This document shows, one piece after another, positions 1 to 64,000 of a stretch of DNA of 64,000 bases. Every line of letters starts with the position of its first letter. Position 1 is the first letter of the stretch. Source of the DNA: Actinomycetospora sp. NBRC 106375 (GTDB taxonomy: Bacteria > Actinomycetota > Actinomycetes > Mycobacteriales > Pseudonocardiaceae); contig NZ_BSTS01000013.1 of assembly GCF_030269665.1 (NCBI RefSeq), forward strand, positions 62,001-126,000, written 5' to 3'. The notes beneath the pieces are model-generated. The model searched no databases. It saw only the letters and a list, made by a program, of their open reading frames with translations, and had not been told where the DNA came from. The position numbers were made by a program, and so were the translations under genes.

Positions 1-195
1 CCCGACGAGGCGATCGACACGATCGCCGTCGCGTGCCGGCCCGCCGAGCTGCCGGCACTCGTCGCCCGGCACGCCGCCCCCTTCGACCACCTCGACCTCT
101 GCGCCCCGCCGTGGGGGCTGGACGACGACCAGCTCGAGGACGCCACGGGACGGATCGTCGACGCCCTGACGCCCGCCCTGGCGGGGGCGTCGTGA
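1..195 (+). CDS. C-terminal end of a probable F420-dependent LLM-class oxidoreductase (partial)
   Basis: This is the last 64 codons of a gene entering from outside the window and ending at TGA 193-195. The tail (IDTIAVACRPAELPALV, then DHLDLCAPPWGLDDDQLED) resembles the C-terminus of luciferase-like (LLM) F420-dependent oxidoreductases, where a flow-control helix leads into a last beta strand with a short acidic tail. The stop overlaps the GTG start of the following enoyl-CoA hydratase (GTGA), so the two genes are probably co-translated. The catalytic core is outside the window, so the family call rests on tail similarity alone. Confidence 0.55.
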   Translation, partial: PDEAIDTIAVACRPAELPALVARHAAPFDHLDLCAPPWGLDDDQLEDATGRIVDALTPALAGAS

Positions 196-989
196 CGCCG
201 ACGACGCTGCGCCTCGACCGCCCGCGCGAGGGCGTCGTCGTGCTGACCCTCGACCGCCCGGACCGCCTCAACGCGATGACCGCGACGATGTTCGCCGAGC
301 TCGAGGAGACGGCGCGCGCGTTGGACCGGGAGGACGGCCTGCGGGCCGTCGTGGTCACCGGCGCCGGCCGCGCGTTCTGCGCCGGCTACGACCTCGCCGA
401 CGCCGCGGAGCTACCGACCCTCGGCGCGCTCGGCATGCTCGACCTGCAGGAGCGGGCCGCGCGCGCCCTCGTGGCCGTGCGGGGCATGCGGCTGCCGGTC
501 ATCGCCGCGGTCAACGGCGCGGCCGCGGGCGGCGGCCTGGCGCTCGCCCTGGCGGCCGACATCCGGCTCGGCGCGCCCACCGCCCGGTTCAACGCCGCCT
601 TCGTGACGATCGGGCTCTCCGCGGGCGACCTCGGCACGTCGTGGCTGCTGCCGCGCCTGGTCGGCCCGGCGGTGGCCGCCGAGCTCGTCTTCACCGGGCG
701 CACCGTGGAGTCCGCCGAGGCGGAACGGACGGGGCTGGTCAACCGCGTCGTCCCGGCCGAGGAGCTGCTCGACGCGGCGCTGGACCTCGCCGGGCAGATC
801 GCCGCCAACTCGCCCGGCGGCGTCATGCTGTCCAAGCGCGCGCTGCAGGCGAACGCGGAGATCCCCTCCTACGCCGCGGCGCTCGAGCTGGAGAACCGCG
901 GCCAGGCGCTGCTCACCCGCACCGAGGACATGGCCGAGGCGCTCGCCGCGATGCGCGAACGCCGCCCCCCGACGTTCGTCGGCGACTGA
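192..989 (+). CDS. Enoyl-CoA hydratase/isomerase (crotonase) family protein
   Basis: A 265-residue crotonase, close to the family's usual 260. The GTG start at 192 is chosen because it overlaps the previous stop and begins just before the LTLDRPDRLNAM strand; extending upstream gives an Arg/Pro-rich non-protein-like sequence. The oxyanion-hole segments CAGYDL (about residue 60) and NGAAAGGGLALALAADIRL (about 108) are present. At the catalytic-Glu region the protein reads AGDLGTSWLLPRLVG, as in many actinobacterial EchA proteins that lack one of the two classical glutamates. It would add water across, or isomerise, a 2-enoyl-CoA. Because it converges on the BadI/SDR/ACAD operon, a BadK-type role (cyclohexenecarboxyl-CoA hydration) is possible but unproven. 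Confidence 0.85.
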   Translation: MTPTTLRLDRPREGVVVLTLDRPDRLNAMTATMFAELEETARALDREDGLRAVVVTGAGRAFCAGYDLADAAELPTLGALGMLDLQERAARALVAVRGMRLPVIAAVNGAAAGGGLALALAADIRLGAPTARFNAAFVTIGLSAGDLGTSWLLPRLVGPAVAAELVFTGRTVESAEAERTGLVNRVVPAEELLDAALDLAGQIAANSPGGVMLSKRALQANAEIPSYAAALELENRGQALLTRTEDMAEALAAMRERRPPTFVGD

Positions 990-991
990 CG

Positions 992-1882
992 CTAGCCGCG
1001 CTGGGCCTTGCTCGCCGCCGAGGCCGCCGTGCTCCTCTCCCGCGCCTCGGCCCAGTCCTCGGCGCTCATCGCGGTGAGGCCGGCGAACGTGCCGGGGCCG
1101 GCGAGCATCTGCCCGCCGTCCATCGCGATCGTCTGGCCGGTGAGGTAGTCGCACGCGTCGGAGAGCAGGAACATCGTGAGGTTCGCCAGCTCGGCGACGG
1201 TGCCGGCGCGGCCCATCGGGATCCGGTCGGTCTGGGTCGCGCCGACCGAGCTCTGGTCGGTGGGGTTGAGCATCTCCCAGGCGCAGTCGGTGGGGATCGG
1301 GCCCGGCGCGACGGCGTTGAGACGGATCCCGTACCGGGCCCACTCCACCGCCAGCGACATGGTCATCGAGTGCACCGCGGCCTTGGCCATCGCCGAGGGC
1401 GTCACGAACGCCGACCCCGTCCACACCCACGTCGTCAGCGTCGACAGGACCGCGCCCGGGAGCCCCGCCGCGATCCACCGACGGCCGGCGGCGTGGGTGG
1501 TGTGGAAGCTGCCCTTCATCACCGTCGAGGTGACCGCCTCGAGCGCCCGCGGGCTCAGCGACTCGGTCGGCGCGATGAAGTTGGCCGCGGCGTTGTTGAG
1601 CACGCCGGTGAGCGGTCCGTGCGCGTCCCACAGCGCGCCCATCGCCGCGTCGATGCCGTCGCCGTCGCGGACGTCGACGGTCTGGGTGTGCACCGACCCG
1701 GGCCGCGACGCCGACGCCTCGTCGGCGGCCTCCGCGAGCACCGCGGCCCGCCGGCCCCACAGGTGCACCTCCGCGCCGTGCGCGACGAGGTGACCCGCGA
1801 CGCCGCGGCCGAGCCCGGTGCCGCCCCCGGTGACGAGGATGCGCGCACCGGCGAGCAGGTCCGGCCGGAAGGGGCTGGTCAC
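992..1882 (-). CDS. SDR-family acyl-CoA reductase/dehydrogenase
   Basis: A 296-residue short-chain dehydrogenase. GTG 1882 overlaps the upstream acyl-CoA dehydrogenase stop (GTGA). It shows the nucleotide-binding TGGGTGLGRG near the N-terminus, an NNAAANF motif, and GQTIAMDGGQ near the C-terminus. In the active-site area it reads STLTTWVWTGSAFVTPSAMAKAAV, so the Lys of YxxxK is kept but the expected Tyr is replaced by a small residue, as in 2,4-dienoyl-CoA reductase (DECR)-like SDRs. It is the last gene of a minus-strand operon with an acyl-CoA dehydrogenase and a BadI-like hydrolase. A role on a hydroxyacyl- or dienoyl-CoA intermediate of that pathway is inferred. Confidence 0.8.
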   Translation of the reverse strand: MTSPFRPDLLAGARILVTGGGTGLGRGVAGHLVAHGAEVHLWGRRAAVLAEAADEASASRPGSVHTQTVDVRDGDGIDAAMGALWDAHGPLTGVLNNAAANFIAPTESLSPRALEAVTSTVMKGSFHTTHAAGRRWIAAGLPGAVLSTLTTWVWTGSAFVTPSAMAKAAVHSMTMSLAVEWARYGIRLNAVAPGPIPTDCAWEMLNPTDQSSVGATQTDRIPMGRAGTVAELANLTMFLLSDACDYLTGQTIAMDGGQMLAGPGTFAGLTAMSAEDWAEARERSTAASAASKAQRG

Positions 1883-3015
1883 AGGCCCAGGCTCCGGCTG
1901 ATGATCTCGCGCTGGATCTCGTTGGTGCCGCCGTAGATCGGCGGCGCGAGCGCGGCGCGGACCTGGCGCTCCATCCCGTACTCGCGGGCGTAGCCGTAAC
2001 CGCCCATCATCTGCATCGCCTCGAGCGCGACGTGCTTGGCGGTCTCGGTGGCGCGCACCTTGACCATCGAGCTGTCGCGGGCGAGGTCGCCCTCCTCGCC
2101 GGCGTCGATGCGGTCGGCGACGTCGTAGAGGAACGCGCGGCCGACGGCGACGTCGGTGGCGAGGTCGGCGATGCGGTGGCGGATCGCCTGGAAGCTGCCG
2201 ATCGTGCGCCCGAACTGCTCGCGGCGGGTCACGTAGGCGAGCAGGTCGTCCAGCGACCGTTCCGCGGCACCGACCTGCATCGCCGCGATGATCACGCGTT
2301 CGACGCCGAGCCCGCGCATGAGCTGCTTCCAGGCGTTGCCGGCGGTGCCGACCACGGCCGACGCCGGCACCCGCACGCCGGTGAAGAAGAGGTCGTTGAC
2401 GACCCGGGCGCCCATCGTGTCGATGCCGCGGATCTCCAGGCCCGGGGCGTCGCCGGGCACCGTGAGCAGCGTCAGCCCGTCGTGCTTGCCGCCCGTGGTG
2501 TCGGTGCGTGTCAGCACGAGGACGTGCTGCGCCAGGTGGGCCGCGGAGGTCCAGGTCTTCTGGCCGTCGATGACGTACTCGTCGCCCTCGAGGCGGGCCC
2601 GCAGCCGCGCCGAGCCGAGGTCCGACCCGGCGTCCGGCTCGGACAGCGCGATCGCCTCGATGCCCCCGGCGCACAGCGTCTCCACGACCGTGCGCCGCTG
2701 GTCGGCGTCACCCCAGTGCAGGTAGGTCTGGGCCGCGGTGAGGCCGGTGCAGTAGGCGTCGATCATCGCCTGGCCGCGGGAGGCCTCCTCGATGAAGAGG
2801 GTCTCGTCGACGAACGACCCGCCGACCCCGCCGTCTTCGGCCGGCAGCGAGATGCCGAGCCAGCCGAGCTCGCCGAACCGCCGCAGCAGGTCGGGACTGT
2901 TGTGGTCGGTGCCGCCCGCGGTGAGCGCGTCGCGCTGGGCCGCGGTGCCGCACTCGCGCGCGCAGAACGCCCGGATCTCGCGGGCGAACCCCTGCTGTTC
3001 GGCGCTGAACCGCAC
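1879..3015 (-). CDS. Acyl-CoA dehydrogenase
   Basis: A 378-residue flavoprotein of normal ACAD length. The N-terminal helical domain reads FSAEQQGFAREIRAFCARE. The FAD/substrate loop reads AIALSEPDAGSDLGS (about residues 118-132), followed by WTSAAHLAQHVLVLTRTD. The C-terminus is MMGGYGYAREYGMERQVRAA, then IYGGTNEIQREIISRSLGL. At the position of the medium-chain enzyme's catalytic Glu (Y-E-G-T) there is Gly (YGGT), so the base, if present, must lie elsewhere as in isovaleryl-CoA-type enzymes. The gene lies between the BadI-like and SDR genes with a 7-base gap and a 4-base overlap. An AliB/BadJ-type role on cyclohexanecarboxyl-CoA fits the neighbours but is inference. Confidence 0.9.
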   Translation of the reverse strand: MRFSAEQQGFAREIRAFCARECGTAAQRDALTAGGTDHNSPDLLRRFGELGWLGISLPAEDGGVGGSFVDETLFIEEASRGQAMIDAYCTGLTAAQTYLHWGDADQRRTVVETLCAGGIEAIALSEPDAGSDLGSARLRARLEGDEYVIDGQKTWTSAAHLAQHVLVLTRTDTTGGKHDGLTLLTVPGDAPGLEIRGIDTMGARVVNDLFFTGVRVPASAVVGTAGNAWKQLMRGLGVERVIIAAMQVGAAERSLDDLLAYVTRREQFGRTIGSFQAIRHRIADLATDVAVGRAFLYDVADRIDAGEEGDLARDSSMVKVRATETAKHVALEAMQMMGGYGYAREYGMERQVRAALAPPIYGGTNEIQREIISRSLGL

Positions 3016-3022
3016 GGTCGCC

Positions 3023-3823
3023 TCAGTGCGTGCGGTAGGACGCGAACTGCGGCTCGCGCTTCTCGTTGAACGCCGTGATGCCCTCCTGGGCCTCGGCGGT
3101 CTCGCCGAAGAGCTTCAGCGTCGTGTAGGCCATGGTGCCGATGCCGATCATGTGCTCGGTGTCGGTGTTGAACGACTGCTTGAGCACCTTCAGCGCCGTC
3201 GGCGAGTAGGACAGCATCGTGTCGGCGTACCGGCGGACCTCGTCGCGGAGATCGGCGGCGGGCACCACCCGGTTGACCAGCCCCCAGTCCAGCGCCTCCT
3301 GCGCGGACAGGCGCCGCAGCATGAACCAGATCTCCCGCGCGCGCTTCTCGCCCACCACGCGGGCGAGGTAGGCCGAGCCCAGGCCGGCGTCGAACGAGCC
3401 CACCCGCGGCCCGTTCTGGCCGAACGTCGCCGTGTCGGCGGCGATGCTCAGGTCGGTGATCACGTGCAGCACGTGGCCCCCGCCGATGGCGACGCCGTTC
3501 ACCGCGGCGACGACCGGCTTGGGGACGTCGCGGATCACCCGGTGCAGGGCCTCCACCTCGAACAGGCCGGTCTCCGACGGCCCGTAATCCCCGGTCTCCA
3601 TGCGCTGCTTCTGGTCGCCGCCGGCGCAGAACGCCTTCTCCCCGGCCCCCGTCAGGGCCACGACGCCGACCTCGTCGTCGGCCCAGGCGAGCTTGAACGC
3701 GAACACCAGCTCGTCGACGGTGCGCGCGCGGAACGCGTTGAACCGGTCCGGCCGGTTGATCGTGATCCACGCGAGGCCGTTCTCGACCTCGTAGATGACG
3801 TCGGTGAACTCCTCGGGCTTCAT
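3023..3823 (-). CDS. BadI-like 2-ketocyclohexanecarboxyl-CoA hydrolase (crotonase superfamily)
   Basis: A 266-residue crotonase whose sequence tracks BadI of Rhodopseudomonas more closely than ordinary hydratases. It has VIYEVENGLAWITINRPDRFNAFR at the N-terminus, then FCAGGDQ, RDVPKPVVAAVNGVAIGGGHVL, and GSFDAGLGSAYLARVVGEKRAREIWFM, ending SFNTDTEHMIGIGTMAYTTLKL. BadI hydrolyses the alicyclic ring of 2-ketocyclohexane-1-carboxyl-CoA to pimelyl-CoA in anaerobic benzoate and cyclohexanecarboxylate breakdown. MenB and 6-oxocyclohexenecarboxyl-CoA hydratase are relatives and cannot be fully excluded. The ATG 3823 start follows a GGGAAGAGG-type ribosome site. The family comparison is from memory, not from a search. 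Confidence 0.75.
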   Translation of the reverse strand: MKPEEFTDVIYEVENGLAWITINRPDRFNAFRARTVDELVFAFKLAWADDEVGVVALTGAGEKAFCAGGDQKQRMETGDYGPSETGLFEVEALHRVIRDVPKPVVAAVNGVAIGGGHVLHVITDLSIAADTATFGQNGPRVGSFDAGLGSAYLARVVGEKRAREIWFMLRRLSAQEALDWGLVNRVVPAADLRDEVRRYADTMLSYSPTALKVLKQSFNTDTEHMIGIGTMAYTTLKLFGETAEAQEGITAFNEKREPQFASYRTH

Positions 3824-3895
3824 CGGACCTCTTCCCGCCGCGGCTCGTTTTGGCCAGACCTTTGTACCATTGAACAGCGGTTGGCGGGACCCGGT

Positions 3896-4735
3896 TCAGG
3901 CGACGTCGAGGCGACCGCGGTCGAGGACGACGTCGTCGCCGCAGGTCGTGCGGAAGTGCGCCGCGCCGCCGTCGGACCAGATCGCGACCGTCAGCTCGTC
4001 GCCCGGCAGCACGGGCCGGGTGAAGCGCGCGGTCATGCCCGTGACGCGGTCGGGGTCGTTGCCGGCGACGGTGCACATCACCGCGCGGGCGGCGAGGCCG
4101 TAGGTGCACATGCCGTGCAGGATCGGGCGGGTGAAGCCGCCGCGGGCGGCGAACGCCGGGTCGGTGTGCAGCGGGTTGCGGTCGCCGGTCAGGCGGTAGA
4201 GGAGCGCCTGCTCGGGCCGGGTGGCGACGGTGACGACATGGTCCGGGGCGCGCTCGGGGATCGCCGACGGCGCGCTCTCGCCGCGCGGGCCGCCGAACCC
4301 GCCCTCGCCGCCGAGGAACACCGACTGCACCGAGGTCACCAGCGGCGCCCCCGTCGCGGCGTCGACCGCGTCGGCCTGCGTGCGCACGATCGCGCCGCGC
4401 CCCTTGTCCTCGACCGCGGTGACCGTGGCGGCGACCCGTGCGCGGCCCGCCACCGGCAGCGGGGCGTGCAGGAGGAACGTCTGCTCGGCGTGCACGAGCT
4501 GGGTGCGGTCCACCTCGCCGAGGTCGACCGTCGCCGCGCGCGTGATGATGTTCGCGAACGTCGGCAGCACCTTCAGCGGCGCGCCCTCCGTGTTCTCCGT
4601 CGTGAACGCGAGGTCCTCGAGCGGATCGCCCTGCCCTGCCCCGACCGCCAGGGCGTAGAGCATCACGTCGTCCGCCGTCCACGAGAACTCCGCCGCGTCG
4701 CTGCGCGTGCCGACCAGGTCCGGCCTCAGTGCCAT
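3896..4735 (-). CDS. MaoC-type (hydratase 2) enoyl-CoA hydratase, double hotdog
   Basis: A 279-residue protein with an N-terminal degenerate hotdog (DDVMLYALAVGAGQGDPLED) and a C-terminal hotdog carrying the hydratase-2 motif. The motif reads YRLTGDRNPLHTDPAFA (about residues 181-197), with the catalytic Asp and His of D-x(4)-H, followed by GFTRPILHGMCTYGLAARAV. Proteins of this length and layout hydrate medium-chain or steroid-side-chain trans-2-enoyl-CoA to (R)-3-hydroxyacyl-CoA. The gene sits between the DUF6285 gene (10-base gap) and the BadI-like gene (72-base gap) on the same strand, so it is likely in the same transcript. Confidence 0.88.
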   Translation of the reverse strand: MALRPDLVGTRSDAAEFSWTADDVMLYALAVGAGQGDPLEDLAFTTENTEGAPLKVLPTFANIITRAATVDLGEVDRTQLVHAEQTFLLHAPLPVAGRARVAATVTAVEDKGRGAIVRTQADAVDAATGAPLVTSVQSVFLGGEGGFGGPRGESAPSAIPERAPDHVVTVATRPEQALLYRLTGDRNPLHTDPAFAARGGFTRPILHGMCTYGLAARAVMCTVAGNDPDRVTGMTARFTRPVLPGDELTVAIWSDGGAAHFRTTCGDDVVLDRGRLDVA

Positions 4736-4745
4736 GGGCAGCAGG

Positions 4746-5240
4746 TTACGAAGCGCCGAGAACGTCGGCGATCCCGGACCGCGCCCCCGGGAAGCCGGTC
4801 ATCCGGTACCAGGACAGCTCCCGGTCGCGCTGGCGGCGGGCGACGGCGGCCACGAGGTCGTGCGCGCGCCCGCGGGTCGCGGGGTCCTGCACCGCCGCGG
4901 CGTGGGCCCGGGCGACGATGTCCTTGAGCAGGCGGTTCTGCTCGGCGACGTCGGCGAGCGGCACGGCGACGTCCGCGGGGGAGGGCGCCGGGCGGTCGAG
5001 CACCGTCCGCGCCTCCGCGTCGTCGGACGCCAGCTCGCGGACCACCGCGCGGTACTCGGCGTTCTCGGTGACCTGGTAGCGGTACTCGTGCTCGTGGGTG
5101 TCGGTGAGCCAGTCGAGCGTCGCCATCATCAGCAGGGCCTGTTCCCGGGCGAAGCCGGCGTCGTCGCGCAGGGCCGGGACGACGGTCTCCTCGAGCCGCA
5201 CGCGCATCGCGCGCAGCTGCTGGGTGACGGTGGGGATCAC
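4746..5240 (-). CDS. DUF6285 domain protein
   Basis: A 164-residue soluble, largely helical protein starting at GTG 5240, which overlaps the stop of the upstream phosphotransferase gene (GTGA). Recognisable segments are QQLRAMRVRLEETVVPAL, ENAEYRAVVRELAS and RRQRDRELSWYRMTGFPG. In actinobacteria and proteobacteria this small domain is commonly encoded directly after an acyl-CoA-operon phosphotransferase, as here. Its biochemical function is unknown; co-translation with the phosphotransferase suggests a partner or accessory role. The other reading frames here are Arg/Ala-rich and not protein-like. Confidence 0.75.
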   Translation of the reverse strand: MIPTVTQQLRAMRVRLEETVVPALRDDAGFAREQALLMMATLDWLTDTHEHEYRYQVTENAEYRAVVRELASDDAEARTVLDRPAPSPADVAVPLADVAEQNRLLKDIVARAHAAAVQDPATRGRAHDLVAAVARRQRDRELSWYRMTGFPGARSGIADVLGAS

Positions 5241-6391
5241 GACGCACGCTCCTCGGCCAGGAGGTCGGTGAGCTCGCCGAGGAACTGCGCGCCCAGGCCG
5301 GAGATGAAGTCGTACATGACGTCCAGCTGGGTCATCCGGGCCGCCGCGTTGCGGGGCCCGGTGCCCACGAGGGAGACCACGGCCCAGTAGAGGTTGTAGA
5401 CGACGTAGTACTCGAGGCGGGCGGGGTCGACGGTCAGCCCGGACAGACGCTCGTACTCGGCGACGAACGTCGCGGTGTCGGGGAGCCCGGAGTTGCGAAA
5501 GACCCCGGCGTCGTCCTCGTGCCCCCAGGCGCGCAGCATCGCGTAGGCGAGGTCGGCGTGGCGGTCGCCCAGCCAGCAGAGCTCCCAGTCGATCACCGCC
5601 TGGATCCGCCCCGTGTCCTCGTCGAACAGGAAGTTGCCGTTGCGGTAGTCGCCGTGCAGGAACGACACGTGGTCGACGACGGGCCGGTGCTCCCAGAGCC
5701 ACTGCTGCGTGAGCATCACGGTCGGGTGCGCCTCGAGCGCGTCCTCGGCCCACACGCGGTCCCAGAACGCGAGGCGCCGGTCGATCGCGTCGGTGGTCCC
5801 CGGACGCGGGACGTCGAAGGCCGACAGGTCGGCGCCGGACCAGTCGAAGGCGTGCAGGGCGGCCAGGTGCCCGACGAACTGCGGCACCAGCAGGTCGCGC
5901 AGCCGCGGCCCGTACACGGTGCCCAGGCCCGTCGCGAGGGGGACCGCGTCGGTCGGCGCCGTGACGCCGGGGACGAGGTCGCTGATCAGGGCCGGCGCAC
6001 CGAAGTGGGCCGGGTCGGTCGTGAGCCAGTGGACGCCCGGGACGGGCAGGACGTCCCGGGTCGCCGCCATGGCCTGGAACTCGCGCTCGGCGCTGGTGGG
6101 GCAGATCGCGCCGGGCACCTTGATCCGCAGCACGAGGTCCTCGGAGGTCCCTCCGCGGGTGAGGACGAAGCGGTGGCACTCGTTCGCCCCGCCGCCCGAC
6201 ATCCGCTCGACCGCACCGAGGGTGAACGCGCCGCCGATGTGCGCGGCGAGGAAGGCCTCCAGCCGCCCGGCGACGTCGTCGCGTGCCGGCGCCTCGGTGA
6301 CCGCGCCCTCGCGGATGCGGGCCCGGCGCTCGAGGAGGCGGTCCAGGCCGGCCTCGGGGGCCGTCGACGGTGGTGGGGCGGTGCGCGTCAC
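5237..6391 (-). CDS. Phosphotransferase family protein (APH/ACAD10-like)
   Basis: A 384-residue kinase-fold protein related to aminoglycoside phosphotransferases and the N-terminal kinase of ACAD10. The Brenner catalytic motif FLHGDYRNGNFLFD (about residues 250-263) is followed by the metal-binding VIDWELCWLGD. A nucleotide-binding hairpin is seen at MSGGGANECHRFVL with the Lys of VLRIKV. ACAD10-type kinases phosphorylate hydroxyacyl-CoAs so that an acyl-CoA dehydrogenase can eliminate phosphate. That role here is inferred from the ACAD in the same operon. It is the first gene of the minus-strand operon, divergent from the reductase-like operon at 6580. Confidence 0.85.
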   Translation of the reverse strand: MTRTAPPPSTAPEAGLDRLLERRARIREGAVTEAPARDDVAGRLEAFLAAHIGGAFTLGAVERMSGGGANECHRFVLTRGGTSEDLVLRIKVPGAICPTSAEREFQAMAATRDVLPVPGVHWLTTDPAHFGAPALISDLVPGVTAPTDAVPLATGLGTVYGPRLRDLLVPQFVGHLAALHAFDWSGADLSAFDVPRPGTTDAIDRRLAFWDRVWAEDALEAHPTVMLTQQWLWEHRPVVDHVSFLHGDYRNGNFLFDEDTGRIQAVIDWELCWLGDRHADLAYAMLRAWGHEDDAGVFRNSGLPDTATFVAEYERLSGLTVDPARLEYYVVYNLYWAVVSLVGTGPRNAAARMTQLDVMYDFISGLGAQFLGELTDLLAEERAS

Positions 6392-6519
6392 GGCGGATCA
6401 CCTGCTTCTCGTCGTCGGGCCCACGGCGGCCCGACCTGCGGGAAGACGGTAGTGACGAGTCGCAGGTCGTCAAGCCGCCGAGTGGCCGACCTTCGAATGG
6501 TCAGTCCGAACCTTGTGGG

Positions 6520-6534
6520 CTGAGTCGCACTCAG
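6520..6534. promoter_or_regulatory. Inverted repeat in the divergent promoter region, candidate operator
   Basis: CTGAGTcgcACTCAG is a perfect 6-base dyad with a 3-base spacer. It lies 46 bases before the start of the benzoyl-CoA reductase-like gene and 129 bases upstream of the divergent phosphotransferase gene. The 188-base intergenic interval has no other gene. The TetR regulator at 10745 is the nearest candidate binder; that is inference. A similar TGAGT half-site dyad occurs at 20659-20676. Confidence 0.4.
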
Positions 6535-6579
6535 TTAGCGTCGGGCAGAGAGGACGCCGTCGGACCGCGAGGAGGGGTC

Positions 6580-7758
6580 ATGTCCGTCGATCCGGACACC
6601 GCGCGCGAGGCGCTCGCCGCGCTGTGCGCGGTCGCCGACGACCCGGACGCGTACGTCGTACGGTGGAAGGAGCGGACCGGCGGCCGGGCCATCGGGGTGT
6701 TCCCGATGAACTTCCCGTCCGAGATCGCCGCGGCGGGCGGCGCGCTGCCAGTGGTCATCCAGGAGAACCGCGAGCCGGACAGCCTCGGCCGCAACCTGCT
6801 GGCGGAGTTCTACTGCGGCTACACCCGCAACCTCGCCGACCAGGCGGCGAAGGGCACGCTGGACATCTACGACGCCTTCTTCCAGGCCGACCACTGCACC
6901 CAGCTGCTCGGCGCGGTCGACGTGGTGCGGGCCGAGGTGCCCGACGCGCCGGTGTTCTTCGGGCAGCTCCCGACGTCGATGTCCGACAGCTGGGCCGGCG
7001 AGCGGGCGCTGGCGACCATGCGGTCGTTCGTCGAGGAGATGGGGCGCTTCGCCGGGACCCCGGTCACCGCGGCGGCCCTGGCCGACGCCATCGCGGTGCA
7101 CAACGAGAACCGGCGGCTGCTCCGCGAGGTCTACGCCGCGCGGCGGGCCGGGAACGCCGCGCTGTCGTCCCCGGAGATGCAGGTGCTGGTGAAGTCCAGC
7201 ATGGTGATGGACACGCGGGAGCACACCGCGCTGCTGCGGGAGGTCGTCGCCGGCCTCGCCGCCCGGCCGCGGGACGACCGGGTCCGTCTGTACCTGTCCG
7301 GTCACCTCTCGCACGCGCCGCGGCCCGAGCTCCTGGCGGCGATCGAGGAGTGCGGCGCGATCGTCGTCGACGACGACCTGTTCACCGGTGGCCGCCACAT
7401 CTCCACCGACGTGCCCGAGGACGGCGATCCGGTCGCGGCGCTGGCCGACTGGTACCTCCGCCGGGACGCGGTCGCCCCGTGCCCGACGCTGGTCAAGCAC
7501 GAGACCGACTGGGAGGAGCGGCTGGTCGAGGCCGTCGACGCCTCGGGCGCCGAGGGCGTCGTCGTGCTGATGGTCCGCTTCTGCGAACCGCACATGCTCT
7601 ATTACCCCGAGCTGCGCAAGCGCCTGAACGAGCGCGACATCCCGCACCTGCTGATCGAGACCGAGCACGAGGGCCTGCCGGTCGAGACCGTGCAGACCCG
7701 CGTCGAGGCGCTCCTGGAGCGCATCCGCCGCAACGCGCCCCTGGAGGCGATCCGATGA
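6580..7758 (+). CDS. 2-hydroxyacyl-CoA dehydratase/benzoyl-CoA reductase family subunit, BcrC-like
   Basis: A 392-residue protein; the ATG at 6580 follows a GAGGAGGGG ribosome site. The family signature RFCEPHMLYYPELRKRL (about residues 332-348) matches the Cys-containing FCEPH motif of BcrC/BadD and HgdB-type subunits. Other candidate Fe-S cysteines lie in FYCGYTRN (about 79) and DHCTQLLG (about 106). Length matches BcrC (about 385). Together with the next gene it should form the catalytic half of an ATP-driven ketyl-radical enzyme that either reduces an aromatic acyl-CoA or dehydrates a 2-hydroxyacyl-CoA. Characterised members are oxygen-sensitive, so presence in a genome rich in oxygenases is notable. 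It overlaps the next gene by ATGA. Confidence 0.85.
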   Translation: MSVDPDTAREALAALCAVADDPDAYVVRWKERTGGRAIGVFPMNFPSEIAAAGGALPVVIQENREPDSLGRNLLAEFYCGYTRNLADQAAKGTLDIYDAFFQADHCTQLLGAVDVVRAEVPDAPVFFGQLPTSMSDSWAGERALATMRSFVEEMGRFAGTPVTAAALADAIAVHNENRRLLREVYAARRAGNAALSSPEMQVLVKSSMVMDTREHTALLREVVAGLAARPRDDRVRLYLSGHLSHAPRPELLAAIEECGAIVVDDDLFTGGRHISTDVPEDGDPVAALADWYLRRDAVAPCPTLVKHETDWEERLVEAVDASGAEGVVVLMVRFCEPHMLYYPELRKRLNERDIPHLLIETEHEGLPVETVQTRVEALLERIRRNAPLEAIR

Positions 7759-9107
7759 CCGCGCCGACGAGCAGCGACGCCGCCGACAAGCTCAACCGCC
7801 TCGCGATCAACAAGGCCGGCGGCCGGATGGTCGCCGACTACTGGGAGGACGTCTTCCTCGCGCGCGAGCGGGGCCAGAAGGTGGTCTGGTACAACGGCTC
7901 CGCCCTCAACCCGATCTTCCAGGCCGCCGGGATGGCGTGGTGCCACGGCGAGGCGTTCTCCGCCCGGCTCGCGGCGCAGCACCTGGAGGGGCCCGCCCAG
8001 CTCGCGGGCTCCGAGTACGGTTACGTCGGCGAGCTGTGCTCCTACGCGCGCACCCACCTCGGCTGCGCGGTCCTGTCCCAGGAGCGCTCGGCGGGCGCGG
8101 GCAACGGCCCGGGGATGGTGGGGCTGCCGGAGCAGCAGGAGCTCGCGAGCCGCCTGCCGACGCCCGACGTCTTCGTCAACGCGTACGCCGGGTGCAGCAC
8201 CGGCCAGCAGTGGGACGACATCTCCTTCCGCGTGTTCGGCAAGGACGTGCCGATCTTCAACGTCTCGATGCCCTACCTGTGGAGCAACCGGCCCGGCGAG
8301 GGCTACATGGCCGGCGAGGAGTGGGAGCAGTCGTCCCGCTACGTGTCCGACCAGCTGCACGAGCTGGTGCCGTTCCTCGAGTCGATCACCGGGCAGCCGT
8401 TCGACTGGGCCGCCTACCGGCAGAACATGGCCTACATCAAGCAGGCCTCGGAGCTGCGCCAGAAGGCCATGAAGCTCTGCCGGCACACGCCCGCGCCGGC
8501 GACGTTCTGGGACTGGATCGGCAACGTCGCCCACATCAACTTCCTGCCGGCGAACCAGCAGCTGGTCGACTTCTTCGCCGGCGTGCTGGCCGAGGTCGAG
8601 CAGCGCGTCGCCGACGGGGTCGCAGCCGTCCGCGACGAGCGCTACCGCGTGTACTTCGACGGCTTCATGAACTGGAACCACCTCGGGCTGCTCTCGCGGA
8701 AGTTCGCCGCCCACGACGTCGCCGTGGTCGCCGGGCGCTACACCCACCACGCGTTCTGGCAGGAGCCCCAGCTCCTCGACCCCGAGGCGGCCGACCCGTT
8801 CCTCGGGCAGGCCCAGAACAACCTCCTCTGCCCGATGAACCACGCCACGCGGACGACCACCGACCTCGTGCTGCGCGACTGCGACTTCTACGACGTCGAC
8901 GGCATCGTGTTCCACTCCACCCGCACGTGCCGCGCCTTCACCAACCCGCAGCGGCTCATGGCCAAGGCCGCGCAGGAGAAGCGCGGCCTGGCGACGATGT
9001 TCTTCGAGGGCGACATCGCCGACGCGTCCTTCTACAAGGACGAGGTCCTCGAGAGCCGCCTCGCGGCGGTGCTCGAGGGGATCGACGTGCGGCGGGCGCG
9101 GGGGTGA
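7755..9107 (+). CDS. 2-hydroxyacyl-CoA dehydratase/benzoyl-CoA reductase family subunit, BcrB-like
   Basis: A 450-residue protein; the ATG at 7755 overlaps the preceding stop. Its C-terminal third, DVDGIVFHSTRTCRAFTNPQ and then ATMFFEGDIADASFYKDEVLESRL, follows the BcrB/BadE pattern (DGLLxNSxxSCxxF, then FIETDLVDPRYF). Candidate cluster cysteines occur in GELCSYAR (about 95), YAGCSTGQQ (about 147) and RTCRAF (about 392). Length agrees with BcrB (about 440) better than with the shorter dehydratase subunits. It is co-translated with the BcrC-like gene and followed after 7 bases by the activator ATPase. The substrate cannot be read from sequence. Confidence 0.85.
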   Translation: MTAPTSSDAADKLNRLAINKAGGRMVADYWEDVFLARERGQKVVWYNGSALNPIFQAAGMAWCHGEAFSARLAAQHLEGPAQLAGSEYGYVGELCSYARTHLGCAVLSQERSAGAGNGPGMVGLPEQQELASRLPTPDVFVNAYAGCSTGQQWDDISFRVFGKDVPIFNVSMPYLWSNRPGEGYMAGEEWEQSSRYVSDQLHELVPFLESITGQPFDWAAYRQNMAYIKQASELRQKAMKLCRHTPAPATFWDWIGNVAHINFLPANQQLVDFFAGVLAEVEQRVADGVAAVRDERYRVYFDGFMNWNHLGLLSRKFAAHDVAVVAGRYTHHAFWQEPQLLDPEAADPFLGQAQNNLLCPMNHATRTTTDLVLRDCDFYDVDGIVFHSTRTCRAFTNPQRLMAKAAQEKRGLATMFFEGDIADASFYKDEVLESRLAAVLEGIDVRRARG

Positions 9108-9114
9108 CCGCGCC

Positions 9115-9996
9115 GTGACCCACTTCCTGGGCGTCGACCTCGGCTCCACCACGGCCAAGGTCGTGATCCTGGACGCCGCGGGGGAGATGCGGGCCGCCGA
9201 GGTCGTGCAGATGGGCGCGGTCAGCCGGGCGGGGTGCGCGCAGGCGATGGAGACGGCCCTGGGCGCGGCGGGGATCCCCCGCGACGAGGTCGCCGCGGCC
9301 GTCGCCACCGGCTACGGCCGCCGCCTCGTCCCGGGCGTCGACCGCTCCTTCACCGAGATCACCTGCCATGCACGCGGCGCGGCGGCGATGTGCCCGGGCG
9401 TGCGGCTCGTCGTGGACATCGGCGGCCAGGACAGCAAGGCCATCGCGGTCGACGGCGATGGCATCGTCGAGAACTTCGCGATGAACGACCGCTGCGCGAG
9501 CGGCACCGGCCGGTTCTTCGAGGTCCTCGCCCGGGCCGTCGAGTGCGACCTCGACGAGCTGGCGGGCCTCGCCCTGGCCGGGCGGAAGGAGCTGGAGGTC
9601 TCGAGCATGTGCGCGACCTTCGCCGAGACCGAGCTCATCTCGCTGCTGGCCCAGGGGGAGGACCGCGAGGACATCGCGGCCTCGGTGCACCGCGCCGTCG
9701 CCACCCGGACGGTCGGGCTCGTCGCCCAGGTCGGGCGGCGCGCGCCGGTCGTCATGACCGGCGGCGTCGCGCGCAACACCGCGGCGGTGCACTTCCTCGC
9801 CGAGGCGCTGCACGAGGAGATCACCGTGCCGTCCTCGCCGCAGATCACCGGCGCCTACGGGGCCGCGCTGCTGGCCCGGGACGGCGCGGGGCGCGGCGCG
9901 CGCGGGGCGGGGGAGACCATCGCCGACGCCCGGGAGCCTGCGCGCTCGTGCGCGACGTGCGAGGTGGCCGCGGCGATGCCGGGACGGGTGCCGTGA
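9115..9996 (+). CDS. Activator ATPase of a 2-hydroxyacyl-CoA dehydratase/benzoyl-CoA reductase (HgdC/BcrA/BadF family)
   Basis: A 293-residue ASKHA-fold ATPase starting at GTG 9115. Phosphate-1 loop is LGVDLGSTTAKVVILD; phosphate-2 is VVDIGGQDSKAI; adenosine motif is TGGVARNTA. The two cysteines that bridge a [4Fe-4S] cluster between monomers are present: NDRCASGTGRFF (about C127) and SSMCATFAETE (about C166). HgdC-type activators are homodimers of this size, whereas class I benzoyl-CoA reductase usually has two different ATPase subunits. Only one is encoded here, so the electron donor arrangement is HgdC-like even though the catalytic subunits look BcrBC-like. The last 30 residues form a loosely conserved tail with two extra Cys (CATC). 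Confidence 0.9.
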   Translation: MTHFLGVDLGSTTAKVVILDAAGEMRAAEVVQMGAVSRAGCAQAMETALGAAGIPRDEVAAAVATGYGRRLVPGVDRSFTEITCHARGAAAMCPGVRLVVDIGGQDSKAIAVDGDGIVENFAMNDRCASGTGRFFEVLARAVECDLDELAGLALAGRKELEVSSMCATFAETELISLLAQGEDREDIAASVHRAVATRTVGLVAQVGRRAPVVMTGGVARNTAAVHFLAEALHEEITVPSSPQITGAYGAALLARDGAGRGARGAGETIADAREPARSCATCEVAAAMPGRVP

Positions 9997-10748
9997 GCGC
10001 CGTCGTCATCGTCGGCGGCACCTCCGGGGTCGGCCTGGCGTGCAGCCAGCGTTTCGCGGCGGCGGGCGACGCGCTCGTGCTGGTCGGGCGCGACGCCGAG
10101 CGGGGGGCGAAGGCGCTGACCGCGGTCCGCGCCGCCGCGGCGGGCGCCGAGGTGCACTACGTGGCCGGCGACGCGAACGACCCCGCGCAGGCGACCGCAG
10201 CCGCGACGGCTGCGGCCGAGCTCCTCGGCGGCGTCGACGTGCTGGTGAACTCGACGACGGCGACGTACGTGCCGGCGCTGCTGCGCGACATGCCCATCGA
10301 GGACGTGGCCGGCACGCTCACCGGCCAGGCGCTGGGGCCGATGCACATGTGCCGCGCGCTGCTGCCCGCCCTGGTCGCGCGGGGCGGCGGCTCGATCGTC
10401 AACGTCGCCTCCGACGCCGCCAAGGTGCCGACCCCGGGCGAGACCGTGATCGGCGCGGCGATGGCCGCCATCGTCACGTTCACCCGCACGCTCGCCGTCG
10501 AGGCCAAGCGCCAGGGGATCCGCGTCAACGCCGTGACGCCGTCTCTCATCGAGGGCACCGCGACCGGCGAGCGGGTGATGAGCGACGGCTTCTCGAAGAA
10601 GCTGTTCGAGAAGGCGCGCGCGCAGGCGCACCTCGGCCCGACCGGGCCGGACGACCTGGCGGGTCTGGTCGCGTTCCTGGCCGGTCCGGACGCCGCGCTG
10701 ATCACCGGCCAGGTGATCAGCGTCAACGGGGGGATCTCGGTCGCATGA
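9993..10748 (+). CDS. BadH-like SDR lacking the catalytic Tyr and Lys
   Basis: A 251-residue SDR, GTG start overlapping the activator stop. The dinucleotide site VIVGGTSGVGLACSQRF and the C-terminal GPTGPDDLAGLVAFLAGPDAALITGQVISVNGG are well kept and resemble BadH (2-hydroxycyclohexanecarboxyl-CoA dehydrogenase). In the active site, IVNVASDAAKVPTPGETVIGAAMAAIVTF, the YxxxK pair is replaced by Ile (about 153) and Met (about 157). The reading frame is intact and ends in an ATGA overlap with the TetR gene, so it is not simply decaying. It may bind NAD(P) or an acyl-CoA without classical redox catalysis, or act as a structural or regulatory subunit. Confidence 0.85.
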   Translation: MSAVVIVGGTSGVGLACSQRFAAAGDALVLVGRDAERGAKALTAVRAAAAGAEVHYVAGDANDPAQATAAATAAAELLGGVDVLVNSTTATYVPALLRDMPIEDVAGTLTGQALGPMHMCRALLPALVARGGGSIVNVASDAAKVPTPGETVIGAAMAAIVTFTRTLAVEAKRQGIRVNAVTPSLIEGTATGERVMSDGFSKKLFEKARAQAHLGPTGPDDLAGLVAFLAGPDAALITGQVISVNGGISVA

Positions 10749-11371
10749 CGCGCACGGGGACCCGGCTGCGGCCGGACGAGCGGACCGCCGAGCTGGTCTC
10801 GGCCGCCCGCGAGCTGCTGGGCGAGGTCGGCTACGAACGCTTCCTCCCGGCCGAGGTGGCCCGGCGCTGCGGAGTTTCGGAGGCCACGGTCTACCGCTAC
10901 TTCCCGACGCGGCACGCCCTGCTCGTGCGCGTCGCCCAGCAGTGGTTCGACGAGATCCTCGACGCCCTCGACCCCGGCGTCGTCGTCCACGACGGCACCG
11001 AGGAGCAGCTGCGCTACGTCGTGCGCTACGCCGTCGAGGTCGTGCGCCGGGAGCCGACACTCACCCGCTACATCCTCAACGAGCTGCGTCCCGACCCCGA
11101 GTTCCGGGCCACCAGCATCTTCCGGTCCAACCGGCGCTTCACGGGGATCGTCAGCCAGGTGCTGCGCGACGCCGTGGCCCGCGGCGACCTGCGCGACGAC
11201 GTGGGGATCGACCTCCTGCGCGACATGGTCTTCGGCGGCATCGAGCACCAGGCCTGGGCCTACCTGCGCGGCGAGGGCGAGTTCTCGACCGACCGCACCA
11301 CCGACGGCATCACGACGGTCATCTACCGCGGCATGGCCGCGCACCCGAGCCACCCGAGCCACCCGAGCTGA
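10745..11371 (+). CDS. TetR-family transcriptional regulator
   Basis: A 208-residue regulator with an N-terminal HTH (ELVSAARELLGEVGYERFLPAEVARRCGVSEATVYRYFPTRHALL) and a helical ligand-binding C-terminal domain. The start ATG 10745 overlaps the SDR stop. The C-terminus ends in SHPSHPSHPS from a 9-base tandem repeat (three copies, about 11344-11369). Lying inside the reductase operon between the SDR and the CoA ligase genes, it probably senses an acyl-CoA of this pathway and represses the divergent promoters at 6392-6579; this is inferred from position only. Confidence 0.88.
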   Translation: MTRTGTRLRPDERTAELVSAARELLGEVGYERFLPAEVARRCGVSEATVYRYFPTRHALLVRVAQQWFDEILDALDPGVVVHDGTEEQLRYVVRYAVEVVRREPTLTRYILNELRPDPEFRATSIFRSNRRFTGIVSQVLRDAVARGDLRDDVGIDLLRDMVFGGIEHQAWAYLRGEGEFSTDRTTDGITTVIYRGMAAHPSHPSHPS

Positions 11372-11388
11372 CGAAGGGGTCCGCCCTC

Positions 11389-13050
11389 ATGCGCACCGAG
11401 TCCTACTGGCCCGCGGAGGCGGGCGAGGGCAACGAGATCAGGGACGTCACCGTCTGCGAGACTATCCGGCACGCAGCCGCGACCGTCCCGGACCGGGTGG
11501 CGCTCGTCGACTGCGTGGCCGACCCCGCGGCACGCCGGCAGTGGACCTACGCCGAGTTCCTCACCGACATCGAGCGCGCGGCGCGGGCCCTGCTGGCGCG
11601 GTTCGCGTCCGGCGACCGGATCGGGATCTGGGCGCCGAACAGCGCCGACTGGATCGTGCTGCAGCAGGGCGCCGCGATGGCCGGCATGGTCGTGGTGGCG
11701 CTCAACCCGGCCTACCGCGCCCGCGAGCTCGCGTTCGTCCTGCGCCAGTCGGGCACGGTCGGCCTGTTCTGCGTCGACTCCTACCGCGACTTCGGCATGC
11801 GCGCGCTCGTCGACGAGCTGCGGCCCGACCTCCCCGCGCTGCGCGAGGTGTTCTCGTTCGCGGCGTGGGACGCGTTCCTCGACTCCGGCGACCCGGCCAC
11901 CGTGCTGCCGGAGCTCGCCCCCACCGACCTGCTCCAGCTCCAGTACACCTCGGGCACCACCGGCTTCCCCAAGGGCGCGATGCTGCACCACAAGGGCCTG
12001 GTCAACGAGGCGACGTTCGTGGCCGAACGGGCCGCGTTCGGCGACGGCGGGGTCTACGTCAACGCCATGCCGATGTTCCACATCGGCGGCGGCGCCGTGA
12101 CGTCGTTCGGCGCGTGGGCGAAGCGGGGGACCTTCGTCATCCTCCCCGGCTTCGATCCCGGGCTCGTCCTCGAGGCGTTCGAGACCTACCGGGGGACGCA
12201 CGCCCTGCTCGTCCCCACGATGCTGATCACGATCCTCGACCACCCGGACCGCGCGCACCGCGACCTCTCCAGCGTGCAGACCGTCCTGTCCGGGGCGGCG
12301 GCCGTGCCCGCCGCCCTCGTGCGCCGCACCGTCGAGCAGCTGGGCTGCGGGTTCAGCATCCTGTTCGGGCAGACCGAGACCCACGGCGTCATCAGCCAGA
12401 CGCGGGTCACCGACGAGCCCGAGGACCAGGCGGGCACGGTCGGCCAGCCGCTGCCACGGCTCGAGGTCACGATCCGCGACATCGTGACCGGCGAGCCCGT
12501 GCCGGTGGGGGAGCAGGGCGAGATCTGCTGCCGCGGCTACCAGAACATGCTCGGCTACTACGACCGGCCCGAGGAGACCGCGGCGACGGTCGACGCCGAC
12601 GGGTGGCTGCACATGGGCGACGTCGGGGACATGGACGAGCGCGGCTACCTGCGGGTCACCGGCCGGATCAAGGACATGATCGTCCGCGGTGGCATGAACC
12701 TGTACCCCGCCGAGATCGAGGGTGTCCTCACCGACCACCCGGCGATCGAGACCGCCGCCGTCATCGGCGTCCCGGACGACACCTGGGGCGAGCAGGTGGG
12801 CACCGTCCTGCGGGTCCGTGCCGGCCACGAGCGGCCCTCGGTCGACGAGCTGACCGCCTTCCTGCGCCGCACCCTCGCGCCGCACAAGGCGCCGGTGTTC
12901 TGGGCGTTCCGCGACGAGCTGCCGATGACCCCGAGCGGGAAGATCCAGAAGTTCCTGCTGCGGGAGGAGGTCGTCAAGGGGCTGCTGACGTTCGACGAGG
13001 TCCGGCCCACCACGGCGCCCGGCGCGGCGGACCAGACCGTCATCGCCTGA
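11389..13050 (+). CDS. AMP-binding acyl/aryl-CoA ligase
   Basis: A 553-residue adenylate-forming enzyme of normal length. The P-loop-like A3 motif LQYTSGTTGFPKGAML (about residues 184-199) is followed by the A5 motif FGQTETHG, the A7 motif GWLHMGDVGDMDERGYLRVTGRIKDMI, and the A10 lysine in MTPSGKIQKFLLREE. It would activate a carboxylic acid to its CoA thioester, giving the entry substrate for the reductase and ring-cleavage genes. The substrate pocket cannot be read for aromatic versus fatty acid. ATG 11389 follows ACGAAGGGGTCCGCC. It ends 4 bases before the convergent GntR gene. Confidence 0.9.
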   Translation: MRTESYWPAEAGEGNEIRDVTVCETIRHAAATVPDRVALVDCVADPAARRQWTYAEFLTDIERAARALLARFASGDRIGIWAPNSADWIVLQQGAAMAGMVVVALNPAYRARELAFVLRQSGTVGLFCVDSYRDFGMRALVDELRPDLPALREVFSFAAWDAFLDSGDPATVLPELAPTDLLQLQYTSGTTGFPKGAMLHHKGLVNEATFVAERAAFGDGGVYVNAMPMFHIGGGAVTSFGAWAKRGTFVILPGFDPGLVLEAFETYRGTHALLVPTMLITILDHPDRAHRDLSSVQTVLSGAAAVPAALVRRTVEQLGCGFSILFGQTETHGVISQTRVTDEPEDQAGTVGQPLPRLEVTIRDIVTGEPVPVGEQGEICCRGYQNMLGYYDRPEETAATVDADGWLHMGDVGDMDERGYLRVTGRIKDMIVRGGMNLYPAEIEGVLTDHPAIETAAVIGVPDDTWGEQVGTVLRVRAGHERPSVDELTAFLRRTLAPHKAPVFWAFRDELPMTPSGKIQKFLLREEVVKGLLTFDEVRPTTAPGAADQTVIA

Positions 13051-13054
13051 CGGG

Positions 13055-13765
13055 CTAGCCGTGACCGTCCTGGACCCGCTCGAGGTCGCCGGCGTGCAGG
13101 GCGAGCAGCTTGGTCATCGCCTCGGCGTCGCGGTCGCGGATCGCCGCGGTCATGCCCTCGTGGATCGCCAGGGCGTGGGCGACCATCTCGTCGCGGGGCT
13201 CGACGAACGTGGCGCGCACGATCCCGGCGCGCAGCAGCGCGAGCACGGTCTCGTAGAGCCCGACGGCGACGGTGAGGCTGGTCGCGTGGGCGACCGCGGC
13301 GTGGAAGGCGACCGTGGCCCGCATGTAGGCGGCGGCGTCCCCCGCGTGGGTCCGCATGTCGTGGACGGCCGACTCCAGGGCGCGGACGTCGTTGGGCCCG
13401 GCGCGGTCGACGGCCACCGCGGCGAAGGCGTCGTCGAAGAACGTGCGGGCCGCGAAGAGCTCGCGCGGGTCCGGGACCGCGGCCGAGAACCACAGGTCGA
13501 TGGCGCCGAGGCGGACCTGGGCCGGCTGCGCGGCGACGAAGACCCCGCCCGAGGGTCCCGGGCGCACCGTCACCAGACCGCGGTCGCGCAGCAGGCCCAG
13601 CGCCTCGTTCATCACCGAAGGGCTGACGCCGTGGCGCTCGATGAGCTCGGTGCGCAGGCCGAGGCGGTCGCCGGTGGCGGCGCCCCGTGCGGCGATGTCC
13701 TCCTGCACGGCCTCCGCCACGGCCTCCGCGCGGGAGCGCCCGCGGCGGACCTCCGGCTCGCTCAT
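13055..13765 (-). CDS. GntR/FadR-family regulator with FCD domain
   Basis: A 236-residue regulator: winged HTH at residues 10-75 (GDRLGLRTELIERHGVSPSVMNEALGLLRDRGLVTVRPG) and an FCD ligand domain behind it, with metal-binding His candidates in FHAAVAHATS and HALAIHEGM and a final HAGDLERV. ATG 13765 is chosen over an ATG ten codons upstream because the extra residues are not part of the HTH. It is divergent from the amidohydrolase/ring-hydroxylating oxygenase operon and most likely represses it until an aromatic acid or carboxylate effector binds; this is an inference from layout. Confidence 0.88.
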   Translation of the reverse strand: MSEPEVRRGRSRAEAVAEAVQEDIAARGAATGDRLGLRTELIERHGVSPSVMNEALGLLRDRGLVTVRPGPSGGVFVAAQPAQVRLGAIDLWFSAAVPDPRELFAARTFFDDAFAAVAVDRAGPNDVRALESAVHDMRTHAGDAAAYMRATVAFHAAVAHATSLTVAVGLYETVLALLRAGIVRATFVEPRDEMVAHALAIHEGMTAAIRDRDAEAMTKLLALHAGDLERVQDGHG

Positions 13766-13846
13766 GGCCGCTTCCTGGACAACATGCACGCACATTAGCG
13801 CGTCTCACGCCGCGCTTGGTCGTGTGACGGGCCATCTCTTGCCAAT

Positions 13847-13856
13847 CTTCATGAAG
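13847..13856. promoter_or_regulatory. Palindrome in the GntR/amidohydrolase intergenic region
   Basis: CTTCATGAAG is a perfect 10-base palindrome inside the 140-base divergent intergenic region, 50 bases before the amidohydrolase start. A second hint of symmetry is GTGTGAC (13821) against GTCACA (13875). Either could be the operator of the GntR/FCD regulator at 13055. The assignment is inference. Confidence 0.35.
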
Positions 13857-13905
13857 GTTTCGTACGTTGTCCCGGTCACAGCGCAGCGCGGCGAGGAGGC
13901 CAGGC

Positions 13906-14892
13906 ATGGAGACCGTCGCCGGCCTCGTCGACGTGCACACCCACGCGATCGCGCCCGACCTGGCGCCGCCGGCGGCGCGCGAGGGGCACGACTGGGCGTG
14001 GGTGGCGCGCGAGGACGAGCACACCGCCGCCGTCCACGTCGGCGACCGGCGGTACCGGATGATCGACGCGCGCTGCTGGTCGCCGTCGGCGCGGCTGCGG
14101 GACATGGACGCCGAGGGCGTCGCGGTCCAGGTCGTCTCGCCGGTCCCCGTCACGCTCGACCACACCGCGCCCGCGGCCGGGGCGCTCGAGCAGGCCCGCG
14201 CCCAGAACGCGTTCTTCGCCGCACTGGTCGCCGAGGCGCCGGACCGCTTCCGGGCGCTCGGCGCCGTCCCGCTGCAGGACGTCGACGCCGCCGTCGGCGA
14301 GCTGCGCCGCTGCGTGCTCGACCTGGGTTTCGCCGGCGTCGAGATCGGGGGGCGGGTCGGGGCCCTCGAGCTCGCCGACCCGCAGCTCGCGCCGTTCTTC
14401 GACGCCGCCGACGAGCTCGGTGCGGTGGTGTTCGTCCACCCCGTCGACGAGGTGCTCGACCCGCGTCTCGCGCGCGCCGGGCTCGCCTTCGGCGTCGGCA
14501 TGCCGTGCGAGACCGCGACCGCCGCGGCGTCGCTGCTCACCGCGGGCACGCTCGCCGACCGCCCGGGCGTGCGGCTCTGCCTCGCCCACGGCGGGGGTGC
14601 GCTGCCGTCGATCCTGCCGCGCGTCGCCCACGGCCAGACCCTCGCCGGCGCTCCCGCCACCGCGCTCGACCGCGCGCGCGACCTCTGGTGCGACTCGCTG
14701 ACCTACGACCCCGCGAGCCTGGAGCTCGCCGTCGCGCGGTTCGGCGCCGACCACGTCGTGCTGGGCACCGACTACCCCTTCGCCGCGCGCGAGCAGCCCC
14801 CCGGTGCCGTCCTCACCGACGCGCGGCGCCCGGCGATCGGCGTCGACAACCCGCGCACCCTGCTGACCCCGTCCCTCACGGAGACCCGATGA
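13906..14892 (+). CDS. Amidohydrolase-family decarboxylase (ACMSD-like)
   Basis: A 328-residue TIM-barrel amidohydrolase beginning with the metal-binding LVDVHTHAIAPD. It continues with VQVVSPVPV, FVHPVDEV, LCLAHGGGALPSILPR and the late HVVLGTDYPF Asp. This order is that of the 2-amino-3-carboxymuconate semialdehyde decarboxylase (ACMSD)/5-carboxyvanillate decarboxylase group. With a ring-hydroxylating oxygenase, an extradiol dioxygenase and a C-C hydrolase in the same operon, a step removing carboxylate from a ring-cleavage product or aromatic acid is likely (as in cumate- or phthalate-type pathways). First gene of the plus-strand operon; overlaps the next by ATGA. Confidence 0.85.
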   Translation: METVAGLVDVHTHAIAPDLAPPAAREGHDWAWVAREDEHTAAVHVGDRRYRMIDARCWSPSARLRDMDAEGVAVQVVSPVPVTLDHTAPAAGALEQARAQNAFFAALVAEAPDRFRALGAVPLQDVDAAVGELRRCVLDLGFAGVEIGGRVGALELADPQLAPFFDAADELGAVVFVHPVDEVLDPRLARAGLAFGVGMPCETATAAASLLTAGTLADRPGVRLCLAHGGGALPSILPRVAHGQTLAGAPATALDRARDLWCDSLTYDPASLELAVARFGADHVVLGTDYPFAAREQPPGAVLTDARRPAIGVDNPRTLLTPSLTETR

Positions 14893-15725
14893 CAGCCACC
14901 ACCCCTGCTCTCGCCGACGGGCGGGACGCTGACGTCCGCGGCGTGCGGACCCACTACCACGACGCGGGCACCGGTGACCCCGTCCTGTTCCTGCACGGGT
15001 CGGGCCCCGGGGTCTCGGGCTGGGCGAACTGGCGGCTCAACCTCCCGGTGCTCGCCGAGCGGTTCCGGGTCGTCGCGCCCGACATCGTGGGCTTCGGCAG
15101 CACCGAGCGGCCCGACGACGTGCGCTACTCGCTGCGGAGCTGGACCGACCACGTCTGGGACGTCGCGGACACCCTCGGCCTCGAGCGCTTCTCGATCGTC
15201 GGCAACTCCCTCGGCGGGCGCATCGCTCTCGAGATGGCGCACGAGCGTCCCGGGCGCGTCGCCCGCATGGTGCTCATGGGCTCGCCGGGGGTCGGCATGA
15301 CGGTCACCGAGGGTCTGAGGGCGCTGCGGGCCTACACGCCGTCGCCCGGGAACATGCGCGACCTGCTGAGGACCTACTTCGCGGTGGACCCGGACCTCAT
15401 CACCGACGACCTCGTGCGGATCCGCTACGAGGCCAGCGCCGCGCCCGGCGTGCACGAGGCCTACACCGCGATGTTCCACGATCCCCGGCACGACGGCGGC
15501 AACCTCGGGATCACCGAGGAGCAGGTCCGCGCCACCGCCGTCCCCTCGCTGCTGGTCCACGGCCGCGAGGACCGGGTCGTGCCGGCCGACGTGTCCTGGA
15601 CGATGGTCAACCTGCTGCCCGACGCCGACCTGCGCGTGTTCGCCCGCTGCGGGCACTGGACCCAGATCGAGCGCGCCGACGAGTTCAACACCACCGTCGC
15701 CGACTTCCTCGGGAGGGCGTCGTGA
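14889..15725 (+). CDS. Alpha/beta hydrolase, meta-cleavage-product C-C hydrolase type
   Basis: A 278-residue hydrolase. It has FLHGSGPGVSGWANWR (oxyanion region), the nucleophile elbow VGNSLGGRIAL (Ser about 107), the acid in HGREDRVVP (Asp about 228), and the base in CGHWTQIE (His about 256). The GSGPG and CGHW signatures are typical of BphD/MhpC/CmtE-type enzymes that hydrolyse 2-hydroxy-6-oxohexa-2,4-dienoates. Its place between the amidohydrolase and the oxygenase subunits, all with 4-base overlaps, supports cleavage of the product of the LigB dioxygenase encoded at the operon end. Confidence 0.9.
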   Translation: MTATTPALADGRDADVRGVRTHYHDAGTGDPVLFLHGSGPGVSGWANWRLNLPVLAERFRVVAPDIVGFGSTERPDDVRYSLRSWTDHVWDVADTLGLERFSIVGNSLGGRIALEMAHERPGRVARMVLMGSPGVGMTVTEGLRALRAYTPSPGNMRDLLRTYFAVDPDLITDDLVRIRYEASAAPGVHEAYTAMFHDPRHDGGNLGITEEQVRATAVPSLLVHGREDRVVPADVSWTMVNLLPDADLRVFARCGHWTQIERADEFNTTVADFLGRAS

Positions 15726-16996
15726 CCCTGCTGAACGACCGACCCACCGACCTCGCCGGCACCGGATCCCGGCTGGTCGTGGAGGAGACCGAGAGCTTCC
15801 GGGTGCACCGCGACTCGATGGTCTCCCCGGCGATCCTCTCGGAGGAGCACGCGAAGATCTTCGACCACAACTGGCTCTACGTGGGCCACGAGTCGGAGAT
15901 CGCGCAACCCGGCGACTACGTGCGGCGGCGCGTCGGCGGCCGGCCCCTGTTCATGGTGCGCGGGGTGAAGAGCGGCGACGTCAACGTCTTCCACAACTCC
16001 TGCACCCACCGCGGCGCCGTCGTGTGCCGGCAGGACCAGGGCAACGCGAAGGTCTTCCAGTGCTTCTACCACGCCTGGACCTTCGACTCGGAGGGCAAGC
16101 TCGCCGGCGTTCCCGACCGTGAGGCCTACGGCGGGACGCTGGACTGGGAACGGCTCGGGCTGAAGTCGGTGGCCCGGGTGGAGAGCTACCGCGGGTTCGT
16201 CTTCTGCTGCTTCGACCCGGACGTCGTCGGGCTCGTCGAGTACCTCGCCGGCGCGAAGGACTACCTCGACCTGATCATCGACGCCGCCCCGGCCGACATG
16301 GAGATCGTCCGAGGCACCAACCACTACGGGATGGACGCCAACTGGAAGCTGCTGGTCGAGAACTCGATCGACGGCTACCACGCGGTCTCCACCCACGACA
16401 CGTACTTCAAGTACCTGGTGGCCCTCGGCACGGACCTCTCCGTCGGGGTGAAGGGCACCGCGCACGACCTCGGCAACGGGCACGCCGTGCTCGAGTACGA
16501 GGCGCCGTGGGGGCGCCCGGTCGCGAAGTGGGAGCCGCTGTTCGGGGACGACGCGAAGCCGTCGATCGACGGGCTGCGGGCCGGGCTGGTCGAGCGGTTC
16601 GGCGAGGAGCGCGCGCACCGGATGGCCGACCTCAACCGCAACATGCTGATCTACCCGAACCTCGTCGTGAACGACATCATGGCGCTGACCGTCCGCACCT
16701 TCATGCCGACCGCGCCCGGCCACATGGAGATCACGGCCTGGGAGATGGCCCCGCGCGAGGAGCAGCCGGACGTCCGGCAGCGCCGCCTCGACAGCTTCCT
16801 GACCTTCCTCGGCCCGGGCGGGTTCGCGACCCCCGACGACATCGAGGCCCTCGAGTCCTGCCAGCAGGGCTTCACCAGCGGCGGCGTCGAGTGGAACGAC
16901 ATCTCGCGCGGCATGGCCCGCGAGCCCCAGGCCAACGACGAGGCGCAGATGCGCGCGTTCTGGCGGCGCTGGCGCCACGACATGGACCAGCCGTGA
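15722..16996 (+). CDS. Ring-hydroxylating oxygenase alpha subunit
   Basis: A 424-residue Rieske oxygenase large subunit, GTG start. The Rieske ligands lie in SCTHRGAVVC (C94, H96) and CFYHAW (C114, H117). The mononuclear iron site is SIDGYHAVSTHDTY, with bridging Asp about 217 and His about 220 and 225. It forms an alpha-beta hydroxylase with the next gene and would add O2 to an aromatic ring to give a cis-dihydrodiol. The aromatic-acid or aromatic-amine class cannot be told from sequence alone, but the downstream diol dehydrogenase implies dihydroxylation. No ferredoxin or reductase gene is in the operon. Confidence 0.93.
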   Translation: MTLLNDRPTDLAGTGSRLVVEETESFRVHRDSMVSPAILSEEHAKIFDHNWLYVGHESEIAQPGDYVRRRVGGRPLFMVRGVKSGDVNVFHNSCTHRGAVVCRQDQGNAKVFQCFYHAWTFDSEGKLAGVPDREAYGGTLDWERLGLKSVARVESYRGFVFCCFDPDVVGLVEYLAGAKDYLDLIIDAAPADMEIVRGTNHYGMDANWKLLVENSIDGYHAVSTHDTYFKYLVALGTDLSVGVKGTAHDLGNGHAVLEYEAPWGRPVAKWEPLFGDDAKPSIDGLRAGLVERFGEERAHRMADLNRNMLIYPNLVVNDIMALTVRTFMPTAPGHMEITAWEMAPREEQPDVRQRRLDSFLTFLGPGGFATPDDIEALESCQQGFTSGGVEWNDISRGMAREPQANDEAQMRAFWRRWRHDMDQP

Positions 16997-17493
16997 GCGC
17001 CCCGGCGGAGGTGCGCAGGCCGACCCGCGCCGAGGTCGAGGACCTGCTGTTCGAAGAGGCCGAGCTGCTCGACGCGTGGGACCTCGACACCTGGCTGACG
17101 CTCTACACCGAGGACGCGCACTACGTCATCCCGGCAACCGACGCCCCGGACGGCGACCCGACCACCGACCTGGTGCTCGTCGACGACGACCGCCTGCGGA
17201 TGCGCCTGCGGGTCGACCGGCTCAACAGCCGGAAGGCCCACCGCGAGTACCCCCACTCCGCATGCCGCCACCTGGTCACGAACGTGCGTGTGGGCGAGCC
17301 CGTCGACGGCGAGATCCCGGTCCGGGCGTCGTTCATCGTGTGGCGCTCGCGCAACGGCAAGGAGTCGACCTGGGTCGGCGGCTACACCTACCGGCTCGTC
17401 GCCGTGGCGGGCGAGCTCCGGATCCGCAGCAAGCGCGTCGAGCTCGACATGTCCTCGCTGCGCCCGGCCAACGACGTGGCGATCATCCTGTGA
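16993..17493 (+). CDS. Ring-hydroxylating oxygenase beta subunit
   Basis: A 166-residue small subunit of the SnoaL-like/NTF2 fold with the family's usual opening EVEDLLFEEAELLDAWDLDTWLTLYTEDAHYVIP and end RIRSKRVELD. The motif HSACRHLVTNVRV and the length match BenB/TphA3/CmtAc-type subunits. GTG start overlaps the alpha-subunit stop. It is non-catalytic and stabilises the alpha3beta3 hexamer. Confidence 0.9.
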   Translation: MSAPAEVRRPTRAEVEDLLFEEAELLDAWDLDTWLTLYTEDAHYVIPATDAPDGDPTTDLVLVDDDRLRMRLRVDRLNSRKAHREYPHSACRHLVTNVRVGEPVDGEIPVRASFIVWRSRNGKESTWVGGYTYRLVAVAGELRIRSKRVELDMSSLRPANDVAIIL

Positions 17494-18254
17494 GCGCGCT
17501 CGCGGGACGGGTGGCGGTGGTGACCGGGGGCGCCACCGGGATCGGTCACGCGATCACCCGCCGTCTCGCCGCGGACGGCGCCGCGGTCGTCGTGGCCGGG
17601 CTCGGCAAGGAGGAGGTGGACGCGGCCGTCGCCGGGCTCACGACACCGGCGATCGGCGTCGCCGGCGACCTCGCCGCGCCGGGCGTCGCCGACCGGCTGC
17701 GCGACCAGGCCGTCGAGGCGTTCGGCGCGGTGGACGTGCTGGTGAACAACGCCGGGGGAGGCGTCATCCGCCCGACCCTCGAGCACACCGAGGAGACCCT
17801 GCAGGCCACGATCGACAACAATCTGTGGACCACCCTGCGCTGCTGCCTCGCGTTCCTGCCCGCGATGCGGGCCCGCGGCTACGGGCGGATCGTGAACATC
17901 GGCGCCGAGTCGGTGCGCAACGGCCTCACCGACCACGCGGTCTACAACGCCGCGAAGGGCGGGGTGCACGCGCTGGCCACCGGCCTGGCCCGCGAGTTCG
18001 CCGGCGACGGCATCACCGTCAACACCGTCGCGCCGTCCTACACCCGCACCGACGCCCTCGACGCGGCGTTCGCCGCCGGCCGCCTGCCCGAGCGTCTGCG
18101 GACCGTCGTCGACGACGCGGTGCGGCTGATCCCGCAGGGCCGGCCCGCCGAGGTCGACGAGATCGCCGCCGCGGTGGCCTACCTGGCGCGCGAGGACTCC
18201 CGGTTCGTCACCGGACAGACGCTGTCGGTCAACGGCGGCAGCAGCATGAGCTAG
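17490..18254 (+). CDS. SDR-family cis-dihydrodiol dehydrogenase
   Basis: A 254-residue SDR with complete motifs: VVTGGATGIG, NNAGGG, Ser in RIVNIGAESV, and YxxxK in HAVYNAAKGGVHAL, ending GQTLSVNGGSSMS. Directly after the oxygenase subunits (GTGA overlap), it most likely oxidises the cis-dihydrodiol to a catechol with NAD+, as BenD- or CmtB-type enzymes do. It lacks the Tyr/Lys losses seen in the SDR at 9993, which makes a useful internal contrast. Confidence 0.88.
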   Translation: MSALAGRVAVVTGGATGIGHAITRRLAADGAAVVVAGLGKEEVDAAVAGLTTPAIGVAGDLAAPGVADRLRDQAVEAFGAVDVLVNNAGGGVIRPTLEHTEETLQATIDNNLWTTLRCCLAFLPAMRARGYGRIVNIGAESVRNGLTDHAVYNAAKGGVHALATGLAREFAGDGITVNTVAPSYTRTDALDAAFAAGRLPERLRTVVDDAVRLIPQGRPAEVDEIAAAVAYLAREDSRFVTGQTLSVNGGSSMS

Positions 18255-18268
18255 CGAGGGAGGACCCG

Positions 18269-19333
18269 ATGAGCGACCTGCTGGGCCTCGGCCTGACGCA
18301 CTACCCGCTGCTCGGCGGGCGCGACGACATGATGGCGGTGCTGCTGCGCGGCACGCTCACGGATCCCGACATCCCGGCCGCGGAGAAGGACCCGGCGCAC
18401 TGGCCGGACCTGATGCGCCGGGAGTGGGGCGACGACGAGGGCCGCGCCACCGCGCCCGGCCACCGCCAGGCCCTCGTCGAAGGTCTGGCCCGGTGCCGTG
18501 AACGGCTCGACGCGTTCGCCCCCGACGTGCTCGTCGTGTGGGGCGACGACCAGTACGAGAACTTCCGCGAGGAGGTCGTCCCCCCGTTCTGCGTGCTCGC
18601 CTACGACGACATCGACGTGCACCCGTTCTCGCTGATGAACTCCTACGGCAACCCGAACGCCTGGGGCCGCCCCGACGACATGACGTTCACGCTCCACGGC
18701 AACAAGCAGTGGTGCCGGCGGCTGACGAACGAGCTGATCGCCGACGGGATCGACATGGCGTACTCGTACCGCAAGCGCGAGGGCGCCCACTTCCCGCACG
18801 CCATCGCCAACACCCAGCTCTTCCTCGACTACGACCACGCGGGCACGCAGTTCCCGTACCCGATCATCCCGATCACGGTGAACTGCTACGGCCAGCACGC
18901 GATCGCCCGCCGGGGCGGGCTCGCGCGGTTCGCCGACATCGCGACCGAGGAGCTCGACCCCGTCGGGCCCACGCCGGCGCGGTGCATGGAGCTCGGCGCC
19001 GCCGTCGCCCGGGCGATGCGCGGCTGGGGCAAGCGCGTCGCGTTCGTCGCCTCGTCGAGCTGGTCGCACGCCTTCCTCAACGACAAGGACTGGCATCTGC
19101 GCCCCGACACCGCCTCGGACCGCGAGCTCTACGCGGCCTTCGTCGCCGGCGACCGCGAGCGGTGGCGGCGCACCACCGGCGCCGAGATCGTCCGCGACGG
19201 GCAGCACGAGATGCTGAACTGGTTCTGCCTGGTCGGCGCGATGGACGAGCTCGGCCTCGACCTGCGGTGGTCGGAGATGGTCGAGACCGACGTCTTCAAC
19301 TCGAACAAGGTCTTCGCGATCTTCGACGCGTGA
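18269..19333 (+). CDS. LigB-type (class III) extradiol ring-cleavage dioxygenase
   Basis: A 354-residue protein of the LigB superfamily: early His in LGLTHYPLLGG (iron ligand candidate), VVWGDDQYENF, HFPHAIANTQLFLDYD, and the SSSWSHAFLNDKDW motif that matches the SxxxSH block of class III dioxygenases. It has a strong ribosome site GCGAGGGAGG and ATG 18269, 14 bases after the diol dehydrogenase. It would cleave the catechol made by the oxygenase/dehydrogenase pair. Position at the end of the operon and convergence with the next gene mark the operon boundary. Confidence 0.85.
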   Translation: MSDLLGLGLTHYPLLGGRDDMMAVLLRGTLTDPDIPAAEKDPAHWPDLMRREWGDDEGRATAPGHRQALVEGLARCRERLDAFAPDVLVVWGDDQYENFREEVVPPFCVLAYDDIDVHPFSLMNSYGNPNAWGRPDDMTFTLHGNKQWCRRLTNELIADGIDMAYSYRKREGAHFPHAIANTQLFLDYDHAGTQFPYPIIPITVNCYGQHAIARRGGLARFADIATEELDPVGPTPARCMELGAAVARAMRGWGKRVAFVASSSWSHAFLNDKDWHLRPDTASDRELYAAFVAGDRERWRRTTGAEIVRDGQHEMLNWFCLVGAMDELGLDLRWSEMVETDVFNSNKVFAIFDA

Positions 19334-19342
19334 CCGCAGGGG

Positions 19343-20554
19343 TCAGGGCCGGACCGCCACCGCGTCGGCGGCGGCCCGGGACAGGGCCTCCACGAGGTCG
19401 ATCCCGTCCGCCTCGCTGGCCTGCTGCCCGACCATCGCGGCCAGGACGACCGGGTGGCCGGCGACGGTCACGATGCCGACCGACCCGGTGACCCACCGGC
19501 CGTCGTCGCTGTCGACCGACATCCACCCGTTCTTCAGGGCCGTGGTCGTCCCGGGGTCGGCGGCGGCGCTGACGCCCCAGCGCTGGTCGTCGACGACGTG
19601 CGTCATGAGGTCGTGCGCGAGCGCGCGGGAGTCCGCGTCGAGCGGCGAGGGTCCGGTCAGCGCCGCGAGCAGCGCGAGCTGGTCGGAGGCCGGCGTCGTC
19701 GTGCTGCCCCAGTGGTCGACGAGGTGGGTGTCGCGCAGGCCGAGGCGCTGGTTGACGGCGTCGATGGCGGGCACGCCGCCGACGCCCTCCCACAGGGCCG
19801 AGGCGGCCTCGTTGTCGCTCTGCTGCATCATCCGCGTGGCCAGGTCCATGGTCGCGGCGGGGATCGGTTCGCCGGACTCCTGGTGCTGGAGCAGCAGGGT
19901 CTCGAGCACGTCGAGCTTGACGACGCTGGCGGTCGGGACCGGGTTGTCGGGGGCGTAGCCGAACGTTCGGCCGGTCACGGTGTCGACGGCGGCGACCGAG
20001 ACGTGCCCGACGGCGCGCGCCGGCACCAGGGCGTCGATCCGCGCGGTCGCCTCGCGTGCGACCTCGGCCGGATCGGCCGGTCGGGCCGCGGCCGGCGGCG
20101 CGACCGTCACCGGGACGGGCAGGGCCGCGGGCGGCGGGGTCGGGATCGGGGCCGGGGTCGACCAGGGGTGCAGCTCGCCGGTCGCCGTCGCCACAACAGC
20201 ACCGAGCACGAGCGTGAGCAGGACCGCCCGGCGTCGCCCGCGCCGCCGGGGCTTCGGCGCCGTCGGGACGACCGGCGCGGGTGTGGCCCGCGGGACGGTC
20301 AGGAGCTCGGCGGGGACCAGCGTCCGCGGGACCGTCGGCCGGTCCATCGGCGACGGCGCGGTGGTCCGCGCGAGCTCGGGGCCGCCTCGGACGGGCCGGC
20401 GGACGGGCCGGCGCGCGGGCCGACGACGGATCTTCTTCCGCGGCAGGACGGTCACCGCCTCGGGGCCGCCCCAGCCGTCCCCGTCGTCGTGCAGGTCCGG
20501 CTCGTCGCCGAACAGCGTCGCCGTCAGCCCCCCGTCCAGCGTGTCCGTCCCCAC
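19343..20554 (-). CDS. Membrane-anchored class A beta-lactamase-fold serine hydrolase
   Basis: A 403-residue protein with an acidic then very basic cytoplasmic N-terminus (RKKIRRRPARRPVRRPVRG), one membrane segment (AVLLTLVLGAVVATATG), a Pro/Ala linker, and a PenP-like domain. Catalytic SxxK is TASVVKLDVL (Ser about 210, Lys about 213), SDN is MMQQSDNEAAS, and the KTG-equivalent is ALKNGWM (KNG). The omega-loop Glu of true beta-lactamases is not obvious, so a penicillin-binding or peptidase-like role is as likely as resistance. The GTG start at 20554 is preceded by GGAGG 13 bases upstream; other starts are possible. Confidence 0.8.
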   Translation of the reverse strand: MGTDTLDGGLTATLFGDEPDLHDDGDGWGGPEAVTVLPRKKIRRRPARRPVRRPVRGGPELARTTAPSPMDRPTVPRTLVPAELLTVPRATPAPVVPTAPKPRRRGRRRAVLLTLVLGAVVATATGELHPWSTPAPIPTPPPAALPVPVTVAPPAAARPADPAEVAREATARIDALVPARAVGHVSVAAVDTVTGRTFGYAPDNPVPTASVVKLDVLETLLLQHQESGEPIPAATMDLATRMMQQSDNEAASALWEGVGGVPAIDAVNQRLGLRDTHLVDHWGSTTTPASDQLALLAALTGPSPLDADSRALAHDLMTHVVDDQRWGVSAAADPGTTTALKNGWMSVDSDDGRWVTGSVGIVTVAGHPVVLAAMVGQQASEADGIDLVEALSRAAADAVAVRP

Positions 20555-20658
20555 GATCGCCCCACCGCCTCCTGCCTGACACCGGCCCGCCGGTGCCGAC
20601 GACCCCCCGAGGTGCCGGTGGGCACCCACGTCCCCGCACGCTGGCGGCCTGTGACGCG

Positions 20659-20676
20659 TGAGTCAAGAGTGACTCA
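20659..20676. promoter_or_regulatory. Perfect dyad upstream of the beta-lactamase-fold gene, candidate operator
   Basis: TGAGTCAagagTGACTCA: 7-base arms, 4-base spacer. Further TGACT/TGAT half-sites follow at once (ATGTGACTGATG, 20677-20688). It lies about 105 bases upstream of the PenP-like start and just past the end of the P450 gene. No regulator gene adjoins it. Confidence 0.4.
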
Positions 20677-20742
20677 TGTGACTGATGTGGTGACAGCGAC
20701 CGGCGGTCGGTGCCGACGGCTCGCCGGGCGACGGACGTGCTC

Positions 20743-21966
20743 TCACGCCGTGCGGGGACCGGGGGAGAACCGGACCGGCAGCGACGTCAGGGCGTGGGCC
20801 CAGTTCGAGTCCAGGTACACGGGGTCGCCGTCGAGCGCGAGGTCGGGCAGGCGCCGGGGCAGCTCCTCGAACAGGACGCGGAGCTCGAGCCGGGCGAGCT
20901 GGTTGCCGAGGCACGCGTGGGGCCCGCCGCCGCCGAAGGCACGGTGCTGGGGCTTCTCCCGGGTGACGTCGAAGCGGTCCGGGTCCTCGTTGAGGTCGCC
21001 GTCCCGCGAGGCCGACGAGAACCAGGTGACGACCTTCTCGCCCTCGGCGATCGGCTGCCCCTCGATCTCGGTGTCGCAGGTGGCGGTGCGGGCGAAGTAC
21101 TTCACCACCGACGTCCAGCGCAGGATCTCCTCGACGGCCTGCGGGACGATCTCGGGCCGGTCGCGCAGCGTGGACCACTGGTCGTGGGCGAGCAGGGCGA
21201 GGGTGCCGGTCGCGATGGTGTTGCGGGTGGTGTCGTTGCCGGCGAACACCAGCAGGCCGAAGAAGGTGAGGATCTCCTCGGGGGCCAGGCGCTGCCCGTC
21301 GACCTCCGCGCCGCTCAGGCGGGTGACGAGGGTGTCGCCGCCGGCGGCCATCTGCCGCTCGATCTGCTGGTGGAGGTAGCCGACCATCTCGCCGAACACC
21401 GCCGTCGCCCCGGCCGGCTCGTCGGACTGCTGGGCACGCTCGATCTGGTGGGTCCAGTCGTCGAGCTGGTCGACGTCGTCGTCGGGGATGCCCAGCAGCC
21501 CCGCGAGCACCCGCAGCGGGACGGGCACGGCGATGTCGCGGGCCAGGTCGGCGCGGCCCCGCTCGACGACGCCGTCGATCACGTCGGTGACCACCGCGCG
21601 GACCGTGTCCTCCATGGCGGCGATCGCCTTCGGGGTGAACACCGACGCGAGGATGCGGCGGTAGTTCCGGTGCTCGGGCGGGTCCTTGAACAGCAGCACC
21701 TGACGCAGGAAGTCCAGCGGCGCGACCTGGTCGGGGTGCAGGAAGATGCCGCCGCGGTGGTTGGAGAACGTCGCCGGGTCCTTGCTCACCGCCGTGACGT
21801 CCTCGTCGCGGGTGACCGACCAGAATCGGTGCCCGTCCGGCCCGGTCCCGGGGTGCACCGGGCACCCGCCCCGCAGGCGGGCGAACAGCTCGTGCGGCGG
21901 GCCCTGCTCGTGCAGGGACCGGTCCATCGGGTCGACGGCGGTCAGGTCATCGCTCGTGGCGGGCAT
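20743..21966 (-). CDS. Cytochrome P450
   Basis: A 407-residue bacterial P450. Heme loop is RAFGGGGPHACLGNQLARLE (thiolate Cys about 352). The ExxR motif is in EEILRWTS. The I-helix FAGNDTTRNT has Asn where most P450s have Glu/Asp plus Thr-Thr, as in the mycobacterial CYP124/125/142 lipid and steroid hydroxylases. The C-terminal HALTSLPVRFSPGP also fits that group. ATG 21966 is preceded by AGAGGAGG and an unusually AT-rich stretch (21980-21999). No ferredoxin gene adjoins it. Substrate class (steroid side chain or branched lipid) is inferred. Confidence 0.9.
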   Translation of the reverse strand: MPATSDDLTAVDPMDRSLHEQGPPHELFARLRGGCPVHPGTGPDGHRFWSVTRDEDVTAVSKDPATFSNHRGGIFLHPDQVAPLDFLRQVLLFKDPPEHRNYRRILASVFTPKAIAAMEDTVRAVVTDVIDGVVERGRADLARDIAVPVPLRVLAGLLGIPDDDVDQLDDWTHQIERAQQSDEPAGATAVFGEMVGYLHQQIERQMAAGGDTLVTRLSGAEVDGQRLAPEEILTFFGLLVFAGNDTTRNTIATGTLALLAHDQWSTLRDRPEIVPQAVEEILRWTSVVKYFARTATCDTEIEGQPIAEGEKVVTWFSSASRDGDLNEDPDRFDVTREKPQHRAFGGGGPHACLGNQLARLELRVLFEELPRRLPDLALDGDPVYLDSNWAHALTSLPVRFSPGPRTA

Positions 21967-22103
21967 CGTCGGCCTCCTCTTTTGAATTAATATTCGAAAC
22001 GGTAGCGACTCGATGTCCTCCCGTCGATGCCCTCCGTAACGCCGACGCGGACATCTGCGACGAGGTGTCACAACGCGTGGAGATCTCGTCGGGGAGGAGT
22101 CCG

Positions 22104-22796
22104 GTGCGGCAGGCGTACAAGGTCTGGCTGGGGATTGCGGCGGGGGTGTTCATCGTGGTCGCGGCCACGGACATCAGCACCGCCTCGCCGACGCCCACCG
22201 CGGCGTCGTCGCGGGCACCGGTGGTCACGTCGACCTCGACTCCCGCGCCGACGAGCACGACGACGTCGTCGTCACCCACCACCACGACCGCTCCGGTGGC
22301 GGAGGGCGAGACCGTCACGGTCACCGACGTGATCGACGGCGACACCCTCGAGGTCTCCGGCGGCCGGCGCGTGCGGCTCCTCGGCATCGACGCCTGCGAG
22401 ATGAGCACCCGCGGCGGGCGCGAGGCCAAGGACCAGCTGGAGGGCTTCCTCGCGGACGGTCAGGTCCGGCTGATCGCGGACGGTGCGCGCGACCGCGACA
22501 GCTCCGGGCGCCTGCTGCGTCGCGTCGAGACCACGGGCTCGACCGACCTGGGCGAGCTCATGGTCGTCCACCCCACGGTCGGCGTGTACCAGGGCCGCGA
22601 CGACGCCACCCCGGCGTACCTGTCGCAGCTGCGCGCTGCCGACTACGGAGAGCGCGACTGCTCGGGGACCCCGCCCGCCACGGAGAGCGGGAGCGGTGGG
22701 GACGTCGACGTCGACGTGGACCTCGGCGACGGCGACAGCGGCCTCCCCGACGGCGCGCTGACCGGCGGCTACTGCGCGCGCAAGTGGTGGTGCTGA
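22104..22796 (+). CDS. Secreted staphylococcal-nuclease-like (TNase) protein
   Basis: GTG 22104 is preferred because GGGGAGGAG precedes it and a signal peptide starts there (VRQAYKVWLGIAAGVFIVVAA); an upstream GTG at 22065 is an alternative. After a Thr/Ser/Pro-rich linker (residues about 25-70) comes an SNase domain: VIDGDTLEVSGGRRVRLLGIDACEMS, DRDSSGRLLRRV and YLSQLRAADYGE. Active-site Arg, Glu and Arg are kept. The C-terminus has an acidic VDVDVDLGDGD stretch and four Cys. It likely degrades extracellular DNA/RNA; 230 residues. Confidence 0.82.
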   Translation: MRQAYKVWLGIAAGVFIVVAATDISTASPTPTAASSRAPVVTSTSTPAPTSTTTSSSPTTTTAPVAEGETVTVTDVIDGDTLEVSGGRRVRLLGIDACEMSTRGGREAKDQLEGFLADGQVRLIADGARDRDSSGRLLRRVETTGSTDLGELMVVHPTVGVYQGRDDATPAYLSQLRAADYGERDCSGTPPATESGSGGDVDVDVDLGDGDSGLPDGALTGGYCARKWWC

Positions 22797-22797
22797 G

Positions 22798-23154
22798 ATG
22801 GCCCGGCGGTCCCAGGGGAGTCCCGCGGCGGTGGCGGTCGGCGGGCTGCTCCTGCTCGGTGTCGTGATCCTCATCGTCAAGTGGGTCCTGATCACCGCGG
22901 CGATCCTCGCGATCCCGTTCGGCATCTGGTTCGCGTACGACCGTGCCGCCCAGCGCCGTGCCCGGCGCGACGCGGAGGCGGTCGTCGCGCGCCGGCACGA
23001 GATCGAGTCGCGGGCGGTCCTGGACGCCGCGGGCGGGTGCGGGTGGTGCGGCATGGCCTCGGGGCACCGTGACCACCGCACCGGCTGGGCGATCACGCCG
23101 CGCGCCTACCACCGCCACGAGATCGAGCAGACCCTCGCGCAGCTCCCGGCGTGA
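22798..23154 (+). CDS. Small membrane protein of unknown function
   Basis: A 118-residue protein one base after the nuclease stop. Hydrophobic residues 10-48 form one or two membrane segments (VAVGGLLLLGVVILIVKWVLITAAILAIPFGIWFAYD), followed by a basic RAAQRRARRDAEAVVARRHE helix and a CGWCGMASGHRDHRTGW motif with two Cys and several His that could bind metal. No family is recognised. Close spacing suggests co-transcription with the nuclease. Confidence 0.6.
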   Translation: MARRSQGSPAAVAVGGLLLLGVVILIVKWVLITAAILAIPFGIWFAYDRAAQRRARRDAEAVVARRHEIESRAVLDAAGGCGWCGMASGHRDHRTGWAITPRAYHRHEIEQTLAQLPA

Positions 23155-23759
23155 CGGCGATGACGACGATGACGACGATCGGTCGCTACAGCAGGAGCGC
23201 CCACGACGGCGGTCCCCCTGACCACCCGGGCGCTTGTCCTTCGTGGCACCTCTGCCACTGGTGCCCGTGCGCCCACGACCACCCCGATCGGCCGCATCGT
23301 GGCCATCAGCATCAGCGGGTCGCCGAGGAGGCGCAGAGGCGCCAGGGGCGGCAAGCTCCCGAAAGATCGGAACGGAGAGGTCGGCATCGGCGAGACCGAG
23401 AACTGTTCTGATCGCTCTGCGCATCCGTTCGCCGCCGCTCGGTAACGTCGTCGTCTTCACTACATGCTTGTTCCTGGGGGACGTCACCGCGCGACAGAGC
23501 GCCGACCTGCGGGATCTCTCCTGACGGCCCCGGGTCCGGCTCTCCGGCCGCGGGCTGGTGCATGGCGGCCGGAGGGGTCTACCTTGTCCTGACAGGCGAT
23601 GGGGCTCGCCTTCAACCGCAGGTCTTCCTGCTGACGGTCCCTGTTCGGTTCCGACCGTTCAGGAGGCCGCATGCGCCCACCTCTCTCGCGTCGCTCCCGG
23701 TCACCTCCTGTCGGGCCGTTCCCACGTGCCCGCCCCTCCCAGGAGAAGGAAGACCGACG
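23155..23759 (+). other. 605-base intergenic region, no convincing gene
   Basis: Only short, compositionally poor open frames are present. A minus-strand stretch reading MRRAIRTVLGLADADLSVPI (about 23360-23430) looks mildly protein-like, but it runs on into simple Arg/Gly sequence and overlaps the genes to its left. Towards the end, CAGGAGAAGGAAGACCGACG is the ribosome site of the next gene. TGTCctGACA near 23587 is a small dyad. I see no riboswitch or RNA gene. Confidence 0.5.
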
Positions 23760-24359
23760 ATGACCACACCGACGCACGACCCCACGCCCTCGGGCGTCCC
23801 GTTGCTCGCCCGCGGGAAGCACCGCGACCCCGCCGACGGCAGCTGCCTCATGGAGTACGTCTCCGTGCTGTCCGGGCGGCGGTTCGGCGACCGTCCCCGG
23901 TGCACGCACCCGCTGCTGGGCTGGCTGGCCCGGCGCGTCAACGACCAGGTCGGCGACGCCGTCCGCGCCCGGCTGACCGGCGTCGCCCCGGCGCTCGTCG
24001 GCACGCGGGTGCACGGCCCCCACGCGCGGGGGGTGGTGCGCGCCGTGGTCTATGGCGAGCTCGCCACCCTGGGCCTGGTGGGGGCGCCGCGCGACCCCTG
24101 GCTGCGCGACCTCCACGACCGCGCCGACGAGCACCTCGGCCACCGCGTCTCCGGGCGGCGGTCGCTGGGCGCGACCGACCGCAACCGTGCCTTCGAGGCG
24201 GCGTGCGAGTCCGTCGGCGACCTCGACCGCGAGGACCGCGACAGGCTGCTCGCGGTGGCCCTGGCCAGGAGCGTGACCCGGGCGCGGCGGCACCTCCGCC
24301 TGCCTGCTGTCGGGGTCGTCCTGATCGACGCCGAGCGTTCGGTCGCCGTCCTACACTGA
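23760..24359 (+). CDS. Conserved actinobacterial hypothetical protein
   Basis: A 199-residue soluble protein, ATG 23760 after AGGAGAAGGAAG. The opening ARGKHRDPADGSCLMEYVSVLSGRRFGDRPRCTHPLLGWLARRVND has the pattern of a widespread actinobacterial family of unknown role, with a conserved Cys in GSCLMEY and in RCTHPLL. The rest is helical with SGRRSLGATDRNRAFEA and ends LPAVGVVLIDAERSVAVLH. There is no catalytic motif I can name. A short gene follows after 4 bases. Confidence 0.65.
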   Translation: MTTPTHDPTPSGVPLLARGKHRDPADGSCLMEYVSVLSGRRFGDRPRCTHPLLGWLARRVNDQVGDAVRARLTGVAPALVGTRVHGPHARGVVRAVVYGELATLGLVGAPRDPWLRDLHDRADEHLGHRVSGRRSLGATDRNRAFEAACESVGDLDREDRDRLLAVALARSVTRARRHLRLPAVGVVLIDAERSVAVLH

Positions 24360-24363
24360 GGCC

Positions 24364-24543
24364 ATGACGGCGTTCGGCGGCATCTTCCGCTCCCCGAAGC
24401 TCGAGGGCGTCGAGGAGTCGGACGACAACGGGGAGCGTGCCCGCTTCGTCGGGCTCGACCTCGAGAGCGGCGTCGTCCGCGTGCGGGCGGCCCGCTCCGA
24501 GGAGCCCGACCGGGCCGAGCGCGGGGACACGCCGACGGAGTGA
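24364..24543 (+). CDS. Small protein of unknown function
   Basis: A 59-residue reading frame from ATG 24364 to TGA 24541, four bases after the preceding stop. It starts MTAFGGIFRSPKLEGVEES and ends in an acidic/basic tail (SEEPDRAERGDTPTE). High third-position GC and the tight spacing support translation. No homologue is recognised. Confidence 0.45.
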   Translation: MTAFGGIFRSPKLEGVEESDDNGERARFVGLDLESGVVRVRAARSEEPDRAERGDTPTE

Positions 24544-24553
24544 CGCCGGAGGG

Positions 24554-25447
24554 TCAGCCCGGCCACGACGAGCGGGTGTCGTCGGTGAGCTCGGCGAGCG
24601 CGATCTCGGCGCGGGCGGACGCCTCGACACCGCGGCGGGCCGCCTCGGCGTACATGAGCCCGTAGGTGAAGCTCGGTTCGCCCGCCTCGTGGGCAAGGTC
24701 GACGAGCTCGAGCAGCACCTCGCGGAGGACCACGGTGTCCTGGTGGTCGCCCAGACAGGTCTGCACGGTCTTGGCCCTGCTCGCCACGCGCTTGGCGTCG
24801 CGGCCGTGCATCGGCTCGACCGACTCCGCGGCGTAGCGCAGGCGCTTGGCCGTCTTGCGGACCTCGTGCAGCCGCTCGGCGCGCTCGTGCTCCGTGCTCG
24901 CGCGCTCCGCGGCCGCCACGGCGGCGCGCACGCGTCGGTCGTCGCGGCGTACGCAGCGGGTGAGGACGGTGGCGGCGTCCGCCGTGGCGCGGTCGGTGAG
25001 CGGCGCGTCGACGAGCAGACCCTCGAGCCCGGCGATCAGCTCGGCGAAGCGGGCGCCGTCGAGGACGGTGACCAGCTCGCGGTGGGCGCGGCGGTAGCGC
25101 TGCCGCAGCACCGCGTGGACCCGCTGGTCGACGGGGCCCAGGACGAGCTCCTCGGGCACGGCCGCGAGCAGGTGGCCGAGCTCGTCCTCGGCGACCTCGG
25201 CGTCGCGGGCAGCGCCCGCCACACCGGCGACCCACCGCAGCTCGTCCCGGAGCGGATCGGTCGCCTCCCGCCGCAGCACCGGGCGGTAGGTGGCCAGCAC
25301 GGTGCGCAGGGTCCGGGCGCTCACGCGGAACTGGTGGACGGCGTCGGCCTCATCGGCCCGCACCGGCTCGACCGTCCCGCGCAGCGTCCGCACCCGCGCG
25401 CCCACGATGTCGAGCACGACGGCACCGGCGTCGGCCTGCGTGTCCAC
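24554..25447 (-). CDS. CHAD domain protein
   Basis: A 297-residue helical protein. The CHAD landmarks are HQFRVSARTLRTVLATYRPVL (about residues 39-58), LRWVAGVAGAARDAEV, HEVRKTAKRLRYAAESVEP, and LGDHQDTVVLREVL. Conserved His and basic residues in these helices bind polyphosphate in characterised CHAD proteins. No CYTH (adenylate cyclase/triphosphatase) domain is fused or adjacent. GTG 25447 start. Convergent with the two plus-strand hypothetical genes. Confidence 0.88.
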   Translation of the reverse strand: MDTQADAGAVVLDIVGARVRTLRGTVEPVRADEADAVHQFRVSARTLRTVLATYRPVLRREATDPLRDELRWVAGVAGAARDAEVAEDELGHLLAAVPEELVLGPVDQRVHAVLRQRYRRAHRELVTVLDGARFAELIAGLEGLLVDAPLTDRATADAATVLTRCVRRDDRRVRAAVAAAERASTEHERAERLHEVRKTAKRLRYAAESVEPMHGRDAKRVASRAKTVQTCLGDHQDTVVLREVLLELVDLAHEAGEPSFTYGLMYAEAARRGVEASARAEIALAELTDDTRSSWPG

Positions 25448-25559
25448 GAGATCGTCCTACCACCGACGAACCCGCCGCGGTGGCCTCGATCCGGACACGG
25501 CCGAGCAGCCCGAGCGGCGTGGGCGATCCGTCGCGATCCACCGCGCCGGGGCGTCCGCC

Positions 25560-26555
25560 TCACCCCGGTCGGTCCTGGCCGGCGGGTGCGGTGACCGCCG
25601 TGTCGAGGGAGTCCCGCAGCTGGGACGGCGTGACGCCGAAGCGGACGACGAACGCCTGGCGCAGCGTCTCGGCCGAGCCGAAGCCGCAGCGACGGGCAAC
25701 GGATCCGAGCGAGCAGTCCGAGGCGCGGACGAGCTGGTGGGCCGCTTCCAGGCGCGCGTCGCGCACGTACCGCGCCGGCGTGCGGCCGGTCTGGGCGACG
25801 AAGAGCCGGCTGAGGTGTCGTGGGCTGACGTTGACCAGCGCAGCCAGGCTCGTGACCTCGAGGTCGTCGGCGAGATGGCCGAAGACGTGGTCGGTGACGC
25901 GACGGACCGACGCCGCGTCCCCCCGGGGGACGTCGGTGAAGATGCTGCGCTGCGCCTGGTCCCCGGCGCGGTGCAGGTAGGCCAGCAGGCCCAGCGCGAC
26001 GCGACGGGTCAGCTCCGCGCCGTGGTCCTCCTCGACCAGGGCGAGCGTCAGGTCCAGCGCGGCGGTGACACCCCCGGAGGTCGAGACCGGGCCGTCGCGG
26101 ACGTAGACCGGCTCCGGATCGAGGAGCACGCGCGGGAACCGGGCGGCGATGCCGTCGGCGTAGTGCCAGTGGGTGGTGGCGCGACGCCGGTCGAGGAGGC
26201 CGGCCGCGGCCAGGACGCTCGCCCCGGTGCACACCGAGGCGACCCGCCGTGCGGGGGCGGCCAGGCGTCGGACCTGCCCGACCAGCCGCGCGTCGGCGGC
26301 GGCGACCTCGTGTCCCAGCCCCCCGGACACCACGAGCGTGTCCACCGGACCCGTCACCGCGTCCAGGCGCTCCTGCGCCGACAGCGCCAGCCCGGAGTCG
26401 CACGCGACCGGTCCGCCGTCCGGCGTCGCGAGGACGAGACGGTACGGCGGGCGCGCGCCCTGCCGGTTGGCGTGGTCGAAGGCGCTGGTCACGCAGGCCA
26501 CGTCGATGAGCTCGACGCCGGCGAACCCGACGACGAGCACCAGTCGTTCGTCCAC
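25560..26555 (-). CDS. GlxA-type AraC regulator with DJ-1/PfpI domain
   Basis: 331 residues from GTG 26555. The N-terminal class I glutamine-amidotransferase-like (DJ-1/PfpI) domain carries the Cys elbow ASVCTGASVLAAAGLLDRRRATTHW (about residues 100-125). The C-terminal AraC domain has two HTHs: VTSLAALVNVSPRHLSRLFVAQTGRTPARYV and GSVARRCGFGSAETLRQAFVVRFGVTPSQLR. Such regulators often control adjacent stress or methylated-compound genes. The divergent neighbour at 26756 is itself a DJ-1/PfpI protein with the same CTGA elbow and is a likely target. Sequence upstream of 26555 in this frame is low-complexity and was excluded. Confidence 0.88.
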   Translation of the reverse strand: MDERLVLVVGFAGVELIDVACVTSAFDHANRQGARPPYRLVLATPDGGPVACDSGLALSAQERLDAVTGPVDTLVVSGGLGHEVAAADARLVGQVRRLAAPARRVASVCTGASVLAAAGLLDRRRATTHWHYADGIAARFPRVLLDPEPVYVRDGPVSTSGGVTAALDLTLALVEEDHGAELTRRVALGLLAYLHRAGDQAQRSIFTDVPRGDAASVRRVTDHVFGHLADDLEVTSLAALVNVSPRHLSRLFVAQTGRTPARYVRDARLEAAHQLVRASDCSLGSVARRCGFGSAETLRQAFVVRFGVTPSQLRDSLDTAVTAPAGQDRPG

Positions 26556-26755
26556 GTCGCCACCGTAGGGCGCCGCAGGCCCACCGGACGATCCTCGCGG
26601 GCTCGGTGCCGGGGACAGGGATCCCAGCAGAACGGACGGGGCGGGGCGGAGGGCCTCCCGCAGCCGCCGCGGTCCGCGCACCCTTCGGCCTGCCCCGAGA
26701 CGCGGCGACGTCCGGCGTCCGGGTGTCGACCGCGGACCACGACGGGAGAGCACCG

Positions 26756-28201
26756 ATGACATCGCGACGACGCCGGACCCACCCGGTCGTGCTCGGCCTC
26801 GCCGGACTGCTCGCCGTCCTCGCCGTCCCCGGCCTCGTGCTCGCGGTCAACGCCGCGCGCTTCGCCGCGTACCGCTACGCGGCGCCCGGCCCGGCCGCGC
26901 AGGCCGCCGTCGCGTCCGTCCCACCCCGACCCCACGACCCGGCCAAGCCCACCGCGGTCGTCCTCGTGAGCGACCACGGGGCCAACGTCGCCGACACCCT
27001 GGTGCCCTACGACATCCTGGCGGGCACCGGCGCGTTCAACGTCTACACCGTCGCACCCGACCGGCGACCGGTCCCGCTGCTCGGCGGGCTCGACCTCGTC
27101 CCCGACCTCGGCTTCGCCGAGCTCGAGGCGCGGCTCGGCGGCGCCGCGCCGGCCGTGACCGTCGTCCCCGAGATGCCCGACATCGATCCCGCGACCGACG
27201 CCGACGACGCGCCGGTCACCGTGTGGCTCCGGGACCGGGCGAGCCGGGGCCTGGTGCTCGGCGTCTGCACCGGTGCCCGGCTCGTGGCCGAGGCCGGCCT
27301 GATCGACGGGCGCCCTGCGACGTCGCACTGGTACCGGCTCGCGGGGCTCGCCGACGACCATCCGCAGGTGGCGTGGCAGCGCGGGATCCGCTACGTCGAC
27401 GACGGCGACGTCGTCACCACCGGCGGCCTGCTGTCGTCGGTCGACGGGACCCTCCGCGTCGTCGAGCGACTCCTGGGCTCGCCGGCCGCGGCGGAGGCCG
27501 CGCGACGCGCCGGCTGGTCGCACTACGCGCCGGGATCGCCGTCGGCGCTGCCGCCCTCCGGCCTGAACCTCGAGCGGGCGGGCACCCACGTGCTCGATCT
27601 CGGCTTCCGGTCGGGGTCGACCACCTTCGGGGTCGTGCTCACCGACGGCGTCGGCGAGCTCGACCTGGCGGCCGCCTTCGCTCCGTATGCCGAGGTCAAG
27701 GCCGCCCGCACGCTCGCGCTCGGCGATCACGCGATCCGGTCCAGGCACGGCCTGACGTTCGTCCCGCGCGCCGGCCTGCCTGCCGTGGCGGACGTCGACC
27801 GTCTCCTGGTCCCGGCGAGCGCCGGCGGTCCCCTGATCAGCGCGGCCGGGACCGCCGCGGCATGGGAGGGCACCCCGGTGGAGCGCCTCGGTGGTGCGCC
27901 GGGCGGGTTCGCCTTCGACGAGGCGTTGCGGGTGATGTCGCGGTCGATGGACCGGGCCACCGCGCGGTGGGCCGCGGTCATCCTCGAGTACCCGCCCGAG
28001 GACCTGCGCCTCGAGGGCCCGGCGTGGCCGTGGGGACCCACGCTCGCGGTCCTCGGCCTCGGGCTGAGCGGGGCCGCCGCAGCGGTCGGGGTGTCGCTCC
28101 TCGCTTGCCGGCGCCCCCGCGCCCACTCCGACGAGCCCCCTCCGGATGGCGACCCCGCGGCCCGGTCGGGTGCCGCGAACGAGTCCTCGGTCGCCGGATG
28201 A
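26756..28201 (+). CDS. Membrane-anchored protein with two DJ-1/PfpI-like domains
   Basis: 481 residues, ATG 26756 after GACGGGAGAG. An N-terminal membrane segment (VVLGLAGLLAVLAVPGLVLAV) and a C-terminal one (TLAVLGLGLSGAAAAVGVSLLAC, about 435-457) enclose two domains. The first (about 60-235) has the elbow LGVCTGARLVAEAGLIDGRPATSHWY. The second (about 275-420) begins FGVVLTDGVGELDLAAAF but has no Cys elbow, so it is probably inactive. AraC-type DJ-1 proteins usually have a DNA-binding domain; here it is absent and membrane anchors are present instead. Confidence 0.75.
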   Translation: MTSRRRRTHPVVLGLAGLLAVLAVPGLVLAVNAARFAAYRYAAPGPAAQAAVASVPPRPHDPAKPTAVVLVSDHGANVADTLVPYDILAGTGAFNVYTVAPDRRPVPLLGGLDLVPDLGFAELEARLGGAAPAVTVVPEMPDIDPATDADDAPVTVWLRDRASRGLVLGVCTGARLVAEAGLIDGRPATSHWYRLAGLADDHPQVAWQRGIRYVDDGDVVTTGGLLSSVDGTLRVVERLLGSPAAAEAARRAGWSHYAPGSPSALPPSGLNLERAGTHVLDLGFRSGSTTFGVVLTDGVGELDLAAAFAPYAEVKAARTLALGDHAIRSRHGLTFVPRAGLPAVADVDRLLVPASAGGPLISAAGTAAAWEGTPVERLGGAPGGFAFDEALRVMSRSMDRATARWAAVILEYPPEDLRLEGPAWPWGPTLAVLGLGLSGAAAAVGVSLLACRRPRAHSDEPPPDGDPAARSGAANESSVAG

Positions 28202-28238
28202 CCGGCGGACCGCGACCCCGTGGGAACAGGAGACAGAT

Positions 28239-28955
28239 GTGGACACACCGCCCGTCCTGCCGCGACCGGAGTGGGACGCCGCCCACCAGGAGCTGCTGGT
28301 CAAGGAGAAGGAGCTGACCCGGGCCCGCGACGCCCTCGCCGCCGAGCGCCGGCGGATGCCGTGGCTCCGGGTGGACCAGGGCTACGCCTTCGAGGGACCC
28401 CGGGGACGGGTCGGGCTGATCGACCTGTTCGAGGGCCGGCGCCAGCTCATCGTCTACCGGGCCTTCTTCGACCCCGACGTGCTCGGCTGGCCCGACCACG
28501 CATGTGTCGGGTGCTCGATGATGGCCGATCAGGTCGGCGACCTCACCCACCTCAACGCCCGCGACACGAGCTTCGCCTACGTCTCCCGGGCACCGCAGCC
28601 CGACATCGAGCGGTTGAAGGCCCGGATGGGGTGGTCGATGCCCTGGTACACCCTGCTCGACGACTTCGACGTCGACTTCGGTGTCGACCAGTGGCACGGC
28701 ACGAACGCCTTCATCCGCGACGGCGCGACCGTGTACCGCACCTACTTCGTCGACGGCCGCGGCGACGAGGCCCTGGGCAGCGTCTGGAGCTACCTCGACA
28801 TCACGGCCCTCGGGCGGCAGGAGGAGTGGGAGGACTCGCCCGAGGGCTACCCGCAGAGCCCCGCCTACGAGTGGTGGAACTGGCACGACGCCTACGCCGA
28901 GACCGGCCCGTCGCCTGCGGGCCTCGCCCAGGTCGAGCGCGCGCGGAGCCGGTAG
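28239..28955 (+). CDS. DUF899 family thioredoxin-like protein
   Basis: A 238-residue protein from GTG 28239 after ACAGGAGACA. Typical DUF899 features: KEKELTRARDALAAERRRMPW, RRQLIVYRAFFDPD, CVGCSMMADQVGDLTHLNARDTSFAYVSRAP (thioredoxin-fold CxxC at about 87-90), and a C-terminal WSYLDITALGRQEEWEDSP. The fold is peroxiredoxin-like; the reaction is unknown. Confidence 0.85.
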   Translation: MDTPPVLPRPEWDAAHQELLVKEKELTRARDALAAERRRMPWLRVDQGYAFEGPRGRVGLIDLFEGRRQLIVYRAFFDPDVLGWPDHACVGCSMMADQVGDLTHLNARDTSFAYVSRAPQPDIERLKARMGWSMPWYTLLDDFDVDFGVDQWHGTNAFIRDGATVYRTYFVDGRGDEALGSVWSYLDITALGRQEEWEDSPEGYPQSPAYEWWNWHDAYAETGPSPAGLAQVERARSR

Positions 28956-29023
28956 GGACCGTGGGCATGATGGGGAGGGACGACCCAGCCGGTCACGCCC
29001 GAGAGCACCCGGAGGTGCCGACG

Positions 29024-29800
29024 ATGGACACGGTCGCCTACGTCGACGCCGTCGTCGAGCAGACGAGCACGCTCGCCGCGTGGGTGGACGGCCAGGACGG
29101 GTCCGCGCCGGTACCGACCTGTCCGGACTGGACGCTGACCGATCTCGTCGACCACGTCGGCGGGGTCCAGCGCATGGTGGCCATGCTCGTGGGCGAGCGG
29201 ATGACCGAGCCGAGCCGGGCCTTCGCCCGCCTCGTCCCGGGTCCGACCGAGGCGACCCGGTGGCGCGCCTGGCTGACCGACGGCGCCGCCGAGGCGGCGC
29301 GGGCGTTCGCCGCGGTGCCCGACGACGCGCCGGTGTGGGATCCGTCCGGGGGTTCGGCCGGCGTGCCGTTCTGGTCACGTCGGCTGTTCGGCGAGATCTC
29401 CGTGCACCGCGCGGACGCCGCCGCGACGCTCGGCCTGCCGTACGACCTGGCGCCGGAGCCCGCCGTCGCCGCCGTCGAGGACTGGCTGGACACGTTGACG
29501 TCCCGCGGCTACTGGGAGAACAGGCCGGACTTCGCCGAGGCGATGCGCGGCCACGGCCAGACCCTGCACTTCCACGCCACCGACGCGCCGGGGGAATGGC
29601 TGGCCCGCCGGGAACCGGACGCGGTCGTGCTGGCACGCGCGCACGCTCCCGCGGACGTCGAGGTGCGCGGCCCGGCCGCGGCACTGCTGCTCGTGCTGAG
29701 CAGGCGTCGTCCGCTACGGGCGGCCACCACCGTGGAGGTGCGGGGGGATCGAGCACTGCTCGACCACTGGCTCGGGCACATGGACTGGGTCACCGGCTGA
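29024..29800 (+). CDS. Mycothiol-dependent maleylpyruvate isomerase-family (DinB-fold) enzyme
   Basis: 258 residues; ATG 29024 has GGAGG 8 bases upstream and is preferred to an ATG 20 codons earlier. The N-terminal four-helix bundle has VPTCPDWTLTDLVDHVGGVQRMV, where the His is one metal ligand. A second ligand region is FGEISVHRADAAATLGLPYDL. The C-terminal SCP2/MDMPI-like domain reads ALLLVLSRRRPL. This family uses mycothiol and is confined to actinobacteria. The substrate is unknown. Confidence 0.82.
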   Translation: MDTVAYVDAVVEQTSTLAAWVDGQDGSAPVPTCPDWTLTDLVDHVGGVQRMVAMLVGERMTEPSRAFARLVPGPTEATRWRAWLTDGAAEAARAFAAVPDDAPVWDPSGGSAGVPFWSRRLFGEISVHRADAAATLGLPYDLAPEPAVAAVEDWLDTLTSRGYWENRPDFAEAMRGHGQTLHFHATDAPGEWLARREPDAVVLARAHAPADVEVRGPAAALLLVLSRRRPLRAATTVEVRGDRALLDHWLGHMDWVTG

Positions 29801-29875
29801 CCTGCGCCGGGGCGACCTCGCGCCCCGGGCCCGGCGTCGCCGGCACCCGCCTGCCGTCGCGGACGGGGCGTGGGC

Positions 29876-30782
29876 TCACCGGTACCCGGTGGTGTCGGCG
29901 GGCTTGCCCGGGTCCTGCACCTCGGTGATGTAGCGCCAGGCGTCGGGGCGCGAGCCGTCGAGATCGGTGAACCCGTACACGGCGGCGAGCCCACCACTGG
30001 AGAGCGACCGGCCGTTCCACCGCGCACGGTCGGGGTCGGACGCCAGGGCGGCGACGGCACGCCCGACGAAGCGGGGGGTCTCGGAGATGGCGAAGTGCGG
30101 TTCGCGAGCGAGCGCGTCGCGCCAGTTCTCCTCGCCGACGCCGAACAGGTCGAGCATGATCTCCGAGCGCATCCAGCCCGGTGTCACCGACACCGCGGTC
30201 GCCTCGTGTTTCGCCAGGCTGCGCGTGCGCCCACGCCATGCGGTTCACGGCGACCTTGGCGAGGTCGTAGAAGGGCGAGATGCGGTAGTTCGTGGCGTTG
30301 TACTCCGCGGTGCCGTCGGTGACCTCGACGAGGAGCCCGCCGGGGCGCCGGATCAGCAGCGGCAGGGCGAAGTGGGCGGTGGCGAGGTGGGTGTCCACTG
30401 CGAGGTGCAGCATCCGCATGCCGTCGTCGAGGTCGTGCTCCCACACGGACTGGTTCCACCCGACGAGCTTCTCGCCGCCCCAGATGTCGTTGACCAGCAC
30501 GTCGAGGCGCCCCTGGTCGCGGTCGATCCGCTCGACGAGAGCGCGGACCTCGTCGTGGACGAGGTGGTCGACCGGGACGGCGATGCCCACACCGCCGGCT
30601 CGCTCGACGAGCTCCGCGGTCTCCTCGATCGTCTCGGCGCGGTCGTACTCCGAGCGGCGCCCACGAGTGCTGCGCCCGGTGACGTAGACCGTGGCACCCG
30701 CAGCCCCGAGCTCGACCGCGATCCCTCGCCCCCCTCCTCGGGTCGCCCGGGCGACGAGGGCGACCGTGTCCGTCAGCGACAT
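29876..30782 (-). pseudogene. Frameshifted SDR-family oxidoreductase
   Basis: Reading from ATG 30782, the frame gives MSLTDTVALVARATRGGGRG, YVTGRST, NDIWGG and an SDR core to NRMAWAHA (about 30230). The normal continuation LAKHEATAVSVTPGWMRSE is found one frame away and runs to a stop at 29876 with a good C-terminus (RWNGRSLSSGGLAAVYGFTDLDGSRP). Loss of two bases (GC) from a GCGCGC run near 30225 would explain it. The glycine motif also reads VARATRGGGRG where VTGATRGGGRG is usual. It is either a recent pseudogene or a sequencing error. It is divergent from a TetR gene. Confidence 0.75.
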
Positions 30783-30831
30783 GGGTGCCACTCCCCCTAT
30801 ATATAAACGAACAGTAGGTTACTTTAGTGGC
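30783..30831. promoter_or_regulatory. Divergent promoter between the SDR and TetR genes
   Basis: The 49-base interval holds GGGGAG (the SDR ribosome site on the minus strand), an AT-rich TATATATAAA, and TACTTT seven bases before the TetR ATG. The layout allows a nearly leaderless TetR transcript. Autoregulation by the TetR protein across this interval is likely but inferred. Confidence 0.4.
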
Positions 30832-31431
30832 ATGCCCCGACCCAAGACCCGGACCGACGAACAGATCCTCGACGCCGCGCTCGAGCTCGTGCACGCCGGC
30901 GGGGTCGAACGCCTCACGTTGGCGGCGGTGGGGGAGCGGTGCGGGCTCTCGGCGGCCACCCTCGTCCAGCGCTTCGGGACGAAGGCCACGCTGACCCACC
31001 GCGCGCTATGGCACGCCTGGGACCGGCTCGACGCGTCGACCGCCGAGCTCGCCGCGGCCGTGCCGAAGACTCCCGAGGGGGCCGTCGAGCTCCTGATCGG
31101 ACTCTCCCGCCAGTACGGCGACGACGTGGCGACCTACCGCGGCGGGCTGCTCGTCCTGCACGAGGACCTCGGCGATCCATCGCTCCGCGCCCGCGGCAGC
31201 GCCTGGGAACGTGCCCTCACCGACGCTCTCGACGAGTGCTTCGCCTCCACCCGCGGCGCGCCGTCGGGGATCGGGCACGTGCTGGCCTCGCACTGGCAAG
31301 GGGCGCTCACGTGGTGGGCGTTCGACGCGTCGAGCTCGTTGCCCGACTACCTCACCCGCAGCCTGGACGCCCTGATCGCGATGCTCGTGTGCGCGTCACG
31401 CGCCGACGACGGAACCGGCGCCCCCGCGTGA
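30832..31431 (+). CDS. TetR-family transcriptional regulator
   Basis: 199 residues: HTH at the N-terminus (DEQILDAALELVHAGGVERLTLAAVGERCGLSAATLVQRFGTKATLT) and a helical effector domain containing HWQGALTWWAFDASSSLPDYL. ATG 30832 is only 49 bases from the divergent SDR start, so it presumably regulates that gene, which is now frameshifted. It is the last gene before the tRNA-derived repeat that marks the island edge. Confidence 0.87.
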   Translation: MPRPKTRTDEQILDAALELVHAGGVERLTLAAVGERCGLSAATLVQRFGTKATLTHRALWHAWDRLDASTAELAAAVPKTPEGAVELLIGLSRQYGDDVATYRGGLLVLHEDLGDPSLRARGSAWERALTDALDECFASTRGAPSGIGHVLASHWQGALTWWAFDASSSLPDYLTRSLDALIAMLVCASRADDGTGAPA

Positions 31432-31520
31432 CGGCCGTGGCCCGCACACGGTGGACGTGTCGGTGCGGCCCGACGCGCGGGCGACCGGGGTCGACGGGTG
31501 AACGTGGAGATCCGACGTGC

Positions 31521-31690
31521 GCCCCCGGCAGGATTCGAACCTGCGACACCCGCTTTAGGAGGACGGCGAACCACGGGTACTGGGTCTGCTACCAGGCGCT
31601 TTGCTGGCGTCGATGGTCGCAGAACTCGCACCTACGGCCGCGCTCGACCGAAGTTCGCACCCAAACTCGCACCCCGATCGAGATCGAATG
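31521..31690 (-). repeat. att-like repeat A with tRNA-Arg(CCT) 3' half (left island edge)
   Basis: Read on the minus strand, 31564-31521 is the 3' half of a tRNA: anticodon loop CTCCTAA (CCT, Arg), GTGTCGC, T-arm GCAGGTTCGAATCCTGC, and acceptor CGGGGGC. The 5' half (the D arm and matching GCCCCCG) is absent, so this is not a functional tRNA. To its right the repeat continues for about 125 bases shared with copies B and C, including arm-like motifs TTCGCACCCAAACTCGCACC. The left flank is unlike B and C, as expected for a chromosome-element junction. Confidence 0.7.
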
Positions 31691-31770
31691 CTGGTCCCCA
31701 TGAACAACTGGATGCTGCTCATGGGTTGGGCTGAGTGGGTGATGTCGGTGTCGATCGCGCTTCTCGCTTC

Positions 31771-32014
31771 CTAACGTGGACCGAGCCGGTCCACGGCGAG
31801 CTCGTCGAGCAGCCGAATCAGCTGCGGGGGAGTCCCCGGCCTGGCCGGGGTCACCGCGATCACCAGCGGTCGGCCGCACCCGCTGTCCAAGGCGTCCAAG
31901 GCGTCCAAGGCGTCCAAGGCGTCCGTCTTGGTGGTCAGCCCGCCGCGGGAGCGACCGATCCCGTGGTCGCCGGGCCCGTCAGTGCGACGTTGATCGGGCC
32001 GTCACGGCCCGAGC
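31771..32014 (-). mobile_element. IS5-family transposase remnant
   Basis: The minus-strand frame reads DGPGDHGIGRSRGGLTTK, the DDE-transposase block typical of IS5-group elements. It then runs through DALDALDALDAL to SGCGRPLVIAVTPARPG and PPQLIRLLDELAV, ending at TAG 31771. Upstream it hits a stop near 32017. The N-terminal catalytic part and terminal repeats are missing. The DAL repeat is an in-frame tandem expansion where a normal element has a short loop. Confidence 0.65.
31885..31920. repeat. 9-base tandem repeat (4 copies) inside the IS5 remnant
   Basis: GTCCAAGGC is repeated four times exactly. It lies in the transposase remnant and would add Leu-Asp-Ala units; slippage expansion in dead DNA is the simplest reading. 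Confidence 0.85.
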
Positions 32015-32189
32015 TGGCGCCGCCGCTCGCGCCGGTCACTGACCCGGTGTGATCGTTTCTTGTGATTCGGTCTCGCCCCCTGTGTAGCTCGAGGGCTCGC
32101 GGGGATCCAGGAAGACCCCGCAGCGAGTCGTGCGGCGGTGGCGCCGTGCTTGTGCACTCGCGAGGTGGAGGTGTCCACCGAGCGCCGCG

Positions 32190-32375
32190 TGCGTGCCACT
32201 ATCCCCGCGTGTGGTCAGCAGGCTCGGGACCTAGTCGGACGCGAGTTCAACCCGACGGTACCCGACTGGCTCTGGGTCGCCGACCCCACCTAACCGGCGA
32301 CCTTGTCGGGGATGGTCGACGTCGTTTTCGTCTTCGACGCCTACTCCCGGCGCATCCTCGGATGGCGCGCGTTTC
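32190..32375 (+). mobile_element. IS3-family transposase (OrfB) remnant
   Basis: The plus-strand frame from about 32226 reads DLVGREFNPTVPDWLWVADPT, a TAA stop, then PATLSGMVDVVFVFDAYSRRILGWR. This is the IS3 OrfB integrase-core start (xLVxRxFxxxxPxxLWVADxTYxxT). The stop replaces the usual Tyr after DPT. Only about 60 codons survive, ending in unrelated sequence near 32375. Confidence 0.65.
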
Positions 32376-32485
32376 GTTGCAGAGTTCAGGTATCTACTCA
32401 CTCTAGTCTCGTGGGAAGATAATCACCGCTGCGACTGTCACTCTCTGCTACATTCGTTCCGGGCTTAAATGGCGAGGAGGTCGAC

Positions 32486-33397
32486 GTGTTCTTCCTCAGC
32501 TACGCCCGAGCGGACGAGCCCTCGGTACGGGCCCTTGTCGAGGATCTGCGCCAGCTCGGTGATGTGTGGCGCGACCATCAGATCGCAGGCGGGCAGGCGT
32601 GGTGGCGGGAGATTTTGGGCCAGATTCGAGTGTGTGACCTCTTTGTTTTCGCGCTCTCGGAGGCTTCGCTGAGTTCGGAGGCTTGCCGAGCTGAATTCAA
32701 CTACGCGTATGCCACCCGCCGCCCGATCCTACCGGTGCAGGTGGGCAAAGTCGCGTCTGTCCCACGCCATATCGGTCAGTTTCAGATCGTGGATTATTCC
32801 GTCGGCACCACAACTGGGGGGATCCGCCTCGCGACCGCGGTGCGCGCCTTGGACAGGCAACGCCCGCCACTTCCCAGCCCGTTGCCCCCCGAACCCCAGC
32901 CACCGGAGCCTCGGCCGGTCCACACGCCGTCGCTCTCACGACGTGGCCGAGCAACGGGTGTAGCTCTCGTGTTGCTCTTCGTGCTGCTGGTTGGCGGTAC
33001 GCTTGGCGTGAGCCTGCTCTCCTCCTCGAGCACTAACCCGACGGGTGTCCCAGTCAGCAGCTCCGACCCGGGCGGAGACGCCAGCGAGCCCCGCGCGGCG
33101 ATGTTGGCGGCGGTCCGTGACTACTATGGAGTGGTTACCGTCAACCCAGCTGCGGGCTGGGCTCGCCTCAGTCCTAGCCTGCAGGCACAGACGGGCGGGT
33201 TCTCGATGTACCAGTCGTTCTGGTCGACGGTCACGTCTGCGGTAGTCGTCAACGCCAACGTCATTGATGGGAACACGGTGTCGGCCACGGTGGACTTCTC
33301 GGCGGCAGGTCGCGATCGCGTACGGGAGACCCACGAGCTCCACATGATCCGAAGCGCCGACGGTAGCTGGCTAATCGACGCCGACCGGGTATCGTGA
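32486..33397 (+). CDS. TIR-domain membrane protein with NTF2-like tail
   Basis: 303 residues from GTG 32486 (GGCGAGGAGG upstream). The N-terminal TIR domain VFFLSYARADEPSVRALVEDLRQLGDVWRDHQI has the catalytic-type Glu in SSEACRAEFNYA (about residue 72). A Pro-rich linker and one membrane segment (GVALVLLFVLLVGGTLGVSLL, about 154-175) follow. The C-terminus, MLAAVRDYYGVVTVNPAAGWARLSP, resembles the NTF2-like extracytoplasmic domains seen after actinobacterial kinases. TIR domains commonly cleave NAD+ or make signal nucleotides. It is paralogous to the protein at 33922. GC content is clearly lower than in the flanking chromosome. Confidence 0.82.
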   Translation: MFFLSYARADEPSVRALVEDLRQLGDVWRDHQIAGGQAWWREILGQIRVCDLFVFALSEASLSSEACRAEFNYAYATRRPILPVQVGKVASVPRHIGQFQIVDYSVGTTTGGIRLATAVRALDRQRPPLPSPLPPEPQPPEPRPVHTPSLSRRGRATGVALVLLFVLLVGGTLGVSLLSSSSTNPTGVPVSSSDPGGDASEPRAAMLAAVRDYYGVVTVNPAAGWARLSPSLQAQTGGFSMYQSFWSTVTSAVVVNANVIDGNTVSATVDFSAAGRDRVRETHELHMIRSADGSWLIDADRVS

Positions 33398-33921
33398 TCC
33401 TAGTTCGCCACAGCATTGGCCGAAATCGTGGCGGTCATCGCATCGGTTGTCGGGCCCGTTGGCCAAAACCCGCAGAATAGAAGCACTGCTGGCTGCCTCG
33501 GAAGCGTCAGTTCTTACCGTGACGTGAATTTGACTTGGGTCCTCCCGCAAACGGCCTCAAGGCTCGTTGTTTCGAGGGTATCTGAAGTCTGGAGCGGGCT
33601 CCCACCGATCCGCTTTACTAGACTGACCTCAGTAGCGCATTCTCGAATCCGATGTTGAAGAGGCCTACCGCACCCAAGTGCTCCAGCGAGTTCGCCCTGC
33701 GAGCCGAGATTGCTGGCCGCGCGCCCTGGATGGCAGTGTCATTGGCTACTGTGCCGATCCAGGTGTGAGCCGAGAGTGCTCGCTCGGCCCGAACGTCGGT
33801 CTGTTCGACTCCCACACGCAGTCCCTCGAGGCAGCGCTCTGGACTGTTCAGTCCAATGCTGCCCGCCCTCTGATTACCCGCTGCTACCCTTCTCCGAGCT
33901 CCACAGAGCGGGAGGCCGGAC
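33398..33921 (+). other. Intergenic region of 524 bases between the TIR paralogues
   Basis: No protein-like frame is seen. GGACTGttCAGTCC (33841-33854) is a 6-base-arm dyad about 68 bases before the second TIR gene. The last 60 bases resemble the upstream region of the first TIR gene (CTGCTAC, then a purine-rich ribosome site and CGTGTTCTTCCTCAGC), so the promoter seems to have been duplicated with the gene. Confidence 0.55.
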
Positions 33922-34941
33922 GTGTTCTTCCTCAGCTACGCTCGTGCGGACGAGACCTCGGTCCAAGCTCTTGTGGTGGACCTACGCCAGCTCGGTGACG
34001 TCTGGCTTGATCAGCAAATCGCGGGTGGTCAGGCGTGGTGGCAGGAAATTCTTCGTAATATCAGGGTCGCGGATCTATTTGTCTTTGCCCTCTCAGAGGC
34101 TTCGCTAGCGTCGCCGGCCTGTCGCGCCGAATTCAACTACGCGTTGGCCACAAGGCGGCCGATTCTTCCGGTGCAGGTGGGTGAGGCGGTCGACCTCCCG
34201 CGCGTCGTCGGTGAGCTCCAGATCGTTGACTACCGTGCTGGTACCACGACGGGCGGTGTCCGCCTTGCGACCGCGGTGCGCCGGTTCGATGGATATCGCT
34301 CTCCTCTTCCGAATCCGTTGCCACCCGCCCCTCCGCCGCCGGAGCCGTCGCCGGCGTCTCCCTTGTTCTCGTTACGACGTCGTGCAGCCTTGATCGTGGC
34401 TGGGGTGCTTGCTGCTGTGCTGGCTGCCAGCGGGCTGGCCCTCGCCCGATCGAGCTTCGAGTCGCCCGCGCCCGGAACGTTACCTGCGGCGGGGTCGACG
34501 CCGACGGAGAGCGTGGCGAATGATTCGCACGAGACCGTTCACGTGCCCGACCTCACCGGTCAGAACCGCCAAGTTGCTACGACTACACTCGGGGCCCTAG
34601 GCCTGCGAGTCGCAACGTCCGAAGTCGATGGCGGCGCGCCCGCAGAAACAGTGACTGGCACCTCGCCTGGACCGGGTGCAGCCGTATCGCGGGGCTCGAC
34701 GGTGATCCTGCAAGTCTCACGCGGCAATCGAATTCAAGTACCTTCACTCATTATGATGACGCCGGCTCGAGCCGCATCGGTCCTGTCGCAAGCGGGCTTC
34801 ACTGGCACGCTTACCCAGACTCCGCGGCAGGTTCCCGACACTTCCCAAGTCGGTGTGATCCTGAGTCAGAACCCCGGGGCAGGCACCACGGTAGACGCCG
34901 GTGGCACTATCCAGGTCGTCGTCGGCAGTAACGGACCATAG
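33922..34941 (+). CDS. TIR-domain membrane protein with two PASTA domains
   Basis: 339 residues from GTG 33922 (GGGAGG 6 bases upstream). The TIR domain is nearly identical to the preceding paralogue (VFFLSYARADETSVQALVVDLRQLGDVWLDQQIAGGQAWWQEIL, Glu in SPACRAEFNYA). One membrane segment lies at about residues 153-175. Outside are two PASTA repeats: VPDLTGQNRQVATTTLGALGL to VSRGSTVILQVS, and VPSLIMMTPARAASVLSQAGF to VDAGGTIQVVV. PASTA normally binds peptidoglycan fragments on PknB-type kinases. Here it is joined to TIR instead of a kinase, suggesting cell-wall sensing coupled to NAD+ or signal chemistry. Confidence 0.85.
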   Translation: MFFLSYARADETSVQALVVDLRQLGDVWLDQQIAGGQAWWQEILRNIRVADLFVFALSEASLASPACRAEFNYALATRRPILPVQVGEAVDLPRVVGELQIVDYRAGTTTGGVRLATAVRRFDGYRSPLPNPLPPAPPPPEPSPASPLFSLRRRAALIVAGVLAAVLAASGLALARSSFESPAPGTLPAAGSTPTESVANDSHETVHVPDLTGQNRQVATTTLGALGLRVATSEVDGGAPAETVTGTSPGPGAAVSRGSTVILQVSRGNRIQVPSLIMMTPARAASVLSQAGFTGTLTQTPRQVPDTSQVGVILSQNPGAGTTVDAGGTIQVVVGSNGP

Positions 34942-34985
34942 AAGGTGAAGTGTGACCTGCGCACCAGCGGTATGAACCACCCGAC

Positions 34986-35300
34986 GTGTCGGACACCGAC
35001 GCGCTGGAGGGCCAGTCACGCCTCGATCGCTCGGGGCTGCGATCTCGCACCCAAGTCCGCGCCCAAGTCCGCAGATGTTTGCGTGCGGCTCGGCTCTAGA
35101 GGCATCAGATGCCCTGCTCGACCTGGATGCTCCGGCAGGATCCGAACCTGCGACAACCCGCTTCAAGGAGGACAGCGGATCGGGAGTATTGGACCTGCTG
35201 CCAGGGAGTTTGCCGGCGTTGGATGCCGCAGAACTCGCGCCCGAGAACGGCCCGATCTGAGTTCGCACACAAACCCGCTCCCAGACAGAGATCATCTTCT
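34986..35300 (-). repeat. att-like repeat B with tRNA-Arg 3' half and both arms
   Basis: The core (35129-35172, minus strand) is a diverged copy of the tRNA 3' half (T-arm GCAGGTTCGGATCCTGC). The right arm has GTTCGCACACAAACCCGC. Unlike copy A, the left side is also shared with copy C: TGTCGGACACCGAC, CTCGCACCCAAG and CGCGCCCAAG, GGCATCAGATGCCCTGCTCGACCTGG. Two arms around a core is the layout of an attP or an internal junction of tandem elements. Confidence 0.7.
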
Positions 35301-35575
35301 GTCGGGGTTCATGAGGATCGCGCACCCTCGACTGGCCGCGGTCCTCGCGTTGTAGCCGACGCGAAGAGCGCAGCTCTCCGGACTCGTCGGGGCGATTCAG
35401 GTCGACTCGCACCACCCGTGACTCCTGCGCCCACCCCCTCCGAGGGGGGGACAACCCCTTCGGCTGTCGGTTCGACTGGAGGTCGTCGTAGGCGTAACAC
35501 TTGCGGCGCTCGGTGCGAGATAGGGAGCAACGCCGTTCGTGTAGGGCGGCGGGAAGCGCTTCCAGGGGCGGGGCG

Positions 35576-35629
35576 GTGTCCTCGCTGGAGACTAAGGAAA
35601 CGATCAGCGCTGGCGTGTTCCGTCGCTGA
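35576..35629 (+). CDS. Micro-ORF peptide, variant A-G motif (MSSLETKETISAGVFRR)
   Basis: GTG TCC to TGA, 17 residues. The ending TISAGVFRR aligns with TTIKAGPCRR 48 bases downstream and with EIKAGPFRRS at 45929, so it belongs to the same family although P is replaced by V. The upstream AGGGGCGGGG is a weak ribosome site. Part of a two-gene plus-strand group ending at the terminator at 35749. Confidence 0.45.
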   Translation: MSSLETKETISAGVFRR

Positions 35630-35676
35630 TCTCTCTGGACGATCGATTCCGGCGCGCGCACGAGGGGGTGTATCGC

Positions 35677-35721
35677 GTGAGCACGAAGACCACCATCAAG
35701 GCTGGCCCTTGCCGTCGGTGA
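35677..35721 (+). CDS. Micro-ORF peptide, KAGP type (MSTKTTIKAGPCRR)
   Basis: GTG to TGA, 14 residues, with GAGGGGGTG upstream. It has the core T-x-I-K-A-G-P followed by C-R-R, matching the peptides at 45615 and 45929. It is followed after 27 bases by a strong hairpin terminator, which supports it being a real transcription unit. Cys at position 12 is unique in this set. Confidence 0.6.
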   Translation: MSTKTTIKAGPCRR

Positions 35722-35748
35722 GACCGTAGCAAGGCGATTATTCTGCAG

Positions 35749-35777
35749 AAGGGCGGGCAGCGATGCTGCCCGCCCTT
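35749..35777. terminator. Strong hairpin terminator
   Basis: AAGGGCGGGCAGC, loop GAT, GCTGCCCGCCCTT: a perfect 13-base-pair stem. It lies between the plus-strand KAGP micro-ORF and the end of the minus-strand ABC gene and may serve both directions. The following T-run is weak. Confidence 0.8.
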
Positions 35778-35861
35778 CCTCTTGCGGGCTCGATTAGCCG
35801 CTTCGCCCCTTTGAGTAGAGGCAAGGCCGACGGCTGACTTCTGAGTTGGATCTCGTTGTAA

Positions 35862-37967
35862 TCACGGATGGTGGGTGAGGAGCACCGCGCGGGCCTGGGT
35901 GGCGATTGTGTCGCGGCACGCCGCAGCGGTGAGCGGGTCGAGGGCGGAGAGGGTCTCGTCGAGCAGGACGACTGCAGGGCGTTGCAGTAGGGCGCGGGCA
36001 GCGTAGACGCGGGTGCGTTCGCCGTCGGAGAGCTGCCATCCGGTTTCGCCGACGTGCTGATTGAGTCCGCCGGGCATGCGGTCGAGCAGTGCGCCCAATT
36101 CAAGGGCACGGCACATGCGTTCCGCCTCGGCCATGTCGTCCAGGGTTGGGGGCCAGCCTCGACCGAGGAGCAGGTTGAACAGCAGCGTGCCGGAAAACAT
36201 GTGGTTGCGGTGATGTTGGGGTACGGCCACGGTTGAGCCGAATCGCAGAATCGTGCCCGTCGAGGGGTTGATCATGCCGGCGAGGGCGGCGATGGCTGTG
36301 CTTTTTCCGCTGCCCGAGGGACCGGAGAGCAGCACCTTCTCCTCAGCACGGATGACTTGGGTGAAGGCGGTCAGGCTGGGGGTCTGCCGGCTCGGGTAGG
36401 TGACGGTGACGTCGGCCGCGTCGATCTCGACGGCAGGCTCGCCCTCGCTTGGCGAGCCGGGGTACTCCGTACCGGGGGGTTCGAGGGTGCGTCTCGCCGT
36501 GGTGGTCCTGTCGGTCGTGGACGTGTCGGCGGCAGCGGTGTCCGGAGCGAGCAGGGTGCGCGCCCGGGTGAGGGCGACCGCGCCGTCGGTGAGGTCGTCG
36601 GCGGCAACGGCCAGCGATTCGAAACCCGAGGCGACGAGCAGGACGATTCCGAGGGTGGCGGCGGCCGCGCCGGGGCCGGGGAACGCGTCGAGCCAGGCAG
36701 CAGCGAGGACCAGCAGGGCGAGGAGGAGCCAGGCCGGGGCGGTGGCGCCGATGAGCCATGCGCCGAGCCGGTCGCAGCCGCGGGCGGTGCGCGCGATCTC
36801 GTCCAGCTCGTCGTCGCCGGCGGAGTCGTCGCCGGCGGGGCGTCCTTGCACCAGCCGTGAGGGGTGCGCGAGGAGTTCTTCGGTGAGCCGGGTGCTCGCG
36901 GTGTGCCGCGCGTCGGTCCAGACCTGCTTGAGACGGAGAAACCGCACACCGAGCGCGAGAGTCACGGCAGCGAAGAGGAGCAGGGTGGCGAGCAGGAACT
37001 GCCCGTCGGTGACGAGCAGCAGCCCGACCGCGCCGAGGAGCAGTTGCGCGAGCCCGAGACCGGCGGCTGCGCCGCCACCGGCCAGGCCGCTCTCGGCGGC
37101 ATCGACATCGAAGGTTCGGCCCAGCACCCAGCCAGGTCCGGCTTCATAGACGTCCTCGGGGTCTAGCCGCACGGCGCGGGCAATGACCCGGCGCTTGGCC
37201 CAACCGCTGACCCGCACGGTCAGCACCCCGAGCGCGAGCTGGGCCACGGCGCGGGACGCGACGCCCGCTGCTGCGAGCGCGACCCACACACCGAGCCAGC
37301 CCAGGTCCTCGCCACCGGCGAGGAGATGGTCGCCAGCCCAGGCCCAGTACCCCCCGAGCAGCAGGTAGCCCATGACGACGAGCAGCACCGTCGCCAGCGT
37401 CGGCAGCACGGCGCCTTCGGCGCGCAGGTGCCGGGCGACAGAAGCAGCGGGGCCGGGGCGTAGTCGCACCGCGGCGCCGTCGGACAGCGGCCGCCCCGAA
37501 CTCAGCGCGGTGGCGGCGCGGTCGCGATGGGCGCGAAGCTCGGGGTAAGCCAAGATAGGGCTGCGACCTTCACCGGCGCGCTCGAGCAGGCTCGCGACCC
37601 AGCTCGATCGGGCCCAGCGCCGCCCGGTGGGCGTGATCAGCTGTGCCCACCCCGCGACGGTGCGGCGCACCATGAGCACCTCGTCGCCCCGCACGCACCA
37701 TCCGGGGCTGAGCTGCTCGATCAGCGCGGCGTTCGGTCGGCCGGCCCACGCCACCGGCACCGCCTCGTATCCGGCCGCGGATGCGGCCGCGACCAGGGCC
37801 CGGTACCCGTCGGCGGCCTCTTCCCGGCGTTCCCGCTGCCCGCCCGAGCCGTCGGTGACCGGTGGTGGCGCTGCTCCGATGAGCGCGGCGAGGGCCTCGG
37901 CGAAGCACGCGACCGGCCAGAGCCACCCAGTGCCGGAGTGCCCGTCGCGCACGTTGTCGCGGCTCAT
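35862..37967 (-). CDS. ABC transporter permease/ATP-binding protein, second half of a peptide exporter pair
   Basis: 701 residues; ATG 37967 overlaps the stop of the C39 ABC gene. The first ~150 residues are a non-peptidase N-terminal domain; residues about 150-440 hold membrane helices (VVMGYLLLGGYWAW, LLLVTDGQFLLATLLLFAAVTLAL, WLLLALLVLAAAW). The ATPase has Walker A LSGPSGSGKSTAIAAL, signature LSDGERTRVYAARALLQ and Walker B AVVLLDETLSALDPL. It stops right at the H-loop (AVLLTHHP), about 40-60 residues earlier than usual. It resembles ABC2 of NHLM/RiPP exporter pairs. The short C-terminus may be natural or a truncation. Confidence 0.85.
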   Translation of the reverse strand: MSRDNVRDGHSGTGWLWPVACFAEALAALIGAAPPPVTDGSGGQRERREEAADGYRALVAAASAAGYEAVPVAWAGRPNAALIEQLSPGWCVRGDEVLMVRRTVAGWAQLITPTGRRWARSSWVASLLERAGEGRSPILAYPELRAHRDRAATALSSGRPLSDGAAVRLRPGPAASVARHLRAEGAVLPTLATVLLVVMGYLLLGGYWAWAGDHLLAGGEDLGWLGVWVALAAAGVASRAVAQLALGVLTVRVSGWAKRRVIARAVRLDPEDVYEAGPGWVLGRTFDVDAAESGLAGGGAAAGLGLAQLLLGAVGLLLVTDGQFLLATLLLFAAVTLALGVRFLRLKQVWTDARHTASTRLTEELLAHPSRLVQGRPAGDDSAGDDELDEIARTARGCDRLGAWLIGATAPAWLLLALLVLAAAWLDAFPGPGAAAATLGIVLLVASGFESLAVAADDLTDGAVALTRARTLLAPDTAAADTSTTDRTTTARRTLEPPGTEYPGSPSEGEPAVEIDAADVTVTYPSRQTPSLTAFTQVIRAEEKVLLSGPSGSGKSTAIAALAGMINPSTGTILRFGSTVAVPQHHRNHMFSGTLLFNLLLGRGWPPTLDDMAEAERMCRALELGALLDRMPGGLNQHVGETGWQLSDGERTRVYAARALLQRPAVVLLDETLSALDPLTAAACRDTIATQARAVLLTHHP

Positions 37968-40570
37968 GGGGTGCTCCCGATAGCGGCCTCAAGGTCGGCT
38001 CGTCGCCATCCCGGCGGGTGTGCGGCGTCGTGGTGGGCGCAGAGGAGGGCGGCGAAGTGCCCGTCGGGGCGTGCGGCGAGCTCGTCGGGGGTGCCGTCCT
38101 CGATGATCCGCCCGGCTTCCATCACCACGACCCGGTCGAAGCGTCGGGCCTCGGTGGGGTCGTGGGTCGCCCACAGCACGGTCGCGCGCGGATGTGCTTC
38201 GAGCAGGCCACTCAGCAGACGTTCGCGGGCGGGGGCGTCGAGACCGCGCGTGGCCTCGTCGGCGATAACCAGGCCTACATCTGTTCGTGCGCCCGGTCGG
38301 GAGACGGGGTGGCCTGGTTCCGGCTCGACCACGGTCCGCGCGGCGCGCAGCAGCTGGCCCTCGCCGCCGGAGAGGCGTCGCCCACCGGGGCCGACGGGGC
38401 GGTCGCGGGCGTCGGCGAGTCGGCTCAGGACTTTGTCGGCTCCGACTCGTGCGGCTTCCGCGTCGATGATCTCGCGCGAAGGTGGTCGGGGAAGGCTGAT
38501 GTTGGTGTCGGGATCGCGGTCCCACAGGTCGGTCCGTCCGGTCAGCCACACCGCCCGTCGCCGCACCGCCGCGGGATCGTCGGCCACCCGTGTCGGACCA
38601 ACGTGCACTGCCCCGGCGACGAGCTCGGCGAGTCCGACCACGGCGTCGAGCAGCGTCGATTTCGCCGACCCGGAGCGGCCGAGCACTGCGACCCGTTGTT
38701 CCGCCGGCACATCCAGGGTCAGCTGGTCGATCACGACGGTGCCACCCCGTTGTACCGACACCTGATCGCAGTACACCGGCATCGGCCCCTCGCCGGTGAC
38801 CGGTGACGTCGGCGTGGACTCGGTGGTGGCGTCGAGCAGGTCCCGGAAGCGCAGCAGGCGATTGCGGGCATCGGGCAGCAGCCGCCCGACGGTGATGATC
38901 TCATCGATGGCCACCGGCACCGAGAGGATCAGCAGCAGCAGCATCAGCTTCGTCGCCACGGGCGCGGACATCGTGGCGACCCAGCCCAGCGCGGCCGCGG
39001 CCGGCAGCAGCACCGCCAGCCCGATCGCCGCTTCGAGCAGCGCGCTCGCGCGGACCCGTGACGTCGACGCGGTCTGCCATTGGGCCAGTGATCGGCCCTG
39101 TTCCCAGCGCAGCGCCGTTCGAGCGTCGTGGTGGGCCAGGGTGGAGAGTCCCAGCAGTCCGTCGAGCAGGTAGCGGCTCAGGACCCCGGCGATAGTGCGC
39201 GACCGCAGGTCGAGCTCGGCGACCCGCGACCAGCCCCAGCGAACCCCCAGCACCGGCAGCGCTACCAGCCCCGCGAGCGCCGGCACCGCCTGAGGTATCA
39301 GCCACAGCACCGCCACCACCGCGGTCAAGCCGGTGGCCGCAGCGCGCGCCGCGACGCAGAGCAGCCACGGCAGATTCCGGGCCCGGTGCAGCCCGTGCAC
39401 CCGCTCCACCAGATCCGACGCGGGACGGGTCGCGACCCACCACGGCGCCACCGCCCCCAACCGCTGCGACCACCGGGCCCGCAGGTCCTGCTCCAGCCCG
39501 CGACCCGCCCTGCGAGCCGCGGCCGCGCCGGCCCACCCAACCAGGACCTCACCGAGCACCACCGCGACGGCGAGCCAGAATCCGCGACCGCTGCCGGCCA
39601 CGACATCGCGCAGCGCGAGCGCCTCACCGACCACGCCCGCCCCGGCGAGCACCGCAGCGGCCAGCGCCCAGCGCAGCGAGCGCCACGGCCACAGCATCGA
39701 CAGCGCCGCCCGCCACGGACCGGACCGGGCCGGCGCCTCCGTACCTGGCGTCGTGGCGCCCGTCTCCCCGTGTCGTGCCGGACTCGCTGTGGAGACGTAG
39801 GCCCCGGTGACTCGCACGGCGACCCCGCCGCGGAACTCGACGAGCTCCTCCTCATCATCGCCGTCCGGGGCAGGAGGCAGCCGACGCATGGAGCGGTCCT
39901 CGTCATCGAGGTCCTCGGGATGCGCGGCTAGACGGTCGACGAACGCACCGACCTTGGCCGCCGGCAGCGCGCTGGCCTCGCGCAGCCGCGCGGCCACCCG
40001 CACCGCGGCGTCCAGCGTCGACAGATCGTCCGGACCGCTGGCGACCGCCGCGGACACGGTGGCGTTCGCTGCGAGCTCGTCGACGCCGATCCCGACCAAA
40101 CGCTCGAGCAGCGCGCCACGTCCCTGCTCGCCGCTGGCCCAGGCGAACCACGCCTCGAGGGGCACCGAGAGGCGGTGCCGGTAGACCTGCGAGACGAACT
40201 GCTTCTCGGCCACGACACGACGGCCCTGCGCGGGGTCCATGATCTCCAGCCGGCCCCGCGAGAGCCGCCGCCAAATCACAACGAAATGGGTCGCTCCGTC
40301 CGGCAGCTCCACGACCACCACGGCGGGCAGCACCGCCGCCGCCGCGCGTACCAGGTGATCGACCGGGACCACCACCTGCTCGCACGGCAACCCCAGCTCA
40401 CCGATCACCAGCTCGAGCGCGTCGATAGACGTGCCGTCCACATCGGTCGCACACCGCGCCCGCAAGGTCTCCACATCGACCTCGGCGCCACAGCCACGCA
40501 ACAACGCTGCCGCGGCCGCTGGACCGCAGTCCATCGCCGAGAGCTGAACGACTTCCGGTACTCGCGCCAT
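37964..40570 (-). CDS. C39 peptidase-containing ABC exporter (PCAT)
   Basis: 868 residues from ATG 40570. The N-terminal C39 peptidase has VPEVVQLSAMDCGPAAAAALL with oxyanion Gln9 and catalytic Cys15, DGTSIDALELVIGELGL, the His in GATHFVVIWRR and the Asp in LEIMDPAQG. After an extended linker (about residues 150-300) come membrane helices (from about 310). The ATPase has Walker A LGRSGSAKSTLLDAV, signature LSGGEGQLLRAA, Walker B LVIADEATRGLDA and H-loop WATHDP. PCATs cut leader peptides after a double glycine and export the cargo. The eight AGG micro-ORFs lie directly upstream on the same strand. Another ATG at 40606 is possible. Confidence 0.9.
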   Translation of the reverse strand: MARVPEVVQLSAMDCGPAAAAALLRGCGAEVDVETLRARCATDVDGTSIDALELVIGELGLPCEQVVVPVDHLVRAAAAVLPAVVVVELPDGATHFVVIWRRLSRGRLEIMDPAQGRRVVAEKQFVSQVYRHRLSVPLEAWFAWASGEQGRGALLERLVGIGVDELAANATVSAAVASGPDDLSTLDAAVRVAARLREASALPAAKVGAFVDRLAAHPEDLDDEDRSMRRLPPAPDGDDEEELVEFRGGVAVRVTGAYVSTASPARHGETGATTPGTEAPARSGPWRAALSMLWPWRSLRWALAAAVLAGAGVVGEALALRDVVAGSGRGFWLAVAVVLGEVLVGWAGAAAARRAGRGLEQDLRARWSQRLGAVAPWWVATRPASDLVERVHGLHRARNLPWLLCVAARAAATGLTAVVAVLWLIPQAVPALAGLVALPVLGVRWGWSRVAELDLRSRTIAGVLSRYLLDGLLGLSTLAHHDARTALRWEQGRSLAQWQTASTSRVRASALLEAAIGLAVLLPAAAALGWVATMSAPVATKLMLLLLILSVPVAIDEIITVGRLLPDARNRLLRFRDLLDATTESTPTSPVTGEGPMPVYCDQVSVQRGGTVVIDQLTLDVPAEQRVAVLGRSGSAKSTLLDAVVGLAELVAGAVHVGPTRVADDPAAVRRRAVWLTGRTDLWDRDPDTNISLPRPPSREIIDAEAARVGADKVLSRLADARDRPVGPGGRRLSGGEGQLLRAARTVVEPEPGHPVSRPGARTDVGLVIADEATRGLDAPARERLLSGLLEAHPRATVLWATHDPTEARRFDRVVVMEAGRIIEDGTPDELAARPDGHFAALLCAHHDAAHPPGWRRADLEAAIGSTP

Positions 40571-40694
40571 CACGCCCCCCGCCCGCGACGAATTTCCCTT
40601 CCCCATCCGTGGGCACCGGCCCCGACACCGGTGTCCTCGACGGGGAATCTTGCATAACCGCCCCACCGGGTACAGATCGGGACGACGACAACGC

Positions 40695-40769
40695 TCACGC
40701 ATCCTGGCCCCGCCCGTCGGCCTGCGGAAGACGTCGGCCACCGGCCTGCACGTTCGTCTGTGACTCCAC
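40695..40769 (-). CDS. Micro-ORF peptide 8 of the AGG array (longest, 24 residues)
   Basis: GTG 40769 (an ATG lies one codon upstream) to TGA 40695. It begins MESQTNVQAGGRRLPQ and continues ADGRGQDA. GGGAGG stands 8 bases before GTG, the spacing used by the other copies. It is the copy nearest the C39 exporter gene and has an extended C-terminus. Confidence 0.7.
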   Translation of the reverse strand: MESQTNVQAGGRRLPQADGRGQDA

Positions 40770-40920
40770 CATGCTCACCTCCCTTCAGCGCCGTCGTGGT
40801 TCGCTGCGGACAACGGCGGTTCGCTCAAGGCACTGTCGACAGTCGACCTGAAGGGCCGTCTGTTCCGCCTTGCCGCCCACTTCGTCAACCGCTCGATAAT
40901 TCGCCATACGCAGCCGATTC

Positions 40921-40968
40921 TCACGGGAATCGCTTACCGCCGGCCAGCACGTCCGTCCGGGTCGTCAC
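40921..40968 (-). CDS. Micro-ORF peptide 7 of the AGG array (MTTRTDVLAGGKRFP)
   Basis: GTG to TGA, 15 residues, with GGAGG exactly 8 bases upstream. The core keeps T-x-V-x-A-G-G and [KR]-R-F-P but differs at N6D and Q8L, the most diverged core of the tandem set. It is 97 bases from copy 6. A 40-codon frame between copies 7 and 8 (containing VGGKAEQTA) has no ribosome site and may be a ruined copy. Confidence 0.75.
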   Translation of the reverse strand: MTTRTDVLAGGKRFP

Positions 40969-41017
40969 GCCATCCACCTCCTTTCCCGGGTTAGACCTGA
41001 CGCTCAAGCCCTCATCT

Positions 41018-41065
41018 CTACGGGAACCGCCTCCCGCCGACCTGCACGTTCGTCTGCGCAGTCAC
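41018..41065 (-). CDS. Micro-ORF peptide 6 of the AGG array (MTAQTNVQVGGRRFP)
   Basis: GTG to TAG, 15 residues, GGAGG 8 bases upstream. It carries VGG in place of AGG before the RRFP tail; the rest matches the consensus. Copies 5, 6 and 7 are spaced 97 bases apart, start to start. Confidence 0.75.
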   Translation of the reverse strand: MTAQTNVQVGGRRFP

Positions 41066-41114
41066 ATCCATCACCTCCCGTTCCTGCAGGATCTGGCGCT
41101 CGAGCTCCGGGGCT

Positions 41115-41162
41115 TTACGGGGACCGTCTGCCGCCGGCCTGCACGTTCGTCTGGGTCGTCAT
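41115..41162 (-). CDS. Micro-ORF peptide 5 of the AGG array (MTTQTNVQAGGRRSP)
   Basis: The consensus member: ATG to TAA, 15 residues, with AAGGAGG 8 bases upstream. It differs from copy 4 only at Ser/Ala in the tail and by silent changes (AAC/AAT, AGA/AGG). Silent changes with conserved protein argue for selection on the peptide. Confidence 0.8.
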   Translation of the reverse strand: MTTQTNVQAGGRRSP

Positions 41163-41212
41163 GACCTTCACCTCCTTCCCTGCGCGAAGTATGATGCTCA
41201 AGCTCCTGTGCT

Positions 41213-41260
41213 TTACGGGGCCCGCCTGCCGCCGGCCTGCACATTCGTCTGGGTCGTCAC
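41213..41260 (-). CDS. Micro-ORF peptide 4 of the AGG array (MTTQTNVQAGGRRAP)
   Basis: GTG to TAA, 15 residues, with GGGAGGGAGGG upstream. Near identical to copy 5. The tail after the double glycine is RRAP. Confidence 0.8.
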   Translation of the reverse strand: MTTQTNVQAGGRRAP

Positions 41261-41361
41261 GTCTTCCCTCCCTCCCTAAGCAATTCGTTCCTAGATAACT
41301 GACGGTCCGGTTGTGCTGCGGCGAGCGGCGCTTCGCGGAGCCGACGTCAGGACTTTCCTAT

Positions 41362-41412
41362 TCAGGAGCCGACACGTCGCCCGCCGGCACAGACGCTCGT
41401 CCGAGTCGTCAC
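41362..41412 (-). CDS. Micro-ORF peptide 3 of the AGG array (MTTRTSVCAGGRRVGS)
   Basis: GTG to TGA, 16 residues, GAGAGGTGG upstream. It keeps T-x-V-x-A-G-G-R-R but has Cys at the Gln position and a VGS end instead of xP. It is separated from copy 4 by 152 bases. Confidence 0.7.
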   Translation of the reverse strand: MTTRTSVCAGGRRVGS

Positions 41413-41455
41413 GCCATTCACCACCTCTCGTCTCCCTCGTCGGATCGGACCCATC

Positions 41456-41503
41456 TCAGGCGGTGTATCGGCCACCGGCCCGCACGTTCGTCAGCCTTGT
41501 CAC
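41456..41503 (-). CDS. Micro-ORF peptide 2 of the AGG array (MTRLTNVRAGGRYTA)
   Basis: GTG to TGA, 15 residues, GGGAGG 7 bases upstream. Tail RYTA lacks the final Pro and the second Arg. Start-to-start distance to copy 1 is 86 bases. Confidence 0.72.
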   Translation of the reverse strand: MTRLTNVRAGGRYTA

Positions 41504-41541
41504 GCCGTCTCCTCCCTTAATCATCGGATCGCGGACCGCCG

Positions 41542-41589
41542 TCAGGCGCTCTTTCGGCCGCCGGCCTGCACGTTCGTCAGCGTGGTCAC
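41542..41589 (-). CDS. Micro-ORF peptide 1 of the AGG array (MTTLTNVQAGGRKSA)
   Basis: GTG to TGA, 15 residues, GGAGG 8 bases upstream (an in-frame ATG two codons before GTG sits too close to that site). It is the promoter-proximal copy. The 208 bases between it and the divergent kinase gene should hold the array promoter. Tail is RKSA. Confidence 0.75.
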   Translation of the reverse strand: MTTLTNVQAGGRKSA

Positions 41590-41797
41590 ATCCATCACCT
41601 CCTCCATCTCGGTCACTTGGGAGCTGATCTCCCTGGACGGGCAGAACTGTGTCTGGCCGCGTTGAAGCTCTGCTGAAATCGATCGGGGAGGGTCAGGCCG
41701 AGATCGTGGGCGCACGCAACGTGTCCGGTTGATCACCGTCAGAGCGGTTCCGGCGACTGCTCCCGTATAGCCGATGTCGTCGCTACGATCACGCGTT

Positions 41798-43315
41798 ATG
41801 GGGGCGACCACAGGCCGCGTGCTGGGCGGATACCGCCTCGACGGCGTGATCGGCCGGGGTGGGATGGGCACGGTCTACCGCGGGGAGCAGGTGGCTCTCG
41901 GCCGTCCGGTCGCGATCAAAGTGATCTCCGCGGGACTCGTGGACGATCCGGGATTCCGCGAGCGTTTCGCGCGGGAGGCGCTCGCCGCGGCCGCGGTCGA
42001 GCACCCCAACATCCTGCCGGTCCACGACGCCGGGGAGATCGACGGCGAGCTCTACCTGGCGATGCGGTACGTCCACGGTTCGGACGCCGCCGCCGAGTTG
42101 CGCCGCGGCGGAGCGATAGGGCCCGACCGTGCGCTACGGGTGGTCGCGGACGTCGCGGCCGCACTCGACGCTGCCCACGGTGCCGGTCTGGTGCACCGTG
42201 ATGTGAAGCCAGCGAACATTCTGCTCGACGCCGAACTCGACCGGGCCTACCTCACCGATTTCGGGCTGGCCCGCCGCAGCGGCTCGCACAGCAGCGTGAA
42301 CTCTGGATGGGCGGGCACGGTGCACTACATCGCGCCCGAACAGATCAAGGGCGACGACATCGACGCGGGCGCCGACGTGTACGCCCTGGCGTGCACTGCT
42401 TTCGAGCTGCTCACCGGTCGTCGCCCGTTCGTGCGGGACAACGACCTCGCTGTGTTGTGGGCCCACGTGAGCGATCCGCCGCCGTCGGCCCGATCGGTCA
42501 ACCCCGACCTGCCCGCCGTTGTCGATGAGGTCATCGGCCGCGGGATGGCGAAGACTTCAGAGCAGCGCTACGCCTCGGCCGGCGACCTGTCCGCCGCCCT
42601 CACCGCCGCACTCGCAGGCGACGGCCCGCCCCGACTCCCCGCCACCGCGGCCATCTCGGCCGCACGGCCGTGCGCCCCGAAGGCACGCACGTCCATCGCG
42701 GCACTGTGCGGCCTGACCTACGCCGCCGGCGTGACCGTGCAGGCCTCCCTTCCCATTCCGCAGTCGGTGAACGTCACCGCGAACCCGAGCGCGGCGGGCT
42801 TGATGGCGTTCTTCACCCAGGAGCGAGGCTTGGCCCTCGCCCAAGCAGGAACCGCCATCGTCGCCGCTGGTGCGCTGCTCGCGTTCCTGTGGACGCTGGA
42901 CACCGCAGGTATCGCAGGCCGCCTGTCGACGCGAGGAGCGCGCGCCGTGCGCACCCTCGGTGGGTTGGCCTTCGGTCTGGAGGCCGTCGCGCTCATCGCC
43001 GAGGTCGCCCCGAGCTTCGGGCTCGCGGCCCGCGGGCGCGGCGATCTCGCCGCCGGATTCTGGGTCGTCGCCGGTCACGTGCACGCCGCGGCCGCGGTCG
43101 CGCTCGCGGCCGTCATGGTCCTGCTCGTGCGGGCCACGACCTCGCGGGTGCTGTCCGTTGGGGCCGCTGTCGTGGCGTGCGGGCTGCTCGTCGAAGCCGT
43201 GATGGAGCCACGGCTGTTCGCTGCGGGGCGTGCTGGGACCGTCCTGCTGGTCGTCTGGGTGGCGAGTGTGTCCGTCGCCGAACTGGTCCGCTCGCGGGAG
43301 CTGGCTGATGTCTGA
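41798..43315 (+). CDS. Membrane Ser/Thr protein kinase (PknB-type catalytic domain)
   Basis: 505 residues from ATG 41798. Kinase domain is complete: GRGGMGTVYRG, Lys in VAIKVI, HRDVKPANILL (His about 133), DFGLARR (Asp about 154), APEQIKGDDIDAGADVYALAC. The C-terminal half (about 300-500) is not PASTA but about six membrane segments (GLTYAAGVTVQ, IVAAGALLAFLWTL, AAAAVALAAVMVLLVRA and others). TACGAT nine bases before ATG looks like a -10 box, so the transcript may be leaderless. It overlaps the next membrane gene by 8 bases and diverges from the peptide array. Confidence 0.88.
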   Translation: MGATTGRVLGGYRLDGVIGRGGMGTVYRGEQVALGRPVAIKVISAGLVDDPGFRERFAREALAAAAVEHPNILPVHDAGEIDGELYLAMRYVHGSDAAAELRRGGAIGPDRALRVVADVAAALDAAHGAGLVHRDVKPANILLDAELDRAYLTDFGLARRSGSHSSVNSGWAGTVHYIAPEQIKGDDIDAGADVYALACTAFELLTGRRPFVRDNDLAVLWAHVSDPPPSARSVNPDLPAVVDEVIGRGMAKTSEQRYASAGDLSAALTAALAGDGPPRLPATAAISAARPCAPKARTSIAALCGLTYAAGVTVQASLPIPQSVNVTANPSAAGLMAFFTQERGLALAQAGTAIVAAGALLAFLWTLDTAGIAGRLSTRGARAVRTLGGLAFGLEAVALIAEVAPSFGLAARGRGDLAAGFWVVAGHVHAAAAVALAAVMVLLVRATTSRVLSVGAAVVACGLLVEAVMEPRLFAAGRAGTVLLVVWVASVSVAELVRSRELADV

Positions 43316-44084
43316 GTCGAGAGACGACGCGGCCACGGAGACCTCCGGCGGCCGTTGGCCTGCTCCGGACACCGGTGGCGCGACGTCCGGAGAGGAGCAA
43401 CCGCCCGCCAGACTGACCTCGGGCGGTGGCGGCCTTGGGTTCCTCATTCCCGCGGCAGGCGGATTGATCCTGGCGGCGAGTGTCCTCGCCACCAACTTTC
43501 TGCCGTTCCCGCTGGTCGAGATGGACGACCCGGTGCATCCCACCCCGTCGGAGTGGGAGCGGTTCTTCGCGATCGCCGGGGGTGCGCAGCTGCGCCTCAC
43601 GTTGGTCAATTCCGTCGGGATCGTGTTCCAATTCGCGTTTCTCGTCGTGCTGGCCCGGGTCGTCGCTCCAGCGGGCGGAGTCCGCGCGTTCGTGCTGGTC
43701 GCAGCCGGCGCCTTGGGTTCGTTGTTGGCGCTCGCCTCGCTGGCAGTGTTCACCGCTCCCGTAGTCATGACCGTCTCTGGCTCCGACATGCAGGCCCTCG
43801 ACGACCTCTCCCAGTTCGCTGATGCGGTGAGTTTGGTCCTGGCCGGAGTCGAGGTGGCGCTGGCGGGGTTGGCCATTCTGGCTGGTCGTAGCCTTCCGCG
43901 TTGGCTCGGCTGGGCCTCGCTCCCGTTGGGGGTACTCCTCGCGGGACTCTCTGGCTCGCAGCTGCTGGCGGGTGAGGTGCTGTTCCCCGACGGGCGGAAC
44001 CTCGCCTTCGCCGGGTTCCTGATCTGGAATGTCGCGGCGAGCGTGTGCCTGCTCGTGCACGGCCCGGCGCGCTCACCTCGATGA
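43308..44084 (+). CDS. Multi-pass membrane protein of unknown function
   Basis: 258 residues. After a disordered 45-residue N-terminus come about six membrane segments: FLIPAAGGLILAASVLATNF, SVGIVFQFAFLVVLARVV, AFVLVAAGALGSLLALASLAVF, and three more up to NVAASVCLLVHG. There is no conserved catalytic motif. It is translationally coupled to the kinase (ATG inside the kinase end) and to the SARP-FHA gene (ATGA). It may be a sensor or partner of the kinase's own membrane half. Confidence 0.7.
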   Translation: MSESRDDAATETSGGRWPAPDTGGATSGEEQPPARLTSGGGGLGFLIPAAGGLILAASVLATNFLPFPLVEMDDPVHPTPSEWERFFAIAGGAQLRLTLVNSVGIVFQFAFLVVLARVVAPAGGVRAFVLVAAGALGSLLALASLAVFTAPVVMTVSGSDMQALDDLSQFADAVSLVLAGVEVALAGLAILAGRSLPRWLGWASLPLGVLLAGLSGSQLLAGEVLFPDGRNLAFAGFLIWNVAASVCLLVHGPARSPR

Positions 44085-45481
44085 TCGAGTTCCGCGTCCT
44101 CGGGCAGCTCGAGGTCGTGCGCGAGGGGGAGAGCCTGAACCTGCGCGGCCCCAAGCAACGGTCGGTGCTGGCGATGCTGCTGCTCAACGCCGGTCGGGTC
44201 GTCGCCGTACACGAGCTCGTCGACGGCATCTGGGGCGAGCGCCCGCCCGACACGGCGGAGAACACGGTGCAGGTGTACGTCTCGACGTTGGCTCGCACCC
44301 TCGAACCCGACCGTCCCGCTCGTGATCGCGAGCTGATCCGTACCCGAGGTGGCGGCTACGTTCTCGAGCTCGGCGCGCACCCTCTGGATCTGCAAATGTT
44401 TCTCACCGAGGTTGCCGATGCTCACGCCCTGCTCCAGCGCCACCGCCATGCGGAGGCATCGGCGTTGTTCGAGCGGGCTCTGAGCCGGTGGCGAGGCCCG
44501 GCGCTGGGAGATCTCGGCGACCAGCCGTTCGCGGCCACAGAGATCCCGGCAATCGAGGAAAGCCGGCTCGCCGCTATCGAAGCGAGCCTCGAGGCCGAGA
44601 TGGCCCTTGGACGGCATGGCTCGGCCATCCCTCGCCTGACACGCCTTGTCGACCAGCATCCGTTGCGCGAGCGGTTCCATGCCCAGCTGATGACCGCGCT
44701 CTATGCCGCTGAGCGCCAGGCCGATGCTCTCGAGGTCTATCGGCGGGCCCGCGCCGTGCTCCACGACGAGCTCGGCGTTGACCCCGGTGAGCGCCTGAAC
44801 CACCTGCACCAGGCGATCCTGCACGGCGACGTCATCGATGCCGTGGTTCTCCCCGCCAAGGATGGAGCGACCGTCGACTTCCGGGACAGCGACGGGCAGA
44901 CCCGACAGATGACGCTCGACCCGGCACGGACGGTGACCATCGGCCGGCGCTCGACCAACGACATCTGCCTCGCCGGTGACTCCCAGGTCTCCCGCAGCCA
45001 CGCGCGACTCGAGCCGGGCGTCGACGGTTGGGGCCTCGTCGACGACGGGCCGTCCCACAATGGGACGTTCGTCAATGGCGACCGCGTCGAGGGTAGCTGT
45101 CGGCTTCACGACGGCTCGGTCATCCGGGTCGGGCGAACGGTCTTGATCTTCCGGGAGGCCGCACCCGAGCTCTCCGTCGTCGTAGGGGAGTCGAGCCCGA
45201 CCAGCGCCGCGTCGCTGCCCCGCCACGCCGACGTCGACGAACCGTCCCGAGACCTACTCCGAGCGCTACGAGACGAGCTTTCATCGGATGTCACCAGGGC
45301 GACCTCACACCAGCTCTCCCAGCGACTGGCGGCCCGCACCGGACTGACCCTCGAGGCGGTCTCGTCTACGCTCGCCCGGCTGCGACGACAGTTCGACGTC
45401 GCCGACACTCCCACGCCCGACCAAGATCACCTCCTCCTTGACCGGGCCCGCGCCCTTGGACTGCTCCGACTCGAGACCTGA
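44081..45481 (+). CDS. SARP-family regulator with FHA domain (EmbR-like)
   Basis: 466 residues. A winged-helix DNA-binding domain (MIEFRVLGQLEVVREGESLNLRGPKQRSVLAMLLLNAGRVV) and a BTAD domain (to about 250) are followed by an FHA domain (about 285-355: TVTIGRRSTNDICLAGDSQVSRSHARLE, LVDDGPSHNGTFVNGDRV) with phosphothreonine-binding Arg, Ser and Asn. A C-terminal extension with a predicted HTH-like region follows (HQLSQRLAARTGLTLEAVSSTLARLRRQF). EmbR in mycobacteria has the same SARP-FHA order and is phosphorylated by a kinase encoded next to it, which supports kinase control here. Confidence 0.88.
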   Translation: MIEFRVLGQLEVVREGESLNLRGPKQRSVLAMLLLNAGRVVAVHELVDGIWGERPPDTAENTVQVYVSTLARTLEPDRPARDRELIRTRGGGYVLELGAHPLDLQMFLTEVADAHALLQRHRHAEASALFERALSRWRGPALGDLGDQPFAATEIPAIEESRLAAIEASLEAEMALGRHGSAIPRLTRLVDQHPLRERFHAQLMTALYAAERQADALEVYRRARAVLHDELGVDPGERLNHLHQAILHGDVIDAVVLPAKDGATVDFRDSDGQTRQMTLDPARTVTIGRRSTNDICLAGDSQVSRSHARLEPGVDGWGLVDDGPSHNGTFVNGDRVEGSCRLHDGSVIRVGRTVLIFREAAPELSVVVGESSPTSAASLPRHADVDEPSRDLLRALRDELSSDVTRATSHQLSQRLAARTGLTLEAVSSTLARLRRQFDVADTPTPDQDHLLLDRARALGLLRLET

Positions 45482-45614
45482 GCGTCGTCGCGGCTGCTAC
45501 GGCGACGTGCCGACCGTGGTTTCAACGCCCTTTCAGCGACCTCTGGCACCGTTCTGTTCGTCGCCGAGACCAGCGGATTCGGAAAGATGATCGTGGACGC
45601 GAGGGGAGGAAATC

Positions 45615-45665
45615 GTGACCGCAACGACGAACGTCAAAGCTGGCCCGAGGATCAGCCGATTCTGA
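45615..45665 (+). CDS. Micro-ORF peptide, KAGP type (MTATTNVKAGPRISRF)
   Basis: GTG to TGA, 16 residues, with GAGGGGAGGA just upstream. TNVKAG is shared with the AGG array (TNVQAG), which links the two subfamilies directly. It lies 133 bases after the SARP-FHA gene on the same strand. Confidence 0.65.
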   Translation: MTATTNVKAGPRISRF

Positions 45666-45759
45666 CGCTACATGCAGTTCCGCCATCTACTTCCGCTGAT
45701 GGCACTACCACTACTAAATGCTTCAACGGGACCGAGCGAAGCAAAGGGAGGCGAAGGCC

Positions 45760-45795
45760 GTGAACGCGGACCGATGCGAGTCTCCCGAGGGTTGA
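45760..45795 (+). pseudogene. Decayed micro-ORF copy
   Basis: A good ribosome site (GGGAGG, 8-base spacing) precedes GTG, but the frame closes after 11 codons without the A-G motif. The bases ACGCGGACCGA just after the start match the functional copy at 45929 one frame away, which suggests a frameshifted relic. Confidence 0.4.
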
Positions 45796-45928
45796 AAGCG
45801 CAAGGTGCTGGGACCTTTCGCCCGCCGAGTGTCGTTCTCCTTTCCTAAAGGCGTCGGAAGCGGCAGACCTCGGCGAGACCGGCCTGACACCGAGGGACCC
45901 TATGGATCTATTGGGAGAGGGGGTGACC

Positions 45929-45976
45929 ATGTTCACGCGGACCGAGATCAAGGCAGGACCGTTCAGGCGCTCCTGA
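45929..45976 (+). CDS. Micro-ORF peptide, KAGP type (MFTRTEIKAGPFRRS)
   Basis: ATG to TGA, 15 residues, with GGGAGAGGGGG upstream. The core T-E-I-K-A-G-P and the F-R-R tail match the peptides at the other end of the cassette (35576 and 35677), ten kilobases away. Confidence 0.62.
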   Translation: MFTRTEIKAGPFRRS

Positions 45977-46220
45977 TCGAACCACGCGATGTGTGCAGCA
46001 TCGCTGGCCTGAAGAACGTCGGGCCAGGGCCGCGGGGTCGCACTCCGCACTGACCCCGCGGCCCGCGCGCCATATACCCGCTCCAGATTTGATCTTTACG
46101 GCTGCGCTCGTCACGAGTAGGCAGCGTTCCGCCGGCTTGGAGTCACATCGGAGATCGTCCCCCTGAACCCCGCGCAAAGTGTCCCGGGACCTGGTGCTCT
46201 AGTGCCGCCGAGGTCAACGC

Positions 46221-47579
46221 TCATGCCCGCGGTTGCCCCCAGGCCTCCATGGTGGAGGGCGTTACACCTGCGGCGCGGGCGGCGATCGACGCGAGGTAAC
46301 CGTTGAGGTAGTCGACGAGGTCGGCGGTGTCGTCGTCGAACGACTGCCCTCCGAGACGACAGGCGTTCCGGCTCGCCAGCGGAGCGAGCGCTTCGGGAAG
46401 GGCGTCGGCGCGAGGCATCGCCGCGCCGTCGACTAGCACCGGGATGACGAGGAGCCGCGCGCGGAGGCCGTGTTCGATCTCGATCCGGACGAGGTCGGCA
46501 GGGTCGTCGAGGCGGCGCCGCCCCCTGCGCCCGGCTCGCAGCCATCCGCGCCCGATCATCACCAGCATCACGGCGCTGCGCGCGATCGCGTTCCTGAGGT
46601 CGTCCCGGAATTCCGCTCCGGGTCGGATCGACCGCACGTCGAGGAAGACCTGGGGATCACCGAGCCGCTGCCGGAGGAGGTTATCGAGGCGCTCGGCGGC
46701 ACGGTCGGTGTCGGACCGGCGGTAGCTGATGAAGACCGCCGCTGTCGGCGCGCGCAGTGCCGAGCGGGCCGCGGAGGCCACGTCGTGAGCCGACCGGAAT
46801 CGACCCTCCGGCGTCTTGGCCATTCCTCGGGCGATGACCTGGTCGAAGGCCCTCAACGCCGGCGAGGTGTCGGACGGACGCGGCGGAGGCGCATCGAGAT
46901 GGGCCCGCACGACGTCCAGGGCTGCCTCGCCGCGGAAAGGCCGGCAACCGGAGAGACATTCGTAGAGGACACACGTCAGTTCGTAGATGTCGGCGCGGTG
47001 ATCTACCGGCCTGTCCTGCACTTCCTCGGGTGCGATGTAGAGCTTGGCGGCAAAGTAGCCCACCGTCTGGTCGTCCCGATGGCCCACACCGTGGCCGAGC
47101 CCGAAATCGATGAGGTAGGCGAAGCCGGACAGACCGCCTCCTCGCGCATGCGCCAGCATGATGTTGGCCGGCTTGACATTGCGGTGCAGCAGCCCGGCGC
47201 TGTGCGCGGCCCCCAACGCTGCGGCAACTTGCTCGACCACGCTCACGCTCATCTCCGGCGTGAGGCCGCGCCCGGCGATCGCCTTCTCGAGGTCGACCCC
47301 GTCTACCAACTGCATCTCGATGAACAAGCGCCCGTCGATCTCGCCGTAGGTATGGGTCGGGACCACGTGGGGCTCGTTCAACCGGCACGCGATCTCCGCT
47401 TCGCGGGCGAACCGGGCACGGAACTCGTCGTCGGCGGTCAGCTCCTCCCGGAGCACCTTCAGGGCGACCGTCCGGTCGTTCAGGCTTGTATCGACCGCGC
47501 GCCAGACCTCCCCAGAGCTGCCCCGACCGAGGAGGGCGTCGAGCCTGTATCGCCCGAACCGTTCTCCGACCGCGACCAC
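46221..47579 (-). CDS. Pseudokinase-TIR fusion protein
   Basis: 452 residues from GTG 47579. The PknB-like domain (about 8-265) has GRGSSGEVWRA, Lys in VALKVL and DFGLGHG, but the catalytic loop reads LLHRNVKPANIM: the HRD aspartate is Asn (about residue 134, codon AAT). The C-terminal TIR domain (about 285-430) reads VFISYRRSDTDRAAERLDNLLRQRLGDPQVFLDV, then SAVMLVMIGRGWL and the Glu in LVRIEIEHGL. No membrane segment is seen. The kinase part probably senses or binds nucleotide, and TIR is the effector. It is convergent with the micro-ORFs. Confidence 0.85.
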   Translation of the reverse strand: MVAVGERFGRYRLDALLGRGSSGEVWRAVDTSLNDRTVALKVLREELTADDEFRARFAREAEIACRLNEPHVVPTHTYGEIDGRLFIEMQLVDGVDLEKAIAGRGLTPEMSVSVVEQVAAALGAAHSAGLLHRNVKPANIMLAHARGGGLSGFAYLIDFGLGHGVGHRDDQTVGYFAAKLYIAPEEVQDRPVDHRADIYELTCVLYECLSGCRPFRGEAALDVVRAHLDAPPPRPSDTSPALRAFDQVIARGMAKTPEGRFRSAHDVASAARSALRAPTAAVFISYRRSDTDRAAERLDNLLRQRLGDPQVFLDVRSIRPGAEFRDDLRNAIARSAVMLVMIGRGWLRAGRRGRRRLDDPADLVRIEIEHGLRARLLVIPVLVDGAAMPRADALPEALAPLASRNACRLGGQSFDDDTADLVDYLNGYLASIAARAAGVTPSTMEAWGQPRA

Positions 47580-47774
47580 GGCGCGACCTCTCGCTCACAC
47601 CTGACGGAACGAAACACTAGCCGGAAACGACCGTGTCGTGTGTTCCGGAGAGGCGCGCCGCACCTGAGCCACCTCCGACGGGCGATGTCATCGGGGCTGA
47701 CACAGACGCCCTCACCTTCGCCTGGTTGATGGACGAGGACTGACCCGGTCCCCCCGGGCTGAACCCCACCGCCG

Positions 47775-48095
47775 TGTCGGACACCGGCGCGCTGGAAGGC
47801 CGGTCACGCGTCTACTGCTCGGCGCCGCGACTCTCGCACCCAAGCACCGCACCCAAGGACGCGGTTACATACGCGCGGCGCCGCACTGCTGGCACCAGAT
47901 GCCCTGCTCGACCTGGGTGCCCCCGGCAGGATTCGAACCTGCGACAACCCGCTTTAGGAGGACGGCGGACGGCCGGCACTGGGCCTGCTACCAGGGACTT
48001 TGCTGGCGGGGCACGTTGCAGAACTCGCACCCGCGGCGGGGTGCGACCCCAGTTCGCACCCTAACCCGCACCCAGATAGAGATCGTTTCGTGGGC
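47775..48095 (-). repeat. att-like repeat C with tRNA-Arg 3' half and both arms
   Basis: The core (47919-47964, minus strand) is almost identical to copy A: acceptor CGGGGGC, T-arm GCAGGTTCGAATCCTGC, anticodon loop with CCT. The left arm matches B (GTGTCGGACACCGG, CTCGCACCCAAG, CGCACCCAAGG). The right arm matches A and B (ACTGGGCCTGCTACCAGGGACTTTGCTGGCG, GTTCGCACCCTAACCCGCACCC). The tRNA 5' half is absent here too. Confidence 0.72.
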
Positions 48096-48105
48096 GTCGG
48101 AACGA

Positions 48106-48700
48106 TCACTGAAGGGGCGTGTCACGCGCGAAGATTGACCTTGCGAACACTCGTGCCCAAGGGCAGCCCGAGGCACGTCGCTGCTCGTGCTCAAAGCATC
48201 GCGATGTCGCCGGATCGTGATCAGTGCTGGCTCCAGCGGAGGTCCATCGTCCGCTATCCGCGCCAAGGACCCGCTGTTCGGCGCACTGGAACTCTGAGTC
48301 GGTCAAGACCCCTCGGTCGCGGAGGGCGGCAAGCTTGCCGAGCTCCTCGGCGAGCCCGCCCGCCCCCGCCGTGACGGCGGGTGGCGAAGCGCGCGCGGCT
48401 GCTGGGGCTACGACCCCCGTTGGCCGCTTGATCTCCGCGATCCGGGCGCGCATCTCGTTCAGGCGGGGCAGCGCCCGCTGGTACAGGTCGCGCGGCATCG
48501 GAGCGCGGTGCGGGTCGTCATCCGCTGGTGCGCACTGGGAGGGGCCCCCGTCGAGGTGATCGGGACAGCGCCGAACGAGAAGGCTCGGGAGACCCGCGCG
48601 CCGGGCGGCCTCGCGGAACCAGAGCCGCCGCCGGCCCGGGGCGAGCGCACCGACCTCGCCGAAATCGACCACCGCCGGCGCGACGCCCCGGACCCGGCGT
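48106..48700 (-). pseudogene. Probable decayed gene with SHOCT domain
   Basis: One minus-strand frame reads sensibly from about 48700: VVDFGEVGALAPGRRRLWFREAARRAGLPSLLVRR, then LYQRALPRLNEMRARIAEIKRP. It ends with a SHOCT-like motif LAALRDRGVLTDSEFQCAEQRVLG. Above 48700 this frame becomes Arg-rich, while another frame looks better, pointing to a frameshift. No clean start is visible. Confidence 0.4.
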
Positions 48701-49577
48701 CGCTGCTGCTCGCCGCAGCCATGGCCCGGTACGCGGGCGACTCGGCGTCCGTCAGCGGGCCGTCGGCGCCCACGCCGAGCAAGGCGACCGTGGAGGCTGG
48801 TCCGCGACGACGGCCGACCGCCCCACCCACAGCACCGCGCCCGCCGCCACGGGCGTGGGCGCGCCACTTGGCGACGTCCCGTCGGGACCTCACGCACCAG
48901 CGGGCGAGGCGGACGACGGTCTCGGCGGACCCGTCGGCGTGTCGCCCGCCGCCGACGGCGCGGTCCTCGGCAGCGCGGAGCCGGCGGCTATTCGGTAGAA
49001 TCAGCTTGATCCGCGAACCCCTTGAACTGCTGGCTCGGCCAATCCTGACGGGGGGAAGGCTGTGCACAATTGTGTCCTGCGCCCACCGCTCGCTGAAACC
49101 GGCGAGGAAAGCAAGCGCGCAGAAGAAGAGTCCGACGTCGGCTACGGCGCCGACGGTCGGTACTGCGATTGGTACGAGTCCACCCTGTATAAAAGTGAAG
49201 AGGGCTGCCGCGAGTACCGCGCCGATGATGGGCCGGAATGCGCCTGCAAGCGCGGTCATCAGGTGGGTTTGATCGGTGTCGATATCTAACTGTTGGCCAC
49301 GAGTGAGACGAACCATAACGCTCACTACGGCGCCGATCGCTCCGGCGCCTAGGCAAGTTGCGAGCTGACGGTTGACTCCAGGCTCGCCGACTTGGAAACG
49401 CATTACCGACACATAGAACACCGCGACGGCGACGATCAGCAGGCCTGCGGGGAAGCCGCTCAAGTACCGTTGCAGCGCGACGCGACGAACGGATTGACTT
49501 ACGAAACGGCGGATCGATCGATGCTCCTTGTGTCCGGAGTCGATCGTCGCCTTGAGACGATCCTCCTTGCGCGGCAC
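48459..49577 (-). CDS. Membrane protein, reliable N-terminal half only
   Basis: From GTG 49577 the first ~175 residues are convincing: a basic start (RFVSQSVRRVALQRYLSG), membrane segments FPAGLLIVAVAVFYVSVMRF, CLGAGAIGAVVSVMVRL, AFRPIIGAVLAAALFTFIQGGLVPI, VADVGLFFCALAFLAGFSERWAQDTIV. The remaining ~200 residues are Gly/Arg/Ser-rich and overlap a different frame that carries a SHOCT motif, so the 3' part of this frame may not be real or the gene may be frameshifted near 48700-48950. Confidence 0.5.
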   Translation of the reverse strand: MPRKEDRLKATIDSGHKEHRSIRRFVSQSVRRVALQRYLSGFPAGLLIVAVAVFYVSVMRFQVGEPGVNRQLATCLGAGAIGAVVSVMVRLTRGQQLDIDTDQTHLMTALAGAFRPIIGAVLAAALFTFIQGGLVPIAVPTVGAVADVGLFFCALAFLAGFSERWAQDTIVHSLPPVRIGRASSSRGSRIKLILPNSRRLRAAEDRAVGGGRHADGSAETVVRLARWCVRSRRDVAKWRAHARGGGRGAVGGAVGRRRGPASTVALLGVGADGPLTDAESPAYRAMAAASSSDAGSGASRRRWSISARSVRSPRAGGGSGSARPPGARVSRAFSFGAVPITSTGAPPSAHQRMTTRTALRCRATCTSGRCPA

Positions 49578-49891
49578 CGTCAGAATCGCCTAGACCTCCT
49601 AGAGTAGTCCCCCCCTGAGGCGAAGAGAATTCACGTTATCTCGCTCCCGGTCGAGCGCGACCTGGTCGCCTTGAGCGCGTCCGGATATACTGCCGTACTG
49701 GTGCCAGGGTGTGATAGAACGTCATCTTGTCGGGAGTCTATCGCAGCGCCATCTCTCAGGTTCGCGACTGCTTCGTCACACCTTCCCAGCACCCCGGCCA
49801 ACGGCACTCGACGAGCACACGGACACGCGTGTGGTTCCGCTTGAGCTTCGGGGTTGTGGGCCGGACTGGGTGAGGGAAGAAACCTGGACTC

Positions 49892-50150
49892 ATGTCGCCC
49901 TGGCTCGTCGCAATCAGCGGCGGTGGTGGCCTCCCCGGCATTTATGCGCTGCTCAAGTACCGCTGGAAGCTCAAGCTCATCGAACACACCCTGGGCGACG
50001 AGCGCGGCATCGAAGCGGTCGACGCCGTTTCGCGGACCCTGCACCGATCGCCGAGGCCGTGCGCGAGCGTCGAGAGGCCCGCTCCAAGTGGAAGGCGAAG
50101 CGCACACATCGGTCAGCCCGACCGCCTAGTGGAGCGCCGCCTAGAGGGCG
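49892..50150 (+). pseudogene. Probable frameshifted small membrane protein gene
   Basis: ATG 49892 opens MSPWLVAISGGGGLPGIYALL, KYRWKLKLIEHTLGDERGIEAVDAVSRTL, a plausible N-anchored protein. After about 50 codons the sense moves to the next frame (PIAEAVRERREARSKWKAKRTHRSA). A single-base change near 50040 would join them. The 314 bases upstream (49578-49891) show nothing recognisable. Confidence 0.4.
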
Positions 50151-50205
50151 GCCAGCGACAGAAATGGTGCTGCGAGGTCGCCGAGCGGGTCGAGGCAGCA
50201 CTCGC

Positions 50206-51024
50206 TCAGCCGGACATAATGCGTGCTCGTTCGTCCGCATCACCTTTGTCGTCGATCAGGGCGCTGATCTCAGCCGTCGGAGTGAGTCCGAGCTCCTCGT
50301 CGAGCAACTGGGCGAAGCTGCGGTAGGCGCGCCGTGCCTCGCCAAGGTTGCCTTCCGCGAGATGTGCGCGTATCAGGGTGCGGTGGGCGCTCTCGCGCAA
50401 CGCGTCGCGTCGCACCGCAGCCAGCGCAGCCTCGATTGCCAGCCCGAACTGCCCCTGAGCGGCTAAACGATCTGCGATCGTCTCGAGCAGGTGCAGGCGC
50501 AACTGGTGCAACCGCTCCCTCTCGTGGACCAGCCAGGGCTCATCCCAGTCGACGAGCAGGTCGTCCCCGGGACTCCACCAGGTCGGTAGGTCCCCGGGAG
50601 CGTCGTGCAGGACGGCCATGGCGCCGTCGACGAACTCACGCACATCGACCCAAGCGTGGGCGTCGACCTCGATCGCGTCCCCGCGCGCGAACACCAGCGC
50701 AGGCGCAGCCTGGTTCACTCGCCAGATACCGGTGCGCAGGCTGGCCAGGGCGCGCGGTTCGGGTGCCTCCGGCCAGAGTGTGCCGGCCAATCGGCCTCGG
50801 CTGGTGCGTCCATGCAGCGCGAGGACCGCGAGCAGTCGCTGCGCAGCCCCGGGAAGCTCGATCGGACGCCCGTCGATTCGCAGACGGAAGACGCCGAGCA
50901 GCGACAGCTCGACGGCCTCGGTTCGATGTTCGTCAGTGGGCGGCCGGGCCCGTCGCCGCGCCTTGCTCTCGACGAAAGCCACTGGCGCGATCGACGTCCT
51001 TTCGACTCCCCCCGATCGACGCAT
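50206..51024 (-). CDS. SARP/BTAD transcriptional regulator
   Basis: 272 residues. A short basic N-terminus is followed by a winged helix (VELSLLGVFRLRIDGRPIELPGAAQRLLAVLALHGRTSRGRLAGTLWPEAPEPRALASLRTGIWRVNQ) and a BTAD domain (EFVDGAMAVLHDAPGDLPTWW to RRAYRSFAQLLDEELGLTPTAEI). No ATPase or FHA domain. It is divergent from the eCIS sheath gene with a 272-base interval and is the best candidate regulator of that locus. ATG 51024 is uncertain because the domain begins 38 residues later. Confidence 0.82.
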   Translation of the reverse strand: MRRSGGVERTSIAPVAFVESKARRRARPPTDEHRTEAVELSLLGVFRLRIDGRPIELPGAAQRLLAVLALHGRTSRGRLAGTLWPEAPEPRALASLRTGIWRVNQAAPALVFARGDAIEVDAHAWVDVREFVDGAMAVLHDAPGDLPTWWSPGDDLLVDWDEPWLVHERERLHQLRLHLLETIADRLAAQGQFGLAIEAALAAVRRDALRESAHRTLIRAHLAEGNLGEARRAYRSFAQLLDEELGLTPTAEISALIDDKGDADERARIMSG

Positions 51025-51296
51025 TTCCTAACGTCCTTCCCGAGTGCGGAGCGTGATCGACCTCGACTATGCCCCGCCAGTTCGAGACGAACAGCATCCG
51101 AAAGAGTGATGCCGCAAGCGATCGACCCCGTGAAGGTCGCATTTGTACACTGACAGTCACATCTCCTCGTGGTGTCGGCCTCTCATCGGGTTGGCCTACC
51201 TCCTGGCTGACGTAGCGCTGACAACGGGGTGACGACGGAGTGACGCCGGCCCGCGAGCGTGCCCCGACATCAGGCGCCACCGGCCCGAGGAGCCTC

Positions 51297-53390
51297 ATGA
51301 CCACGCCGCAGCTGTCCGCCCCGGGTGTGTACGTCCAGGAGGTCCCCAGCGCGTCGCGGGCGATCACCGGCGTCGCGACCGCCGTCGCAGCCTTCCTCGG
51401 ACGCGCGCGCACCGGGCCCCTGGACACGCCGGTCGCCATCGGTTCGTTCGGTGAGTTCGAGCGCGTCTTCGGTGGGCTGTGGCGGGACAGCGGCCTCGGC
51501 TACGCCGTGCGCGACTACTACCGCAACGGCGGCGGCAACGCGGTCGTCGTGCGCCTCGGCAACCCCGTGACCGGCGCGCCGGTCACGGCGACCGCCGTCG
51601 TGGGCGGGGTGACCTTTCGCGCCACCGAACCCGGCGAATGGGCCAACGGTCGCGTGGTGCGAGCCAGTCCGAGCCTGGCGCCCGGTGTCACGCCTGAGGC
51701 GGTTCGCTCCCACGCCGGTGAGGCGGCCGAGGCCCTCGAGATCGCCAGGCGGGAGCTGGAGGAGGCCGAGACCGACGCACGGGACGCCGAGGACGCGGCA
51801 CGCGAGGCCGAAGCGGCCGCCGCGACCAACAAGAACAAGCAATCCAACGCGACGACCAAGCGCAGAGCGGCCGACGAGGCGCCCCAGAAGGTCGACGCCG
51901 CCCGGGCGAAGCACGCGGAGGCCGAGGAGGCCGCCGAGGCGGCCGCGGTCGACCTGGCCGCCCTCACGTTGCTCGAGGAGATCGCCGAGGGCCAGAGCGT
52001 CGCCGTCGCCGATCTGTGGGATCTCGACGTCCTCGCGGGCTCGCCGGTCGACGAGCACCACGCCCGGGTCGAGCCCCAGCCCACGGTGCTCGAGTCGCAC
52101 CCGCACGTCACGTTCGTCGATGGACCGCGCCGGGTCGATCTCGTGCTGCAGGGTTCGAGGCTGATCCGCCTCCAGTCGGTTCACCCGAATCCGCCGACGC
52201 TCCCGGCAAGCCCGCCGGCCGCCACGAGTCCCGCCACTACTCCCGCGACGACTCCCGCGACGACTCCCGCGACGACTCCCGCGACGACTCCCGCGACGAC
52301 TCCCGCGACGACTCCCGCGACGACTCCCGCGACGACGACCGCCGCCGCGGACGCCCCGTCCGATCTGGCCACGGGCGGGACGAGCACGGCCCCCACGGGC
52401 CCGGGCACACCGACCACCCCCACCGGACCGGCCGCTCCTACCTGGGTGCTGGGCGAGGTGACAGGCGGTGGCGACGGCACCGAGCTGACCGCGGACGCCT
52501 ACACCGGCACCGGCTTCCTCGCCGAGAAGCGGGGTCTCTACGCGCTCGAAGCGTTCGACCTGTTCACCCTCCTCTGCCTCCCGCCGTCGACGCCGGGCGG
52601 TGAGCTCCCGGACACGGTCTGGGCCGACGCGATGGCCTACTGCGCGCAACGCCGGGCCTTCCTGCTCGTCGATCCGCCACCGGGCAGGTCCGCCGACGAC
52701 ATCGGCTCCTGGGCCCGCACCCACGGACTGGTCGGCACCGCGAGCCGCAACGCGGCCCTGTACTTCCCGCGGGTGCGCGCAGCCGATGCCCTGCGGGACG
52801 GGACGACCGGCGAGTTCGCGCCGTGCGGGGCGGTGGCCGGCGCCATCGCCGACACCGACGCCCGCCGGGGCGTGTGGAAGGCCCCGGCCGGACAGGAGGC
52901 CGGGCTCGTCGGTCTCTCCGGGCTGTCGGTCGAGCTCACCGACGACGAGCACGGACGGCTGCCACGGGAGGTCAACGCCCTGCGGACGTTCCCGTCGGTC
53001 GGCCCCGTCGTCTGGGGTGCCCGGACGCTGCGCGGTGCCGATGTGCTCGCCGACGAGTACAAGTACGTGCCGGTCCGGCGTCTCACCCTCTATCTCGAGG
53101 AGAGCCTGCACCGAGGGACGCAGTGGGTCGTGTTCGAGCCGAACTCCGCGACGCTGTGGTCGCAGATCCGCGCCAGCGTGACCGCGTTCATGCAGGACCT
53201 CTTCCGCCAGGGCGCCTTCGCCGGAGGCCGGCCCCGTGAGGCCTACTCCGTGCGTTGTGACGGGGACACGACCACGCCGGACGACGTCGCCCGGGGGCTC
53301 GTGAACATCCGGGTCGGCTTCGCCCCCCTGCGGCCCGCGGAGTTCGTGGTCGTCGGGATCCAGCAGATGACTGCGGACGCCGCGAGCTGA
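51297..53390 (+). CDS. eCIS/phage-tail-type sheath protein with insertions
   Basis: 697 residues, ATG 51297 after GAGGAG. The sheath start is clear: APGVYVQEVPSASRAITGVATAVAAFLGRARTGP, then YAVRDYYRNGGGNAVVVRL. The conserved C-terminal domain reads VWGARTLRGADVLADEYKYVPVRRLTLYLEESLHRGTQWVVFEPN, FMQDLFRQGAFAGGRPREAYSVRCDG and FAPLRPAEFVVVGIQQ. Between them are a charged coiled coil (about 135-230), a TTPA repeat linker (about 314-346) and a Gly/Thr-rich stretch. Contractile sheaths are usually 350-500 residues, so these insertions are exceptional. Confidence 0.9.
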   Translation: MTTPQLSAPGVYVQEVPSASRAITGVATAVAAFLGRARTGPLDTPVAIGSFGEFERVFGGLWRDSGLGYAVRDYYRNGGGNAVVVRLGNPVTGAPVTATAVVGGVTFRATEPGEWANGRVVRASPSLAPGVTPEAVRSHAGEAAEALEIARRELEEAETDARDAEDAAREAEAAAATNKNKQSNATTKRRAADEAPQKVDAARAKHAEAEEAAEAAAVDLAALTLLEEIAEGQSVAVADLWDLDVLAGSPVDEHHARVEPQPTVLESHPHVTFVDGPRRVDLVLQGSRLIRLQSVHPNPPTLPASPPAATSPATTPATTPATTPATTPATTPATTPATTPATTPATTTAAADAPSDLATGGTSTAPTGPGTPTTPTGPAAPTWVLGEVTGGGDGTELTADAYTGTGFLAEKRGLYALEAFDLFTLLCLPPSTPGGELPDTVWADAMAYCAQRRAFLLVDPPPGRSADDIGSWARTHGLVGTASRNAALYFPRVRAADALRDGTTGEFAPCGAVAGAIADTDARRGVWKAPAGQEAGLVGLSGLSVELTDDEHGRLPREVNALRTFPSVGPVVWGARTLRGADVLADEYKYVPVRRLTLYLEESLHRGTQWVVFEPNSATLWSQIRASVTAFMQDLFRQGAFAGGRPREAYSVRCDGDTTTPDDVARGLVNIRVGFAPLRPAEFVVVGIQQMTADAAS
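52239..52334. repeat. 12-base tandem repeat, 8 exact copies, in the sheath gene
   Basis: ACTCCCGCGACG eight times in a row, encoding the TTPA linker. The copies are identical at the DNA level, so the array is young or subject to slippage; copy number may vary between strains. Reverse-strand frames through it give artefactual Val-Ala-Gly repeats. Confidence 0.92.
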
Positions 53391-53412
53391 ACACGGACAG
53401 GAGGGATGCCCG

Positions 53413-53931
53413 ATGGCCGAGTTCGCGGTGAACGCGCGGCGCTTCGACCCGTACAAGAACTTCAAGTTCAAGGTCAAATGGGATGGGCGCTACATCGCCG
53501 GGGTGAGCAAGGTCAGCGCCCTGCGACGCACCACGGAGGTCGTGCGGCACCGGCACGGGGGCGATCCCAGCAGCAGCCGCAAGTCGCCCGGCCGCACCGA
53601 GTACGAGGCCGTCACCCTCGAGCGCGGGGTGACCCACGATCCCGAGTTCGAGCGGTGGGCGAACAAGGTGTGGAACTGGGGTGCGGCCGTGGGCTCGGAG
53701 ACGTCGCTCGCCGACTTCCGCAAGGACATCATCGTGGAGGTCCTCAACGAGGCCGGTCAGGTCGCGCTGTCCTACACGCTCTACCGGTGCTGGGTCTCGG
53801 AGTTCCACGCCCTGCCCGATCTGGACGCGAACGCCAACGCGACCGCGATCCAGTCGCTGAAGCTGGAGAACGAGGGCTGGGAGCGCGACGTCGCGGTGAT
53901 CGAGCCGGCCGAGCCGACGTTCGAGCCGTGA
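53413..53931 (+). CDS. eCIS/phage-tail-type inner tube protein
   Basis: 172 residues of the T4 gp19-like tube family: FDPYKNFKFKVKWDGRYIAGVSKVSALRRTTEVVRHRHGGDPSSSRKSPGRTEYEAVTLERGVTHDPEFERW, then FRKDIIVEVLNEAGQVALSYTLYRCWVSEFHALPDLDANANATAIQSLKLENEGWERD. This matches Afp1/Pvc1-type tube proteins in length and order. It is 22 bases after the sheath gene. Confidence 0.92.
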   Translation: MAEFAVNARRFDPYKNFKFKVKWDGRYIAGVSKVSALRRTTEVVRHRHGGDPSSSRKSPGRTEYEAVTLERGVTHDPEFERWANKVWNWGAAVGSETSLADFRKDIIVEVLNEAGQVALSYTLYRCWVSEFHALPDLDANANATAIQSLKLENEGWERDVAVIEPAEPTFEP

Positions 53932-53938
53932 GCCGTCG

Positions 53939-54697
53939 ATGACCCGGCTGCCCCGCTCCGCGGGTCCGTCCGACGCCGCAGCCCACCTGGCGGCGTGGGA
54001 GGCGGCCGCCGTGGTGCCGGCGGTGGCGAGGCCGGCGGTCCTGCTAGCGCATCTCGACGACGTCGCCGAAGCCGCCCTGGATGTCCCGATCGGGGTCTGC
54101 GCGGCGTGGTCGGCGGCCGAGCTGTCCCGGGTCGGCGGGACCGACGTCGACGTCGTCCTCACCTGTGCGGCCTGCGCCGCCGAGCTCGAGATCACGCTCG
54201 ACGTCGAGCCGTGGGCAGCGGTGCCGCACACGTCCTCCGTCGCGGAGGAGGCCAGCGTCTCGACCGTCTCCGGCGAGGTCAGCGTCCGGGCTCCGACCAC
54301 TCGCGACCTGCTCGCTTGTCGCGACACGGGGAACCCGGTCGCGGCACTGCGCGCCCGCTGTCTGCGTGGCGCTGACCGCGGCGAGCTCACCGTCGCGCAG
54401 CTCGCGCACCTCACGTCGGCTGACCTCGGACGGATCGACGACGCCGCCCGCGAGCTCTCGGGCCCGGCGGGCGCGGTGATCCGGACCTCCTGCCCCGCGT
54501 GCGACGCCGACGTCGTCGTGCCCCTCGACCTCGGGGCGCTGTGGTGGGAGCAGACCGCGGCAGACGCACGCCGGCTGCTCGCCGAGGTCGCCGTCCTGGC
54601 CCGGGCGTTCGGCTGGGGCGAGGACGCCGTGCTCGCGCTCTCCCCGACGCGCCGGGCGACGTACCTCGCGCTCGCGGGCGAGGCCGGCGTCCCGTGA
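53939..54697 (+). CDS. Zinc-ribbon protein of the eCIS locus, probably baseplate-associated (gp26-like)
   Basis: 252 residues. Two CxxC pairs, LTCAACAAELE (about 76-79) and TSCPACDADVVV (about 183-186), could hold one zinc. They frame a middle region TTRDLLACRDTGNPVAALRARCLRG. The C-terminal end, LLAEVAVLARAFGWGEDAVLALSPTRRATYLAL, is the helix typical of T4 gp26-like and related phage assembly proteins. It has the usual position behind the tube gene. The exact role is inferred. Confidence 0.6.
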   Translation: MTRLPRSAGPSDAAAHLAAWEAAAVVPAVARPAVLLAHLDDVAEAALDVPIGVCAAWSAAELSRVGGTDVDVVLTCAACAAELEITLDVEPWAAVPHTSSVAEEASVSTVSGEVSVRAPTTRDLLACRDTGNPVAALRARCLRGADRGELTVAQLAHLTSADLGRIDDAARELSGPAGAVIRTSCPACDADVVVPLDLGALWWEQTAADARRLLAEVAVLARAFGWGEDAVLALSPTRRATYLALAGEAGVP

Positions 54698-56535
54698 CCG
54701 GGTTCTTCGCCGAGATGGCGGCCCGCGCCCAGGACACCGCGCCGGCGGTGGGGCTGCGTCGTCGTGCTCGCTATGAGCCCGGGAGCGCCCCGGTGCCGGT
54801 CACGACGGAGGCCGCCGGCGCGACGTGGGGCGAGCACGTCGAGCCGCATCCCGGCGCACCGACGGGCGATCACGCCGATGCCCCTCGCATCGATGCCCCT
54901 CGCATCGATGCCCCTCGCATCGATGCCCCTCGCATCGATGCCCCTCGCATCGATGCCCCTCGCATCGATGCCCCTCGCATCGATGCCCCTCGCATCGATG
55001 CCCCTCGCACCGATGCCCCTCGCACCGATGCCCCTCGCACCGATGCCCCTCGCACCGATGCCCCTCGCACCGATGCTCCTCGCACCGATGGCCCCTACGC
55101 CGTGGGTCGTGGCGGGCCCGGCGCGGACGGCGACCAGCGGCTCGGCTCGTCCGAGAGGCTTCCGGGGGTCGAGGGAACCGCGGCGACGGCGAGGTCTGTC
55201 GAGCCGATCGGCCCCCCGACCGCATCGACGTCGGGTCCCGGTGCCGCGGGGCTGGCCGCGACGACGTCGGGTGCGGTCGGGGGCGTGCCGGTGCTCGCGG
55301 TGCCACGGGACGGGCGGACCGTCGGGAGGATCCGCGCAGACCCGACCGACCCGGCGCGTGGAGAGCCCGTATCGCCGCTGGCCGGCCCGCCGGTCGGGGG
55401 AACCGACACAGCGGGTCCGGTGGACGGCAGGAGCGCTGCGGGTCCGGCCTCCCGGGGGCCGGCAGCGTCCCCGGCTGAGCGGCGTCCGGATGGGCGCCCC
55501 GCGGTCGGGACGGAACCTCGTGCGCCGGGGTCGAGGATCGTGGAGGAGGCGGACGAGTCCGCGGCGCGGGACGGCGGCACCGGACCGACGAGCGGGTGGG
55601 GGTCGGGTCACGAGGGCGCGGGATCGGCGGCGTCGCCGAAGGCCGCGAGCGGAGGCAGCGACCCGGCGCGCGGCCCGTCCGATCAGCCTCCTGCGGCCGG
55701 AGGCCCCGTGGCGTACCTCCCGAGGCCGCGAGCGGACGCGCGCCCCGCGCTCGGGACGCGATCTCCCGCGCACGCGCCAGCGGTCGCGCAGGAGGCGGAC
55801 GGGCCTGCGGGGAACGGCGACGTCGGGCCGACGGTCGCTCAGGAGGCGGACGGGCCCGCAGGGAACGGCGACGTCGGGCTGACGCGCGCGCCGGTCGGGG
55901 GGCAGGGCTCCGCGGGTCCGGCACCGGGCGTGGGTGCGTCGGGGTCGGGTCACGAGGACGCGGAGACGGCAGCGTGGCCGAGGGCCGCGAGCGGAGTCAC
56001 CGCGGCACGGCCACACCGCACCGCCGCTCCGGGGCAGGCGCCACACAGGCCGGGCGGGCCCACCCGCGGCCGCGATCCGGGGCGCGGCGGCGTCGAGGCT
56101 TCGCCGCGCGCAGGACCCGGCCGGGTACGTCCGGTCCGGCATCAGGACGACCTGGCCGCGATGCCCGACGGCGCGATCCTCGGCCGTCTCCTGCCGGCCC
56201 TGCGCGAGGCAGGCGTGCTGGAGCTCGACGAACCGGCGGTGGTCCACCCGTCCCCGGGGCCCCGTCCGGATCCTCCCGCCGGTGGGGCGGCCGTCCTCGT
56301 CACGACACCCGAGCCCTCAGCGGCCGACCCGGGCGACACGTCCGCGCGGGGAGCGAGCGACGTGCACGTCCACATCGGGCGGGTCGAGGTGGTCCGCGCC
56401 GCCGCACATCCCGCAGCCGGGCCGCCCGCGGCTCCCGTGCGGCCCACCCACCCGCCCGCGGTCGCTCCGCCCGCGCGGGCCGCGCCGGGGGTCGACCACG
56501 CCGACTACCTCGTCCGGCGCCAGGAGCGGCGGTGA
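54694..56535 (+). CDS. Low-complexity eCIS protein with DAPRI repeats and conserved C-terminus
   Basis: 613 residues, GTG overlapping the previous stop. Residues 1-60 are ordinary, then 14 repeats of DAPR[IT] (about 62-131), then ~400 residues rich in Gly, Pro, Ala and acidic residues. The C-terminal ~60 residues contain DVHVHIGRVEVVRAA and HADYLVRRQERR, a motif commonly found just before DUF4255 genes in such loci. GC-rich reading frames on the other strand also stay open here; the C-terminal motif and the GTGA overlaps on both sides favour this frame. Function unknown; perhaps a disordered scaffold or tape-like protein. Confidence 0.65.
   Translation: MTGFFAEMAARAQDTAPAVGLRRRARYEPGSAPVPVTTEAAGATWGEHVEPHPGAPTGDHADAPRIDAPRIDAPRIDAPRIDAPRIDAPRIDAPRIDAPRIDAPRTDAPRTDAPRTDAPRTDAPRTDAPRTDGPYAVGRGGPGADGDQRLGSSERLPGVEGTAATARSVEPIGPPTASTSGPGAAGLAATTSGAVGGVPVLAVPRDGRTVGRIRADPTDPARGEPVSPLAGPPVGGTDTAGPVDGRSAAGPASRGPAASPAERRPDGRPAVGTEPRAPGSRIVEEADESAARDGGTGPTSGWGSGHEGAGSAASPKAASGGSDPARGPSDQPPAAGGPVAYLPRPRADARPALGTRSPAHAPAVAQEADGPAGNGDVGPTVAQEADGPAGNGDVGLTRAPVGGQGSAGPAPGVGASGSGHEDAETAAWPRAASGVTAARPHRTAAPGQAPHRPGGPTRGRDPGRGGVEASPRAGPGRVRPVRHQDDLAAMPDGAILGRLLPALREAGVLELDEPAVVHPSPGPRPDPPAGGAAVLVTTPEPSAADPGDTSARGASDVHVHIGRVEVVRAAAHPAAGPPAAPVRPTHPPAVAPPARAAPGVDHADYLVRRQERR
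54877..55086. repeat. 15-base tandem repeat, 14 copies
   Basis: GATGCCCCTCGCATC/ACC repeated 14 times. The first 8 copies encode DAPRI and the last 6 encode DAPRT (one has a T for C change). The ATC-to-ACC switch divides the array into two blocks, which suggests block duplication. Both strands stay open, giving a RGASM/RGASV repeat on the minus strand. Confidence 0.92.
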
Positions 56536-57761
56536 GCAACGACCTCGCCGTCGCCGCGGCCACCGCCGTCCTGCGCGTCCTGCTGGAGCGTGCGCTCCAG
56601 CTCCGGACGCCGCCGCCGCTGGCGGGCGCCCGGGTCACCACCAGGCGGCCCGACCGCGTCACAGGCGACGCCCCGGGTGTGAACCTCTTCCTCTACGCCC
56701 TCACGCCCAACCCGGGCTGGCAGGGCAGCGACCTCCCGACCCGGAACGGTGACGGAACGCTGCTGCAGCGACCGCTGGCCGCGCTCGATCTGCACTACCT
56801 GGTGCACGCCTACGGCGACGACGACGCCCTCGACGGGCATCGGTTGCTCGCCCGGGTGGCGTCCGCCCTACACGCCGACCCGGTGCTGCGCCCGTCCTTC
56901 GTCGCGTCGGTGCTGGAGGACCTGGACGACGTGCCCCCGCTCGACTACCTGAGCGGCGCCGACCTCGCCGACCAGGTGGAGCTGGTCCGCGTGACGCCCC
57001 GCGTGCTCTCGCTCGACGAGATGACCAAGCTCTGGTCGGCGTGCCAGGCGCCCCTCGCGCCCTCGCTCGTCTACACCGCCTCGGTCGTGCTCGTCGAGGC
57101 CGATCGGCGACCGCACGTGGCGCGGCCGGTGCGCCGGCGGACCGTGACGGTCGCGCCCGGGACCTCGCCGCGGCTCACGGCGGTCCGCGTCGAGGGGACC
57201 GCCGGGGGCACCGCCGTCCTCGACGGCACGGACCTCGCCGGGCCGAGCACCCGGGTGCGCATCGGGCCGACGACCCTCACCCCCGCCGAGTCGACCCCGA
57301 CACGGCTCGAGGTCCCGCTCGCGGATGCGGTGCCGATCGGGGTGCACGCGGTCCAGGTCCGGCATCTCGAGAAGCCGCCGGCCGACGGCGACCGGCCACG
57401 GGTGGCGGCCGAGTCGAACGCCCTGCCGGCGACGGTCCGCCCCCACGTCGTCCTCGGTCCGGTCGCCGCCGGCGGCGTCGAGCTGCGGGTCTCCCCGCCG
57501 GTGGAGCGGGGGCAACGGCTCGAGGTGTGGCTCTCGGCGATCGTCGACGCCACCGGTGCTCTGGGGGCGAGCGTGGCCGTGCGACCGGCCCCGGCGACCC
57601 CCAGGGCGTCGGCATCGGTGTCCCGCTTCACGCTGGACCTGGCCGGCGTGGCGCCCGGTCCCTGGTGGGTCCGGGTGCGGGTCGACGGCCTCGAGAGCCA
57701 GGAGAGCGTCGAGTCCGTCGACGACCCCGGCGCTCCGGTCCTGACGGTGCCTGCCCCGTGA
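56532..57761 (+). CDS. DUF4255 (Pvc16-family) protein with extra C-terminal domains
   Basis: 409 residues, GTG start overlapping the previous stop. The N-terminal DUF4255 domain (1-190) reads NDLAVAAATAVLRVLLERAL, VNLFLYALTPNPGWQ, RPLAALDLHYLVHAYG, LLARVASALHADPVL and MTKLWSACQAPLAPSLVYTASVVLVE. Two IPT/Ig-like beta domains follow (about 205-400). DUF4255 proteins cap or terminate the contractile tube in PVC-like systems. The Ig-like extension is common in actinobacterial versions. Confidence 0.88.
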   Translation: MSNDLAVAAATAVLRVLLERALQLRTPPPLAGARVTTRRPDRVTGDAPGVNLFLYALTPNPGWQGSDLPTRNGDGTLLQRPLAALDLHYLVHAYGDDDALDGHRLLARVASALHADPVLRPSFVASVLEDLDDVPPLDYLSGADLADQVELVRVTPRVLSLDEMTKLWSACQAPLAPSLVYTASVVLVEADRRPHVARPVRRRTVTVAPGTSPRLTAVRVEGTAGGTAVLDGTDLAGPSTRVRIGPTTLTPAESTPTRLEVPLADAVPIGVHAVQVRHLEKPPADGDRPRVAAESNALPATVRPHVVLGPVAAGGVELRVSPPVERGQRLEVWLSAIVDATGALGASVAVRPAPATPRASASVSRFTLDLAGVAPGPWWVRVRVDGLESQESVESVDDPGAPVLTVPAP

Positions 57762-59803
57762 GCAGCGACGCGGCCGAGGACCCGCGCGTCTGCCTCGCTG
57801 CCGAGCTCGGGGTGCTCCGGGCCCGGCTGCGGACGCTCGCACGGGCCGCGTCGCCCGCGGAGGCGGACGACGCGGACGCCGCTGACGACGCGGATGACGC
57901 CGGGGACGCCGGGGACGCCGGGGACGCGGAGGACGTCGAGATCGCGGACGCTCGGGCCGCTCTGACCGCCGCCGAGGGACGTCGGCGTGGTCCCGGTCCG
58001 CTGGACCTGCTCGCGGAGGGCTTCGGGCTCAGCGGTTTCGAGCGCGCGGTGCTCCTCCTCGCCGCCGGGCCCGAGCTCGTCGCCGCGGTGCGCGACGAGC
58101 TCGAGGCGGTCTCCGGACGCGCCCAGCCCTCGTTCGGTCTGGCGCTGCGCCTGCTCCCGGACGCGCACTGGGACGCCGTGACGCCGGTGGCCCCGCTGCG
58201 GCGGTGGCGACTGCTGCGCCTGACCGAGCCCGCGTTTCCCACGCACAGCCCGCTGGTCGTCGAGGAGCGTGTGCTGCACCACCTGGTCGGTGCCGGTCAC
58301 CTCGACGCGGATCTCGCCGCGCTGACGCGTGCGGTCGCCGGGCCCGCATGGCTTCCCGGTCTGCTCGACGCCGCGGCCGGCGAGGTGGCCCGGACGTGGC
58401 GCCGGGAACGGACGGTGCTGCTGCACGGCCCGCAGCCACCGAACCGGGAGGCCGTCGCGGCGCGTGCCGCTGTGCGCTCGGGTCTGCGCCTGCGGTGGAT
58501 GGGCGCGGAGGACATCCCCGCCGATCCGGCGGCGCGCGACGGCCTCATGAGGCTGATGGAGCGCGAGACGGTGCTCGACGGGTGCGCGTGGGCGGTCCAC
58601 CTCGCCCGCGCGGAGGACATCCACTGGGTGCCGCGGGCGTTTCGCACCCTCGACGCGCCGCTCGTGCTGCTCGGCGACGGGCTCGAGGTCCCGCCGGCCG
58701 CAGCGGCACACGTGGTGCCGGTGGCCGTGCCCCGTCTAGACCGTGGGCAGCGCCGCGCGCTCTGGGCGCGGACGCTGGGGCGCTGGGACGTCGGCGAGGA
58801 CGTGGTGTCCACCGAGGAGCGCGACCGGGCCGCCGACGTCTTCGACCTCGACCTCGAGGCTGTCGAGGACGCCGCGGCGGACCTCGCCCTCCCGGCCGCC
58901 GCGACAAACCCGGGGAACGGACGCGGCGAGGCCCGGGGGGACGCGAGGCACGACCGGCTCTGGTCGGCCTGCCGTCGCGCCGGCCGCGGGTCGTTCGCGG
59001 GTTGGGCTCGGGTCGTCGTCCCCCGTGCCGGCTGGGACGACCTCGTGCTGGCCGAGCCACAGCGCGCCCAGCTCCGAGCCCTGGTCGCGGCGCTGCGCCA
59101 TCGCCACACCGTCCTCGACGACTGGGGGTTCGGCGCCCGCACGCGTGGGCTCGGCACCACCGCGCTCTTCACCGGTCCCAGCGGGACCGGCAAGACCCTC
59201 GCGGGAGAGGTGGTGGCCGGAGCCGTGGGGCTCGACCTCGTCCAGGTCGACCTGAGCCAGGTGCTGAGCAAGTACATCGGGGAGACCGAGAAGAACCTCG
59301 CCCGCCTGTTCGACGCCGCGGAGGACGCCGCGGCCGTACTGCTCTTCGACGAGGCGGACGCGCTGTTCGGGCGGCGCAGCGAGGTCCGCGACAGCCACGA
59401 CCGCTACGCCAACCTCGAGGTCGGCTACCTGCTGCAGCGCATGGAGGAGTTCCGCGGGCTGGCCGTGCTGACCACGAACGACCGCGCCGCCCTGGACCCG
59501 GCGTTCCTGCGGCGCCTGCACGTCGTGGTCACCTTCCCCTACCCGGACCTCCCCACCCGTCGCGAGCTCTGGCGCGTCGGGGTGCCCCCGACCGTGCCCA
59601 CCCACGACGTCGACCCCGATCGCCTCGCCGAGATCGACCTACCGGGCGGTGGCATCGCGGCGGCGGCGCTCACGGCGGCCTACCTCGCCGCCGAGGACGG
59701 CGGCCCGATGCGTGCCGAGCACCTACGGCGCGCCACCCGGTGGGAGCTCGCGAAGTCCGGTCGCGTGAGCCCGCCGCTCCCCGGTGGCCGGAGGGTGCCG
59801 TGA
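57758..59803 (+). CDS. AAA ATPase of the eCIS locus (Pvc15/Afp15 type)
   Basis: 681 residues, GTG start. The N-terminal half is a degenerate domain (LDLLAEGFGLSGFERAVLLLAAGPEL) with an acidic DAGDAGDAGDAED stretch. The C-terminal AAA module has Walker A TGPSGTGKTLAGEVVA, Walker B VLLFDEADALFGRRSEV, sensor 1 LTTND and Arg finger DPAFLRRLHVVVTF. ATPases of this kind are needed for particle assembly or cargo loading in PVC and Afp. It is coupled to the effector-like gene that follows. Confidence 0.9.
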   Translation: MSSDAAEDPRVCLAAELGVLRARLRTLARAASPAEADDADAADDADDAGDAGDAGDAEDVEIADARAALTAAEGRRRGPGPLDLLAEGFGLSGFERAVLLLAAGPELVAAVRDELEAVSGRAQPSFGLALRLLPDAHWDAVTPVAPLRRWRLLRLTEPAFPTHSPLVVEERVLHHLVGAGHLDADLAALTRAVAGPAWLPGLLDAAAGEVARTWRRERTVLLHGPQPPNREAVAARAAVRSGLRLRWMGAEDIPADPAARDGLMRLMERETVLDGCAWAVHLARAEDIHWVPRAFRTLDAPLVLLGDGLEVPPAAAAHVVPVAVPRLDRGQRRALWARTLGRWDVGEDVVSTEERDRAADVFDLDLEAVEDAAADLALPAAATNPGNGRGEARGDARHDRLWSACRRAGRGSFAGWARVVVPRAGWDDLVLAEPQRAQLRALVAALRHRHTVLDDWGFGARTRGLGTTALFTGPSGTGKTLAGEVVAGAVGLDLVQVDLSQVLSKYIGETEKNLARLFDAAEDAAAVLLFDEADALFGRRSEVRDSHDRYANLEVGYLLQRMEEFRGLAVLTTNDRAALDPAFLRRLHVVVTFPYPDLPTRRELWRVGVPPTVPTHDVDPDRLAEIDLPGGGIAAAALTAAYLAAEDGGPMRAEHLRRATRWELAKSGRVSPPLPGGRRVP

Positions 59804-61476
59804 CGGCATCCCGTGACACGGCCGGACCCCGCCCGGCGCCCTCGCCGAGCCACGTGGCTCCCGACCGCGCGGCGCCGGCCCTGGTCTCCGCGCTGGCGCG
59901 GGACGGTGGGGGCCACCCGCTGCCTCCAGCGGTCCGGGACCGGATGACCCGCCGCCTCGGCCACGACTTCAGCACGGTCCGGGTGCACGCCGACACGGCT
60001 GCGGCGGGCGTGGCCCGACGGCTGGACGCGAACGCAGCGACCCTGGGCGAGGACGTCGTGTTCGACGCCGGCCGGTACGACCCCGCAAGCCCCGCCGGCG
60101 ACCGCCTTCTGGGGCACGAGCTGGCCCATGTCGTGGCCCAGCGTCACGGGTTCGAGGTCGGACGGGTCCAGCTCGATGGACCGCGCACCCCGGCCGACAT
60201 CCAGCGCGAGTTCGAGCAGGACCGAGAGCTCGCGGCGCAGGCACCGCCCTGGTGGCTCAGCCTGCTCGGGCCGGCGTACGTCTTGGCGTGGTACCGCAAT
60301 CCCGCGTTACGTGTCCGGCATCCGCTGCTCCGCGCCCAGGCCGATCTGACCACGCGCGGCGCCGCGGCCGCCGGGGCCGGGACCTCCGCCACCGTGGCGG
60401 CCGTGACGGGCGTCGCGGCCGGGGCGACGACCCTGCTCGTCGCCGGTCTCTCGCTGCCGATCGTCATGGGGATCGCCGTCGAGGCCGTGGTCGGCTCGGC
60501 CACGCTCGCTCCCGCCGTCGCGCTGGTCCTCAGCCATCCGATCGCGGCGACCGAGATCGGGTTGTTCGTCGCCGGGCAGACCATGCAGGTCGTCGCCGCA
60601 GGCGGACTGCGGGCCTACCTCGACCAGATCACCACGACCGAGGGCCTGGTCAACCTCGGGTTCGACATCGCCTTCCACGCCCAGGCGATCGGTCCGTCCG
60701 GGGGTGCGCCGGAGACCCTGCGTCCGCGTGGCCGGGGCCGGCTCGTCGCGCCGGGCACGCTCGAGGTCACCGTGACCGAGACCCCGGTGAGCGGGCCACC
60801 CCGCCCGCCGAAGACCCCGACGCCGGCGACGGGCACGGCCGCGTCGAAGGACTTCCGGGGCCACGCCGAGGCTCACGGCGCACCCGCCCGCCCCACGGCG
60901 AAGCCGGCGGCGACCACGCCTTCCGCCCGCGGCACCCTCAACAAGGTGGCCACCGGCGACAAGGCCGAGCGGACCTGGCAACAGCGCAGCGGGGCGGTGG
61001 ATCTGAACACGTACCAGGCGAAGTTCCCGGCCCTCGACACCGCGAGCGGGACCGAGCTGACCCAGGTGAAGGCGTACGGCCCACCGGACCCCGCCCGCCG
61101 CTACGTGAACGACCTCCACGACCTGGCGACCGACCCTGGCATCGGTGCCGGGGCGGTCAAGGCCGTCGGGGCCCTCGAGCGCGCCGGGGCGAAGGCGCAG
61201 GCCAAGGGCGGCTCGCTCGCGCTCCCCCCGGAGTACGCGAAGGACCCGGAGGGCTACATCCGGCAGCAGACCGTGTTCCGGATCCCCGACGACCACGTCG
61301 AGGCGACCCGCAACCTCATCGTCGGCCAGGTCACGGCCTCGCCAACCCACCAGAACTTCGGTCTCCCCGCACCCCTGTCGCCCGAGGCCGCCCGGGCCTA
61401 CGCCGCGCAACGGGTCAAGGGACTGGGCGCGAAGTACGACGACGTCGCGGTCTACAACCCACCCGACGCCCGATGA
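59800..61476 (+). CDS. DUF4157 (eCIS core domain) effector-like protein with putative PD-(D/E)xK tail
   Basis: 558 residues, GTG overlapping the ATPase stop. The N-terminal DUF4157 reads MTRRLGHDFSTVRVHADTAAAGVARRLDANAATLGEDVVFDAGRY, with the metallopeptidase-like HELAHVVAQ (about residues 107-115). Hydrophobic helices follow (about 185-275: TTLLVAGLSLPIVMGIAVEAVVGS and others), then a Pro/Thr linker. The C-terminal module TWQQRSGAVDLNTYQAKFPALDTASGTELTQVKAYG has Asp, Glu and Lys spaced like a restriction-type nuclease. DUF4157 marks cargo loaded by eCIS, so this is a likely toxin. The nuclease call is inference. Confidence 0.75.
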   Translation: MTASRDTAGPRPAPSPSHVAPDRAAPALVSALARDGGGHPLPPAVRDRMTRRLGHDFSTVRVHADTAAAGVARRLDANAATLGEDVVFDAGRYDPASPAGDRLLGHELAHVVAQRHGFEVGRVQLDGPRTPADIQREFEQDRELAAQAPPWWLSLLGPAYVLAWYRNPALRVRHPLLRAQADLTTRGAAAAGAGTSATVAAVTGVAAGATTLLVAGLSLPIVMGIAVEAVVGSATLAPAVALVLSHPIAATEIGLFVAGQTMQVVAAGGLRAYLDQITTTEGLVNLGFDIAFHAQAIGPSGGAPETLRPRGRGRLVAPGTLEVTVTETPVSGPPRPPKTPTPATGTAASKDFRGHAEAHGAPARPTAKPAATTPSARGTLNKVATGDKAERTWQQRSGAVDLNTYQAKFPALDTASGTELTQVKAYGPPDPARRYVNDLHDLATDPGIGAGAVKAVGALERAGAKAQAKGGSLALPPEYAKDPEGYIRQQTVFRIPDDHVEATRNLIVGQVTASPTHQNFGLPAPLSPEAARAYAAQRVKGLGAKYDDVAVYNPPDAR

Positions 61477-61523
61477 TCGCCGCCACCGTCAGGAGATCAC
61501 GGCTCCGTGTCCGCGTGAGCGGG

Positions 61524-63008
61524 TCACTCGGGCAGCCTCAGCCGCAACGCCCGCTGGTGCACCTCCTCGACCATCGCCTCGCCGGCGTCGTAGGCGGACT
61601 CCTCGGCCGCGATGCGCACCCCGTTGACGACCTCCACCCGGACGAACTGCGCCACACGGACCCGCGGGGCGCTCCCGGCGAGGGCCTCGGTGGCTGCCCC
61701 CTCGGCGAAGCTGATCACGCCTCCACGGGCCGCGGCCACCCCGAGGCCCGCGGTCAGGATCGCGACGCAGACGTCGACGGGATCGACCAGCGGCGCCCGC
61801 AGCGGCAGATCGCCCAGCGCCCGGTTCATCACGACGGCGCCCTCGCGCGACACGACGGTCAGGGTCGCCCCGCTCTCCGCGACGTAGTGCGTGATCCGCT
61901 TGGTCGCCGGGTGCCGTCCCACCCGGAACGCGGAGGCCGGCACCGTGACCCCGCCGACGGCGACCGGGAGCCCGCGGTGCAGCCGGCTCTCGAAGTAGGT
62001 CGCGGGTTCCGGCGGCGCCAGCGGATCGAAACCCAGCGCTCGGCGTGCCTCGTCGGCCCGCTTCTGGTCGTCCTCCGTGAGCCGGACCGACCGGCTCTCG
62101 GCGAAGTGGATGCCTTCGTAGTAGTCGATCTGGGCGCGGCATTCGGTGAGGAACGAGCGGACGTAGGTGACGTACTCCGCCGTGCCCGGGAGGAGGTGGT
62201 TCCGCGCGATGTCGGCGTCGAGCTGCGTGTAGAAGCGGTCCCAGACGTCGCGGATCCGGGAGTTGTGCAGTTGCCGGCGGCCCTCCTGCTCGGGCTGGAT
62301 GCCCCTCATGTTGGCCAGCGAGTTCAGCTCCGAGGCGGTGAACGCACCCGGATAGCGGTCGAGGACCTGCAGCTCGATGCCGTGGTGCACCTGCCCGCCC
62401 TGGGGGACGCCGAGACGCCTGGCGTGGTCCGGCTGGAGGCGGTCGAACTCCGCGCGGGCGGCGGTCGACGCCGCGTTCGAGGGCAGCCGGCCGGGCCGTG
62501 GGCGGATCGGAGGCCCCGGTGGCCCGGTGTACTCCTCGATGCCGGACTCGTCGGCGCGCGCCGGCGTCCCCGGCGCGAGGTGCTCGTGCACGGTGACGGG
62601 CTCCCCGCGCAGGACCACGTGCGCGGCGCGGTCCGCCTCCCGCTCGGAGGCCTCGGACGCCTCGGAGGACTCGGAGACCTGGGTCGCGGGCCCCGACCGC
62701 TGGGCCACGTGGGTGAGCTCATGGGCCAGGAGCCAGGGCCCGCCGGGCGCCGTGACCGGGCGGTCCAGCACGACCTCGTGTCCGACGGTGAACGCCGCCG
62801 CCCCGACGGCCCGGGTCGCCCGACGGGCGCTCGCGTCGGCATGGACCCGCACCGCGCCGAAGTCGTGCCCCAGCAGTTCCGCCATCGCCCTCTGCACCTT
62901 CTCGTCGAGCGGGTGCCCGGGCTCGAGCGGCGACGGCGGTTCGTGGATTCGCGCGGGGTGGACATCTCGGCGTCGTTGTTCCGCGCGGCGCGGTCCGCTT
63001 TCGTGCAC
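61524..63008 (-). CDS. DUF4157 effector-like protein with putative HNH-type tail
   Basis: 494 residues from GTG 63008, chosen because GGGAGG lies 6 bases upstream. DUF4157: RAMAELLGHDFGAVRVHADASARRATRAVGAAAFTVGHEVVLDR and HELTHVAQR. The middle module HHGIELQVLDRYPGAFTASELNSLANMRGI, QLHNSRIRDVWDRFY resembles His-based (HNH/LHH-like) nuclease toxins. A C-terminal ~200 residues (PATYFESRLHRGLPVAVGG, then VCVAILTAGLGVAAARGG) are unassigned. It faces the preceding effector gene tail to tail, 47 bases apart. Confidence 0.75.
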   Translation of the reverse strand: MHESGPRRAEQRRRDVHPARIHEPPSPLEPGHPLDEKVQRAMAELLGHDFGAVRVHADASARRATRAVGAAAFTVGHEVVLDRPVTAPGGPWLLAHELTHVAQRSGPATQVSESSEASEASEREADRAAHVVLRGEPVTVHEHLAPGTPARADESGIEEYTGPPGPPIRPRPGRLPSNAASTAARAEFDRLQPDHARRLGVPQGGQVHHGIELQVLDRYPGAFTASELNSLANMRGIQPEQEGRRQLHNSRIRDVWDRFYTQLDADIARNHLLPGTAEYVTYVRSFLTECRAQIDYYEGIHFAESRSVRLTEDDQKRADEARRALGFDPLAPPEPATYFESRLHRGLPVAVGGVTVPASAFRVGRHPATKRITHYVAESGATLTVVSREGAVVMNRALGDLPLRAPLVDPVDVCVAILTAGLGVAAARGGVISFAEGAATEALAGSAPRVRVAQFVRVEVVNGVRIAAEESAYDAGEAMVEEVHQRALRLRLPE

Positions 63009-63133
63009 AGAGAACCTCCCGGCTCCCGCCCAGAATGCCACGGCACCGATCCAACCGGGGGTCCGCGTCGTGCACCCGCCTTCATTGCGGGCCCGAGAAG
63101 TACGTCCACCCCGAGAGCGTGAGGAGCTCGTCG

Positions 63134-63889
63134 ATGCGGCAGGTTCTCCCGGACGGTGCCACGCCCCAATTCATCGGCGCCCGCAGCACGAGTCACGCGG
63201 TGTCGTTCGATGAGAGCGTCGCCGCGGCGAGGACGATCGTCGTGCGGATCGTGGCCGCCCGCGAGCCGGGTGAGAGGGCCGACCCTCCACAGCCCGGGGT
63301 CGTGCTGCAGGCCGGCTCCGGAACGCCCACCGAGGTCGGCGCCTTCCCGCTGGCGACGCCGATCCCCGACGGGAGCGGCTTCCCCGTCGGGTCGGCGAGT
63401 ACCCGACCAGAGGCGAACGGCATGCAGCTCGTCGTGATCAACCTCGAGCAGACGGGCGCCACGTGGGGCTTGCAGCTGCGCAACGACGACGACCGCCGGC
63501 GGCGGTTCACGTGGACCGTGGCGGGAACCGACGAGGACGCGCGCGCACCGTGGATCGACCTGCCGCGAGAGCTGCGCTTCTCCTCCCATCTCGCCCCGGG
63601 TATGACGGTCGAGGAGGACCTGCCCGTGGCCAATCTCGGGTCCGCACCGTTGACGATCGAGGATCCGCCCGACCGCCTCGTCGGCCAGTGGTTCTCGGTC
63701 GTCGCGACACCGGGCGTGCTCGGGCCGAACTCGGAGGGGTCGATCCGCATCCGTCATCGCGTGCCCCAGGACACCATCACTGCTCGCTACGAGCCCGAGT
63801 GCGACGACACGCTCGCGGCAGCGCGAGGTCGCGGCACCGTCGCGCTCCGCGGAGGTGCCATGCAGTTCCCGCTCAAGAACGTTCCCTGA
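63134..63889 (+). CDS. Unknown eCIS-locus protein with Ig-like domain
   Basis: 251 residues, ATG 63134 with GAGGAG upstream. Opens MRQVLPDGATPQFIGARSTSHAVSFDESV; beta-rich throughout. Residues about 155-225 (LRFSSHLAPGMTVEEDLPVANLGSAPLTIEDPP, then VLGPNSEGSIRIRH) look like an ASPM/SPD-2-like Ig domain that fills a gap in an array of repeats. There is no signal peptide. The next gene begins with a similar N-terminus, so this is one of at least two tandem paralogues. Confidence 0.6.
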   Translation: MRQVLPDGATPQFIGARSTSHAVSFDESVAAARTIVVRIVAAREPGERADPPQPGVVLQAGSGTPTEVGAFPLATPIPDGSGFPVGSASTRPEANGMQLVVINLEQTGATWGLQLRNDDDRRRRFTWTVAGTDEDARAPWIDLPRELRFSSHLAPGMTVEEDLPVANLGSAPLTIEDPPDRLVGQWFSVVATPGVLGPNSEGSIRIRHRVPQDTITARYEPECDDTLAAARGRGTVALRGGAMQFPLKNVP

Positions 63890-63956
63890 CGTCGGGCCTC
63901 GCGACGCGCGTCGCGACCCGTCACCCGTCACCTGTCACCCGTCGGAGGTGGGTCCC

Positions 63957-64000
63957 TTGGAGCCTCAGGTCTTCCCGGACGATGCTTCGCCGCTCTCGGT
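63957..64000 (+). CDS. Start of a paralogue of the preceding protein (cut by window end)
   Basis: TTG 63957 with GGAGG 8 bases upstream gives MEPQVFPDDASPLSV, which parallels MRQVLPDGATPQFIG of the gene at 63134. Only 14 complete codons are visible. A short CACCCGTCACCTGTCACCC repeat lies between the two genes (63921-63940). Confidence 0.5.
   Translation, partial: MEPQVFPDDASPLS

What the first reader, a model, noticed from the sequence alone, without database searches (positions are those of the whole stretch)
40695..41589. Array of eight micro-genes encoding near-identical 15-24-residue peptides feeding a C39 exporter
Seen: on the minus strand, eight separate reading frames each begin after a strong ribosome site (usually GGAGG at 8 bases) and encode M-T-x-x-T-N-V-Q-A-G-G-R-R-x-P or close variants. 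The copies differ at many silent positions and between genes, yet the core is kept, so selection acts on the peptide. Directly downstream, on the same strand, are a C39-peptidase ABC exporter and a second ABC protein. Known: C39 peptidases cut after a double glycine. Inference: cleavage after AGG would free 4-5-residue tails (RRSP, RRAP, RRFP, KRFP, RKSA, RYTA, RRVGS), a variable set of tiny peptides, or the peptides are whole signals or RiPP substrates. Standard gene callers skip frames this short. I cannot rule out that the family is already described.
Basis: partly seen in the sequence, partly recalled or inferred. Interest (0 to 1): 0.95.

Follow-up and report, generated by a model that had tools for sequence, protein, structure and literature searches.

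The report
Micro-gene arrays feeding a peptide exporter
Around a predicted peptide exporter this genome carries eleven tiny genes that share a ten-residue start pattern followed by different short tails, and the same pairing of exporter and tiny genes recurs in several other bacterial phyla; the exporter likely cuts off the start and releases the tails, which would act as short signals.

Summary
The eight micro-genes are real, at the stated place, and not chance. The locus thus holds eleven genes with a ten-residue leader, M-x-x-x-T-x-[VI]-x-[AV]-G, and a short, mostly basic tail. The adjacent C39 exporter pair belongs to a family found in many phyla. Beside its members, or elsewhere in their genomes, lie the same ten-residue leaders: 25 micro-genes in Microbulbifer, 12 in a Terriglobia genome, four with identical peptides in Minicystis. 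The motif also sits in long NHN-repeat proteins and in two microviridin-like precursors beside MvdC/MvdD-like ATP-grasp enzymes. So it is most simply the export and cleavage signal of this exporter family, and the micro-genes are precursors reduced to signal plus cargo. The conserved edge is A-G, not A-G-G. Export, cleavage site and function are inferred; signalling is my best guess. Over half of the exporter loci show no precursor nearby. None of the twelve longer members I could scan passes a Pfam or NCBIfam cut-off, and my paper searches found no description. New variant of a known kind (C39-exported peptides).

The parts
41542..41589 (-). micro-gene 1, MTTLTNVQAG-GRKSA
   Evidence: sequence; ribosome site
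41456..41503 (-). micro-gene 2, MTRLTNVRAG-GRYTA
41362..41412 (-). micro-gene 3, MTTRTSVCAG-GRRVGS
41213..41260 (-). micro-gene 4, MTTQTNVQAG-GRRAP
41115..41162 (-). micro-gene 5, MTTQTNVQAG-GRRSP
41018..41065 (-). micro-gene 6, MTAQTNVQVG-GRRFP
40921..40968 (-). micro-gene 7, MTTRTDVLAG-GKRFP
40695..40769 (-). micro-gene 8, MESQTNVQAG-GRRLPQADGRGQDA (an ATG one codon further up, 40772, is also possible and would make the leader 11 residues)
45615..45665 (+). micro-gene 10 (missed), MTATTNVKAG-PRISRF
45929..45976 (+). micro-gene 11 (missed), MFTRTEIKAG-PFRRS
37964..40570 (-). exporter subunit 1: C39 peptidase + ABC ATPase (membrane part between them by comparison), 868 aa; Q, C, H, D of the active site present
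   Evidence: Pfam PF03412, PF00005 (run on the longer 925-aa frame); catalytic columns
35862..37967 (-). exporter subunit 2: ABC protein, 701 aa, whose N-terminal domain looks like a degenerate C39-like (papain-like) domain without the active-site Cys
41774..43315 (+). Ser/Thr protein kinase (C-terminal part membrane-like by eye), divergent from the array; possible regulator
   Evidence: PF00069; role inferred
44045..45481 (+). SARP-type regulator (Trans_reg_C + BTAD) with FHA domain, directly upstream of micro-genes 10 and 11; possible regulator
   Evidence: role inferred
46221..47579 (-). Ser/Thr kinase with C-terminal TIR domain; possible part of the regulation
   Evidence: role inferred

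Best explanation
Each of the eleven micro-genes encodes a ten-residue start ending in A-G (V-G in one) followed by a tail of 4 to 14 residues, and the adjacent C39 ABC exporter pair likely recognises that start as a leader, would cut it off after A-G, and would export the short, mostly basic tails, which would act as extracellular peptide signals. Shown by sequence: the genes, the leader length, the intact C39 active site, and recurrence of leader plus exporter in other phyla. Inferred: that the exporter handles these peptides; that the cut is after A-G (after A-G-G is the alternative for the array of eight); that subunit 2's dead C39-like domain holds the substrate, as proposed for HlyB. Guessed from neighbours: a kinase (41774) and a SARP-FHA regulator (44045) switch the array on in an AfsK/AfsR-like way, and the tails signal to other cells.
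For: Leader plus exporter recur: a strict leader rule with ribosome site finds 66 micro-ORFs in 25 of 85 sequences (84 exporter loci plus the window) against 0 or 1 in each of 10 shuffles (with a looser rule 78 against 7-20). A profile made only from public NHN-repeat proteins hits ORFs in 26 of 84 exporter loci at E<0.001 (19127 ORFs), and none in 27 unrelated ABC-exporter loci at E<1 (995 ORFs, a smaller control). In Microbulbifer rhizosphaerae (5.3 Mb) all 26 leader matches lie in one 17-kb stretch upstream of the exporter on one strand, control 0. In 12 other exporter genomes 19 matches occur in 5, all on the contig of the exporter by coordinates, control 0; 7 genomes have none although the translated scan finds micro-ORFs at their loci. 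Leader length was free between 8 and 13 in the scan yet is 10 in 68 of 76 micro-ORFs, and in 33 of 41 without the window and Microbulbifer. Four Minicystis genes encode the same 19-aa peptide with only synonymous differences and unrelated upstream DNA. In two relatives the motif sits in microviridin-like precursors beside ATP-grasp enzymes, that is, in peptides of a known processed class. Catalytic H and D are kept in 81 of 81 C39 rows (Q and C are near-invariant too, but the rows were picked by motifs that hold them). HlyD adaptor in 71 of 85 sequences, not found in the window, its four family relatives and Micromonospora, as expected if these have a single membrane.
Against: No transcription, translation, cleavage or peptide was observed. 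Single window array peptides score weakly against the family profile (best 12.0 bits, E 0.19); only the array as a whole does well (hhalign score 17.1, best of 200 column permutations 13.9). 46 of 84 exporter loci, and 19 of the 48 that are 14 kb or longer, show no precursor by this test (one of the 19, L037, has one by eye). In Minicystis micro-genes lie at least half a megabase from the exporter, so co-location is not universal. The leader lacks canonical C39 leader features: A at -2, a hydrophobic -7 in only 2 of 11 window genes, no -12. The signalling role has no direct evidence; the regulator neighbours are mostly not shared by the relatives (TIR in the window only; a kinase in 17 of 85).
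Confidence: 0.68

Rival explanations
1. The exported tails are antimicrobial peptides (microcin-like) instead of signals; the array is a set of variants that targets neighbours.
For: C39 exporters carry antimicrobial or quorum-signalling peptides (PMC6363468 abstract). Tails are basic in the window and vary inside the array.
Against: Cargo of 4-6 residues is very short for a bacteriocin (recalled); I recognised no immunity-like gene among the 22 neighbour clusters shared by five or more loci, but only 7 of them were tested with Pfam; four identical copies in Minicystis suggest dose, not diversification.
Confidence: 0.2
2. The micro-genes are precursors of an enzyme-modified RiPP whose enzyme is encoded nearby or elsewhere; the tail is the core.
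For: The same motif lies in two microviridin-like precursors with ATP-grasp enzymes; some tails have Cys and Trp; a 621-aa protein of unknown family accompanies eight exporter loci, proteobacterial where classified, and could be an enzyme.
Against: Two MvdD-like queries find only those 2 of 85 sequences, not the window; no known RiPP enzyme among the window frames tested with Pfam or among the 7 of 22 shared neighbour clusters tested.
Confidence: 0.17
3. The frames act in the cell: as regulatory upstream frames or small intracellular peptides, and the exporter carries something else.
For: Eight of them precede the exporter genes; no export was shown; many exporter loci have no such gene nearby.
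Against: Genes sit on both strands and on both sides of the exporter, not in front of one gene; leader pattern kept across phyla; synonymous-only changes between copies.
Confidence: 0.08
4. The array is decaying or chance repeat DNA.
For: The tight DNA core (84% identical over 21 bases) could be a DNA repeat.
Against: Frame-specific constraint (ratio 0.43 against 1.15 and 1.14), unrelated flanks, Arg codons switching between CGA and AGG/AGA at the same position, and shuffles.
Confidence: 0.02

Closest known systems
AMS/PCAT exporters with double-glycine leaders (LahT, ComA, PCAT1)
   Same: C39 peptidase fused to ABC exporter; catalytic residues present; hydrophobic residue at -4 and G at -1 if the cut is after A-G
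   Different: leader only 10 residues, A (once V) at -2, mostly polar or basic -7, no -12; cargo of mostly 4-10 residues; micro-genes in arrays; exporter is a pair with one apparently dead C39-like domain
NHLM/NHLP bacteriocin exporters (TIGR03796/TIGR03797)
   Same: pair of ABC proteins, one with active C39 (recalled for NHLM)
   Different: scores far below both cut-offs (108.3 of 853.3; 68.2 of 709.4 bits); no long leader
Microviridin/graspetide precursors (NF033738) with MvdC/MvdD
   Same: two exporter relatives carry a precursor with a PFF[AT]RFL element followed by T-x-I-K-A-G and a core-like end
   Different: window has no ATP-grasp hit and its genes have no PFFARFL part
HlyB C39-like domain (CLD)
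   Same: subunit 2's N-domain models as a papain-like fold and lacks the Cys
   Different: here paired with an active C39 subunit; HlyB exports a large protein

Membership tests
AMS/PCAT exporter (subunit 1) | C39 peptidase domain plus ABC ATPase in one chain | tested here: met
   PF03412 60.3 bits (cut-off 22), PF00005 44.4 bits (cut-off 25)
AMS/PCAT exporter (subunit 1) | catalytic Gln, Cys, His, Asp | tested here: met
   all four in the window; over 81 rows H and D in 81, C in 81, Q in 80 with one gap (Q and C partly by construction of the set)
AMS/PCAT exporter (subunit 1) | cleaves and exports its substrate | not testable with these tools
   needs biochemistry
Canonical double-glycine leader | G-G, G-A or G-S at -2/-1 | tested here: not met
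   the array of eight has A/V-G-G, but the three KAGP genes and 53 of 55 distinct micro-ORFs outside the window have A/V-G followed by a residue other than G
Canonical double-glycine leader | hydrophobic -4, -7, -12 | tested here: not met
   after A-G: -4 is V/I (met), -7 is L in 2 of 11 window genes and Q, R, K or T in the rest, -12 does not exist (rule from PMC6363468 sections 8-9)
NHLM/NHLP system | NCBIfam equivalog cut-offs of TIGR03796 and TIGR03797 | tested here: not met
   108.3 of 853.3 (subunit 1) and 68.2 of 709.4 bits (subunit 2)
Graspetide/microviridin | ATP-grasp maturase in the cluster | tested here: not met
   tblastn with two MvdD-like proteins: 2 of 85 sequences, not the window
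The micro-precursor family proposed here | ten-residue leader M-x3-[TS]-x-[VIL]-x-[AV]-G behind a ribosome site, near a C39 exporter of this family | tested here: met
   11 genes in the window; recurrence
The micro-precursor family proposed here | single peptides score significantly against the family profile | tested here: inconclusive
   four array ORFs at 11.0-12.0 bits, E 0.19-0.39; array profile 17.1 against at most 13.9 in 200 permutations

The most novel reading that the evidence does not exclude
A cross-phylum class of peptide secretion in which genes of about 15-25 codons, made of nothing but a ten-residue export signal and a cargo of mostly 4-10 residues, are multiplied into arrays of up to 25 genes, so that one exporter releases a whole set of tiny unmodified peptides: the smallest dedicated secretion substrates known, and a combinatorial peptide language that gene callers do not see.
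Probability: 0.45. Interest if true: 0.9.

Novelty: new variant of a known kind. Interest (0 to 1): 0.8.

Why it matters
If right, many soil and aquatic bacteria (Acidobacteriota, Planctomycetota, Chloroflexota, Pseudomonadota, Myxococcota and the window's group) export families of tiny peptides whose genes are too short for usual annotation. The leader rule given here makes them findable, gives a minimal C39 substrate to test, and links orphan exporters to their cargo. It would also show an export signal shared by apparently unmodified micro-peptides and by microviridin-like RiPPs.

Full report
What is there. On the minus strand between 41589 and 40695 lie eight frames of 15-24 codons behind clear ribosome sites, reading M-T-x-x-T-N-V-Q-A-G-G-R-R-x-P or variants. 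Directly downstream come a C39-peptidase ABC protein (start judged to be ATG 40570 from its relatives) and a second ABC protein. A scan of the window with a leader rule that let the stretch before the motif vary found three more on the plus strand: 35677 (MSTKTTIKAGPCRR), 45615 (MTATTNVKAGPRISRF) and 45929 (MFTRTEIKAGPFRRS) (the second was first seen through the family profile). In all eleven the leader, taken to end at A-G (V-G in gene 6), is ten residues long (for gene 8 if the GTG at 40769 is the start). With that rule the window has 11 genes with ribosome sites against a shuffle mean of 0.06, maximum 1, in 100 shuffles.

Genome-wide specificity. In the 6.8-Mb genome the DNA pattern of the array type gives 10 places, 8 in this locus and 2 elsewhere each with one mismatch. 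The pattern T-x-[VI]-K-A-G-P gives 4 places: the 3 plus-strand micro-genes and 1 inside a 477-codon frame that I recall as looking like ribosomal protein L3. Reversed-pattern controls 0.

Selection. Over the seven codons T..GG the eight array genes have pS 0.275 and pN 0.117 (ratio 0.43); the other two frames give 1.15 and 1.14; flanks are 31% identical. The residue after A-G-G is Arg in seven of eight, written as CGA, AGG or AGA.

The precursor family. Four relatives in the window's family carry the motif in short repeat peptides (such as ELVVRTDVTAGG...NQHSE), and an acidobacterial locus has long proteins of repeats K-V-K-T-N-V-K-A-G-G-x3-N-H-N-Q. A search with one of these found 277 proteins; of the 120 listed, those with a name are 'hypothetical' but for one 'CxxC motif-containing protein', and one carries a Pfam domain. 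In these 120, 379 units have G after A-G in only 134. A profile of these units, searched in 19127 ORFs of 84 exporter loci, gives hits in 26, 31, 36 and 39 loci at E<0.001, 0.01, 0.1 and 1; 27 unrelated ABC loci (995 ORFs) gave none. Many hits are free-standing micro-genes: 25 in Microbulbifer rhizosphaerae (MKAKSQVKAGPELQIHG and variants), 12 in a Terriglobia bacterium (7 by the census, 5 more read on the same contig: MKTKTGVKAGPTGYPW, MKIKTNIKAGPGCPSCRL...), three identical ones in an Anaerolineae bacterium (MKVKTNVKAGSVNWG), Burkholderiales ones with tails ending SRC[VA]G[IA]. Strict rule plus ribosome site: 66 in 25 of 85 sequences against 0-1 per shuffle in 10 shuffles; looser rule plus ribosome site 78 against 7-20; without ribosome site 200 against 130-163 (the rules were written after seeing the family, so the shuffles test chance, not independence). 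The leader is ten residues in 68 of 76 (T/S, V/I/L and A/V-G were demanded by the search and length within 8-13; K/R at -3, in 53 of 64 distinct ones, and at -7, in 52 of 64, were not). By profile E<0.1 or strict rule, 38 of 84 loci, and 29 of 48 loci of 14 kb or more, have a recognised precursor.

Where no precursor is near. In 10 genomes of exporter loci without a convincing nearby precursor a leader pattern gives 17 matches in 6 genomes, control 0; I judge 12 of the 17 to be micro-genes with ribosome sites. Minicystis rosea has 9 matches, including four tandem genes that all encode MKTKTSVKAGFNPQPDPPG; the 18 pairwise differences among them are all synonymous, and upstream DNA is 14-39% identical. 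A Terriglobia peptide (L048) has the same F-N-P-Q-P-D-P-P-G stretch.

An anchor in known biology. Two Planctomycetota relatives (L043, L084) have, at the same locus, precursors with a PFF[AT]RFL element followed by I-K-T-D-I-K-A-G or V-K-T-G-I-K-A-G. L043's precursor passes the NCBIfam cut-off for microviridin/marinostatin precursors (47.8 bits, cut-off 26), L084's has no family hit; both loci have ATP-grasp proteins closest to MvdC/MvdD, though below those cut-offs. So the motif sits in peptides of a class known to be processed. This fits the reading that it is the exporter's own signal, and that micro-genes are precursors without any enzyme-binding part.

Cut site. In LahT150, Lys or Asp at -4 abolished cleavage, Leu -7 and -12 mattered, and the 13 last leader residues sufficed (PMC6363468; I read the abstract and sections 5, 8, 9 and 10). 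A cut after A-G-G would put Q, R, C or L at -4 in the array and mostly K/R in relatives; a cut after A-G puts V or I there. I therefore predict A-G, but A at -2 is outside the double-glycine rule, so this exporter would be a divergent one.

Mechanism. Translation of the micro-genes, binding of the leader by the C39 domain (and perhaps by the dead C39-like domain of subunit 2), cleavage, export of the tail. A HlyD adaptor accompanies the pair in 71 of 85 sequences; it was not found in the window, its four family relatives and Micromonospora, nor in eight other loci, several of them cut short by contig ends. A kinase is found in 17 of 85 and a TPR protein in 16 of 85. In the window a kinase, a SARP-FHA regulator and a kinase-TIR protein surround the array; an AfsK/AfsR-like control is a guess from recall (for PMC10936776 I saw only the listing and the start of its abstract).

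Known models. Twelve longer members (six, six including window gene 8) were scanned against Pfam and NCBIfam: none passes a curated cut-off. Most micro-peptides are below the tool's 20-residue minimum. (The L043 microviridin-like precursor is the exception among motif carriers.)

Literature. Ten searches, the last on the regulators, found no description of the family in what was listed. The library lacks most subscription journals. For PMC8939145 (graspetides) I saw passages and section 5: the motif letters I searched are absent from its text, but it says that variants of the GG motif occur, and its figures and tables of precursors were not seen.

Verdict. It is a new variant of C39-exported peptides with an unusual minimal precursor and a wide distribution. 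The substrate role is well supported by comparison; the cut site and function are inferred.

Noticed in passing
51240-61476: Genes of an extracellular contractile injection system: tail sheath, Pvc16-like N-terminal domain, AAA ATPase, eCIS core domain.
   Followed up: no
32486-34941: Two plus-strand TIR-domain genes, the second with PASTA domains.
   Followed up: no
L051, L073, L078, L083 (micro-ORFs): Burkholderiales micro-precursors end in SRC[VA]G[IA], a conserved C-terminal motif on otherwise variable tails.
   Followed up: no
L047:2580-4442 (-) and kin in 7 other loci: A 621-aa protein without any Pfam or NCBIfam hit accompanies the exporter in proteobacterial loci.
   Followed up: partly
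L048:3613 and L150 (Minicystis): The stretch FNPQPDPPG after the leader is identical in an acidobacterial and a myxobacterial micro-gene.
   Followed up: partly
P0121, P0135: Some NHN-repeat proteins end in a second, canonical-looking leader end (LSDKDLEQVAGG, LSDKDLEQAAGG), as if two export signals were fused.
   Followed up: no
L154 (Minicystis, 9.35 Mb): A repeat protein of KAG units with QHNETLVR lies far from the exporter in the same genome as free micro-genes.
   Followed up: no
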